Of a stretch of 50,495 nt of DNA, positions 1 to 50,495 are shown piece after piece. Position numbers and translations under genes: made by a program. This DNA comes from Rhodospirillaceae bacterium (lineage in GTDB: Bacteria; Pseudomonadota; Alphaproteobacteria; Rhodospirillales; Rhodospirillaceae): contig WOUV01000011.1 in NCBI GenBank assembly GCA_009773045.1, positions 1-50,495 on the forward strand, read 5' to 3'. How positions within the stretch are numbered: the stretch's first letter is position 1; each line of letters starts with the position of its first letter. The notes under the pieces were generated by a model, which was given only the letters and a program-made list of their open reading frames with translations, was not told the origin of the DNA and did no database searches.

Positions 1-730
1 CTCCCGACCAATGCCGTTGGCGTGATAGCGCGCGCCGATCTCGTAGGCGGGCAGATCGTCGGCGGAATCGGAACGAAAATACGCCATCCGTACCCGCCAA
101 GATGGATGACAGGCCAGAAGCGGCCACTCCTGCTCGATGTCTTTCCCGGCCGGCACCAGGGAGTCGATCACGGCATTGACATCAAAGACGCCGCTCACAT
201 CGGTGCCGTCGAAAACCGGCCTGCGGATGATGGTTTCGCCCAGGACCGCCTTTCGCAAAAGAAACAAAGTATGATCGGTCGGAAACAGGGTTCCGGGCGG
301 CAAGGCAAAGGTTTTTTGTTCGGGCTGGGTGAACAGAGCCTCGCCGCCGTGGTTCGTGTGTTCCAGGCGAGCCTCGCCGATGATCTTCTCGGGTTCTTCC
401 TCGCCTCGGTTGAGCGTGGCGAAGAAACGATAGCGCAGGCTATCCTTGGCTTCCCAGCTTAAAAAGTCCCACTGACTCGTGGTCGATTCGCCCCGTTCAT
501 CCGTCAGCATCATCTCGTTGCGCATTTCGACCGTCCAGCCATCGCAGACATCGGCGAAGCGGGACGCCATGCGGCCCGATGCCGCGGTCACGCCGCCCCC
601 CCGCCCGTATCAGTTCAATCTCGTAAACCACCTCGTGCGCCACAAGATCCGGCCCTGCCACCGCGGCATATCCGCTGCCGGACGCCAGCAGCGCGGCCAG
701 CAGCATCAGGGGGGGGACGCGCCGCGTCAT
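1..730 (-). pseudogene. EipB/DUF1849-like cell-envelope protein, truncated by the window edge, frame broken near 597-604
   Basis: Minus strand: signal peptide MTRRVPPLMLLAALLASGSGYA then PDLVAHEVVYEIEL. Homologous continuation (CDGWTVEMRNEMMLTDERGE...SWEAKDSLRYRFFATLNRG) is in another frame; the switch lies at a 7-G run (minus strand). Confidence 0.6.
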
Positions 731-779
731 GGGTGACCTCTTCTTCTGCACGAGAGAATAACGGTGGAATATATAACCG

Positions 780-2003
780 TATCTATCATACCTACTTGAA
801 CCTGCCCAAACAGATTCAAAGCTGACTTCCTGCTTCGCAGAGGCTGGTTTCACCTTGAGCTTGCACCCAAGGCCAGAGCCTTCCTCTCCACAGGCTGACA
901 CCGTGGAACTCACGGCCAAATTCTTCAGATTGGTTGCCGCATTCACGTCGCGGTCGTGAACTGAGCCACAAGCGGAACAAGCCCACTCGCGCACCGACAG
1001 CGACAAGGTTTCGAGCTTGTAGCCGCAGTCCGAGCACGTCTTGCTGCTCGGATACCAGCGATCAGCCACCACGATCACCCCGCCGCGCTGTGCCGCCTTG
1101 TATTCCAGTTGCCGCCGGAACTCGAAGAAGCCCATATCCGACACGGCACGCGACAAGTGCCTGTTCTTGACCATGCCGCGCACGTTCAAATCCTTGATGC
1201 CGATGGTGTGGAACCGACGTGTGAGGCTTTGTCGTGAGTTGGTGCATGGCGTTTTGCCGGATGTTGCTGATCCGTACATGAAGCCTTGCCAGTTTCGCCT
1301 TCGCCTTCTTGCGGTTCCGCGAGCCTTTGACCTTGCGCGACAGGCCACGGGACAATCGCCGCAACCGATCCAGCAAGATTTTGTGAGCCTTCGGACCGGT
1401 GATGACTTCTCCCGTCGAGAACGTTACCAGTGCCGATACACCCAAATCCACACCCACCGCGCCTTGGTTTTCGGCTTCGGGGAGATGCGAACTGTCCGGA
1501 GTATCGACGGTGATGCTGGCAAACCAGCGGTCGGCCACACGGGAGACAGTGGCCGACAGGATCCTGCCGGTAAAGCGCAACGTCTCGCGCATTCGCACCC
1601 AGCCAAGTTTCGGGATGCGTATGCGCGAGCCGTCGATGCTGGATTGTTCATTGGTCAGGCTGAATCGGTCGTGGATGCCCTTCTTGCGAAACCGTGGATA
1701 GCGGGCGCGACCGGCGAAGAAGTTCTTGAACGCCGCGCCCAACTGGATGATCGCCATTTGCGGCACGTTCTTGGTGACCTCCCGCATCCAGGGGAAGCGC
1801 TCGCCTTTGATGCCGTTGAGTTGGCGGCGCAGGGCCATTTGCGAGGGCTTGGATAATGCAGAGTCGGCCTTGCACGCTTTGTACTGCCGTTGCCACTCCG
1901 CAAGCGCCCAGTTCCAGGCGAAGCGTGCTGTTCCTGCGGCACGGGCGAAGTACGTCGCCTGTACGTTGTTCGGGTCAAGGGCGATTTTGTGAGCGATCAG
2001 CAT
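780..2003 (-). mobile_element. tnpB: IS200/IS605 (IS1341-type) element with TnpB only; tnpB frameshifted
   Basis: MLIAHKIALDPNNVQATYFARAAGTARFAWNWAL..., RuvC motif GVDLGVSALVTFS, zinc ribbon CSDCGYKLETLSLSVREWACSACGSVHDRDVNAATN, split over ORFs 1062..2060 and 497..1348 (frame switch near 1235). No TnpA seen. Confidence 0.85.
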
Positions 2004-2066
2004 GATAGGGCCTTCACCGCCTTTTTCACGCCCCCCGAATGGAACCGGGCCTTGAAACACGGCGCA

Positions 2067-2870
2067 TCACCCCGCTCCATGCCGTGTCCGCCACACCCGC
2101 AACAAAGGCAGATCAACAACTCCGTGCCCAGGATCCTCTCCCGCCAGCAGAGCAAAGGGGCGCTGCGGCTCGCCAAGATCACTCACAACCGCCAGCGCCG
2201 CGGCAAACCCGCCTTCGTGCAGCGGCTCGCTGTAGGCCGATAGCGTGACGACGGCGGGCAAACCGGCCGCCGTCGCCGCGGCAAGACCAATGGCGCTGTC
2301 CTCGATCACGAGACACGCGGCGGCCTCCACCCCCAACCGCTCCACGACCCATCGGTAGATATCCGGTTCAGGCTTTTTGTGGGGGACATCCTCGCCACAT
2401 CCAAGAACAGCGAAAACGGTTGCGACGTGCGGCCCCAGGAGACTGCGCAACAAGGCCTCCACCGCCGACCGTTGCGAGGATGTGGCACAGGCCAGACGCA
2501 CACCAGCGGCCCGGGCCTCGGCCAAAAGACGGAGCACCCCCGGACGCGCGCGAACCTGCCCTTGCGCGATCCATGCCGCGTAAAGGCGAGATTTTTCCCG
2601 GTGCACGGCATCGATCCTACCCAGCTCGACCGCCACGCCGGTTTGCGCCAGAAACGCCCGCAAGCGTTCGCGACCGCCCCCCACGCGCAACAGAGCGCGA
2701 TAGGTGTCGGCATCCCAATACCAGGGCAGGCCGAAGGTTTCAAAGACGGTATTGAACGCCCGACGATGCACTTCCTCGGTTTCGGCCAGCGTGCCGTCCA
2801 CGTCAAAAATAATCGCCCCCACGTCGGGGAGAGGTCCGTCGGTTCGTCTCTGCCCGTCAGGCCCCCTCAC
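2067..2870 (-). CDS. HAD-superfamily hydrolase, CbbY/Gph-like
   Basis: IIFDVDGTLAETEEVHRRAFN, CATSSQRSAVEALL, KKPEPDIYRWVVERLG, CLVIEDSAIGLAAATAAG. Confidence 0.85.
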   Translation of the reverse strand: MRGPDGQRRTDGPLPDVGAIIFDVDGTLAETEEVHRRAFNTVFETFGLPWYWDADTYRALLRVGGGRERLRAFLAQTGVAVELGRIDAVHREKSRLYAAWIAQGQVRARPGVLRLLAEARAAGVRLACATSSQRSAVEALLRSLLGPHVATVFAVLGCGEDVPHKKPEPDIYRWVVERLGVEAAACLVIEDSAIGLAAATAAGLPAVVTLSAYSEPLHEGGFAAALAVVSDLGEPQRPFALLAGEDPGHGVVDLPLLRVWRTRHGAG

Positions 2871-3898
2871 GTCCGGTCAAATCCTATATCAACGGTTGCT
2901 CCGGCGGGTGGATTTTGCAAACGGAAAACAAATTTCGCCTTTTCTCCAGGCGGCAAGGTCGCGATGGGCGGCGCCATCGTTTCGCCCTTGCGCACGATGT
3001 GCCTGTTTTCATCCCGGAAGACCAGGCGCATCGACGGCACGGGAATGGAGACGGCGGCCACGTTTTCCATAACGCCCTTGACCAGCAGGACCCGCACACC
3101 TTCTTCCATGACGATCAGCGTCGTCACATCGGACAATTTAAGACTCTCGGCCACATTGATCACCGGCAGCCCCCAGCCGGCAAGGGAATTTTGCAGCTCC
3201 GGCCACACCCTGAACACCTGTTCGCGTCCCAGCCACGCCCCGCCCAGGCCGATCACCACCACCATCACGCCGATCCCCGCGCCCATCAGAAGGCGGCGCG
3301 GACCGTTGTTCTGTTCTTCTTCGCCATCGTCAAAGCCGCTCGCGAAAATCGAGGGAATCGGCCCAGGATCGTCATCAAGGACGAGTTCGTCCAGATTCAG
3401 TCTCGAGTCGGGAAAACCTGCGGATTCTTCCGGCCTTGGGTGAACGGTTGGTCGGCGGGGGTCAAAGGAAAAGGCGGCGGAATCGGCACTTGAATCGGCG
3501 GTGAACATTCCCTCCGATTCCAATGGAATCTCGTCGTTTTTCTCGCCTCTTTCGTTCCATTCATTCGCATCGCGGCCCCACGTGGCACCCTCTGCCCGTA
3601 ACGTGTCCTCAAGTGCCGTGGTATTTTCAAGAGTTTCGTCGAGGTCCGAAGGTATTTTTTCGTCAGGGAAAAAGGAGTTTGCCGTTTCCACGCTCTCCTT
3701 TTCGACATCCGCCATAATGCTTGTTGTACTGTCGGTTGCCTGCGGCACAGATTCCTGCACCACCGTTTGCGCGTTTTCCTCGGGCAGGGCATGCCAAACG
3801 GCACCGCAGGTCGCGCATTTCAGCTTACGACCGGAGGGCTTCAGCAGGTGATCGGCCACCGCGAAGCGTGAATGACATTTCGGACAGGCTACACGCAT
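2867..3898 (-). CDS. MJ0042-type zinc-ribbon protein (DUF3426-like)
   Basis: MRVACPKCHSRFAVADHLLKPSGRKLKCATCGAVWHA at the N-terminus, one TM helix and a C-terminal beta domain. Confidence 0.75.
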   Translation of the reverse strand: MRVACPKCHSRFAVADHLLKPSGRKLKCATCGAVWHALPEENAQTVVQESVPQATDSTTSIMADVEKESVETANSFFPDEKIPSDLDETLENTTALEDTLRAEGATWGRDANEWNERGEKNDEIPLESEGMFTADSSADSAAFSFDPRRPTVHPRPEESAGFPDSRLNLDELVLDDDPGPIPSIFASGFDDGEEEQNNGPRRLLMGAGIGVMVVVIGLGGAWLGREQVFRVWPELQNSLAGWGLPVINVAESLKLSDVTTLIVMEEGVRVLLVKGVMENVAAVSIPVPSMRLVFRDENRHIVRKGETMAPPIATLPPGEKAKFVFRLQNPPAGATVDIGFDRT

Positions 3899-4027
3899 TT
3901 TGCCTCGGCATTTTTGGAGGCGGAATGTTTTCTTTTCCCCGGATCGTTGCGACTTCATTATAAGTCTTCTGGTGCGTCGCTGGCAAGCGCGGAGCGCGGT
4001 TGATCAATCGGTTAATCAAAAGGAGTC

Positions 4028-4750
4028 ATGGTGCCGGACATTTCCCCCGCCAACAACGTGGTGCGTTTCGAGAGCGTGGGTTTGCGGTACGGACAGGGGC
4101 CGGAAATCCTGCAAGATATCACGCTCTCCCTTGCTACGGGGGCGTTTTACTTCCTGACCGGGCCAAGCGGTGCCGGCAAGTCTTCGCTCCTGAGCCTGAT
4201 GTATCTGGCCCAGCGTCCGTCGCGCGGTGTTTTGACCCTGTTCGGCCAGGATGTTTCCCTGACGCGGCGCCAGATGCTGCCGGCCATCCGTCGCCGGGTG
4301 GGGGTCGTATTCCAGGAATTCTGGCTGCTGGACCATTTGTCCACTCTTGACAACGTGGCCTTGCCCTTGCGGGTGGCCGGTGTGCGCGAGGAGGAAATCA
4401 TGAAACACGTGCCAGAACTTCTGGCATGGGTGGGGCTTGCCCATTATCTTCACGCCAAACCATCGACCCTCTCTGGTGGCCAGAAACAGCGGGTTGCCAT
4501 CGCCCGGGCCGTGATCAGCCGACCAGACCTTTTGCTCGCCGATGAACCGACAGGCAACGTGGATGACCGCATTGCCATGCGGCTGCTGCATCTTTTCATC
4601 GAACTGAACAAACTTGGAACAACCGTGGTCATCGCGACCCATAACGAACGTCTGGTGCGGCGGTTCAATTTTCCGCGCATGCATCTGGAAAACGGCCGCC
4701 TGACTTTGTATGCACCGTACCAGGACCCGGCGGTGCCGGATGAGATCTGA
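4028..4750 (+). CDS. ftsE: Cell division ATP-binding protein FtsE
   Basis: Walker A TGPSGAGKSSLL, LSGGQKQRVAIARA, Walker B LLLADEPTGNVD; followed by ftsX. Confidence 0.9.
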   Translation: MVPDISPANNVVRFESVGLRYGQGPEILQDITLSLATGAFYFLTGPSGAGKSSLLSLMYLAQRPSRGVLTLFGQDVSLTRRQMLPAIRRRVGVVFQEFWLLDHLSTLDNVALPLRVAGVREEEIMKHVPELLAWVGLAHYLHAKPSTLSGGQKQRVAIARAVISRPDLLLADEPTGNVDDRIAMRLLHLFIELNKLGTTVVIATHNERLVRRFNFPRMHLENGRLTLYAPYQDPAVPDEI

Positions 4751-5637
4751 TGTTCAAACGCCGTTCAGACCTGCCGTTTGACAACGACGCAACGAGTCAC
4801 TTCCTGCCGACCATTGTGGCCGTGATGGTGTTTCTGGCTGTTCTGGCCACCACCGGTGCCATGGTCATTCAGGACATTCTGGAGCGCTGGCATCGCGATG
4901 TCTCGGGCACCGTAACGGTCCAGGTGGGCGCCCTGGCAAGCGATTCCCTTGCCGAAGTCCAGCAAAGGGTCGATGCGGCGATCACCGTGTTGCAGAACAC
5001 TCCCGGCATCGCCGCGGCGCGCCCCCTGGACCAGCGCGAGATCGCTGATCTGCTGGAACCCTGGCTGGGATCGACCGAACTTGTGGCCGACTTGCCATTG
5101 CCGCGTTTGATCGATGTGACCTTGCGCAAGGGAGCGACGGTCGATATGAACGCCCTGACGCAGCGCCTTGCCGAAACAGTCCCCGCGACATCCCTTAACG
5201 ATCACCAGGTCTGGCTGTCGAAACTGGTCCGCCTGGGCCGCGGGCTGGAGGTGCTGGCCTTGAGCGTGGTGGCCATGGTCATTGCCACCACGGCGGTCGC
5301 GGTCGCGCACGCCACCCACAGCGCACTGGCGATTCACCATTCCGTGATCGAGGTTTTGCATATCGTCGGCGCTCATGACGATTACATCGCCCGCCAGTTT
5401 GCACACTTGTCGCTGATTCAGGGGCTGCGTGGTGGTTTTTGGGGGCTTATGCTGGCAGTGCCGGTTCTGGGGATCATCGGCTGGCTGGCGAGTCATCTGG
5501 AAAGCGGTCTGTTGCCGGCTTTTGTCGTCAGACCCTTCCATCTGGTTAGTCTTGGCCTTCTGCCGCTGGGAATGGCCGGACTGGCCCAACTCACCGCCCG
5601 AATCACTGTGCACCGAACCCTGGCGCGCATGCCATGA
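4750..5637 (+). CDS. ftsX: Cell division permease FtsX
   Basis: Adjacent to ftsE; FtsX-like topology (N-terminal TM, periplasmic domain, C-terminal TMs). Confidence 0.85.
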   Translation: MFKRRSDLPFDNDATSHFLPTIVAVMVFLAVLATTGAMVIQDILERWHRDVSGTVTVQVGALASDSLAEVQQRVDAAITVLQNTPGIAAARPLDQREIADLLEPWLGSTELVADLPLPRLIDVTLRKGATVDMNALTQRLAETVPATSLNDHQVWLSKLVRLGRGLEVLALSVVAMVIATTAVAVAHATHSALAIHHSVIEVLHIVGAHDDYIARQFAHLSLIQGLRGGFWGLMLAVPVLGIIGWLASHLESGLLPAFVVRPFHLVSLGLLPLGMAGLAQLTARITVHRTLARMP

Positions 5638-5661
5638 ACCAGAACAGACCGTGAAACTGTC

Positions 5662-6279
5662 GTGAGCACGGAGAATACCGGGCATGGACCGCGTTTGACG
5701 ACCCTAGTGGCCTCTGTCCTGGCCGCCCTTGGAGCGGCTTGGCTGGTGGGGCTGATCTGGTATGCGGCCGATATGCGCGCCGTCGTGGCCGAAATGGATA
5801 TGCACACCGATGCCATCGTCGTTCTGACCGGCGGGAGCGTGCGGGTCAAAACCGGCATCGCGCTGTTGCGGTCCGGTCGGGGAACACGGCTGTTCATTTC
5901 GGGTGTCCATGCGGATGTGGATCTCGCCGACCTGACACGATCCATCGACGAAACACCAGAGGATCTGGGTGAAAGGATCACGCTTGGCTATGCCGCCGGC
6001 GATACCATCGGCAACGCCGCCGAAACCGCGGCCTGGATGCAGGCCAACGGCTATGTTTCCCTGCGGCTCGTGACCGCCGCCTATCACATGAAACGGAGCG
6101 TGCTCGAATTCCAGCGGGTGATGCCCGGGGTCAGAATCACCCCCCACCCGGTCTTTCCTCTGGCATTCAAGCAGGAGGAATGGTGGCGTTGGCCGGGCAC
6201 GGCAACCTTGATCGCCACCGAATACACCAAGTATCTGCTGGCGCTGTTTCGTCATTGGATCGTGAACAGATTTTTGTGA
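5662..6279 (+). CDS. YdcF/ElyC/SanA-like DUF218 family protein
   Basis: TDAIVVLTGGSVRVKTGIALLRSGRGTRLFISGVH ... ETAAWMQANGYVSLRLVTAAYHMKRS. Confidence 0.8.
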   Translation: MSTENTGHGPRLTTLVASVLAALGAAWLVGLIWYAADMRAVVAEMDMHTDAIVVLTGGSVRVKTGIALLRSGRGTRLFISGVHADVDLADLTRSIDETPEDLGERITLGYAAGDTIGNAAETAAWMQANGYVSLRLVTAAYHMKRSVLEFQRVMPGVRITPHPVFPLAFKQEEWWRWPGTATLIATEYTKYLLALFRHWIVNRFL

Positions 6280-6487
6280 TAATGGACTGGAACATGACCA
6301 AGGACCACGGAGGGACTACGGAGGGACCAATTCTTTCCTGTCATCCCCTGTGATACCGTCGAGCCTTGATCCTCAGGGCTTCCCCTCAGACGCCGGGCGT
6401 CCGCGGGGGGGGGTACCGTGCGGCGCGCTCACCCTGGGCGTCAGTCGGGACTGGGGCCGAGAGGGATGATTTCCCAGAGGAGACAGT

Positions 6488-7195
6488 ATGATCGTTGTCC
6501 GCTCCGCCCTGTTCAACATCTTGTTTGTGCTATGGACCGTGGGGTTGGGGGGCGTGGTTGTCGTGCCGGGGCTTGTGGGGCCGCGGGGTTGGACTCAAGG
6601 TTTTGCGCGTTTGTGGGTTCGGGGGATTTTTTTACTCCTGCGGGGAATCGTCGGAATCCGGCACGAAATCCGCGGACTGGACAATTTGCCACGAGGCCCG
6701 GTGATCATCGCCGCCAAGCATCAGTCAGCCTGGGATACCTTGGTCTTCCATACATTTCTTGACGATCCCGTTTTCATCGTGAAGCGGGAATTGTTTGCCC
6801 TGCCCATCATTGGCTGGCTCATGCGCAAAAGTGGCTGCATCGGCATTGACCGATCGAAAGGAGCACGGGCCTTGAAAAAGATGGCCGAAGGCGCGCGGCG
6901 GGCCAGGGCCGATGGCCGCCAGCTCGTCGTTTTTCCGGAAGGCACGCGCACGGCTCTGGGGAATGTCGTGGCGTACCAGCCGGGGGTTGCCATGCTCTCC
7001 CGCGATCTGTCCTTGCCCGTGGTGCCGGTTGCCTTGAACTCGGGCCTGTTCTGGGGACGGCGCAGTTTCATGAAACGGCCGGGGCGGATCGTGCTTGAAA
7101 TCCTGCCCGCCATGCCGGCCGGATTGGAACGGCATGTGTTCATGGCCGAACTGCAATCCCGCATCGAGTCCGCCTCGCGAAGGCTTGCGCCGTGA
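6488..7195 (+). CDS. plsC: 1-acyl-sn-glycerol-3-phosphate acyltransferase
   Basis: AAKHQSAWDTLVFHTFL (HX4D-like), FPEGTRTALG motif. Confidence 0.88.
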   Translation: MIVVRSALFNILFVLWTVGLGGVVVVPGLVGPRGWTQGFARLWVRGIFLLLRGIVGIRHEIRGLDNLPRGPVIIAAKHQSAWDTLVFHTFLDDPVFIVKRELFALPIIGWLMRKSGCIGIDRSKGARALKKMAEGARRARADGRQLVVFPEGTRTALGNVVAYQPGVAMLSRDLSLPVVPVALNSGLFWGRRSFMKRPGRIVLEILPAMPAGLERHVFMAELQSRIESASRRLAP

Positions 7196-7314
7196 CGACG
7201 GGGCAAGCACATTGGACAAAAAAGACGATGGGACACAGGCTTTGAGGATGATGTTCGGGACATTGTACTGGCGGGTGCGCCCTCTTCTCATGTTTTGTCG
7301 TACACGATCGAGCC

Positions 7315-8424
7315 ATGCCTAACGGACCCCTTGCCGTCTATCGTCAGCGCCTTGCCGCCGGCACGCTACAGCCCGATCCTGCCCAGGAACTGGCCGCGGA
7401 AAAACTTGAAAGCCTCCACCGCGCCCTGTGCGACTACCGCCCCGCCCCCGCCGGGTGGAAGGCCCGGTTCGGCCTGGCGCGCCGCCGCGAGACACCCCCG
7501 CAAGGGTTGTATCTGTGCGGTGACGTGGGACGCGGCAAGTCCATGCTGATGGACATATTCTTTCAGGCCACCCCCGTCACCGCCAAGCGCCGAGTCCATT
7601 TCCATGCCTTCATGCGCGACATCCACGAGGCCCTGCACGCCTGGCGCCGCGCGCCGGGCAAGGAAACCGACCCCCTGCCCGTCCTCGCCCGCGACAGCGC
7701 CCGCCAGAACTGGCTCTTGTGCCTGGATGAGCTGGAGATTCGCGATATCGCCGATGCCATGATCGTCGGCACGTTGTTCGAAGAACTGCTGGCGCAAGGG
7801 GTCGTGGTGGTGACGACATCGAACCGTGCGCCCGATGACCTTTACAAGGATGGATTGCAGCGCGAGAAGTTCCTGCCCTTCATCGCCACCCTCAAGAACC
7901 GGCTCGATGTGTTGGAGCTGTCGGGGGAGCGGGACTTTCGGCTGGGGCGTCTACAGGGCCTGCCGGTCTATCACCAGCCGCCGGGTCCGGCCGCCGAGGC
8001 GGCCCTTGCGGAATGTTTCCGTCGCTTTTCCGAGGACAGGCCGCCGGGAGAGGAGCATCTTGTCGTTTATGGTCGCATCCTGAAAGTCCCCCACGCGGCG
8101 GGGCGCGTGGCCCGGTTTTCGTTCGCCGAACTGTGCGAGACACCCCTTGGCGCCAGCGATTATCTGCACCTTGCCACCCATTACGATGTCATGATCATCA
8201 TGGACATTCCGCGCCTTTTCCCCGAACGGCTGGACGTGGCGCGACGGTTCGTCACCCTGATCGATGCCTTGTACGAACACCGGGTCTTGTTGATATGCTC
8301 CGCCGAGGCGCCGCCGCACGCCTTATACCCCGCCGGTCAGGGCGCCTTCGAATTCCAGCGCACGGCGAGCCGCTTGATGGAAATGCAGGCCGATGACTAC
8401 ATCCGCCGCCCGCACCTGACGTAA
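7315..8424 (+). CDS. zapE: ZapE/AFG1-like ATPase
   Basis: [75 protein letters not shown]. Confidence 0.9.
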
Positions 8425-8513
8425 CGAACCGACGTTCCATAGCATTTGACTCCTTGCCTGCAAGACCGTATACAGCACCCTTGTTTCCAGACGATCCCAA
8501 TGGAGTTAGACTC

Positions 8514-8648
8514 GTGAAGCGTACCTATCAGCCGAGCAAACTCGTTCGTGCCCGCCGGCACGGTTTCCGCGCCCGGATGGCCACCGTTGGCGGGCGCCGC
8601 GTCATCAGAAACCGCCGCGCCAAAGGCCGCAAGCGTCTTTCTGCATGA
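8514..8648 (+). CDS. rpmH: 50S ribosomal protein L34 (GTG start)
   Basis: [44 protein letters not shown]. Confidence 0.97.
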
Positions 8649-8661
8649 AGACGGAATCTGC

Positions 8662-9102
8662 ATGAAGACAGAACTGGTCCGTCTCAAGCGGCGGGGAGAT
8701 TTTCTCCGGGTCGCCAGGACTCAGCACAAATGGGTGACGCCGGGTCTCATCCTTCAGGCGGCCCCCATGGTGGATGCTGTTCCTGCTGGATTCATACCCG
8801 TCGTGCGGATCGGGTTCACCGTCAGCCGCAAGGTGGGCAATGCCGTGGTGCGCAACCGGGTGCGACGGCGCCTGCGGGCGCTGGCGGCGGCAGTATTGCC
8901 GGAAGTGGTCAGACCCGGGCAGGATCTGGTTCTGATCGGTCGGACCGGGACACGAAAGCGCACCTATGCCGACCTTCTCGCCGATCTGAAAACCGCGGTG
9001 CACCGCCTGGGCGTTTCCCACGAGGCGGCGTCGCAAAAAGGAACGCGCCCGCGCAAGGGGGGTTCACCAAATGCTTCGCCAGAAATGAAAAAACCGTCAT
9101 GA
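8662..9102 (+). CDS. rnpA: Ribonuclease P protein component
   Basis: [26 protein letters not shown]; between rpmH and yidD. Confidence 0.92.
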
Positions 9103-9365
9103 CATCGCCCGCTGCCGTCGTTTTGACAGTCCTTGTGCGACTCTATCAGGTCCTGATTTCGCCGGTGTTGCCGGGGAGGTGTCGCTATCTGCCGACATGT
9201 TCGGCCTATGCGGTCGAGGCCATCAAACGTTTCGGGGCCGTGCGGGGCGGATGGCTGGCGGTACGCCGGCTTGGGCGGTGCCATCCCTGGGGCGGCCATG
9301 GCTATGATCCGGTGCCCGAGCACTGGCAGGATGTCCCTGCCCACAGACATTCCCCCCTTTCCTGA
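9099..9365 (+). CDS. yidD: Membrane protein insertion efficiency factor YidD
   Basis: [62 protein letters not shown]. Confidence 0.93.
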
Positions 9366-9388
9366 TTTCCCTGGCGGATGGCAAAACC

Positions 9389-11098
9389 ATGTCGGAACAG
9401 CGCAACGTGATTCTGGCGGTCGTTCTTTCCCTGGCCATCATGCTGATGTTCCAGCTTTTCCTGGTGCCTTCCCCCCCACCGGCTGGCCAACAGCACCCGC
9501 CGCAGCAGGAGTCCACCGCGCCGGCGCCGATCACGCCCTATGACATCGCGCCCGTTGCCTCCGGCGCCATGCCGCCGCCGACACCGGTTCTCAGCGATCC
9601 GGCGGCACGGGTTGCCATCGACACGCCCAGCCTGCACGGTTCCCTGTCCCTGATCGGCGGCCGTCTTGATACCCTGACCCTTGTCAAGTACCACGTCACC
9701 CCGGATCCGCAGGCGGCGGAAATCACTTTGCTTGCCCCTCCGGGCACCACGACGGGCACCCCGTATTACGTCGATTTCGGCTGGGCGCCGGTCACGCCAG
9801 GGATAGAGGTTCCCGGCGCCACCACCCGCTGGAGCGCCGATTCGCAAACCTTGGACGTTAATGCGCCGGTGACCCTGACCTGGATCAGCCCGCAAGGGAT
9901 CGTTTTTCGCCGGATAGTATCGGTTGATGCGCATTATGTGTTCACCATCCGGCAAACTGTCGAGAATCGCAGCGGCGCTCCGCTGACGCTCGCCCCTTAT
10001 CAGGCGATCTATCGTTATGGCACGCCGCCGACCCAGGGCATGTACATTCTGCACGAAGGGCCTCTTGGCGTGCTCAATGGAACGTTGCGGGAGAAGGATT
10101 ATTCAGATCTGAAGGAAGACGGAAAAGTCTTCAAGGAAGAATCCGAAGGCGGGTGGGCCGGCCTCACCGACAAGTACTGGCTGGTGGCCCTGCTTCCCCC
10201 GCAACACCAAAAAAGCACCGTGCGCTTCCTGCATCAGATGGTTTCGGGAAGCGATGTCTATCAGGTGGATCACGTCGGCCCGTCCCAAACCGTGGCGCCG
10301 GGAGCCACGATCACGGTGGAATCCGGCGTTTTCGCCGGCGCCAAGGAAGCCCAGCTGCTGGACCATTACGTCGAAACCCTGAAGATCCCCCACTTCGACC
10401 TTGCCATCGATTTCGGCTGGTTCTATTTCCTGACCAAACCGTTCTTTCACGCGCTGACGTTCCTGCACGGGCTTGTGGGCAACTTCGGCATCGCCATTTT
10501 GCTGTTCACGGTCCTCATCAAGGCGCTAGTCTTTCCCCTGGCCAACAAGTCCTATCAGGCCATGAGCAAAATGAAAAAATTGCAGCCGGAGTTGAAACGG
10601 TTGCAGGAACGTTTCAGCGATGACCGGATGCGGCTCAATCAGGAAATGATGACCCTGTACAAGCAGGAAAAGGTCAATCCGGCGGCGGGGTGTCTGCCGA
10701 TCGTGATTCAGATTCCCATCTTCTTTGCCCTTTACAAGGTTTTGTTCGTCACCATTGAAATGCGACATGCGCCGTTTTTCGGTTGGATTCAGGATTTGTC
10801 GGCTCCCGATCCGACGAGTCTTTTCAACCTGTTCGGTCTCATTCCCTGGACGCCCCCGACGTTGCTGCATATCGGCGTCTGGCCGCTGATCATGGGCGTC
10901 ACCATGTGGTTGCAACAGAAGATGAACCCCCAACCCACCGATCCCATTCAGGCGCGTGTTTTTGCCGTCCTGCCGGTGGTATTCACGGTGATGCTGGCGC
11001 AATTTTCGGCGGGATTGGTGATCTATTGGGCGTGGAACAACGTTCTGTCGGTGATACAGCAGTGGGTGATCATGAAAAAAATGGGTGTGAAGATTTGA
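9389..11098 (+). CDS. yidC: Membrane protein insertase YidC
   Basis: Periplasmic domain plus FHALTFLHGLVGNFGIAILLFTVLIKALVFPLANKSYQAMSKMKKLQPELKRLQERF. Confidence 0.95.
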   Translation: MSEQRNVILAVVLSLAIMLMFQLFLVPSPPPAGQQHPPQQESTAPAPITPYDIAPVASGAMPPPTPVLSDPAARVAIDTPSLHGSLSLIGGRLDTLTLVKYHVTPDPQAAEITLLAPPGTTTGTPYYVDFGWAPVTPGIEVPGATTRWSADSQTLDVNAPVTLTWISPQGIVFRRIVSVDAHYVFTIRQTVENRSGAPLTLAPYQAIYRYGTPPTQGMYILHEGPLGVLNGTLREKDYSDLKEDGKVFKEESEGGWAGLTDKYWLVALLPPQHQKSTVRFLHQMVSGSDVYQVDHVGPSQTVAPGATITVESGVFAGAKEAQLLDHYVETLKIPHFDLAIDFGWFYFLTKPFFHALTFLHGLVGNFGIAILLFTVLIKALVFPLANKSYQAMSKMKKLQPELKRLQERFSDDRMRLNQEMMTLYKQEKVNPAAGCLPIVIQIPIFFALYKVLFVTIEMRHAPFFGWIQDLSAPDPTSLFNLFGLIPWTPPTLLHIGVWPLIMGVTMWLQQKMNPQPTDPIQARVFAVLPVVFTVMLAQFSAGLVIYWAWNNVLSVIQQWVIMKKMGVKI

Positions 11099-11811
11099 AC
11101 GGCGCATCTCCCGCGGCACATCCCGCGGCAAACGATCAGACACAGGACGACGCACAGGGAGCGCACGAAGAATCCCTGGCGTCGGATTCTGGGGAGATCG
11201 AGGCGGGGCGACGGCTGTTCGCCGGGCCGTGCGCGTTTCTCATCGCCGCGGCCGAGGTGACGCAATTGCCGCCGTTCAGTTTGCCCGAGATCGCCTTTGC
11301 CGGACGCTCCAACGTCGGCAAGTCCAGCCTGATCAATGCGCTGACCGGACGGCGCACCCTGGCCCGCACCGCCGCAACGCCGGGCCGCACCCAGCAGGTG
11401 ATCTTTTTCCAACTGGCACAGCGCCTGATGCTGGTGGATCTGCCAGGATATGGCTATGCCGAGGCGCCGAAGGCCGTGGTCAAACACTGGACCGGCCTTG
11501 TGTACGACTACTTGCGCGGGCGGCCTTCGCTCCGCCGTGCCCTATTGCTGATCGACGCTCGCCACGGGATCAAGGACAACGACCGCGCGGTCATGCGGAT
11601 GCTGGACCAGGCGGCGGTGAGTTATCAGCTCGTTCTGACCAAGGCCGACAAGCTGAGCGCCGGGGAGGCCCAGGCCCGGCAGGCCGCCACTCTGCTGGAG
11701 GCCGCCCGCCATACCGCCGCCCATCCCCAGGTGCTCGTCACCAGTGCCGAGCGGCGCACCGGCCTGCCCGATCTACGCGCCGCCCTGGAACGTCTTGCCC
11801 CGCCCGCGTGA
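11095..11811 (+). CDS. engB: Ribosome biogenesis GTP-binding protein YihA/EngB (probable TTG start overlapping the yidC stop)
   Basis: [42 protein letters not shown] ... [14 protein letters not shown]. Confidence 0.9.
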
Positions 11812-11824
11812 AGGAGCATCGCCC

Positions 11825-12712
11825 ATGACCCCTTCTGCCGTCCGATCCCCCAGCGAGCGGGACATCTGGCTCGCCAAGGCCCAGACACTGGTGGAGGCCC
11901 TGCCCTATATGCGGGCCTTTTCCGGCGAAACCTTTGTGGTCAAATACGGCGGCCACGCCATGGGGGAGGAGCACCTTGCCGCCGATTTCGCCCGCGACGT
12001 GGTGCTGCTGAAACAGGTCGGCATCAATCCCGTGGTGGTGCACGGGGGCGGACCGCAAATCGGCGCCATGCTGCAACGGCTGCACATCCCCAGCCGGTTC
12101 GTGGACGGCCTGCGGATCACCGATGCCGACACCATGGCGGTGGTGGAGATGGTCCTGTCGGGCCTCATCAACAAACAAATCGTCTCGGCCATCAACCAGC
12201 AGGGTGGCTGTGCCGTTGGCCTGTCGGGCAAGGACGGCCGGTTGATTCAGGCCACTCAACTGCACCATGCGACGACCGATCTGGGACAGGTGGGAGACCC
12301 TGCGACCATCACCCCCCATATCCTTGACATCTTCCGCAAGTCAGACATCATCCCGGTCATCGCACCGGTGGGCGTGGGGGAGACGGGCGAAAGCTATAAC
12401 ATCAATGCCGACACCGCCGCGGGCGCCATCGCCGGGGCACTGGCGGCGCGGCGGCTGTTGATGCTGACCGATGTCGATGGCGTGTTGGACCGGGAAGGCC
12501 GCCTGATCGCCGAAATGACGCACGCCGAAGCCGAGGCCATGATCGCGGAGGGAACCCTCACGGGCGGCATGATTCCCAAGGTGCGCACCTGCCTTGATGC
12601 CGTGGCGCGCGGGGTGGAAGCGGCGGTCATCCTGGATGGCCGGGTGCCCCATGGGATTCTCCTGGAACTCTTGACCGTCCGTGGGGCGGGAACGTTGATC
12701 CGGGGAAGCTGA
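11825..12712 (+). CDS. argB: Acetylglutamate kinase
   Basis: [41 protein letters not shown]. Confidence 0.95.
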
Positions 12713-12735
12713 AAACACTGAAAAAAGGCTTGTGC

Positions 12736-14166
12736 ATGATCGACCTGATCCCAGGCGGCCTGGTCGTGTGCGTGGGCGATGCGATGGTGGATCGCTACGT
12801 CTACGGCATCGTGGAACGGGTATCCCCGGAAGCGCCCATTCCGGTTTTGCGTATCACCCGCGAGGCCGGCATGCTGGGCGGCGCGGGCAATGTGGTGCGC
12901 AATCTGCTGGCCTTGGGCGCGCACCCGACGCTTGTTTCGGTGCGCGGCGACGATGCCGCGGGCGAGGAACTGGCGGCCCTGCTGGCCCGTCACCCCGACG
13001 TGGAGAGCCACCTGGTGGTGGAGCTGGAGCGCCAGACTCCGGTCAAGACCCGTTTCGTCGCCCAGGCGCAACAATTGTTGCGGGCCGATCGCGAGACGAC
13101 AGCCCCCCTTTCGTCCGCCGCCCGGCACGCCCTGGTGATGCGGGCGAAAGCCGTGCTGGATGGCGCGGCGGTGGCGGTGCTGTCGGACTATGGCAAGGGT
13201 GTGCTGAAGGAAGGCATTGCGGCGGAACTGATCGCGGCGGCCCGGGGGCGGCCCGTTCTCGTCGATCCCAAGGGCACCGATTACGGCTGTTATCGGGGGG
13301 CGACGCTGCTGACCCCGAATCGGCACGAGCTGGCCGAGGCGACTCGCCTGCCCACCGGCACCACGGACGAGGTGATCACGGCGGCCCGCCGGCTGATTGA
13401 AACCTGTGCGGTCACGGCCGTTCTCGCCACCCGCAGCCAGGACGGCATGACACTTGTTCACGCCGACGGCACGGTCCATCACCTGCCGGCGCAGGCGCGT
13501 GAGGTCTTTGATGTATCCGGCGCGGGAGATACCGTCGTTGCCACGCTGGCCGCTGTTCTGGCCGGTGGTGCACCACTGGCGGAGGCGGCCCGGCTTGCCA
13601 ATGTGGCCGCGGGGATCGTCGTTGGTAAAGTGGGAACGGCGGTGGCTTCCGCGGCGGAGATCGTCGCGGCGCTCCATCATCAGGATCTGGCCGGTGGCGA
13701 GGCCAAGGTGGTCACTCTGGAAACGGCCCTGGAACAGGTGGCGCGTTGGCGCCGGCGCCTCCTGACGGTGGGCTTCACCAACGGCTGTTTCGATCTGTTG
13801 CATCCGGGGCATGTGTCCTTGTTGCGGCGGGCACGGGCGGCCTGCAATCGGTTGATCGTCGGCTTGAACAGCGATGATTCCGTGCGACGCCTGAAAGGCG
13901 AAACCCGTCCGGTGCAATCCGAGACCGCCCGGGCGGTGGTTCTGGCCTCGTTAACGGATGTCGATCTCGTCGTGCTGTTTCGCGAGGACACGCCGCTTGC
14001 GTTGATCGAAGCCCTTCGTCCCGACGTTCTGGTCAAGGGAGCCGACTATACGGTTGAAACCGTGGTGGGCGCTTCTGTGGTGCAGGGATATGGCGGAAAG
14101 ATCCTTCTTGCCAACCTGGAGGAAGGTTTCAGCACCACGACGACGATCGCAAGAATGACACGATGA
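12736..14166 (+). CDS. hldE: Bifunctional heptose-7-phosphate kinase / heptose-1-phosphate adenylyltransferase
   Basis: [39 protein letters not shown], then [21 protein letters not shown] and LKGETRPVQ. Confidence 0.92.
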
Positions 14167-14220
14167 CAGGGATTGCGTTTGCCCGGAAAGAAGAAGACCT
14201 GTATTGTTTCAAAAAGCACA

Positions 14221-14297
14221 CGGGGAGTAGCTCAGACTGGTAGAGCATGGCGTTTGGGACGCCAGGGCCGCAGGTTCAAATCCTGTCTCCCCGACCA
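14221..14297 (+). tRNA. tRNA-Pro (anticodon UGG), CCA encoded
   Basis: CGGGGAG TA GCTCAGACTGGTAGAGC A TGGCG TTTGGGA CGCCA GGGCC GCAGG TTCAAAT CCTGT CTCCCCG A CCA; all four stems pair. Confidence 0.95.
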
Positions 14298-14860
14298 TCC
14301 CTCCCGCGCGGCATCATGGGGGAAGACAGAACGGTATCGCTCAGAACCGGGAAACGGCGCGAGTCGAACATCTGGTAATGCCACCACTCCTTGCGATAAT
14401 AATCCCAGCCCGCGGTGGTCATCAGGCCGATCAGCAGCAAGCGGTTGCGCTGGGCGAGAGGGGAAACAGCCTCGCTGCCATGGTGCGAACGCGGCGAAAA
14501 ATGATCGAACGGTGTTCCCATATCCAGTTCCTGGCCGCTTGCCGCCTCGACCAGGGTAAGGTCGATGGCCACTCCCCGCGAATGCGGCGAACCGCGGCGG
14601 GGATCGGCCAGAAAATCGGGATCGGGCGTATGATTCCACAGCACCCACTGGGCTTCGGCCGGACGGAAGGCATCGAAAATCTTGAATCGCAGACCGTGGG
14701 GACGGGCAAGGGCGATCGCCCGCTCCAGAAGAACCACCGCCTCGGCATGCATAGAGCAGCCGGGGTGCGCATACACCGGGACGCCGGTGAAATTGGCTGC
14801 CGTGGCATAAACGATATCCAGGACAACGTCAAAGGCAGGCGGGGCGATGGAAATCAGCAT
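14276..14860 (-). CDS. D-alanyl-D-alanine dipeptidase (VanX/DdpX-like)
   Basis: FKIFDAFRPAEAQWVLWNH, SPHSRGVAIDLTLVEAASGQELDMGTPFDHFS, WWHYQMFD zinc-site motifs. 3' end overlaps tRNA-Pro. Confidence 0.85.
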   Translation of the reverse strand: MLISIAPPAFDVVLDIVYATAANFTGVPVYAHPGCSMHAEAVVLLERAIALARPHGLRFKIFDAFRPAEAQWVLWNHTPDPDFLADPRRGSPHSRGVAIDLTLVEAASGQELDMGTPFDHFSPRSHHGSEAVSPLAQRNRLLLIGLMTTAGWDYYRKEWWHYQMFDSRRFPVLSDTVLSSPMMPRGRDGRGDRI

Positions 14861-15069
14861 GAGTCGCGACGGTCAGTGGCTGCACATCACAAGTGACAGG
14901 TCGTGAGAGTAAGGCAAAAGGACGGACAAGAGCAAGAGCGGGGCAGCGCAATCGGATGAAGGTTCATGTTCCTATAATTTCACATCCCCCCCCCCAATAC
15001 ACGGGGAAAGGATGTCTTTCGCATCCTTGCCTCCTTTTCTAAGTGCCGGGGACGGATTCCCCCAGCTTG

Positions 15070-15099
15070 AACGCCGGGCGGTCCATTCCGCCCGGCGTT
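15070..15099 (+). terminator. Rho-independent-like hairpin
   Basis: AACGCCGGGCGG-TCCATT-CCGCCCGGCGTT followed by ATTGTTTTATC. Confidence 0.65.
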
Positions 15100-15200
15100 A
15101 TTGTTTTATCTCCTTGGGCTGGGGGGAGTCGAGGCGCGGGGGGCATCTTCTGGATCAAAAAAACCGCCGGCGGCGCTTTCGGAAACAGCGGAAACGGCAA

Positions 15201-15270
15201 AGTGTGACTTGAAAGCCACACTCCTCCATAAACGGTATAACACCGTGTGGCTTTTGCTTGCGCGCAAAAG
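15201..15270 (+). promoter_or_regulatory. Leader with three mutually exclusive stem-loops upstream of the porin
   Basis: AGTGTG/CACACT (15201-06/15217-22); AAAGCCACAC/GTGTGGCTTT (15212-21/15245-54); CTTTTGC/GCAAAAG (15251-57/15264-70). Confidence 0.5.
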
Positions 15271-15348
15271 ACAAGTCTGGTTCCTTGATCAAGCCAATTT
15301 GAAAAAAAATTGGAAGCACCCCGTTAGAGCATGAATGAAGGAGCCATC

Positions 15349-16602
15349 ATGAAAAAATTTCTTTATGGGACAACCGCGCTGGTCGCCGCCGGCCTGATGA
15401 CCAGCCCCCTCTACGCCGCCGAACCGCTGAAGCTCGGGATTTCCGGCAATCTGCAGGAATGGTTCGGCATCGTGGGGCATGAAAAGGATACCCCTGTCAA
15501 TGGTACCAAGCGGGGCTTCAACACCTTCGGCATCAACACCGACAACGAGATCAACTTCAGGGCAGTGTCCACGCTGGACAACGGCATCGAGGTGGAGGCG
15601 TTCCTTCGCCTGAATATGTATGACAATAACGTGGGGCCAGACTTGGTAGGGGTGGTGCCGGGCGTTCCCACCGCCGGTGCCGGCCTTGATGAGCAGTGGG
15701 TGGCCCTGGGCACCGCCGCCGGCAAGGTCTATGCCGGGGCCAAGGATTCCATCAATAGAAGCCTGCACAACGAACCGGTCGATTACGGGATCGGATATGG
15801 GGATACCTGGATCTGGACCACGAGGCCGTTGACTGGCCTGACCAGCAACCTTCTTGGGGCGACCCCTGGCAACTGGACCGGGGCTGGCGGCCGGGCGCGC
15901 ACATCGTTCGAGCAGATGGCAAACCAGGTCCCCATCCTGGGCTACATCAGCCCCAAATTCGCCGGTCTTCAGTTGGGCCTGACCTATGCGCCAAACAGCG
16001 GGGCGCTGGGCACGAACAACGATACCAAGGGGATAAGTCCCATAGGGGCCTTCACTGGCGCCACCGACCACTGGGATGTGACCCTGGCCTATTCCCGGGA
16101 GTTCGCTGGCGTGTCGATCGGTTTGGACGGCGGTTTCGCCCATCAGGATCTTAGGGATGCTGCTGCCAGACGCCTTGACGGCGGGGAAAACGATGACGCA
16201 ACGGCCTGGAATGGTGGTCTGAAGATCGGTTATGCCGGATTCACCCTGGGCGCCTCCTTCATGCAGACCAATCGCGCGGGCATGCACATCGACGATGGCA
16301 ATGCCTGGAATGCCGGTCTCGGCTACGCCAATGGCCCGTGGGGGGCGAGCTACACCTACTTCCAGGAACGGCGCCGGGGGAACCACGCTGTGCTGGTGGC
16401 CGATGCGAATGGCGCCCTTCAGCCCGGTGATCGGAACGAGAAGTTTGCGACCCATGTATTCTCGGGCAAATACACTCTCGGGCCGGGCGTACACCTGAAG
16501 TCGAGCTTCTTCCACGGCAAGTACGATGGTCGGAACCGGAGCGTCGATACGGCGAACACCTGGGCCTATGGTCTAGTGTCGGGGCTTGACGTTTCCTTCT
16601 GA
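15349..16602 (+). CDS. Gram-negative porin
   Basis: Signal peptide MKKFLYGTTALVAAGLMTSPLYAA, beta-barrel pattern, WNAGLGYANGPWGASYTYFQ, C-terminal SGLDVSF ending in Phe. Confidence 0.85.
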   Translation: MKKFLYGTTALVAAGLMTSPLYAAEPLKLGISGNLQEWFGIVGHEKDTPVNGTKRGFNTFGINTDNEINFRAVSTLDNGIEVEAFLRLNMYDNNVGPDLVGVVPGVPTAGAGLDEQWVALGTAAGKVYAGAKDSINRSLHNEPVDYGIGYGDTWIWTTRPLTGLTSNLLGATPGNWTGAGGRARTSFEQMANQVPILGYISPKFAGLQLGLTYAPNSGALGTNNDTKGISPIGAFTGATDHWDVTLAYSREFAGVSIGLDGGFAHQDLRDAAARRLDGGENDDATAWNGGLKIGYAGFTLGASFMQTNRAGMHIDDGNAWNAGLGYANGPWGASYTYFQERRRGNHAVLVADANGALQPGDRNEKFATHVFSGKYTLGPGVHLKSSFFHGKYDGRNRSVDTANTWAYGLVSGLDVSF

Positions 16603-16622
16603 TCCACCGTTCTTCCTACGGT

Positions 16623-16658
16623 CTCCCCTCTCCCCGTGATGGAGAGGGGAGTTTTTTT
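16623..16658 (+). terminator. Rho-independent terminator after the porin
   Basis: CTCCCCTCTCC-CCGTGAT-GGAGAGGGGAG-TTTTTTT. Confidence 0.9.
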
Positions 16659-16667
16659 CTTCCTGAA

Positions 16668-17333
16668 GTGTCCGCGCATCAGGCAAGGTTCACGCCCGTG
16701 AGAAATGGGAAAACGGTTGCCGTCATCGTCGCCGGAGGTCGGGCGCGGCGCATGGGAGGGGGCGACAAAACCCTGCGGCTTCTGGCGGGGCGGCCCATGC
16801 TGGCTTATGTGTGGGCCGCCATCGCCCCACAGGTGGCCCACATCGCCCTCAGCGGCAATGGACCGCCGGAACGCTTCACCGGTGTTCTGCCGGGGGTGCC
16901 GGTGCTGGCCGATGCGCACCCTGATCAAGGACCCCTCGCCGGGGTTCTGGCCGGGCTGCGCTGGGCGGCTCAAAACGGCGCGAGTCGTCTGTTGACCGTT
17001 CCCGGCGACACCCCGTTCCTGCCAGACACCCTGGCGGCGCACCTTTCGCGCGCTGCCCAAGCAGCGGGCGCGCCCGGCGCCGGCGCCCGTTCGGCGGAGC
17101 GGCGGCATCCTCTGGTGGGGCTGTGGGACGTGGCCCTGGCCGCCCCCCTGAGCGCTTTCCTGGCGGCGGGGGAACGCACGGTGGAACGGTTTCTGTGCAC
17201 CCACGCCTTCGCCGTGGCGGATTTCCCCACCACCCCCCGTGACCCCTTCATGAACGTGAATACCCCGGAAGATCTGGCACAGGCCGAGCGGATCCTGCGG
17301 ATGTCCCCTCATGCCTTTGAGCGTCACGTCTGA
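16668..17333 (+). CDS. mobA: Molybdenum cofactor guanylyltransferase
   Basis: VAVIVAGGRARRMGGGDKTLRLLAGRPML, LTVPGDTPFLP, PFMNVNTPEDLAQAE. Confidence 0.9.
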   Translation: MSAHQARFTPVRNGKTVAVIVAGGRARRMGGGDKTLRLLAGRPMLAYVWAAIAPQVAHIALSGNGPPERFTGVLPGVPVLADAHPDQGPLAGVLAGLRWAAQNGASRLLTVPGDTPFLPDTLAAHLSRAAQAAGAPGAGARSAERRHPLVGLWDVALAAPLSAFLAAGERTVERFLCTHAFAVADFPTTPRDPFMNVNTPEDLAQAERILRMSPHAFERHV

Positions 17334-17350
17334 TGGACGCTCAAAGGCAT
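17310..17350. repeat. Perfect 16-bp inverted repeat at the mobA 3' end / bfr convergent junction
   Basis: CATGCCTTTGAGCGTC-ACGTCTGAT-GACGCTCAAAGGCATG. Confidence 0.85.
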
Positions 17351-17368
17351 GGCTTCAGGGATTTCCGC

Positions 17369-17839
17369 TCACGCCTGGCTCTGCAAATAATTCTGCATGC
17401 CCAGGCTTTCGACCAGTCTGATGTGCGTTTCCAGGGAGTCGATGTGCTGTTCGGTTTCATCCAGGATCTCCTGGAGCAACAGGCGGCTGACATAATCCTC
17501 GCCGCGCTCGCACGCGGTCACGGCGGCCAACAGGTCGCTCCGGGCGGCCTTTTCCAGGGCAAGGTCGTTGGCAAGGACTTCAGCCACCGTTTCCCCCACA
17601 AGCAGTTTCCCCAGATCCTGCACATTGGGCAATCCTTCAAGGAATAGAATGCGTTCGATGATGCCATCGGCGTGTTTCATTTCCTCGATGGATTCCTTGT
17701 ACTCATGGTCTCCAAGTTTGCACAATCCCCAGTTCTTCAGCATGCGCGCGTGCAGAAAATACTGATTGATGGCCGTCAGTTCATTGCGCAGGATTTTATT
17801 CAGGTGGGTAATGATTCCTTGCGAGCCTTGCATATCCAT
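17369..17839 (-). CDS. bfr: Bacterioferritin
   Basis: [36 protein letters not shown] ... [14 protein letters not shown]. Confidence 0.95.
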
Positions 17840-17856
17840 GCCTTTTGTTTGCGTGT

Positions 17857-18036
17857 TCAGCGGTTGGCCTGCTGTTCTATATGGCGCGCCAGCATTTCAC
17901 GCACACACGAAACACACCGACCGCACTGTGGCCGTACCCCAAGCCGTTTATAAACGTCCGCGGTGCGACACGCACCCTGACAGAGCGCCTGCTTGATCTG
18001 ACGGTCACTGATCCCATGGCATATGCAAACGTACAT
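17857..18036 (-). CDS. bfd: Bacterioferritin-associated ferredoxin (59 aa, absent from the ORF track)
   Basis: Manual translation: [59 protein letters not shown], with BFD-type Cys spacing. Confidence 0.92.
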
Positions 18037-18092
18037 TCCGCACTCTCCCTTTCGCCAAGACCATCATGCCGGAGATGCATACGGAGTGCAAG

Positions 18093-18107
18093 TGCGAATT
18101 ATTTTCA
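18093..18107. promoter_or_regulatory. Candidate Fur-type iron box upstream of bfd
   Basis: TGCGAATTATTTTCA, imperfect 7-1-7 palindrome 57 nt upstream of the bfd start. Confidence 0.35.
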
Positions 18108-18344
18108 TATGAGCATGACGGGAGGGAGTGCCGCTTCCACCACCGCAGGCTTGATCTCGGGCGCACCCTGGTTCTTCACGATCACCTCAGGGGAGAGTTC
18201 CCCGCGCGCCCCACCTTTTAAACCAATCCGCCCGAACGTTTACGATCGCGCTCCTGCCGCCGCGATGGTTTTGGCGAGGGGGCCTGCTGGAGACACGACG
18301 CGTTCAGCCTGATCGCCGTGAAACAAGAAACAGCGCAACGCTCC

Positions 18345-19241
18345 TCATGTCAAAAGTGACTTGATGGCCAGCAGATAAAGCCGATGGATGTTGACCTCGA
18401 TCAAGCCCTCATGCCCTTTCCGGACCCGAAGAGCATCGTGCGCCACGGCCTCAAGGGCCGCGAAGAACACGTCATCGACGCCGCTTTCATAACAGGCCGG
18501 GTTGAACAACGCCGCGCCGGCCATGCTCAACAACAGGGAAAATGCCTTCTCTGGCGTGTGATGCGTGGTTTCCCGTTCAATCTAGGCGTCGTGCACCTCG
18601 AAACCGCTCCTGTTGAACAGGGACACGTATTCCTCGGCCGTTGCCATGAAAAATACAGGATCGCGAAAGCGCCTGAAATCCTCGCTGGTACGGGGATCCT
18701 GGGCCGCGACCGTCATGACATCGCGCACCAACGAACACCATTGACGGGTCGCCGGGACCTGAACCCCCAGCCAGCCACCACGCCGCAAGGCCCGGTAGCA
18801 TCCATCCACCGCCCGGCCCGGCCCAGTGAACCACTGCAAGGCTGAATTGCAGAATATGATGTTGAAGGTGCCGTCGAAATCAAGATCCTCCGCCCCGCCC
18901 ACCAGAAAGGTGATCCCGGTTCTCTGGGTACGCCAACGCGCCTGGGCGATCATGCCCGCCGAGAGATCGATTCCCACAAGCTTGCCCTTCGTGCGGGTTC
19001 GCAAGCGACGGGTCAGATGGCCGGGACCGCAACCAAGATCGAGAACGGAATCCTGCGGTCCCACCGCCAGCATCTCAAGCAAACGTTCCCCCGCCGCGCG
19101 TTCCAGAACGGCCATGCGTTCATAACTGGGCGCAAGGCGCGAGAACGCCGCCCGGATGTGTGAACCCGGGTCATGGCGGCCCGGGTGTTGAACGGGACAA
19201 TCCCTTCTCATGCCCCCTCCGGATGTAACCGCAGATGCCAT
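18345..19241 (-). pseudogene. SAM-dependent methyltransferase (BioC-like) interrupted by an in-frame TAG at 18582-18584
   Basis: VLDLGCGPGHLTRRL, LVGIDLSAGMIAQAR, FNIIFCNSALQWF. After FEVHDA-TAG the same frame continues IERETTHHTPEKAFSLLLSMAGAALFNPACYE...VNIHRLYLLAIKS. Confidence 0.75.
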
Positions 19242-19458
19242 CAGCTTAACGCGACCCGTGTCCTTCTTTCATGATTTTTCCGCACAATCCGCACCCTTCC
19301 GGCCGTTCTTTCGGCCAGCATGGACACCCGACCAAAGGAAAGGGAGCCGGAACGACATACGTCCTTCCTGACGGCAGGGGAGTATTTTCCCTGTGCTCCT
19401 GTGGCCTGGCCTAAAGGGACCATACGACCCTTGAGCCACGGCTCAAGGGGAGAAGACA

Positions 19459-21754
19459 TCAGACGCCGTTCACCATTTCCGGCGTAATGGAATCATCCTC
19501 TTCCAGGGTTTCGCCGCCTTCCCGCGGCTTGGGGACCGTTTCTTCCAGACACTCGAAGACAAGCCGTCCCTCCTCCACCCGTACCCGGACGGCGCCCCCG
19601 TTGTTCAGACGTCCGAACAGCAGTTCTTCGGCGATGGGTTTCTTGACGTGTTCCTGGATGATCCGCCCCAAGGGCCTGGCGCCCATGAGCCGGTCATAGC
19701 CCTTCACGCTCAACCAGGTTGGCAAGCTGGGCCTCAAGCTGCAAAACGAACTTGTCCACCACCTGCCCCATGACTTCGGGCGACAGGGAACGAAAGCCGA
19801 TGATCGCATCGAGTCGGTTGCGGAACTCGGGAGAGAAGGTGCGTTCGACGGCCTCCTGATCTTCGCCCGTCCGTCCTTCCCGCCCGAACCCCATGGCCGG
19901 ACGCGCCAGATCGGATGCCCCAGCGTTGGTTGTCATGATCAGAATAGCGTTACGAAAATTGATGCTTTTGCCATTGTGATCGGTCAGGCTGCCATGATCC
20001 ATGATTTGCAGTAAAATATTGAACAGATCCGGATGCGCCTTTTCGATTTCATCCAACAGCAACACACAGTGTGGGTGTTGATCGATGGCATCGGTCAAAA
20101 GCCCGCCCTGATCGAAACCGACATACCCCGGGGGCGCCCCGATCAACCGCGAAATCGAATGGCGTTCCATGTATTCGGACATGTCAAAGCGGATCAACTC
20201 GATGCCAAGGGTTCGGGCAAGCTGGCGGGCCACTTCGGTCTTGCCAACGCCGGTCGGACCCGAGAACAGGTAATTGCCGATCGGCTTTTCCGGCTCGCGC
20301 AAACCGGCACGGGCAAGCTTGATGGCGCTGGCAAGGATGCCGATGGCCGCATCCTGCCCGAAGACCACCCGCTTCAGTTCATGATCGAGGGTTTTCAACA
20401 CTTCGGCATCGTTCCGCGAGATGCTTTTGGGGGGGATGCGGGCAATTTTGGCGACGATTTCCTCGATATCCCGCAGCGTCACCGTTTTGCGGCGGCGGCT
20501 TTCCGGCAACAACATGCGGGAGGCGCCCACTTCGTCGATCACATCGATGGCCTTGTCGGGCAGCTTGCGATCGTGAATATATTTGGCCGCGAGTTCCACC
20601 GCCGCCCGGATGGCTTCCGTGGTATACCGCACGCGGTGGTGCGATTCGTAATAGGGCTTCAGTCCCTTCAGGATCTTGATCGAGTCCTCAATGGATGGCT
20701 CGTTGATGTCGATCTTCTGGAAGCGGCGCACCAGCGCCCGGTCCTTTTCGAAATGACTGCGGAACTCTTTATAGGTGGTGGAGCCGATGCAGCGCAAGGA
20801 ACCGGAGGCCAATGCCGGCTTTAACAGGTTCGAGGCATCCATCGACCCGCCCGAGGTGGCCCCGGCACCGATGACGGTATGGATTTCATCGATGAACAGC
20901 ACTGCGCCGGGAAAACTCTCCAACTCCGACACCACATTCTTCAACCTTTCCTCGAAATCCCCACGGTAACGGGTCCCGGCCAGCAGCGCCCCCATGTCCA
21001 GGGCAAAAATAGTGGCATCGCACAGAACGTCAGGCACTTCCTTGCACACGATGCGGCGGGCCAGTCCTTCGGCGATGGCGGTTTTTCCAACCCCCGGGTC
21101 CCCTACATACAAGGGATTGTTCTTGGTGCGACGGCAGAGAATTTGGATGGTGCGTTCGATCTCGGCCTCCCGTCCGATCAGCGGGTCGATCCGGCCTTCC
21201 CGTGCCTTGTGATTGAGGTTGATGCAATAGGCGCTCAGGGCTTCCTGTCCTTTTTTCACCACGTTTTCCGCGTGGCCTTCCTCGATCGTTCCATGCACGG
21301 TGCGCCGTTCGTTACGATGAGGGACCTTGGCGATGCCGTGGGAAAGATAGTTGACCGCATCGAGCCGCGTCATGTCCTGGAGTTGCAGGAAATAAACCGC
21401 ATGGGATTCCTGTTCCGAAAACAGGGCGACCAGGACATTGGCCCCGGTGACTGCCTCGTGCCCCGAGGCCTGAACATGAATGGCCGCCCGCTGGACCACC
21501 CTCTGGAAACTCGCCGTCGGCTTGGGATCAATGGCCCGTCCTGTCACCAGGGCCGCCAGTTCGGTGTTCAGAAACTCGGTCAGGTCGCGTCGCAACCGTT
21601 TAAGATCGATATTACAGGCGCGCAGCACCCCCATCGCGTCGCGATCATCGGCCAGAGACAACAAAAGATGCTCCAACGTTGCATATTCGTGCCGACGTTC
21701 GGCTGCAAGGGCGAGGGCATGATGAAGACTTTGCTCCAAGGTGCGCGACATCAT
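19459..21754 (-). pseudogene. clpA: ATP-dependent Clp protease ATP-binding subunit ClpA, frame broken near 19700-19725
   Basis: GDPGVGKTAIAEGLA, GPTGVGKTEVARQLA and ClpA N-domain in ORF 19694..21754; C-terminus WLSVKGYDRLMGARPLGRIIQEHVKKPIAEELLFG in ORF 19459..19809. Confidence 0.9.
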
Positions 21755-21760
21755 CGATGG

Positions 21761-22081
21761 CTATTCCTTTTCGATCGTACATTGCAGCGGGTGTTGATTC
21801 TGGCGCGCCAAATTCATCACCTGTTGCACTTTGGTTTCGGCCACTTCGTAGGTGAATACACCACAGACGCCGACCCCCCTATGGTGTACGTTAAGCATAA
21901 TGCGCGTTGCTTCTTCTTGAGTCTTGTTGAAGAAGTATTCGAGCACATGAACAACGAATTCCATCGGCGTATAATCGTCATTGAGCATCAATACTTTGTA
22001 CATTGCCGGCTTTTTGCTTTCTGGCCGGCTCTTTACTGCGACACTGGTAGTGGTGCCCTCGTCCTCGTTGTTGTCACTCAT
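21761..22081 (-). CDS. clpS: ClpS adaptor
   Basis: [57 protein letters not shown]. Confidence 0.95.
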
Positions 22082-22422
22082 GGTCCCAACCGGCAAGATT
22101 AAGTCCACCGCCCTGGTCTTCTGATTATATTGGCGCTCCGATCGGTCCGAAAAGACCCCACCAACCCTGGCAGTAACATTTTCATCCTCTCGCCCACCGT
22201 GCCTTTGGGCAGGGAAGACTGAATCCGGAAGGCGGCGATCCGGATCTGAGGGATTCGTTGCGAACGGAGCACCAACGACTATAGGTAGAACAATACCCCA
22301 CTATGGAACAACCAGCGAGGGCGTTCTGGGCATTCCATGCCCCTTTGGAACTCCGCACCGCTCCACTGGCGATTCGGAACGCGCAGACCCCTTTGTTCCC
22401 CGGGCATCGGCACAGCCGGTGT

Positions 22423-22662
22423 TCAGGTCAGACCGCACATTCCGCCGGCACAGCCCGACATGCCGCACGCCGGCGGGGGAGGATCGGCTGGCTTGCCGGC
22501 GCCACTCACATTCGGCGCCATGATGGCCTTGTCGATTTTGCTATCCCCGCACGCGGGGCAGGCAATGGCGCCCGCCGCGGCCTTGGTTTCATAATCGCCG
22601 CTGTTATCAAACCATTCGTCGAAACGATGATCCTGCGGGCACCGCAAACTATAATGAATCAT
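22423..22662 (-). CDS. DUF1178 / FmdB-like zinc-ribbon protein
   Basis: MIHYSLRCPQDHRFDEWFDNSGDYETKAAAGAIACPACGDSKIDKAIMAPNV. Confidence 0.75.
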   Translation of the reverse strand: MIHYSLRCPQDHRFDEWFDNSGDYETKAAAGAIACPACGDSKIDKAIMAPNVSGAGKPADPPPPACGMSGCAGGMCGLT

Positions 22663-23084
22663 GGAAGGTTCTCCTTATCCCGTCCAGCCGACGTCTTTTG
22701 GACACGTTACTCAAAAGCCGCCGGCTTGGCAACGTTGTCTGGAGAACTTTACACGGCTGGGCACTCATGTTAACGAGCCAGGTGCCGGTGACACGGTGGG
22801 TGTGGTGCGCGCGGGCATGACCGATCCCGACACTCCGCGCGGGCGATCGGCTGGGCCGACCCACCCAAACCCACCCGCATCACGGGGGAGAGCTTGTGAT
22901 GAAAAAGAAGCAGAGTGGAATCACTCTTATTACTGAGAAGGTATACTGAGAAGGACGGCCCGCCCCGTGCCTGGTTTTCACGTGATGGCCCTGGACAGGG
23001 ATGTTCCCGCCCTTACATAACGAACGGCAACATCGTATGATGAAGATCGACACGCACCACGTTTACCCTGTCACGGGAGGAGAT

Positions 23085-24110
23085 ATGCCCGATCCGTCTG
23101 CCATTCACCAGACCGCCGGCGTTCCATCGGCCGGAAGAAACGATCTGCCGCCATCCGATCTTTTGCAAAAATTCTATCACGACATGCTGCTGATCCGCCG
23201 GTTCGAGGAAAAAGCGGGTCAATTATACGGCATGGGCCTGATCGCCGGTTTCTGCCATCTCTATATCGGGCAGGAGGCGGTCGTGGTGGGGCTGCACGCA
23301 GGCGCGCAGACAACGGATACCCTCGTCACCAGCTATCGCGACCATGGCCACATGCTGGCCTGTGGCATGGACCCGAAAGGCGTGATGGCGGAACTGACCG
23401 GGCGCAGTGGTGGGTATTCCAAAGGCAAGGGCGGCTCCATGCACATGTTCAGCCGTGAAAAAGGATTTTACGGAGGTCATGGCATCGTGGGGGCCCAGGT
23501 GCCCATCGGCACCGGTCTTGGTTTTGCCCATCGATATCGCAAGGACGGGGGCGTGTGCCTGTGCTATATGGGGGACGGTGCCGTCAATCAGGGGCAGGTG
23601 TATGAATCCTTCAACATGGCAGCCTTGTGGAAGCTGCCGGTTTTGTATGTGATCGAGAACAACCGCTATGGCATGGGCACCGCGGTCGAGCGTGCTGCCG
23701 CCGGCCAAGCCCTGTATCAGCGCGGCACCGCCTATGGCATCCCGGGCCGGGCCGTTGATGGCATGGACGTGATCGCCGTGCATGCCGCGGGTCTGGACGC
23801 TCTGGAGCACATCCGGGGAGGAAACGGACCTTTCATCCTTGAAATGAAAACCTATCGCTATCGTGGCCATTCCATGTCCGACCCGGCCAAATACCGCAGC
23901 AAGGAAGAGGTGCAGCGGATGCGGAGCGAACACGATCCGATCGACCATCTGCGGGCGCTGTTGGTGGAAAGGGGGCTGGCGGACGAGGCCCACCTGCGGG
24001 AGATCGACCGCACGGTCAAGGACGTGGTGGGAACCGCCGCCGAATTTGCCCAGAACAGCCCGGAGCCGGAGGCGATCGAGCTGTACACCGATGTATTGAT
24101 TGAAACGTGA
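23085..24110 (+). CDS. pdhA: Pyruvate dehydrogenase E1 component alpha subunit
   Basis: GQEAVVVGLHAG, TSYRDHGHMLACGMDPKGVMAELTG, GKGGSMHMFS, TPP-binding GDGAVNQGQVYESFNMAALW. Confidence 0.93.
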   Translation: MPDPSAIHQTAGVPSAGRNDLPPSDLLQKFYHDMLLIRRFEEKAGQLYGMGLIAGFCHLYIGQEAVVVGLHAGAQTTDTLVTSYRDHGHMLACGMDPKGVMAELTGRSGGYSKGKGGSMHMFSREKGFYGGHGIVGAQVPIGTGLGFAHRYRKDGGVCLCYMGDGAVNQGQVYESFNMAALWKLPVLYVIENNRYGMGTAVERAAAGQALYQRGTAYGIPGRAVDGMDVIAVHAAGLDALEHIRGGNGPFILEMKTYRYRGHSMSDPAKYRSKEEVQRMRSEHDPIDHLRALLVERGLADEAHLREIDRTVKDVVGTAAEFAQNSPEPEAIELYTDVLIET

Positions 24111-24128
24111 CAGGGGACACGCACTCCA

Positions 24129-25451
24129 ATGCCGATTCAGATCCTGATGCCGGCCCTGTCGCCGACCATGACCGAAGGCCGGCTGACACGCTGGTTCAAA
24201 CAGGAAGGCGAGAAGGTGGCCCCCGGCGAGGCTTTGGCCGAGATCGAAACCGACAAGGCGACGATGGAAATGGAAGCGACCAACGCCGGAATCCTGGGGC
24301 GCATCCTGGTGCCGGCGGGCGCCGTTGCCGTGCACCAGCCCATTGCCTGGCTGCTGGCCGAAGGGGAAGACCCGGCCCTTTTGCGAGACATCACGCCCAC
24401 GATCCCTCCCACGCCGCCGCCCTCCTCTGACACCGCCACGAGGGAGGAACGCCCGTCCTCAACCTGCACGCGCCAGACCGTGCGAGAAGCCCTGCGGGAG
24501 GCCATGGCCGAGGAAATGCGCCGTGACGAAACGGTGTTTCTGCTGGGCGAGGAGGTCGGCCAGTATCAGGGCGCCTACAAGGTCAGCCAGGGCCTGCTCG
24601 ATGAATTCGGACCCGGACGGGTCATCGATACCCCCATCACGGAAATGGGGTTCGCGGGTCTTGGGATCGGGGCGGCCTTTGCCGGTTTGCGCCCGATCGT
24701 TGAGTTCATGACCTTCAACTTCTCCATGCAGGCCATCGACCAGATCGTGAATTCGGCGGCCAAGACTCTTTATATGGCCGGGGGACAATTGGGGTGCCCC
24801 ATCGTCTTCCGGGGACCGAACGGCGTTGCGGCCCGGGTGGCGGCCCAGCATTCACAGTGCTTCGCGAGCTGGTATGCCCATATTCCAGGCCTGAAAGTCG
24901 TTGCGCCATGGTCGGCGGCCGATGCGAAGGGCCTGTTGAAAGCGGCGATCCGCGATCCCAACCCGGTCGTGTTCCTGGAACACGAACTGATGTATGGGCA
25001 GAGCTTCGATGTGCCCGATGATCCCGATTTCGTGCTGCCCCTTGGTCGGGCCAAGATCGAACGGACAGGTCGGCATGTGACGCTGGTCTCCTTCTCGCGC
25101 CTTGTCGGTATGACCCTGGAGGCGGCGGGTCTTCTGGAAAAGGAGGGTATCGAGGCCGAGGTGATCAACCTGCGGACCTTGCGGCCTTTGGACGGGGCGA
25201 CTCTGGTCGCCAGCGTACAGAAAACCAACCACCTGGTGACGATCGAGGAAGGCTGGGCCTATGCCGGAATCGGGGCGGAAATCACCGCCCTGATAATGGA
25301 AGAAGCCTTCGACTGGCTTGACGCGCCCATTATGCGCATAACGGGCGCGGATGTGCCGCTGCCCTATGCCGCCAGTTTGGAACGGCTAGCGTTGCCGCAG
25401 GTGGAAAACATCGCCGCCGCCGCCCGGAAGGTCTGCTATCGCACGCCATGA
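24129..25451 (+). CDS. pdhB: Pyruvate dehydrogenase E1 beta subunit with intact N-terminal lipoyl domain
   Basis: [54 protein letters not shown] (lipoyl), then [48 protein letters not shown]. Confidence 0.92.
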
Positions 25452-25485
25452 TGGTTGCCCCCAAGGTTCCCAAGGAAAAACACCC

Positions 25486-26650
25486 ATGCCGATCCAGATT
25501 CTGATGCCGGCGTGTGCTGGCGGAAATCGAAACCGACAAGGCCACCATGGAGGTGGAATCCGTGGACGAAGGCAGAATGGGCCGCATTCTGGTGGGGGCT
25601 GGGACCGCCGGTGTTGCCGTCAACACGCCGATCGCCCTTCTGGTGCTTGAAGGGGAATCGCCGTCGGTCCTTGATTCCGTTCCCGCTCCCGACAGCGTTG
25701 TGGCGGCCAAAATGCCGGAAGCGGTTGTTGCCAACGCGCTGGGGCCAGATCTGGCCCCAGAGAAGGACACAGGAGGGCGCGTGTTTGCAACGCCCCTGGC
25801 CCGGCGGCTGGCGCGCGAAATGCACCTTGATCTCGCCGCCATTTGTGGCAGCGGCCCCCGGGGCCGCATCGTCAAGGCCGATGTGGAGCACGCCGAACGG
25901 ACACCGCAGTCCGTGGGTGTGCACCCGGTGTCTTCTCTGGATGCAGTGGTCGAACCGCCATACGAGCGGGTACCGCATACAACCATCCGCACCATCGTCG
26001 CGCGCCGCACCCTTCAATCGTCACGAGAGATTCCGCACTTCACCCTGACGGTCGATTTCGCGATGGATGCACTTCTGGCGTTGCGGAAACAATTGAATGC
26101 CCTCAACGAGGCGCGCCCCGATGAAGTGCGGTTGTCCATCAACGATCTGCTCATCAAGGCGTGCGCCCTGGCCTTGCGCACGGTGCCCGAGATCAATGTT
26201 CGCTTCACGGAAGAGGCCATGCACCGTTATACGCAGATCAACCTGGCGGTGCTGATTAACACGCCGGGCGGCCTTGTCGTTCCGGTAGTGCGCGAGGCTG
26301 ACCGCGTGGGCCTTGCCGACATTTCGGGCACGATGAAAGCCTTGGCGCGCAAGGCCCACGCGGGGAAGTTGCAGCCGGAGGACTGCCAGGGTGGAACATT
26401 CACCCTATCGAATCTTGGCATGCTGGGGGTCCGGCAGTTTTCGGCCATCATCAACCCGCCGCAGGCCTGCATTCTCGCCGTTGGCGTGGTGGAGCCGCGA
26501 CCCGTGGTGCGGGAAGGCGCACTAGCCATCGCGACCATGATGACGGGCACGTTGTCGGTGGACCATCGCGCCGTCGATGGCGCCGCCGGCGCCCGGTATC
26601 TGACGGCCCTGAAGCAGCGGATCGAACACCCGCTCACCATGCTGCTGTAA
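25486..26650 (+). pseudogene. pdhC: Dihydrolipoamide acetyltransferase E2; lipoyl domain internally deleted and frame broken near 25512
   Basis: Starts MPIQILMPA then jumps (other frame) to [21 protein letters not shown]3-binding motif [36 protein letters not shown]; catalytic GTLSVDHRAVDGAAGARYL. Confidence 0.85.
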
Positions 26651-26928
26651 TGACTGGGAGCATTTTCATCCACGTCGCGAATCCTGCCCGCAGGATTGCC
26701 CTGAACGCCACGTCTTTTCCTCATCCCCGGACTGTCGATCCCAAAGATATTGGAGAGTCCCAACGTCCCGCGAGAAAGCGGGTTTTCCGCACGCCACGCT
26801 GGCGACTCTGGAGGACGTGCCGCGCCTGGCAACACGTCCTTCCATAACACTTCCTGTCGATCGTTTCCCACCACAGGGCATTTCCTGTTTTCCCGGGCCG
26901 TTTCCCTTGCCCCTGGTGAGCCTTGATC

Positions 26929-26962
<34 letters not shown>

Positions 26963-27000
26963 CACCTTTGAGCGCAGGCCAACAGTTACGCTCAAACGTA

Positions 27001-28194
27001 TCATTGCGCCAAGGCGGCCACCCCTGGCAGGGTCTTGCCTTCCAGCCACTCCAAGAAAGCACCGCCGGCGGTGGAGATGTAAGAAAATTTCTCCTCCACA
27101 CCGGCGTTGGCGAGCGCCGCAACGGTATCGCCACCACCGGCCACGGTCAGGAGCGTGCCGGCCTCGGTCAGGCGGGCGGCCGCCTGGGCAACGGCGTTGG
27201 TCGCCTGATCGAACGGTTTCACTTCAAACGCGCCCAAGGGACCGTTCCATACGAGTGTCTTGCACGACGCCATTTTGACCACCACTGTCTCGGTCGAGGC
27301 CGGACCGATATCAAGAATCATCTTATCTGCGGGAATCGCGTCAATCGGCACCACGCTGTTCGCGGCCCCTTCCTTGAATTCACCGGCCACGACGGCATCG
27401 GTGGGCAGGATAATCTCGCACCCGGCGGCGGCGGCCTTTCGCAGGATTTCGCGCGCGGTCTCCGCCATGCCCTTCTCGCACAGGGAGGTGCCGACAGCGA
27501 CACCCTTGGCAAACAGGAAGGTGTTGGCCATCCCTCCGCCGATGACCAGCATGTCGACCTTGGCCACCATGTTGCCGAGCAGATCGAGTTTGGTCGAAAC
27601 CTTGGCCCCGCCGACCACGGCGGCCACCGGGCGTTTGGGCTGTTCCAGCGCCTTGCCTAGGGCTTCCAGTTCGGCCTGCATCAGGCGACCAGCGGCGGCG
27701 GGCAACAGGCGGGCGATGGCCTCGGTCGAGGCGTGGGCACGGTGGGCGGTGGAAAAGGCATCGTTCACATAAACATCACCCAACGCCGCGAGCTTTTTGG
27801 CAAACTCGAGGTCGTTCTGTTCCTCTTCGGCATGAAAGCGCAGGTTTTCCAGCAACGCCACCTGCCCGGCCCGCAACGCGCCGACGACCGTTTCCGCCGA
27901 CGCCCCGATGCAATCCTCCCCGAAAATCACCGGCACACCCACTGCCTGACTCAAGGGGGCGAGGACCGGTTTCAGGGTATACTTTTCATTGCGTTTGCCA
28001 TCCGGGCGCCCAAAGTGGGACAACACAACGACGCGCGCCCCCTTCCCCACCAGATCCTTCAGGGTCTGGGCCGAACGGTCGATGCGGGTGGTATCCGTGA
28101 CCCGGCCCTCTTTGGCGGGCACATTCAGATCGGCACGCACAATCACGCGCTTGCCGGCGACATCAAGCTGATCGATCGTTTTGAAAGCGGGCAT
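27001..28194 (-). CDS. pgk: Phosphoglycerate kinase
   Basis: [57 protein letters not shown]. Confidence 0.95.
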
Positions 28195-28312
28195 TTAAGT
28201 GTTTCCCCCGTTAACTGAAACATCATGAAACGAAATACACACCAAACAAACACATGGAACACGCGAAGGGAATGTGAATCCCCTCGCGCTTCCCTGTTCG
28301 TAACGGAGACTC

Positions 28313-29320
28313 TCAGATCAGCTTGCCCCAGGCCACGGCGGTATCCGACATGCGGGTCGAGAAGCCCCATTCGTTGTCATACCACGCCATGACACGGACA
28401 AAGTTGCCATCGATCACCTTGGTCCCGGTGGCATCGAAGGTGGAGCTGACCGCGTTATGGTTGAAGTCAGACGATACAAGTTCCTCTTCAGTATAGTCCA
28501 GAATGCCCTTCATCGGCCCTTCGGCGGCAGCCTTCATGGCGGCATTGATTTCGTCTTTCGTGACGTTCCGACCCACCACGCATTTCAGATCGACCAGGGA
28601 TACGTTCGGAGTCGGCACCCGGATGGCCACGCCGTCGAGCTTGCCTTTCAGTTCTGGCAGGACCTCGCCCACGGCCTTGGCGGCGCCGGTGGAGGTTGGG
28701 ATCATATTGAGGGCGGCGGCCCGGGCACGGCGCAGATCTTTGTGCAGGGTGTCCACCGGGCGTTGATCCCCGGTATAGGAATGGATCGTGGTCATGAAAC
28801 CGTGGGTAATGCCAGCCATCTGTTGCAACACCGCTGCCACCGGCGCCAGGCAATTGGTGGTGCAGGAGGCATTCGAGACCACCCTATGGTCCTTGGTCAG
28901 CTTGGTGTGATTCACGCCATAGACCACGGTCAGATCGGCCCCCTGCGACGGCGCCGAAACCAGCACCCGTTTTGCCCCGGCCCCCAGGTGCACTTGTGCC
29001 CTGTCCTTGTCGGTGAAGATGCCGGTGCATTCCATGCAAACGTCGATGCCGAGTTCCTTCCAGGGAAGTTTTGTCGGGTCGCGTTCCGCGACGACCTTTA
29101 TGGACCGGGCGCCAACGGTCATGATATCGCCCGTAACGCCCACGTTGGTCGGCAACACCCCATGCACAGAGTCGTATTTGATCAAGTGGGCGTTGGCTTG
29201 TGGCGAGCCAAGATCATTGATCGCCACGACATCGACATCGCTGCGGTTGTGCTCGACGATCGAGCGCAGCACCAACCGACCGATACGGCCGAAACCATTA
29301 ATCGCAACCCGAACTGCCAT
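28313..29320 (-). CDS. gap: Glyceraldehyde-3-phosphate dehydrogenase, type I
   Basis: VAINGFGRIGRLVLRS, VVSNASCTTNCLAPVAAVL, WYDNEWGFSTRMSDT. Confidence 0.96.
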   Translation of the reverse strand: MAVRVAINGFGRIGRLVLRSIVEHNRSDVDVVAINDLGSPQANAHLIKYDSVHGVLPTNVGVTGDIMTVGARSIKVVAERDPTKLPWKELGIDVCMECTGIFTDKDRAQVHLGAGAKRVLVSAPSQGADLTVVYGVNHTKLTKDHRVVSNASCTTNCLAPVAAVLQQMAGITHGFMTTIHSYTGDQRPVDTLHKDLRRARAAALNMIPTSTGAAKAVGEVLPELKGKLDGVAIRVPTPNVSLVDLKCVVGRNVTKDEINAAMKAAAEGPMKGILDYTEEELVSSDFNHNAVSSTFDATGTKVIDGNFVRVMAWYDNEWGFSTRMSDTAVAWGKLI

Positions 29321-29601
29321 GATTCTTTATCTCCCTCATTGCATGATGTCCCGTTCTCCATGAGGCTGCGGCACCCATAATACCCCCGTGGGAGTCTCAA
29401 ACCCCTCCCTCCGCTGTCGGCCCTGCCGCCAGCCCGGGCGCCTCAAGGGCGTCTCGAAAACCTCAAGGACGACCACACTCCAGTGGACTCCCCCGGAGTG
29501 GAACCCCCCTTCCGGGCATGGCGCACCCTAACAGACACGGAAAGACCTCCGCTACCCCCCCAACAGGGTGAAAAAATCCCACCCCTTGGTATGGCTTCCC
29601 C

Positions 29602-30696
29602 TCAATCCGCCGCTGCCGATTCTTCCAATATTGCGTGCTGCGCTTTGTGTTCACGCATGCCCTTGAGCAGCGATCCCAGAACGATTCCCGCCCCCACCAG
29701 CAGCGCAAGAATCATGATGGCAAAACTTGTCCTTTCAAGCAGCGTCATGGTCTTGGGCGCCAGGGGCGTCATCATCTCAAGCTGTGAAAGATAAACCGGC
29801 ACCACGAATCCCCGGCTGACCAGCACCATCACCATGATCACCCCCATGACGACCTTGATCATGTAAGGTTTGACATACGTGGTGCCGATGGCACCAAGCT
29901 GGATGCCGAACAGGGACCCGGCCAGAATGATCATGGCAAGGCGGATATCGACATAGCCGCTCCAGGCGAACTTGATGGTACCGCCCACGCCCATGACAAA
30001 GGCGGTGACGAGTTCGCTGGCGGACGCCATCAGGCTGGGGACGCCCAACATATAAATCATCGACGGCACGCCGACGAATCCGCCAACGGCGATGGTCGCG
30101 GCCAGCATGCCGGTCGCAAAACCCATGGGAATGGTAATCAGGACAGAAACCCGGGCGTTGATGCTTTTGAAATAGACCATCGTGCCGGGAATGGTGATGG
30201 ATTGGACCCACAGCGCCAGCCGCCCCGCCTTTTCCTCGGCGTGCGTCAGACCGGACCGATGCGTCTGGTACGCATCGCGCAGCACATAACCGCCAACGAC
30301 GGCCAGCACCACCACGAAGGCGACGCTGACATACAGGTTGGAACCGGCATCGCCAAAGTTCCGCTTGATCACTTCCTGAATATGGACGCCATAAAGCACC
30401 CCGGCCTCCGCCGAAGCCCCCATGATCAGGCCCAGCTTGACATCCACCTGCCCATACTTGGCCCGCTTGATGGCCCCCACCAGCGCCTTCGGAAACTTGT
30501 GACACATGTTGCTGGCGACCGCCATGATTCCGGGGACGCCCATGCTCATCATCGCCGGGGTCAGAACGAAGGCGCCGCCCGAGCCGATGAACCCGCTCAC
30601 CAAGCCGCCCACGAAGCCGACAAGGAAAAGATAAATGAGACCAAACGTGTCAAGTGTATAGGGAAGTGTGTCAATGACGCTTGAAACCGAATCCAC
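29602..30696 (-). CDS. TauE/SafE-family membrane transporter
   Basis: VGFVGGLVSGFIGSGGAFVLTPAMMSMGVPGIMAVASNM, multi-TM. Confidence 0.8.
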   Translation of the reverse strand: MDSVSSVIDTLPYTLDTFGLIYLFLVGFVGGLVSGFIGSGGAFVLTPAMMSMGVPGIMAVASNMCHKFPKALVGAIKRAKYGQVDVKLGLIMGASAEAGVLYGVHIQEVIKRNFGDAGSNLYVSVAFVVVLAVVGGYVLRDAYQTHRSGLTHAEEKAGRLALWVQSITIPGTMVYFKSINARVSVLITIPMGFATGMLAATIAVGGFVGVPSMIYMLGVPSLMASASELVTAFVMGVGGTIKFAWSGYVDIRLAMIILAGSLFGIQLGAIGTTYVKPYMIKVVMGVIMVMVLVSRGFVVPVYLSQLEMMTPLAPKTMTLLERTSFAIMILALLVGAGIVLGSLLKGMREHKAQHAILEESAAAD

Positions 30697-31010
30697 TGTC
30701 GTGCCCCTTCTGTCATGCCCCTTCGTTGCAGAAAAATAGCCCTACCTTCAAACACCTTTTCTTTTTCTTTCTACGCCTTCTTTCCATGTCGCCCGGAAAC
30801 GGGGGCACTCCTGGAAATGCCGTGGGGACTTCCAAGAGACACTTCTGAAAACTTCCGTCGTCGTGGTTCGCGGCTTCTCCCCAGAGCACCGCAAGCGACT
30901 TCCCCCACGGCCTGCGCCCACAGGCCGGCACCCTACCAGAGTCCCCAGAGAAGGTTTTCAGAAATGCCCGTCATGAACGCCTGTCTGCGGAGCGTTCCGC
31001 AAACGCATCA

Positions 31011-31250
31011 TTATTTCTTGGCCCGCACCCCCAGCACGTCCCAAAAGCCGCTCGTAAATGTTCCATGAACAAATGAAAAAACGAACGCAATCACAATCGG
31101 AATGATGAACATTTCCCCGCCTTTTCCAGACAGGTCAAGAAGTTCGCGTTCATACCTGAACAGAAGAACGTACAGAACCAGACTTGCGACACCAAATCCC
31201 ATGGTGATCATGATCTGGGATGCGCGCGCACCGCCCCCGTTTCTTGCCAT
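31011..31250 (-). CDS. Small two-TM protein, probable partner of the TauE/SafE gene
   Basis: MARNGGGARASQIMITMGFGVASLVLYVLLFRYERELLDLSGKGGEMFIIPIVIAFVFSFVHGTFTSGFWDVLGVRAKK. Confidence 0.65.
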   Translation of the reverse strand: MARNGGGARASQIMITMGFGVASLVLYVLLFRYERELLDLSGKGGEMFIIPIVIAFVFSFVHGTFTSGFWDVLGVRAKK

Positions 31251-31477
31251 AATGTTTTGACTCCTCCTGCCAAGGCTTTTTGGCTTTTTCCGTGCGAATC
31301 GGCTCCACGCCGTTTTGTCATCGATTCGTCGAAAGGACTTGCCATCCCGTGCCGTTTGGATACGAGTTTTTCCTGCGTCAGCCTTGAAGATAAAGAACGT
31401 TTTCAGCGTAGGTACGTTCCGACCGTTCGTCAAGTGCGAAAGTGAACCGCTTCAGGGCAATCGAATGTCCCTTTGTT

Positions 31478-32434
31478 TCACTTTCCGGTCAAAACGGCCC
31501 GCAGTTCATCCTCCGCCACGGGAGCCGTCTTCTCGTGCGCGTGCTTCTGTTCATGCTTGTGTCCGCCGGTGGCCCGGATATGCAGGGCGCCAAGATGGGG
31601 CACTCGGGAGCTGACGGACTCCTTCACGGTTTCGCACAGACGGTGCGCCTCCGCCACCGACAGGTGGGGATCGACCGCAAGAACCATGTCCCCCCAGATT
31701 TCCTGCCCCACGTGGCGGGAGCGGAACTGGGGGACGGCCACCACACCCGGCGTCGCGCGGGCGATGGCCAGAATATGCCCGCGCATGGGTTCATGCACGC
31801 TGCGATCCATCAACCCCTTGCAGGCCTCCCAGAAAATCCACACGCCAAGGTAAAGAAGATCAAAAGTCTCAAAAATGGCGATGGCAACGTCAAGCCATGT
31901 CATCCCCAGATAATGCGCCCCGACGATTCCCCCCGCCACCATTCCGGAGGTCACCGCGTCGGAGTGGCTGTGCCTGGCCAGAGTGTGCACCATCGGACTG
32001 TTGGTCTCGATCGCGACACATCCCGCGTAACGGTTCATGAACAGATTGACCGCAACCGCCACCAGCGCCGCCCACAAGGCGACCAGATGGGGCGCCTTGT
32101 GTTCCTCGGGTCGCAACAAAATCTGCACAGTATGTACCAGCAGATAGCCAGTGATGACCAGAAATACAACGCTGATGACCAGAGACAAAACAAATTCGAT
32201 CTTGCCATGACCATAGGGATGGTCTTCATCCAGCGGCTTGTCGGAAACCGAAAGACCGACGATGACCAGAAGGGAAGTAATGACGTCTTTTACAGAATAC
32301 ATGGTATCGACCAGCATCGCCTGCGATCCGGAAACCAGACCGACCAGCGCCTTCATGAACGCCAGCGCCAGATTGATGCCAAGCCCCACCCAGCCGACGG
32401 TCCGGACACAGGCAACGCAGCGATCGAACCGCAT
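31478..32434 (-). CDS. mamM: Magnetosome CDF transporter MamM
   Basis: GWVGLGINLALAFMKALVGLVSGSQAMLVDTMYSVKD, DEDHPYGHGKIEFVLS, RCVAIETNSP-like segment, RHVGQEIWGDMVLAVDPHLSVAEAHRLCE; matches my recollection of Magnetospirillum MamM along its length. Confidence 0.87.
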   Translation of the reverse strand: MRFDRCVACVRTVGWVGLGINLALAFMKALVGLVSGSQAMLVDTMYSVKDVITSLLVIVGLSVSDKPLDEDHPYGHGKIEFVLSLVISVVFLVITGYLLVHTVQILLRPEEHKAPHLVALWAALVAVAVNLFMNRYAGCVAIETNSPMVHTLARHSHSDAVTSGMVAGGIVGAHYLGMTWLDVAIAIFETFDLLYLGVWIFWEACKGLMDRSVHEPMRGHILAIARATPGVVAVPQFRSRHVGQEIWGDMVLAVDPHLSVAEAHRLCETVKESVSSRVPHLGALHIRATGGHKHEQKHAHEKTAPVAEDELRAVLTGK

Positions 32435-32513
32435 GTTTCTTTCCCTTTGAAGGCATTCCATTCGTGCGCCTTACCGATCAAGCCCCCCCCCCGGCATCCG
32501 ATGCGCACAGGCC

Positions 32514-32756
32514 TCATGCCCCACGATGACGCAGGATCACTTCCTTACGCCGCGCGTCTTCCCCCCGGCGCCGGTGCATCGCCTGGAGCAGAAGAGCGGC
32601 GATGGCCGTTACAAAACCGGCCAGAAAAGCCACTCCCACCACGACAACCACAGGCGCCTCGAAGGCGAGCACGAAATAAACGGAAACGACATGAAGATTC
32701 TGTGACGTAAACAGTATGATCGCAGCCACCAGAACACTGTAGACGATGAATCTCAC
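32514..32756 (-). CDS. mamL: Magnetosome protein MamL-like (GTG start, 80 aa)
   Basis: MRFIVYSVLVAAIILFTSQNLHVVSVYFVLAFEAPVVVVVGVAFLAGFVTAIAALLLQAMHRRRGEDARRKEVILRHRGA; LapA-like two-TM with basic tail, between mamK and mamM. Confidence 0.75.
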   Translation of the reverse strand: MRFIVYSVLVAAIILFTSQNLHVVSVYFVLAFEAPVVVVVGVAFLAGFVTAIAALLLQAMHRRRGEDARRKEVILRHRGA

Positions 32757-32791
32757 AACACCGCTTCCTTGGAAGGATCGTTCCACGGACC

Positions 32792-33820
32792 TCACGTTTC
32801 CATCGTCGTGTGCCCAAGTTTGCTCCAATATTTCGGCGGCAGTTCCTGGGCCAGTTTCAAGGCGCCCGCGCATCCGTCATAGATCGGATCGGCCACCGCC
32901 GTCACCCGCACCGCGCCGTAATCGACCAGTTCGGCGGTGATGAAGTCCGCAAGCCCCCGGATCTGGGACCCGCCGCCGGCCAGGATGATGTTTTGCAGGA
33001 CCACCGCCTGATCCTCCGGCGGAAATTCTTCCACCAGCCGCTTCACATTTTCGATGATATCGGGCAGGACAGACTCACAGGCCGTTCGGATCTGTTCCCC
33101 CACCTCGAGAGTCACCGGTTTGCCGCCGGCGCGCAAGGCAACCTCCACCGGCCCCTGGCCGGGACCGACAAAGGCGTGCGCTTCCTTGATGGCGCACGCG
33201 ACGTTCAGATTCATCTGGACATGGGGATAGCGTTCGAGGAGTGCTTCTTGCAGACATTCGTCAATGAAATGGCCCGCCTTCGTCAAGGTCACCTGATCTT
33301 CCGGTGCCGGCATCCTGCCTTTCATGGCGCACAAATCCACCGTCCCGGCGCCGATGTCGATGACAAGGGCGTTCATGAGCTTGCCCTGGCCATAGGCCAC
33401 CATGAACGGTTCCGAGACCACCATGGCGGTGTGCAGGACATCCTGGGCGATACGCAAAAGGGCGGATTTATTGGCGTTCGAGGCCCGGGCCGGCACGCCG
33501 ATGACGGCACAAAGCCCTTCCCCTCCTCCGGCGCGACCGACGACGTAGCGCATCAGGTCATGGGCGACATCAACGTCACGCTGGCTGTATTCCCGCAAAA
33601 CGCCATCTTCGAGCGGATAGCGCAAGTCGAGAAACGAACGCTTCTCGTAGGCTTCATCCCCCACCAGCAACGGCGCCCCCAGCAATTTCAGGCCGATGAC
33701 ATCCTTGGGGTATCCAACCACCGAGCGGATGACTTCCCGTAATCCCCGATTGGACATGATGGCGGTTCGTGATGTCCCAAAGTCGATTCCCAACAATAAT
33801 GATTCATCCGCGGCGTTCAT
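32792..33820 (-). CDS. mamK: Magnetosome actin-like protein MamK
   Basis: LLLGIDFGTSRTAIMSNRG, SVVGYPKDVIGLKLLG, LDLRYPLEDGVL, CAVIGVPARASNANKSALLRIAQDVLHTAMVVSEPFMVAYG, IDIGAGTVDLCAMKG, LAGGGSQIRGL. Confidence 0.93.
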   Translation of the reverse strand: MNAADESLLLGIDFGTSRTAIMSNRGLREVIRSVVGYPKDVIGLKLLGAPLLVGDEAYEKRSFLDLRYPLEDGVLREYSQRDVDVAHDLMRYVVGRAGGGEGLCAVIGVPARASNANKSALLRIAQDVLHTAMVVSEPFMVAYGQGKLMNALVIDIGAGTVDLCAMKGRMPAPEDQVTLTKAGHFIDECLQEALLERYPHVQMNLNVACAIKEAHAFVGPGQGPVEVALRAGGKPVTLEVGEQIRTACESVLPDIIENVKRLVEEFPPEDQAVVLQNIILAGGGSQIRGLADFITAELVDYGAVRVTAVADPIYDGCAGALKLAQELPPKYWSKLGHTTMET

Positions 33821-33917
33821 TTCTTTCTTCCCCGCTGCATTGTGCGGCCCCACGACCAAAATTCTAGCACGTCGACACGCTTTGCGCCAGAGCCGTCCCC
33901 TGCGCCTGCATGCGGCG

Positions 33918-35734
33918 CTACAGCACGGCGTAGAACACAACGCCTCCGCGTCCTGTTTTCACAAGAATATCTCGTTGCCCGGAAACGCCACGCAACACGC
34001 GCGCCAGGGCCTGGGGGGTATCCACCGGTTCGTTGTTGATCGTGAAAAGAAAATCTCCCGGACGCAGTCCAGCCCCGGCCGCCGGCGAGCCGGCCCGCAC
34101 TTCGTTCACCACCGCACCCGTCCAGGGTGCCCCCTGTCATCGCACCCGTCAGGGGGTCCCCCTTTGGCGCTTGCACGGTCATTTGGCCGAAAGTTTCGAT
34201 CTCAAGGCCCAGTCAAGTGAACTCCTTGGGAGTCGTTCCGGCCGCGGGGGGAGTCATTCCGGCCGCGGGGAGAATCGTTCCGGCCGCGGATGCTGGCGAC
34301 GGTGCATTTGCCCCTTCCTGCAGGGCCATCGTCCGGTCGCGACGCCGCCCTTCCCGAAGAACCGACAGGCGGACCGTCTCCCCGGGTTTGCACGCCCCCA
34401 GCATCGCCTGCACCTGGGCCGGTGTGGAAACCCGGCGCCCGTCCACCTTGATCAAAACATCACCCGGCGCGATCTCCGCCCCCGTCAGGGGGGAACGGGG
34501 CGCGACGGCGGCGATGAAAATTCCCTCCCCCGCCCCGCGGCCGATTCGCCGGCCCAGGGGCGGCGTCAGGGGATGCATCTGCGCCCCCAGCACCGTCACC
34601 CCCGCCACGTTGACCCCAAGCGTCCGGGAATCGAACGGCGCAGAAACGACCCCCGCCAAGCCTCCGGCCGGCGGAAACATCTGATGGCAGGCCAGGCAGT
34701 TCGCTTTCTCCCGCCCGTCGGTGTGCGCGGCGCCACCGCCCCGACTCGTATGGGCGGAGCCGCGTTGGCGTTCGGCAGCGCCACCGGTCGCGCCAGTTCT
34801 CCCCCGATTTCCTTTTCCAGGAACGCGCGCACCGTGTTGCTGGGGATGGCGAACCCGATCCCTGAAAAAGCCCCGGTCGGCGTATAGATGGCCGTGTTGA
34901 TGCCAATCACGGAGCCTTCCCCGTTCACCAGCGGTCCGCCGGAGTTGCCTTGATTGATGGCGGCATCGGTTTGAATCAGGTCAGAGTGGGTCACCCCTTC
35001 GATGGCGAGCGCCTTGCGTATGCCAGAAACGATGCCGCGGCTCACCGTCTGGTCAAGACCAAAGGGACTGCCGATGCTGATGACCTCCTCGGCCAGGCGC
35101 ACCCGGTCGCTGTCCCCAAGGATGACCGCGGGTAACGGCGTTTTGAGTGCGATGTGTAAAAGCGCAAGATCGACCCTTTCATCGAGCCGGATGACCCGCG
35201 CCGTATAGCGCCGCGTTCCCCCGTCGTCGAACACGGTCACCTGGGCGCCGGAGGCGCCGCGCACGACGTGGGCATTGGTCACGATGAAGCCATCCCCGCG
35301 GAGGACGATGACACCCGATCCCATGTTCTCCAGCACCCCGCCGGCAAGGGGGGTTGCGAACTGCACATCGCCCTCGGGTCGCGGTGTCGTGATGGGGGCC
35401 GTGAGAGGGGCCGTCACGGAGGGGCCGGGGCGAAGCACGGTCACATTGACCACGCTGTCGCGCAACGCCAGGGCGATCTGGGAAAAATCGCGCCCAACGA
35501 GCCGTCCCGGACGCTCCGCGGGAGAGAAGGCGGCGCCAGCGGAAACGACGCGACAGGCACCACCCCCGGGGCATTGACAACGACGGCAGGCGATCGCCCC
35601 CCCAAACCCACCGACTGCCCCCACGCCGCCGCCAGAATGAGAACGGCAAGGGCGCCGATTCCATACAGATATTTCCGTGAATGTTTCGCACAGACGACCG
35701 ATGACTCCTCCCCTTCCTCCCCCTCCTCCATCAT
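33918..35734 (-). pseudogene. mamE: Magnetosome HtrA-like protease MamE (trypsin-like domain, magnetochrome CXXCH, PDZ domains), frame broken several times
   Basis: TM anchor SRKYLYGIGALAVLILAAAW; VTNAHVVRG (His), RVDLALLHI (Asp), NQGNSGGPLV (Ser); ANCLACHQMFPPAGG magnetochrome; PDZ1 GIFIAAVAPRSPLTGAEIAPGDVLIKVDGRRV; PDZ2 VVNEVRAGSPAAGAGLRPGDFLFTINNEPVDTPQAL. Confidence 0.82.
34229..34291. repeat. Three tandem 21-bp units in the MamE inter-PDZ linker
   Basis: GGAGTCGTTCCGGCCGCGGGG / GGAGTCATTCCGGCCGCGGGG / AGAATCGTTCCGGCCGCGGAT. Confidence 0.9.
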
Positions 35735-35736
35735 TC

Positions 35737-35943
35737 CTACCCCTCGTCTCCGAGCAGATCGTCATCCTTGCTCCGCTCGGGCGTTCGCACCGCCGTCACC
35801 CCGACGGCGAGGGCGAGAAGACCCACGATCACCAGCACGATCGGAACCAGCCCACGCAGGAGATCCACGACAGACCACCACCAGACCGCTCCTCCCCACA
35901 GGCCAAGCGCCATCGCCAGCAAACCAACAATAATCCACGGCAT
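35737..35943 (-). CDS. mamI: Magnetosome protein MamI (68 aa)
   Basis: MPWIIVGLLAMALGLWGGAVWWWSVVDLLRGLVPIVLVIVGLLALAVGVTAVRTPERSKDDDLLGDEG; two-TM, located between mamH and mamE. Confidence 0.85.
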   Translation of the reverse strand: MPWIIVGLLAMALGLWGGAVWWWSVVDLLRGLVPIVLVIVGLLALAVGVTAVRTPERSKDDDLLGDEG

Positions 35944-35953
35944 TCTCCCGCCC

Positions 35954-37247
35954 TCACATTCCATTTTGCGACGTTTCACCGCCGTCAGAGGCTCGTGCCG
36001 GCTGTTGCGCAGCCCCGCGGCCCCCATCATGACCCACAGCGCATAGCACACTATGACCACGTTGCCTAGACCAGTGAACACGAAAGGCGCGTAAGGCCCC
36101 ACGGCATCGAACAGCACACCGCCTGTTTCCAGAAACACGATGACGCCGATTCCCCCCCCGACCACATTGAACGCCCCCATCACCGACCCCAGAATCGACC
36201 GCGGCGCAAGGTCGATGGCCAGCACCTGCGGCGGCCACAAGGCACCCCCCCTGACCGGCGGCCAGAATCACGGCCGGCAGAACGATGATTCCCTTGAATG
36301 GATTGACGATGAACCCCAGCCCGATCAGCCCCACACCGGACAACGCCATGCCGGCGGCCAAGGCCGTGATGCGCCCGAATCGTTCGATCACCCGTCCCCA
36401 CACTGGAATCGATACCAGCACAACGAGTCCCACGAGACCGATCAGAAGGCCGTCCGTCGCCGCGGCCCGTTCCTGTGATATCCCCACAAGATCAGCGAAA
36501 TAGATATACCATAACATGAAGAACATGCCAACCAGAACCATATCACTGCGGGCAAAAAACGCCGCGGCGAAGGCGAGTCGCATGCGGGGGTCCGAACGCA
36601 GGAGATGCCCGATCCGGCGCCAGGGAATCCGGCTTTCCTCAGGACGCGGCGCCACATCCACAAGACACCCTCTGGCCAGGACCGCCCCCGCGAAGGGCCA
36701 CCGCCGCCGTCATCAGCATCACCGTGACCGTCCCGACATGGGGCGTCATCTGTATCAGCACGGCATAAACCAGTGTCGCCCCGAAGGCCGTCATGAAGGC
36801 GGCATTGGCCATCAACCGGGGTCGGCTGGTGGCGGAGCTGAAATCTCCGACCAATGTCGTCAACTGCGGCCACACCGCCCCCGCCCCCAGGGACATGATG
36901 ACCCGCGCCATGGAATAAACGGCAATGCCCCCCACGCCGAACAGAACCGCAAGGTCCGGACTGAACGGCGCCAACACCGCGCCACATCCCGCCACCACGA
37001 ACCCGACGATGATGATCGGGACCCGCCCCAGACGATCGGACAAATAGCCAAGATACCCGACCAGCACAAGGCCAAGGACTTCCGTCACCACCTGCACGTT
37101 GGCATTGATGACCCCGGCGCTGGCCAACGGAACGGCCAGCACGGTTCGCAAAAACAACGGCTGAATGGCCACCGACAAGGCGAGGAAAATCATCGTCAGG
37201 GCCGCCAGCAGGTAAAGACCGTTGTAATGCCTGAGTTCGATGGACAC
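35954..37247 (-). pseudogene. mamH: Magnetosome MFS transporter MamH, frame broken near 36670-36690 and near 36235-36251
   Basis: MSIELRHYNGLYLLAALTMIFLALSVAIQPLFLRTVL...[116 protein letters not shown], spread over three ORFs. Confidence 0.87.
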
Positions 37248-37410
37248 GCCCCCCCCCTTTGATACCTTCCGAGTCTGGATCGTGACCGATCACGACTCCC
37301 CCTCGGGCGCCGGGCATCCGCGGCTCGTGGCTGACGTGCCGTTCGGCGCGGTCACGGCGGTTCCTTGAGCATACGTCAAGACCGACGCGCAAGGGTATGA
37401 AGTCTTTCCT

Positions 37411-37740
37411 TCAAAGCCGCATGGCGAGCCAGAACACGCCCGGCAGTTTCCATACCCGGTTGAACGCCACCGACACAAGGCCCATTAGGGAAAAAACGCT
37501 GACCATCAGAGCGGAAAAACTGAACATCCACTTCCCGACCCCGGGCATGTGCAACCCGAACAGGCCAAGGATTCCCCACATCCACAGAACCAGACCCTGC
37601 CGCGCATGAAAATGGACATATTCATCGTCCCTGTTGAGGACCAGCGGGACAAAAACAAGAACGCTAAGATAGCTTAATGCGGCCATCAGGCGGGTTCGCA
37701 TATCTCCCCGGCTGCGCAGAAACATTTTCCGTGCCGGCAT
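37411..37740 (-). CDS. MamF/MmsF-family magnetosome membrane protein
   Basis: [82 protein letters not shown]. Confidence 0.83.
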
Positions 37741-37824
37741 GGCCCCTCCTTGCGACACCCCGTGCCTTCCATCACCCCTTTTGTAAAGGCAGCCGACGGA
37801 TTGATCAATCGTTTTGCGAAAACG

Positions 37825-37861
37825 AAACGGGGGGAAGGACGATCTTCCCCCCCGTTTCGTC
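37825..37861 (-). terminator. Hairpin at the end of the DUF971 operon, before the mam cluster
   Basis: ACGAAACGGGGGG(G)AAG / CTTCCCCCC(C)GTTTCGT around GACGAT; T-rich (GTTTCGTTTT) on the minus strand after the stem. Confidence 0.6.
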
Positions 37862-37881
37862 ATCCTTCAGGATTTCTTGCG

Positions 37882-38283
37882 TCACGTGGGCTTCTGATCA
37901 CGGCTCAGGCCAAGACGCGCCAAGTCCCCGATGTAATCCCGCCAGCGGTCTTCTTGGTTGTCCCCAAGAGTATACAGGTAATCCCACGAATAGATGCCGG
38001 TGTCGTGCATATCGTCAAAAACGATGGCGATGGCATAGTTGCCGATGGGCTGAATGGCCGTGATGCCGACGGTGCGGCAGCCGCCGGGAGTCTTTTTCTC
38101 ATCGGGGCCATGACCCTGCACTTCCGCCGAAGGACTCTCAACCCGCAACAGTTCCGCCGACAGGGTAAAGGTCCGTCCGTCGTCGAAATCGATTTCCAGC
38201 ATCTTTTCCGCCTTCTTCAGGCGCAATTCGACCGGCCAGTGCCGCGTGCCGAACGACACGACCGGGGCGGAATCATCGGTCAT
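37882..38283 (-). CDS. DUF971 family protein
   Basis: [44 protein letters not shown] ... [25 protein letters not shown]. Confidence 0.88.
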
Positions 38284-38630
38284 CGGCGCACCTCTGAGCG
38301 GTCGTCTTCAAGACGGCGGGCTTCCGACACCAACATGATAGGGATGCCATCCCGGATCGGATAGGCAAGACCGGCCTGATCGCTGATCAATTCCTGTGTT
38401 TGTGGGTTGTAACGCAAGGACCCCGGAGTGCGTGCCTGTGGGCAGACCAGAAGTTCCAACAGTCTTGGGTCTATCCCGGCCTTGCTCTCGTCCCTGGCTT
38501 TATTCTCGACCCCGGCTTTACTTTCGTCCCCGGCCTTGCTCTCGTCCCTGGCTTTATTCTCGACCCCGGCTTTACTTTCGTCCATTGGGTGTTTCCTTTT
38601 CCCTGTGTTTTCATTACTGCACGATGCCAC
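38280..38630 (-). CDS. Trm112 family protein with a repetitive charged N-terminal extension
   Basis: [56 protein letters not shown]-terminus made of [12 protein letters not shown] hexapeptides. Confidence 0.8.
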
Positions 38631-39288
38631 CGCCCCCTGTTTCCAGCAAACCCATTTCGATCAAGGCAATCAACAGTTTCCCCCGTTCTTCGACCGTTGA
38701 AACTTCCAGCAGGGCCTGTTTCTCGCGCACGGCAAACGGACACAACATGGCCGCCGCCGTGACCAGGGTGGCATCCGAAAAATTATCCAGAATTTTCCAG
38801 TTCAAAGTGATGCGCTTCTGAAGGAAATAGGACTTGAGACACGCCAGCAGCCGCTTGCGATCAATCACCGGGGCATCCCCGGGATCTTCCATGTCGGCAT
38901 GGAACGGGGTGTAGGTCACCTCTGCCTGGCGGTAGCCGCCGTTGGCCAGGGCCAGCTCGCGCTGGATGCGAAAGCGGCACACGCCCACCAGCGTGATGAG
39001 CAAACGCCCGTCTTCCGTTTCACTGAACGAGGCCATGCGGCCAAGGCACCCCAGATCATAAACCCGCGGGAACGCCCGCCGTGTTTCCAACGGCTCTTCC
39101 GGCTGAGGCTGCACCATGCCGATCATCCGTCCGTTGCCCAACGCTTCCAAAGTCATGGCAAGATAGCGGGGTTCGAACATATTCAACGGCAACCGCCCCC
39201 CCGGCAGCAGCAGCACCCCTGCCAAAGGAAAAATGGCGATCACCCGCGGCAGGGCCACGAACGCCGTTTCAAAAGGCCCCTCTGTCAT
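38614..39288 (-). CDS. LON peptidase N-terminal (substrate-binding) domain protein
   Basis: [34 protein letters not shown] ... [30 protein letters not shown]. Confidence 0.9.
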
Positions 39289-39326
39289 GAAGGCTCCCCG
39301 TCCATGCTCCTCCCCGATTCCGTACC

Positions 39327-40265
39327 TTACGAAAACATGATCGACGACAGTTTCCGCCGTGAGTGTACCGTCAACGGATCGCTCGGACCAAAGGCCTCGA
39401 ACAGCTTCAGGAGCTGGCGGCGGCCGCCATCATCATTCCATGACCGGTCCCGTCGAACGATTTCCAAAAGCTCATCCACCGCCTTTTGGGAATTGCCGGC
39501 GGCGTAACAGGCCATGGCGAGATCCTGGCGCGCCTGATGGTTCATCGGGTCGGTATCGACCGCCTGTTGCAAGGCGGAGATGCTCTGGCCCGTCGCGGCC
39601 GTGGACGCCAGTTCCAGCCGGGTCTTGATGGCGAGGATCTCGGGCTTTGCGCAAAGATCGGCGGGAAGCTGGTTCAACATTTCCCTGGCGGCACCGGTTT
39701 CGCCCTGGGCGATGAGGCACTCCATCACGCCGGCAAGGGCCACGGGGTTGGCCGGGTCCTGTTCCAGAACCTTCTGATAAAGCTCCTTGGCCTTTTTGAA
39801 GTCATTGTGTTCGCGCACGGCCTTGGCGTCGGCCAGAATCTGGTCGATGACGGACGCGCCCCCGCTCGCGACACGGGTCAGGAACGCCTTGATCTGGCTT
39901 TCCGGCAGGGCACCGACGAATCCATCCACCAGCGCCCCGTTCTTGAACGCAAAAACCGCCGGAATGGAGGAGACTCCCAGTTGCGCAGCCAGTTTCTGGT
40001 TCTCATCCACATTGACCTTCACCATGCGGACGGTCCCGCCAAACTGGCGCACGAGCTTTTCCAGCATCGGCCCCAAGGTCCGGCAGGGACCACACCACGG
40101 CGCCCACAAATCGACGATAACGGGCACCCGTCGCGATGCCTCGATCACATCGGCCATGAACCCGACGGTGTCACAGGCCTTGACGAGATCGTCCGGCCCT
40201 TTTTCCCCGGTGGGTTTGTGGCCTTTGGCGGCCCCCCCTTTGCGGATAAAATCCATTATCCCCAT
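39327..40265 (-). CDS. Thioredoxin with TPR domain (CnoX/YbbN-like co-chaperone)
   Basis: VIVDLWAPWCGPCRTLGPMLEKLVRQFGGTVRMVKVNVDENQKLAAQLGVSSIPAVFAFKNG, then TPR-like helices. Confidence 0.9.
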   Translation of the reverse strand: MGIMDFIRKGGAAKGHKPTGEKGPDDLVKACDTVGFMADVIEASRRVPVIVDLWAPWCGPCRTLGPMLEKLVRQFGGTVRMVKVNVDENQKLAAQLGVSSIPAVFAFKNGALVDGFVGALPESQIKAFLTRVASGGASVIDQILADAKAVREHNDFKKAKELYQKVLEQDPANPVALAGVMECLIAQGETGAAREMLNQLPADLCAKPEILAIKTRLELASTAATGQSISALQQAVDTDPMNHQARQDLAMACYAAGNSQKAVDELLEIVRRDRSWNDDGGRRQLLKLFEAFGPSDPLTVHSRRKLSSIMFS

Positions 40266-40504
40266 ATTCCATTTCCAAACATCAAGGAATCACCCGATCC
40301 CGGTCGCGACCCATGCGTTTCCAGCGTTCTTTATATGGCCTGTACAACGCTCCTTGGCAAGAGCGAAAGAGCGGTCCTTCAGAATCAAAAAGCGGGAGTC
40401 GGCGGTTTGCGGAAACGCCTGCCCGATTTTGCGCCTGACTTGACCAACATCAACTCACAGCCGTTATTCGCCTTATAAATTTTCTGGATATAGCGTATGC
40501 CCTG

Positions 40505-40550
40505 AAGGTACCCGTCTCTCAGAGAGTAAGGTACCCGTCTCTCAGAGAAT
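40505..40550 (+). repeat. Two tandem 23-bp repeats upstream of the molybdoenzyme start
   Basis: AAGGTACCCGTCTCTCAGAGAGT then AAGGTACCCGTCTCTCAGAGAAT; each contains the palindrome TCTCTCAGAGA. Confidence 0.93.
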
Positions 40551-40560
40551 GAGGAAAGCG

Positions 40561-43500
40561 ATGGCGAAGGACGATCACACCCCGCAAGGGTTCAGCAGAC
40601 GGCGATTCTTGACAACCCTGGCCCTTGGCGGTGCCGGCAGCGCGGCCCTGTCGCAACACGCCGTGGCGGCCATGGGAAATCTCGTGCCTTTGGTCGTGGA
40701 CAATCCTTTACAAGCCCATCCGGATCGTGACTGGGAAAAGGTGTATCGCAATCTTTACGCCCACGATTCGACATTCACGTTTCTTTGCGCGCCCAACGAT
40801 ACACACAATTGCCTTTTGAACGCCTTTGTCAAAAACGGGGTCGTGACGCGAATCGGCCCGACCTATGGTTTCGGCAAGGCAACGGACCTCGATGGCAAGG
40901 CCGCAAGCGGCCGCTGGGACCCCCGCTGTTGCCAGAAGGGTCTTGCACTGGCGCGGCGCTTTTATGGCGACCGCCGGGTCAAGCGACCCATGGTGCGCCA
41001 GGGATTCCTCGCCTGGGCCAAGGCGGGTTTCCCGCACGATTCCAAAACCGGCGGCCCTGATCTCAAATACATGAACCGCGGTCGCGACTCGTGGGCCACC
41101 GTCAGCTGGGATGAAGCCCTCGCCCTGGAGGCGGCGGCCCTGATCGATATCGCCAAAACCTATTCGGGCAATGCCGGCACGCAACGACTGCTGGCGCAAG
41201 GGTACGATCCCCTGGTGGTCGAGGCCACCGGCGGGACGGGAACACAGGTGCTGAAATTCCGCGGCGGCATGCCCGCCCTGGGGATCACCCGCATCTTCGC
41301 CCAGTATCGCATGGCCAATGCCATGGCGCTTCTGGACGACACGATCCGCGGCACCGGAGCGGACAAAGCGGTGGGCGCCCGCGGTTGGGATAACTATAGC
41401 TGGCACACGGACCTGCCGCCAGGACATCCGATGGTCACCGGCCACCAGACCAACGACTTCGATCTTTCGTGCGCCGAACATGCCGACCTGATCCTGGTCT
41501 GGGGCGTGAACTGGATCACCACCAAAATGCCGGACGGGCACTGGCTGAGCGAGGCCCGCCTGAAGGGTACGAAAGTGGTGGCCATCTCCGCCGAATACAG
41601 CGCCACCTGCACGCCGGCCCTTGCCCTGGGTCTTGCGCAGGTGATGCTGACGGAAAAACTGTATGATGCCGATTACGTCAAAAGTGCCACCGATCTGCCG
41701 TTGCTCGTGCGCATGGATACCGGCGATCTGTTGCAAGCGGCCGCTGTGTTCGCCGATTACAAACTGGCGGATCTGAAAAACGGCATCACCCTGCTGAAAG
41801 AAGGCGACACGCCTCCCAAAGGCACCCAGGAATCGGGAGCCGTCGTCACCGAGAGCATGCGCCGGAAATGGGGCGATCATGTGGTCTAGGACAGCGCCCG
41901 AAAAGTTCCGGTTGCCGTCAACCGCGATCAGGTGGACCGGCATTTTCTGGACCTTGGCTTTGACCCGATGCTGGAAGGAACGGTGGAGGTGCCTCTGGCC
42001 GATGGCCAAAAGGTTTCCTGCCGGCCGGTCTTCGATGTCATGAAAGAACTGCTCGATGGCAGCTATACCCCCGCCGATGTGGAGAAACTGACCTGGGCAC
42101 CGGCGGAAGCGGTGCGGAGCCTTGCCCGGCAGATTGCCGCCAACAAGGAAAAAACCCTGTTTGCCATGGGCATGGGACCAAATCAGTTCTTCAACAACGA
42201 TCTCAAGGACCGCGCCGTGTTTCTGGTCGCGGCCCTGACCCGGAATATCGGGCGCGTCGGCGGCAACATTGGCAGCTTCGCCGGCAATTTCCGCGCCGCC
42301 TTCTTCAACGGCCTGCCGCAATATATCGCCGAGGACCCGTTCAACATCGAGAACGACCCGGCCAAACCCGCCCGGGTACGCTCGCGCTGGAAAGCGGAAA
42401 GCGTCCATTACTGGAACCACGGCGACAAGATCTTGCGGGTCGGGACCGCGGTCCTCACCGGCAAAAGCCACATGCCAACGCCCACCAAATCGATTCACGT
42501 CTCCAACTCCAACTCGCTGATCGGCAACGTCAAGGGCCATTACGAGGTGGTGGTCAACGTCCTGCCCAAGGTCGAACTGCTGGCCGTCAATGAATGGTGG
42601 TGGACGGCCAGTTGCGAATGCGCCGATATCGTGTTCCCGGTCGATAGCTGGGCCGAGTTCAAGTATCCCGACGTGACCATATCGGTGACGAACCCGTTCC
42701 TGTATGTGTTCCCAACCACGCCGTTGCCGCGCATTCACGATACCCGTTCGGATCTGGAAGTAGCCGCCGGCGTTTGTCGCGCCATCGGCACCCTCACCAA
42801 CGATGCCCGTCACGACGCCTATTGGCAGTTCGTGGAGAAAGGCCAGGGGCGGCCTTATATCCAGCGTATCCTCGATGCCTCCAACGCGACCCGTGGCTAT
42901 ACGATCGACGATCTGGAAGCCAAGGCGAAAAAAGGCGTGCCGGCCATCATCCAGACCCGCACCTATCCGAAATGGTCGGGCTATGAACAGACCATGGAGG
43001 CGAAACCATATTACACCCGCACCGGGCGGCTTGAGTTCTATCGCGATGAACCCGAGTTCAAGGACGCCGGCAAGAACCTGATCGTGCACCGCGAGCCGAT
43101 CGATTCAACTTTTTATGAACCAAACGTCATCGTCGCCAAGGCCCATCCGCTCCTGAAGCCGAAAGGCCTGAAAGAATACGGGCTGAACGGCGATGATCTG
43201 TCGGGTGAAACCCGCCAGGCCCGCAACGTCATCCGCACCGTCGATGAGCTGCTCAAAACGAAACATCCCCTGATGCAGGAGCCGGGCTACCGCTTCATTT
43301 TCCACACTCCCAAATACCGTCACGGCGCCCACACGACGGCGGTCGATACCGATATCGTCGCCCTGTGGTTCGGCCCGTTCGGCGACATGTACCGCACCGA
43401 CACGCGCCAGCCCTTCGTCACGGAAGCCTTTATCGATATCAACCCGAAGGATGCCAAGGATCTGGGGGTCGAGGACGGTGACTACGTGTATATCGACGCC

Positions 43501-44019
43501 GATCCGCACGACCGCCCGTTCCACGGTTGGCAGAACAAGCCCGAGGCCTATCAGATGGCCCGGCTGCTGGCCCGCGCCCGCTATTACGCCGGCACGCCGC
43601 GGGGGGGGGTGACCCGCATGTGGCACAACATGTATGGCGCCACCTATGGTTCTTATGCCGGACACACGGCGAAAAACGGCAACGGCCTCGCCAAGGCACC
43701 CGGCACCGGCTATCAGTCCCTGTTCCGCAGCGGCAGCCACCAAAGCTGCACCCGCGGCTGGATCAAGCCCACCTTGATGACCGACAGCCTGACCGTCAAG
43801 GGCCTGTTCGGCCAGCGGGTGGTGCAAGGGTTCGTGCCCGATGTTCACTGCCCAACCGGCGCCCCCCGCGAGTCGATGGTGCGCATAGCCAAGGCGGAAA
43901 ACGGCGGTCTCAATGGCAACGGCCTGTGGCTGCCGGCGGCGCAAGGCTTGCGTCCCACCTATGAACGTCCGGCGTTCAAGGACTATATCGCCGGTCAATT
44001 CGTCCGGACCGGGGCTTGA
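40561..44019 (+). pseudogene. Type II DMSO-reductase family molybdopterin oxidoreductase, catalytic subunit (NxrA/NarG-like); in-frame TAG at 41887-41889
   Basis: TAT signal SRRRFLTTLAL; FS0-type Cys region LCAPNDTHNCLLNAFVKNG...[32 protein letters not shown] (Mo-ligand Asp region). ORFs 40549..41889 and 41932..44019 are in the same frame, separated only by TAG. Confidence 0.85.
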
Positions 44020-44036
44020 GGGAAGGAACCATCATC

Positions 44037-45161
44037 ATGGCACGCAACAATCGTCACATCGGGCGCACGATGGCCTATCCTTACGAGGCGCCGCCGCCAA
44101 AGCGGCAATCGGCCATTATTTTCGATCCCAACAAGTGCATCGCCTGCCAAACCTGTTCGGTCGCCTGCAAGTCAGCCTGGACCAGCGGCAAGGGGCAGGA
44201 ACACATTTTCTATAACAACGTCGAGACCAAACCCTATGGGGGCTATCCGATCGGCTGGGATCTGAAGCTGATGGAACGCCTGGGGCCGGCGCAGTGGGAA
44301 GGCGGACGCCTCGCCTCCAAGACCATTTTCGATGGCGGCGATCCTCTGGAAACCGTGTTCGGCCACGCGCCGGCCATGACCGATTACGCCAGCCCCAATC
44401 TGGGCGAGGACGAAGTGGCCGGCCAGCTTGAACACGGCGCCCACTTTGCCGGGGCAACGCATCCGTTGTGGATGTTCTATCTCGCGCGCACCTGCAATCA
44501 TTACGATAATCCGGCCTGCCTAGCCTCCTGCCCGCGCAAGGCCATCTACAAGCGCGAGGAAGACGGGATCGTTCTCATCGACCAGAAACGCTGCCGCGGC
44601 TATCAGGAATGCGTTCGCGCCTGTCCCTACAAGAAAACCTTTTTCAACGCGGTTAGCCGGGTATCGGAAAAATGCATCGGCTGTTATCCGCGCACCGAAC
44701 AGGGGGAAGTGCCGTTGTGCGTCGAAAGTTGCATCGGCAAGGTCCGTCTGCACGGTTTTTTGTCCACCGACACGCCGCGCGAGGACAACCCCCTCGATTA
44801 CATCGTGCGCATCCGCAAGTTGGCCCTGCCGCTCTATCCGCAGTTCGGCACCGGCCCCAATTCATACTATATCCCCCCGCTCAGCGTGCCCGAGAAGTTC
44901 CTGACCCAGATGTTCGGCCCGGGCGTCGAGGAGGCGCGCAAAACCTATCGCATGATCAAGGACGACAAGCAGCTTCTGGGCGCCATGATGCTGTTCGGTG
45001 CAAGCACACGCATCATCACGACGTTCAAGGTGGAAGGCGATACCGCTATCGGTTGGGACGGCGCGGGCAAGGAAGTGGCGCGGGTGCCCTTCACCGAGCC
45101 GGTTTATGTTCGTGACCACCGCGACGAGCGCTTTGCCGTCTATCGCCATAACACGCCGTGA
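44037..45161 (+). CDS. Iron-sulfur beta subunit (NarH/NxrB/EbdB-like)
   Basis: DPNKCIACQTCSVACKSAW, CNHYDNPACLASCPRKAIYKREEDGIVLIDQKRCRGYQECVRACPYKKTFFN, CIGCYPRTEQGEVPLCVESC. Confidence 0.92.
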   Translation: MARNNRHIGRTMAYPYEAPPPKRQSAIIFDPNKCIACQTCSVACKSAWTSGKGQEHIFYNNVETKPYGGYPIGWDLKLMERLGPAQWEGGRLASKTIFDGGDPLETVFGHAPAMTDYASPNLGEDEVAGQLEHGAHFAGATHPLWMFYLARTCNHYDNPACLASCPRKAIYKREEDGIVLIDQKRCRGYQECVRACPYKKTFFNAVSRVSEKCIGCYPRTEQGEVPLCVESCIGKVRLHGFLSTDTPREDNPLDYIVRIRKLALPLYPQFGTGPNSYYIPPLSVPEKFLTQMFGPGVEEARKTYRMIKDDKQLLGAMMLFGASTRIITTFKVEGDTAIGWDGAGKEVARVPFTEPVYVRDHRDERFAVYRHNTP

Positions 45162-45175
45162 TGGAGGCCACACCC

Positions 45176-46114
45176 ATGACGAAACCTGTCCGTTTTTCCG
45201 CCGCCGCCGCCTTTACCCTTGGCCTGTTCGCCTGGCCGCCGGCGATGCCCCCCATCGCCCATGCGGCCGAGACCCGGACGGCATGGTTGCCGTCCGGGAC
45301 CCTTATTCCCCTGCCGGCTAAACAGGCCGACGCCCTGAGGATCACGAAAACGGCCAAACTGCCCGTCTCGCCCCTGGACAAGGACTGGACGGCGGTTCCG
45401 GCCCTGCGTGTCGCCGTTCAGCCCCAGCAAATGACCGCCCCCAGCCTTGCCAAGGCCAGCATCTCCGCCCTGGAGGTCCAAGCCGTGACGGACGGCAAGG
45501 CGGTGGCCTGGCGGTTGACGTGGGAAGACCCCTTCCCCGACGGCAACGTGGAAACCAGCCGTTTCAGCGATGCGGTTGCCCTTGAGTTCCCCGTGTCCAA
45601 GGATGCGGCGGCCACCATGGGGCATCCCGACGGCGGGCGGGTGCAGATCCTGTACTGGAAAGCCCTGTGGCAAAAAGACAAGGACGTGGGCTTTCAGGAT
45701 GTCCAGGCCCTGCACCCGAATGTATATTCCGATCTTTACTGGTTCGCCTCGGGGGGAGCACCCTATCCGATGGCCACGGCCTTCAAGGACACGCGGTCCC
45801 AGGCGTGGCTGATCGCCCAATCCGCCGGCAATCCGATGGCGGTGGTCGGGAGGGCGCAACCGGTGGAGGAATTGACCGCCGAAGGGTGGGGAACCCTGAC
45901 CCACCAGCCCGATTCCGCCACCACCGCCGCGGGGGTCTGGGCGGCGGGCCGCTGGTCGGTCGTGTTCACACGTCCCTTGATGACAGGCGATTCCCTGGAT
46001 TACCAGTTCCAGTCCAGTGGTCAGGTGGCGTTTGCCGTCTGGCAGGGCGGCACGGGCAACACGGGGGGGCGCAAGCATTGGGCGGACTGGAGTACGTTTG
46101 AGGTGCAAAAATGA
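45176..46114 (+). CDS. Ethylbenzene-dehydrogenase-related heme-b gamma subunit
   Basis: Sec signal peptide; AVAWRLTWEDPFPDGN, RFSDAVALEFPV, GRWSVVFTRPL...YQFQSSGQVAFAVWQGGTGNTGGRKHWADWSTFEV. Confidence 0.82.
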   Translation: MTKPVRFSAAAAFTLGLFAWPPAMPPIAHAAETRTAWLPSGTLIPLPAKQADALRITKTAKLPVSPLDKDWTAVPALRVAVQPQQMTAPSLAKASISALEVQAVTDGKAVAWRLTWEDPFPDGNVETSRFSDAVALEFPVSKDAAATMGHPDGGRVQILYWKALWQKDKDVGFQDVQALHPNVYSDLYWFASGGAPYPMATAFKDTRSQAWLIAQSAGNPMAVVGRAQPVEELTAEGWGTLTHQPDSATTAAGVWAAGRWSVVFTRPLMTGDSLDYQFQSSGQVAFAVWQGGTGNTGGRKHWADWSTFEVQK

Positions 46115-46868
46115 ATGACGCGGCGCTGACTCCCGCGGCAGATTCACCGTTGCTGACGGTAACCGCGACGTGCCTTGCCTCCCTGCCCTTGCTGGCGCAA
46201 GCGGATCTGTTGCTGGCGGCCGCCCGTTTGTTCCGCCCGCCCGCCGCCGACCTCGCTGCCCTGACCGGCGACCTGGCGGCCGCCGCCGGCACACTGGTCC
46301 ATGGGGCCGGTCTGCCGGCGGCCCACGCGGTGGTGGAAACTCTGACCGCTCTCGCCGGAGCGGTCGCAACGACGCCGCCGGAAGAGTTGACGATTGAATA
46401 CGTGCGGCTGTTCGAAGGCGAGATGGCATGCCCGCCCAACGAAACCGCCTATATCCGTCGGGACAAGGGGGCGGTGCTGGGGGACATCGCCGGATTCTAT
46501 CACGCTTTCGGCGTTGCAACGGCGGCTTGTGAAAAACCCGACCACGTGGCCGCCGAATTGGAGTTCATGGCGGCCCTTCTGGTGATGCAGGTCAAGGCCA
46601 CGACGACGGAAAAGGCCGAAACCGCCCGCCATGCCCTGTCCCTATTCGTGGCGGATCATGCCGGAGACCGGGTGCCGTCATTCACAGCGCGCCTGGCCGC
46701 CGTGGCGGCCCTGCCGTCTATCAGCAAGCCGCCTCCCTGCTCGCCGCCATTTGGGAAGGCATGGCCGTCGTGCAGGGCTTTGCCATACCAGAACTCCTGC
46801 CGAACGGCGGAACGGATTCCCCAGACTCGTCCTGTGACATGACATGCGGCCTGCCGGGGGCTTCCTGA
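46111..46868 (+). pseudogene. TorD-like chaperone for the molybdoenzyme; frameshift near 46718
   Basis: LTIEYVRLFEGEMACPPNETAYIRRDKGAVLGDIAGFYHAFGV, ELEFMAALLVMQ. C-terminus YQQAASLLAAIWEGMAVVQGFAIPELLPNGG is in the next frame. Confidence 0.75.
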
Positions 46869-47118
46869 TCGTGATTCTTTGCCAGGGCGATGGCAGATGC
46901 CTTATCCTTGAAGCCGCCGGGACAGGGCGGCACGCCTGTCCATGCGCGTGATGAACAGGGATCCGTCATACCCATGAGCGCAAATCGTGACTGACACGCA
47001 TGGGGCGCCGCCGTGTTGCGGCGGTGCGCAGTCAGGCGGATGGGCCAAGGGCCGCGGGCGGGAAAACCCTGACGATCACGGTTCAAAGGGATCGAACCGT
47101 GCCTGACAGAGAGTGCAT

Positions 47119-48485
47119 CATGTCTGACATCGCCCGTACCGAAGAACTGTTCTTTACACACACTGACCTGACCAGGGATCTGTGTCGCCGCACCATCGCA
47201 GACGCCTTGACCGGGGCCGATGACGGCGAATTGTTTCTGGAATATCGCCAGTCGGAAAGTTTCAATCTGGACGATGGCCGTATCCGCAGCGCCTCGTTCG
47301 ACAGCGCACACGGATTCGGGCTGCGGGCGCTGTCGGGGGAGGCGGTCGGGTATGCTCACGCCAGCACGCTTTCCCATGCGGCACTGCAACGGGCGGCACA
47401 AACCGTGAAGGCGATCCAAGGCGGAGCGATCCTGTCGGATGAGGCGCCGCCCCCCATCACCAGCCAAGGCGTCTATGCCGATCTGAACCCTCTTGCCTTG
47501 ATGCCGTTCGAGAGCAAGATCACCACCCTCTCGGACATTGATGCCTATGCCCGCGGGCGCGATCCTCGCGTCAAGCAGGTCATGGTCTCGCTGGCCGGAA
47601 GTTGGCAGGCCGTTTATATCCTGCGGGCCGATGGCGAGGCCCGGGCTGATCTCCGCCCGCTCGTGACGCTCAACGTTTCCATCATGGTCGCCCACGGGGA
47701 CCGCCAGGAAACCGGTAGCCACGGCGCCGGTGGACGGGTGGCCTATGACCGCTTCGTTGCGCCCGATTCCTGGCGCGCCGCGGTGGACGAGGCCTTGCGC
47801 CAGGCGCTGGTCAAACTCGACTCGATTCCGGCGCCGGCGGGCGAGATGCCGGTGGTGCTGGGTCCGGGCTGGCCTGGGGTGCTGCTACACGAGGCCGTGG
47901 GGCACGGACTTGAAGGGGATTTCAACCGCAAGAAAACTTCCGCTTTTTCCTCCCTTTTGGGGCAGCGGGTAGCGGCGCCGGGCGTAACGGTGGTCGATGA
48001 CGGGACCCTGCCCGACCGTCGCGGCTCGCTTGCCATCGACGATGAAGGCACCCCCACCCGGCGGACCGTTCTGATCGAAAACGGCATTCTGGTGGGATAC
48101 ATGCAAGACCGCCTGAACGCGCGGCTGATGGGCGTGCATCCCACCGGCAACGGCCGTCGCCAGTCCTACGCCCATGCGCCCCTGCCGCGCATGACCAATA
48201 CGTTCATGTTGGCCGGCACCACCGATCCGGCGGAGATCATCGCCTCCGTCCCGCGGGGGCTTTATGCGGTCCATTTCGGAGGCGGACAGGTGGATATCAC
48301 GTCGGGCAAGTTCGTGTTTGCGGCCTCTGAAGCCTATCTGATCGAAAATGGCCGGGTCGGCCCGGCTGTTTGCCCTTGACAAGGGGATTGGAACCTGTGG
48401 CAAAAGCGGGCAAGGCGTTCCCGTTGGCGTGGGTCAGCCTACTTTGCGGGTGGACAGCATGACGGTCGGCGGCACGAGCCTCTGA
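47119..48485 (+). pseudogene. tldD: Metalloprotease TldD, internal deletion/frameshift near 48362-48380
   Basis: GWPGVLLHEAVGHGLEGDFNRKKTSAFSSLLGQRVA (HEXXXH-type motif); C-terminal [35 protein letters not shown] in another frame. Confidence 0.88.
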
Positions 48486-48517
48486 TTCACGCTCCCCCTC
48501 GATTCCTTTTCTTTCCT

Positions 48518-49888
48518 TATTGCAAGGGCATCAGGGGTTCGGCGTGGATGACGATGCGGTCGATGGAAGGATCGCTGGCGCGTATGAGCTGTTCCAACCG
48601 CGTGGTGGCTTCATGGGCGGCCCGTACCGGGGTATCGGCGTTGAACGGACAGCACGGCAATGCCATCGGGGGCACTGTGCGCCTGAATATGGCGGACGCC
48701 GGCCACGGACGGGACGGTCACGGCGATCTCCCGCACGGCGGCCTTCATGCGTCGCAGAACGGCGTCCGCGACGGGGGTGCCCTTGAGCAGCCGGATGGCG
48801 CGGGGTTCAATGTGGATGGTCATGAGAACATCGTCGCCGATGTCCCTGCGAATCGCCCGTTCAAGCGTCGTTGCGTGATCGTGGGCTTCGGTCAGACTCA
48901 AGCGGTCATCGACATCAAGTTCCAGCTCCACATGACGCAGCCCGTCCACTTCGTGCACATCGATGCCGTTGACAAGAAAGTTATGGGCCGCGGCAACGAT
49001 CCGTACCGTGTCCGTGATCGATTCGGAATCGAGCGCCACGGGGTGGACGTGGACCAGGGGTTGCGCCCTGTCGATGGCAAAGCGGATGCGATTGGCGACC
49101 TCGTGGCGGATGGCCTCTACCCTTGGCAGCGGCAGGGTGCGGCTGACCCGAAGGCCGACCTCGATGGGCACCATGTTGCCGGCGGCGCGCGCCCGCACCC
49201 GTTCGACCCGCACCACCCCGGGCACGGTGCAGACCACGCGGCGCACGTCATCGGCCACCCCTTCGGGGGCGGTATCCACAAGAACGTCGATGGTGCGCCG
49301 GCCCATGTCATAGCCGGCGTGGAACACGAACACCGCCACGCCAAGCGCGGCGATGGCATCGCCCTTGGGCCAACCGATGGCAACGAAACCAAGGCCGATC
49401 AGAACCACCAGCGAACTCAGGATATCGGTGCTGAAGTGCAAGGCGTCGGCTTCCAGCGCCTGACTGCCGGTCTGTTCGGCCACTCGGCGCAAGGCCCGTG
49501 CCCGGGACCAGTCGACGGCGATGGAAAACAGAATGACGGCCACCGCATACCACGTCGTTTTGACCTCGACCGAGTGGAAGAACAAACGTTCAACCGCCCC
49601 CTTGAGGATCCACAGGCTGGTCAGGAACAACAATCCGGTTTCGATCAGGGCGCTGACGCTTTCGATCTTGCCGTGACCGAAAGGGTGCTCCCGGTCGGCG
49701 GGCTTGTCGCTGACGCGGACGGCGAAGTAGATGATCACGGTGGCCCCAAAATCAAGGGCTGAATGAGCCGCCTCGGACAAAACGCGCAAACTGTCGGTCG
49801 CAAGCCCGACGGTCAGTTTGGCAACGGTCAGGAGGGCGCTGGCATAGATCGAAGAGAGTGCAACGCTTTGTTTATCGTGCGCCTCCAC
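48518..49888 (-). pseudogene. Cation diffusion facilitator (CDF) transporter with tandem C-terminal domains; frameshift near 48640-48655
   Basis: SEAAHSALDFGATVIIYFAVRVSDKPADREHPFGHGKIESVSALIE, EADALHFSTDILSS; final segment ADTPVRAAHEATTRLEQLIRASDPSIDRIVIHAEPLMPLQ in another frame. Confidence 0.85.
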
Positions 49889-50495
49889 GCTGCATTCTCC
49901 TTTTGTCTGAGGACAGGACAGATAATGGTCTGCGTATAGACCATAGTGCCAGTCCAAGTCACGTCTGGAGTGACAAAACCCCCAGGGCAATCGTCTGTGG
50001 AGGGGAAGGGGTTCCAAAAGGGCCGTCAAGGCCCAAGAGCGTCGCCAGGCCAAGGGCCGCGGATCCGCAGGTTCGAAGGACAGCACCAACAAGGGTACGC
50101 CCGATTGCCCTGGCAAGACTCCTCGATCCGGCATTTTTGCCGCCTGCTGCTTCTGGACAGGAAGCGAGGGCAGAGCCACATGAAACGCTAGGCACAAATC
50201 GCACAAACGAACCGCCATCCAGGAACGAAGGGAGCGCGAGGACTGTTTTCTTGAACAAACCAAGGAACTCTCGCGGTGCAATCTTTGATCATGATGCCAG
50301 TGCCACGTTCGACCCCCATGGCAAGGCCCTTTCGGGGAGGGCGATCGTGGGGGGCCGTCGTGGTGTTTCTTGCGGGGTGTGCGATTGAACCACATCCCCT
50401 GACCATCTATCAGTTTAGCGCAATGGGTTGTTGACGGCAGGAATCTGCGTGTGATTCAAGGGGTCTGGCTTTGATGGAAGGGGGACTCAAATCGT

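Follow-up and report, generated by a model that had tools for sequence, protein, structure and literature searches.

A split and probably decaying mamAB magnetosome gene cluster in a bacterium of the Rhodospirillaceae

A short run of genes resembling part of the magnetosome operon mamAB raises the question of whether its carrier is a magnetotactic bacterium with a split cluster or holds a reduced or relic one, both of which had been proposed in the original prediction for this locus. The window, i.e. the whole stretch of DNA analysed, is one entire contig of 50,495 bp (G000:C195; G000 being the draft genome under study). Its minus-strand block at 31478-37740 comprises a mamF-like gene followed by mamH, I, E, K, L and M in mamAB order:

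37882-40265, minus strand: upstream flank, operon of DUF971, Trm112, LON and thioredoxin, also in relatives without mam genes (G009 and G011 loci)
37411-37740, minus strand: MamF/MmsF-like gene, 109 aa, open
35954-37250, minus strand: mamH pseudogene in three frames (NF040986 MamH, frame-aware alignment)
35737-35943, minus strand: mamI, open, lesion-free in frame-aware alignment (NF040963 MamI)
33918-35734, minus strand: mamE pseudogene, HtrA-type protease (NF040960 MamE, matched in three ORFs)
32792-33820, minus strand: mamK, actin-like gene, open (NF040964 MamK)
32514-32790, minus strand: mamL, open, start uncertain (NF040988 MamL)
31478-32434, minus strand: mamM, CDF transporter, open (NF033615 MamM)
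29602-31208, minus strand: downstream flank, small membrane protein and TauE/SafE, conserved as a pair elsewhere

Identity and layout of the mam genes

The predicted genes, their strand and the order H-I-E-K-L-M behind a leading MamF-like gene were borne out, with NCBIfam matches for H, I, E, K, L and M; mamJ is indeed absent between mamE and mamK, and neither mamN nor later mamAB genes follow mamM within the window. The description as seven consecutive genes holds for order and strand but not for intactness, as mamH and mamE are frame-broken, which the first reading had missed. Judged by NCBIfam equivalog or subfamily cut-offs, MamM (NF033615, 418 bits, cut-off 350), MamK (NF040964, 498 bits, cut-off 400) and MamI (NF040963, 83 bits, cut-off 80) pass, and MamH, MamE and MamL hit the expected families with scores under the cut-off (MamL: NF040988, E=1.2e-8; 46% identity to G020 MamL). 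The MamH profile NF040986 is matched piecewise by three ORFs (profile positions 1-186, 183-336 and 332-412), with 71% identity to G020 MamH in the frame-aware alignment, while mamE encodes Trypsin_2, two PDZ domains and a magnetochrome with one CxxCH motif. The MamF-like protein had no match in the NCBIfam or Pfam profile search; it is 55% identical to proteins adjoining two other mam loci, LM-1 and G040, and in G040 its gene also lies directly upstream of mamH.

The cluster is split, as anticipated, and mamN-O-P-A-Q-R-B and mamS-T were found at other places in the genome. Contig C169 carries mamN and the start of mamO, with the MamO N-terminus at the contig end; contig C70 starts with the MamO C-terminus, followed by mamP-A-Q-R-B and thus the only MamB of the genome; contig C38 carries mamS-T. 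Hence, mamB, mamO, mamP, mamA and mamQ, whose presence outside the window a split cluster called for, were all recovered (C169, C70), mamO being incomplete and interrupted by the gap between these two contigs. NCBIfam profiles for MamK, M, I, N, O, P, A, Q, R, B, S and T all found a counterpart in the window, C169, C70 or C38. MamB, MamP and MamA join MamK, MamM and MamI in passing magnetosome-specific curated cut-offs; MamN, O, Q, R, S and T, like MamL, H and E, matched their own family under the cut-off, several of these proteins because they are fragmented. Gene order is kept inside each of the three blocks (F-H-I-E-K-L-M, N-O-P-A-Q-R-B and S-T), and the canonical contiguous arrangement H-I-E-(J)-K-L-M-N-O-P-A-Q-R-B-S-T is interrupted at M|N and B|S and lacks mamJ.

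Lesions in mam genes, flagellar genes and the wider genome

Frame-aware alignment placed 13 disabling lesions in mamH, E, N, S and T, five of the 16 mam genes, at a density of 2.3 per kb in these five, which agrees with the proposal of a reduced or relic cluster. In mamH, at least two frameshifts, near 36698 and 36235, spread the gene over three reading frames, and mamE has four lesions, namely three frameshifts and an in-frame TGA (four reading frames):

36690-36705, minus strand: mamH frameshift 1 (+1), from frame-aware alignment, not in a long homopolymer
36225-36245, minus strand: mamH frameshift 2 (+1), from frame-aware alignment, near GTGGCCGCCGCAG
35495-35635, minus strand: mamE frameshift (-1), exact place uncertain, two references putting the break at 35500 vs 35632
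34725-34740, minus strand: mamE frameshift (+2), GCGC context directly preceding the magnetochrome motif, break near 34730
34213-34215, minus strand: mamE in-frame TGA, Trp at the same position in G017 and G020
34120-34145, minus strand: mamE frameshift (+1), ahead of the final PDZ domain, break near 34125

If 13 lesions fell at random, they would be expected to hit a mean of 8.5 genes, with a probability of 0.006 for five genes or fewer, or of 0.07 once G/C runs are used as weights. The genes I, K, L, M, P, A, Q, R and B are open, as are both sequenced ends of mamO; with nine genes open, the decay would be recent or incomplete. Of the core set mamI, E, L, M, O, Q and B for a functional magnetosome cluster (as cited in PMC9938234), mamE thus carries four lesions and mamO is incomplete at the contig gap.

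Tryptophan-to-stop changes seem to be present in three window genes, i.e. the TGA of mamE, a TAG in a methyltransferase (18582) and a TAG in a molybdoenzyme (near 41887; Trp in PDB 7b04). Recoding of TGA or TAG was rejected because both serve as real ORF ends (TGA closes 38 of the 48 listed window ORFs, and mamI and mamE truly terminate in TAG), and the frameshifts would remain anyway.

Flagellar motility, a criterion for magnetotactic bacteria, finds no backing in this draft genome: fliF and flgK are broken, with FliF in two and FlgK in three frames, and FlhA, present in six of the eight genomes searched, was not found in G000, where contig C36 ends just after fliN. The suggestion that the organism may be magnetotactic is therefore unsupported, given the broken mamE and these flagellar findings. 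Moreover, a genome sample contained 1.32 frame breaks per 10 kb vs 0.16-0.20 in GC-matched relatives (about 7 times). About 28.5 kb of core genes are lesion-free (rpoB, rpoC, the L11-L12 genes, pgk, gap, gltX, nrdJ and others), and within the S10-spc-alpha operon adk is the only gene with a lesion, a deletion of about 44 nt that truncates its only copy. Since adk is an essential single-copy gene, some lesions could come from assembly.

Relatives and known systems

Relatives in the family, which includes magnetic bacteria, keep an unsplit mam operon, and of the 34 other loci that extend far enough downstream, 33 have mamM leading straight into mamN or mamO. The mamAB clusters of two MAGs of the same family, G017 (nDJH14bin10) and G020, resemble the blocks described here in gene content and order, but in both the transitions from mamM to mamN/mamO and from mamB to mamS-T are unbroken, the frames are open, and a mamJ-like ORF is present, whereas here the cluster is split, frame-broken and devoid of mamJ. 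The MamK+MamM tree placed G000 as sister to nDJH14bin10 (support 100/97) inside the magnetosome homologues, as expected of genuine magnetosome genes. Its open mam proteins have a branch of 0.70 vs 0.31-0.40 for G017/G020 while its RpoB branch is ordinary, and this roughly twofold faster evolution suggests relaxed constraint. The nearest relative in the RpoB tree is G009 (support 100/100), with a genome of 1.3 Mb in which searches for MamB-type CDF, FlhA and FliF found none. In none of the relatives examined do the flanks Trx-LON-Trm112-DUF971 and small-TauE lie side by side, so that no clean empty site was seen.

Magnetosome genes in a bacterium probably without magnetosomes are also known from Rhodovastum atsumiense G2-11, whose cells are non-moving and whose silent, intact genes occupy one 27.5-kb region recently acquired by transfer (PMC9938234). 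Unlike those, the genes here are broken and dispersed, and they group with the family, MamK+MamM falling beside a same-family MAG. Recent transfer or an island was rejected, as neither transposase nor tRNA flanks the block, just as predicted, and no compositional break was seen. Likewise, mamAB parts at distant places of the genome occur in Terasakiella sp. SH-1, where they are chromosomal and stem from duplicated mam operons whose intact copies lie about 172 kb from each other (PMC6819731), whereas the cluster studied here has its genes in single copy and is severed at M|N and B|S. DsD-1, a magnetite-making ciliate endosymbiont of the Desulfovibrionales, shares the reduced genome, flagellum loss and presence of magnetosome genes (PMC13103400), but in the present case the mam genes are disabled and belong to an alphaproteobacterium with no known host; identity with the endosymbionts of that study was rejected, as those are not alphaproteobacteria. 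A limited literature search returned descriptions of silent intact and duplicated clusters and found no decaying magnetosome cluster.

Competing explanations and meaning

The lesions in the mam genes appear to be biological, errors of sequencing or assembly being the chief alternative to decay. A split but functional cluster in a magnetotactic bacterium with dispersed mamAB, its lesions being errors, seems unlikely, yet the truncated adk keeps the error reading alive, nine mam genes are intact, and G/C runs of 5 or more are commoner in the broken ones than in core genes (7.9 vs 2.3 per kb), one mamN lesion being a 7-G run. Against it, core genes are nearly lesion-free while mamH/E/N/S/T have 2.3 lesions per kb, flagellar genes are broken as well, and several mam lesions lie outside homopolymers (+2 in GCGC, TGG to TGA or TAG, an inserted T). 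Further, where contigs diverge from a shared repeat, their agreement extends no further than 99 bp, a sign of short-read de Bruijn assembly, where such indels are rare. That the genes are merely generic MreB-like, CDF, HtrA and MFS proteins in chance order can practically be dismissed: each does belong to a wider cytoskeletal, CDF or HtrA superfamily, but the magnetosome-specific cut-offs passed by six of them, the mamAB order and the MamK+MamM tree rule out such an identity.

The distribution of lesions, present in E/H/N/S/T and absent from I/L/Q/B/M/A/K, would also fit a reduced organelle that kept membrane-vesicle and scaffold functions and lost the mineral-forming ones, all the more as MamB, M, Q and L are the chief membrane-formation genes in Magnetospirillum (PMC4902198). 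We consider this very improbable, as the gene-count test gives only P=0.07 once weighted by G/C runs and the accelerated evolution of the open mam proteins suggests relaxed constraint. Moreover, we know of no non-mineral function for such vesicles. An ordered dismantling during a host-associated switch, with mamE, H, N, S and T, as the genes for mineral formation and iron handling, going first, some selection on vesicle, scaffold and chain genes and mineral-free magnetosome-like vesicles left behind, is scarcely less improbable.

We therefore favor, as the likely explanation, a relic alphaproteobacterial mamAB cluster, inherited within the family, split in three and decaying in a lineage without flagellar motility. 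A canonical cluster would have been passed on vertically within the family and rearranged into the three dispersed blocks; flagellar motility would have been lost amid genome-wide gene decay, and mutation would then have disabled mamE, mamH, mamN, mamS and mamT. What drove this might have been a move to a life without motility, probably in association with a host. Magnetite formation in Magnetospirillum requires a gene set that includes mamE; functional magnetosomes are therefore most likely missing from the cell, and presumably no magnetite is formed.

Loss of magnetotaxis is often invoked for its patchy distribution, and intermediates should be short-lived. This looks like a magnetic-navigation system caught while being lost: with its scattered cluster, five genes with recent-looking lesions, decaying flagellar genes and a 1.3-Mb sister without mam-type genes, it would be a datable intermediate with which the order of magnetotaxis gene loss would become testable.

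Magnetosome genes and their lesions

The window spans the entire contig C195 (50,495 bp), and its magnetosome block belongs to a draft genome of 241 contigs totalling 2,565,103 bp, with a listed completeness of 100% and contamination of 0%. MamM (418 bits, cut-off 350), MamK (498 bits, cut-off 400) and MamI (83 bits, cut-off 80) were recognised by NCBIfam, MamL, MamH and MamE each matched their own NCBIfam family below its cut-off, and the MamE region carries trypsin, PDZ and magnetochrome domains (Pfam). The MamF-like protein had no match in profile searches and shares 55% identity with MamF-like proteins of two other mam loci. The order and identity of the consecutive minus-strand genes named in the original prediction thus stand, except that mamH and mamE are spread over several frames.

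Frame-aware protein-to-DNA alignment against same-family orthologues located 13 lesions in five mam genes (mamH, E, N, S, T). No single ORF spans mamH: separate pieces of its family profile, NF040986, match three ORFs, each in a different frame. The mamE coding sequence is likewise divided. Three further lesions lie in mamN, one in mamS, and two shifts plus a TAG in mamT, while the same alignments revealed no lesion in mamI, K, L, M, P, A, Q, R, B or either sequenced end of mamO.

Magnetosome genes and lesions (block from profile searches and comparison with other mam loci; lesions from frame-aware alignment)
37740 down to 31478, minus: MamF-like gene, mamH, I, E, K, L, M
near 36698, minus: mamH, +1 shift, robust
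near 36235, minus: mamH, +1 shift, robust
between 35500 and 35632, minus: mamE, -1 shift
near 34730, minus: mamE, +2 shift
34215, minus: mamE, TGA for Trp
near 34125, minus: mamE, +1 shift
contig C169 (6,695 bp), end: DUF1015-like gene (named by eye), mamN, N-terminal part of mamO
contig C70 (6,986 bp): mamO (C-terminal part)-P-A-Q-R-B, PhnD-like gene, histidine kinase
contig C38: mamS and mamT between nuclease-like and hopene-cyclase-like genes (both named by eye)

A split cluster within the family

The genes mamN to mamT, whose absence after mamM had suggested a split, reduced or relic cluster, are present on these three contigs (MamN, O, P, A, Q, R, B, S and T all confirmed by NCBIfam). The cluster is split, and five of its genes are broken. 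C70 holds the sole MamB of the genome, and from the gene order we infer that C169 joins C70, with about 210 MamO residues missing between them. Beside mamT lies an intergenic repeat of ~74 bp (L126 on C38, 6832-6905) that matches eight other sites within a 341-kb sample.

In the named genomes that encode a relative of MamK, 34 loci contained mamM and sequence past it; counted by eye, mamN or mamO follows in 33, the lone exception (L112) having an inverted O-P-A block. The operon is unsplit and includes mamS-T in two same-family MAGs, nDJH14bin10 and G020. Although G020 has a full mamH-to-mamT cluster, nothing at the mamK position (L020 on C403, 3828-4836) matched MamK; what is left is a mamJ-like ORF plus a small one. 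The window groups with nDJH14bin10 in the MamK+MamM tree (support 100/97), which makes inheritance within the family the simplest reading; transfer within the family is a less simple alternative.

Real decay or assembly error

The lesions probably represent real decay rather than sequencing or assembly error. Core genes are free of lesions over about 28.5 kb, including full-length rpoB and rpoC, and frame breaks reach 1.32 per 10 kb in about 272 kb of sampled coding sequence, versus 0.16-0.20 in relatives of similar G+C (another relative, with 70% G+C, gave 1.43, where the method was judged unreliable). Lesion types are mixed, several lie outside homopolymers, and contigs that run out of a common repeat match one another over ≤99 bp, as in short-read de Bruijn assembly, for which indel errors at such a rate would be unusual. 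The 13 lesions fall in five mam genes, where random placement would be expected to touch 8.5; by gene length, the probability of hitting five or fewer is 0.006. Yet G/C runs are more frequent in the broken mam genes, as error would favour, and weighting by them raises this probability to 0.07. The adk gene is normally essential. Its only copy here lacks about 44 nt, which speaks against real decay of the mam genes and points either to an assembly fault or to a striking loss.

Other broken genes
window 497-2066: TnpB-type gene (Cas12f1-like TNB domain), split across two frames
window 19459-21754: clpA, AAA domains and C-terminal small domain in different frames
window 40549-46842: nitrite-oxidoreductase/nitrate-reductase-type molybdoenzyme operon
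L218 (contig C36) 2437-4077: fliF, two frames
L181 (contig C90) 11493-13370: flgK, three frames
L175 (contig C5) 4573-5170: adk, sole adenylate kinase gene, internal loss, frame-shifted

In the molybdoenzyme, a TAG near 41887 interrupts the nitrite-oxidoreductase-like alpha subunit at a residue that is Trp in PDB 7b04, and the nitrate-reductase delta-like subunit has an apparent frame break near 46713. An EipB-like gene and a methyltransferase gene (TAG) of the window are also broken.

Probable loss of magnetosomes and flagella

Judged by their frames, fliF and flgK are apparently decaying flagellar genes; FliG, FliH and FliN are open. FlhA had no match in the draft genome and was matched in six of eight genomes searched, FliF in seven of eight, counting the broken copy. 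The closest genome by RpoB, G009 (85% identity, support 100/100), looks like an advanced reduced genome of 1.3 Mb with about 50% G+C in sampled stretches and few frame breaks, and searches of it for FlhA, FliF and the MamB/CDF profile gave zero matches. For the open mam proteins, the branch of the genome under study measures 0.70 versus 0.31-0.40 for nDJH14bin10 and G020; its RpoB branch is ordinary, in a tree without those two. Since the identity of the broken genes to an outgroup is just a few points below that of relatives, mam loss looks recent.

A free-living cell that lacks flagella could not use a magnet to navigate. Dispersal together with disabled genes distinguishes this cluster from Rhodovastum, with a silent, intact, recently acquired cluster and non-moving cells (PMC9938234), from Terasakiella SH-1, with duplicated, separated operons (PMC6819731), and from a ciliate endosymbiont that lost flagella and kept a working cluster (PMC13103400). 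Because mamE is among the seven genes (mamI, E, L, M, O, Q, B) named essential in Magnetospirillum, as cited in PMC9938234, and flagella are probably lacking, the cluster most likely has no working magnetosome function. In the most economical sequence, a free-living magnetotactic ancestor would have lost motility, possibly with host association, whereupon the mam cluster was perhaps rearranged and mam and flagellar genes disabled stepwise, a process that would be completed in the G009 line. Genome reduction and decay suggest that this lineage may be host-associated.

Follow-up and report, generated by a model that had tools for sequence, protein, structure and literature searches.

The closest solved relative of the enzyme considered here is the nitrite oxidoreductase (NXR) of Kuenenia stuttgartiensis (PDB 7b04), a complex of the three subunits NXR-A, NXR-B and NXR-C that works in both directions, and whose structure was used to assign the roles of the FS0 cluster, the substrate Asn and the Mo-Asp (PMC8387239). 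The NXR of Nitrotoga and the periplasmic nitrate reductase (NAR) of Hydrogenobacter thermophilus form a sister lineage of the Nitrospira/anammox NXRs, in which both functions are represented (PMC6050957). For the large sulfur bacteria, the product of such a gene has been named ‘NxrA/NarG’ and regarded as a putative dissimilatory nitrate reductase (PMC6052272). Among magnetotactic bacteria, a link between nitrate reduction and magnetite is already known through the Nap enzyme of Magnetospirillum (PMC4065386), and a nitrite oxidoreductase is listed among the enzymes of calcium-carbonate-forming magnetotactic Azospirillaceae; a nitrite oxidoreductase in magnetotactic Alphaproteobacteria is therefore not unreported, and the enzyme type there may differ from the one examined here (PMC11773610).

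The window, by which we mean the whole stretch of DNA that was analysed, is one complete contig of 50.5 kb from a genome of 2.57 Mb in 241 contigs. Its plus strand carries, from 40561 to 46842, four genes encoding a molybdopterin catalytic (alpha) subunit, an FeS (beta) subunit, an EB_dh-type heme-b (gamma) subunit and a TorD/NarJ-type chaperone, and this alpha-beta-gamma-TorD order recurs across phyla. The catalytic Mo-bisMGD subunit is NxrA/NarG-like and spans 40561-44019, interrupted by a TAG; its reading frame opens at 40549, the start is assigned to the ATG at 40561, which is preceded by GAGGAAAG, and an N-terminal SRRRFL motif provides the Tat signal. Two 19-nt direct repeats, GGTACCCGTCTCTCAGAGA (40507-40525 and 40530-40548, plus strand), occupy the leader directly before the start codon. 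The NxrB/NarH-like FeS subunit (44037-45161) keeps 15 of the 16 conserved cluster Cys columns, the gamma subunit (45176-46114; EB_dh, TIGR03477) begins with a signal-like stretch, and the chaperone gene (46111-46842) shifts frame near 46714. Gene content, order and strand thus agree with the original prediction, as do the Tat signal, the FS0 and Mo-Asp regions located by alignment in the catalytic subunit, and the identities of the multi-cluster FeS, heme-b and chaperone proteins. Upstream of the operon, on the opposite strand, one gene encodes a LON-domain protein and another a thioredoxin-TPR protein; magnetosome genes follow farther out.

For each of alpha, beta and gamma, the best relative in the PDB is a subunit of the Kuenenia NXR. 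The alpha subunit aligns end to end with Kuenenia NxrA (E 5e-250, ~39% identity) as against E values of ~1e-28 to 1e-30 for NarG and 1e-45 for PcrA, with EbdA far below NXR, which upholds the earlier impression that the catalytic subunit is nearer to periplasmic NxrA than to NarG. The FS0 ligands C80, D84, C88 and C128, the substrate Asn83 and the Mo-Asp288 are all kept, giving the same 3Cys/1Asp arrangement with Asn before Asp as in Kuenenia, and C80, N83, D84, C88, C128, H286 and D288 are invariant in 82 homologues. Met148 and Lys300 of gamma occupy the positions of the heme ligands in NXR-C and EBDH and are retained in the homologues (M148 in 70/70, K300 in 68/68); together with SRRRFL on alpha they predict the Tat-exported alpha and soluble Met/Lys heme-b gamma of the periplasmic NXR/NAR superclade. 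Assignment to other families is not supported by profile scores. The NarG model (TIGR01580) yields 60 bits against a cut-off of 1084, and a Cys stands where NarG has its FS0 His; the Clr/Ser/Ddh/Ebd/Pcr model (TIGR03479, cut-off 985) gives the two halves of the protein 174 and 114 bits, scores that the split lowers; and the NapA model (TIGR01706) finds no match in the window contig and at most 139 bits against 931 elsewhere in the genome. By published description, the Nitrotoga/Hydrogenobacter lineage also shows Tat export and mixes nitrate reductases with NXR, whereas the reported Nitrotoga signature Y-4x-D-11x-QM differs at the Mo motif from the QT of the window protein (PMC6050957), which is shared by 81 of the 82 homologues.

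The retention of the FS0, Asn, Mo-Asp and heme ligands, and the divergence of ClrA at the Asn and the first FS0 position, point to nitrate or nitrite and away from other type II substrates. The original prediction had left the substrate list wide open, and the ethylbenzene-dehydrogenase heme-b fold of gamma could be taken to favour such breadth; action on (per)chlorate, selenate, dimethyl sulfide or a hydrocarbon is nevertheless very improbable, as ClrA shares no more than 27% identity, carries Gly in place of the substrate Asn and has a His in the first FS0 ligand position, EBDH has Ile at the Asn position, and both PcrA and EbdA score far under NXR. The list narrows further because the nitrate/nitrite Asn is kept and the nearest relatives come from Thiotrichaceae that are reported to reduce nitrate.

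At least 576 relatives of the enzyme occur in genome records of many phyla. The original prediction had proposed phylogeny as a check; in the tree, the window protein sits in a broad clade of 83 sequences, and Kuenenia NXR falls outside it with a support of 100. Its sequence places the protein next to the Nitrospira/anammox NXRs rather than within a proven-NXR clade, in a tree that holds a single proven NXR on a long branch; Nitrotoga and Hydrogenobacter were compared by published description, outside the tree. A ‘Nitrospira japonica’ MAG was considered as a source of a true Nitrospira NxrA reference and set aside, as it has one long homologue only and few members of that family carry any. Within its clade, the window protein groups with sequences from Thioploca, Parabeggiatoa, Thiomargarita, Thiosymbion and Pirellulaceae (17 sequences, SH-aLRT 100). 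The ‘NxrA/NarG’ proteins of Thioploca, Parabeggiatoa and Thiomargarita are 68-71% identical in alpha (71% for Thioploca) and 69-70% in beta; unlike the window operon, their genes are uninterrupted. We know of no assayed member of this exact clade. The enzyme is rare in Alphaproteobacteria (3 of 386 genomes). An intact homologue from another family is 72% identical (L297), and two relatives from the same family are 54% identical and sit in another subclade with Magnetococcales, which suggests that the gene has probably moved between lineages. The operon type is a known but little studied exported nitrate/nitrite enzyme. With a probability of about two in three, we read the window operon as encoding a soluble periplasmic nitrate/nitrite oxidoreductase that serves mainly as a low-oxygen nitrate reductase, the lesions in the assembly most likely being sequence errors.

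These lesions, none of which the original prediction picked up, contradict its description of the operon as complete. An in-frame TAG at 41887-41889 (plus strand; codon 447 counted from 40549) splits the catalytic reading 40549-44019 into two ORFs of 446 and 695 amino acids; Kuenenia NxrA and 67 of 82 homologues have Trp in this column, and TGG becomes TAG by one G-to-A change. Upstream of it, alignment reveals a junction at 41607-41611 on the plus strand from which 13 residues (39 nt, ..KADEVIVVRPGT..) are missing, the segment near 41610 comprising 15 residues here and 28 in all 87 other aligned sequences. The RPGT(D) stretch at this gap (MGD loop) presumably contributes to pterin cofactor binding, as in the DMSO-reductase family. 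Beta residue 156 is Tyr (TAC, codon 44502-44504), at a position where a cluster Cys stands in 75/75 homologues, and the natural C-terminus of the chaperone resumes in another frame past ~46714. The assembly does not hold four open genes with full cofactor residues, and the catalytic gene as written could not yield a full-length protein. A second in-frame TAG, in the homologue of genome G511, was dismissed, as that ORF is open over 1158 codons.

Assembly or sequence error is the likeliest cause of this damage, and it is favoured over a pseudogene by roughly two to one, a figure that is judged and not computed. The one adk in the genome is broken by a frameshift and is missing ~13 residues; adenylate kinase is essential in bacteria, and faults of this kind therefore exist in the sequence. 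A comparison with one single-contig relative over ~76 kb of conserved genes gave 2 frameshifts and 10 deletions of at least 8 amino acids on the side of this genome, against 0 and 2 in the reverse direction. The lesion evidence is homology-based, a genome-wide frameshift search by coding potential having proved too noisy (a control genome gave a similar rate). It is possible, though on balance we doubt it, that the operon is a recent pseudogene in a lineage losing the enzyme, all four of the lesions described above then being true mutations. Four independent damaging changes fall in one operon, and four in 6.3 kb is more than a rough estimate for the whole genome would give, a point in favour of real decay; the nir cluster is damaged as well, mamH and mamE are also split, and the genome is small. 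Against decay, neither the catalytic residues nor the coding bias show any other damage, and the similar breakage of a single-copy gene needed for life points to the sequence instead. The notion that readthrough or recoding of the TAG inserts an amino acid and leaves the gene functional as it stands is scarcely credible: the frame past the TAG is open and strongly coding over 695 codons and a Trp codon is one base away, but the homologues carry a sense codon in this column and the 13 missing residues would stay missing. Reassignment of the codon can be set aside, as TAG is a normal stop that ends 18 of 165 sampled genes, among them the gene before serA. That TAG-ended first gene appears SerC-like by eye.

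A perfect FNR-type box, TTGACCAACATCAA, is located upstream of the catalytic gene at 40440-40453 on the plus strand. A -10-like TATAAA (40474-40479) follows 30 nt past it, centre to centre; this is nearly class II FNR spacing and near the usual layout of FNR-activated promoters. Scanning the 400 nt upstream of the catalytic gene, we found a perfect TTGAN6TCAA in 17 of 25 Pseudomonadota homologues (the window and 16 of 24 others, including Thioploca and one Parabeggiatoa locus), where chance predicts a mean of 0.28 for all 25 and reached a maximum of 2 in 300 dinucleotide shuffles. The same upstream scan found none in the 52 homologues from other phyla. FNR boxes also precede the denitrification operons of Magnetospirillum (PMC4065386).

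Under the preferred reading of a low-oxygen nitrate reductase, an FNR-type regulator would switch the operon on as oxygen falls, and the TorD-like protein would load Mo-bisMGD into the catalytic subunit, which the Tat system would export with beta carried along, gamma being exported separately. Electrons would then flow from a periplasmic cytochrome c through the Met/Lys heme b and four FeS clusters to the Asp-ligated FS0 and on to Mo, where nitrate would be reduced to nitrite. The reaction can probably run both ways, as it does in the Kuenenia NXR, and an FNR-family box is evidence of regulation, not of direction; its position upstream nonetheless favours nitrate reduction. So does the genome, in which the profile search found no NarG or NapA above cut-off and in which nir genes are present (named by eye), and so does the origin of the closest relatives in Thiotrichaceae reported to reduce nitrate. 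The nir genes are themselves imperfect: the N-terminal part of nirS is absent, and nirG, nirL and nirJ are apparently frameshifted (again named by eye), so that a working denitrification chain is at best putative. Parabeggiatoa and Thiomargarita, two of the large sulfur bacterial genera, also carry a true NarG, and the enzyme may therefore do something else there.

The opposite direction, in which a periplasmic NXR would oxidise nitrite and supply cytochrome c and an aa3 oxidase with the electrons, seems to us unlikely. The closest solved relative is an NXR working both ways (PMC8387239), the Nitrotoga NXR belongs to a lineage mixed with nitrate reductases (PMC6050957), and aa3-type enzymes are the only heme-copper oxidases found in the genome. 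Against nitrite oxidation stand the FNR-type box kept upstream in most Pseudomonadota homologues, the nitrate reduction reported for the source of the nearest relatives, and a genome without another nitrate reductase above cut-off.

The magnetosome cluster that the original prediction placed about 3 kb from the operon is real. MamM (31478-32461) and MamK (32792-33895) score above the NCBI curated cut-offs, MamE and MamH are only partial in the window, their genes being split, and the MamH piece ends at 37247, leaving a gap of 3.3 kb to the operon. The proposed link to iron biomineralization was based on this proximity alone and gains no support from other loci: when the window's Mam proteins were searched against the flanks of other operon loci (up to 10 kb, shorter at contig ends, so that distant mam genes could be missed), no mam genes were found, although the search took in Magnetococcales and one magnetotactic Nitrospirota bacterium and several loci came from magnetotactic bacteria. 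The neighbourhood is therefore no evidence of joint function. Genes beside the homologues offer loose hints only, namely cytochrome c (L085 and L039), a ScdA/hemerythrin protein (L085) and a MOSC protein (L060). The Nap of Magnetospirillum, which is known to affect magnetite formation (PMC4065386), resembles the predicted enzyme in being a periplasmic nitrate reductase of a magnetotactic alphaproteobacterium, but it belongs to an unrelated subfamily, and the window genome has no NapA above cut-off. It is conceivable, and at present rather doubtful, that the periplasmic nitrate reductase of this magnetotactic lineage is an NXR-type enzyme standing in for Nap, also in the redox control of magnetite formation that Nap exerts in Magnetospirillum, with the intact gene co-expressed with low-oxygen magnetosome synthesis.

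These results caution against taking an operon as complete from inspection by eye, since the assembly may interrupt it. The enzyme appears in hundreds of genome records under the names NarG, NxrA or molybdopterin oxidoreductase, and from sequence alone nitrite oxidisers cannot yet be separated from nitrate reducers. The conserved box ahead of most Pseudomonadota operons makes the direction of the enzyme testable, and argues against calling an organism a ‘nitrifier’ from the gene alone.

A 19-nt direct repeat, present in two copies at 40507-40548, lies a short way 5' of the start codon of the catalytic (alpha) gene, and the repeats are absent from all other fetched loci except copies of the same stretch. 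Perfect FNR-type boxes occur upstream of alpha at loci L032, L033, L035, L036, L038-L041, L045, L046, L050, L060, L071 (Thioploca), L297 (an alphaproteobacterial homologue), L298 and L003, and the hosts of these box-preceded operons are Alpha-, Beta- and Gammaproteobacteria and Magnetococcales. In the window's own genome, a TTGAN6TCAA box at position 11597 of L256 (contig C224) lies upstream of a nir cluster (L256:11954-17853), in which only the C-terminal part of nirS remains, adjoining a COX2-like gene, and nirG, nirL and nirJ are apparently frameshifted.

Frameshifts were also found elsewhere in this assembly. They split both mamE and mamH (34596-37247, minus strand), the pieces of mamH being spread across at least three reading frames. 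The genome's sole adk (L151:4582-5173, contig C5) is frameshifted and about 13 residues short, which points to an error in the sequence.

Among other genomes, that of the haloarchaeon Natronococcus occultus has on plasmid 2 a 44% homologue of the alpha protein, in two pieces (L142:5001-8488), where no gene is listed; listed beta and TorD genes adjoin it, and the catalytic gene looks broken. The MAG titled 'Nitrospira japonica' (L069) encodes one enzyme of the window's clade, no second full-length relative having been found in it, and its title may be wrong.
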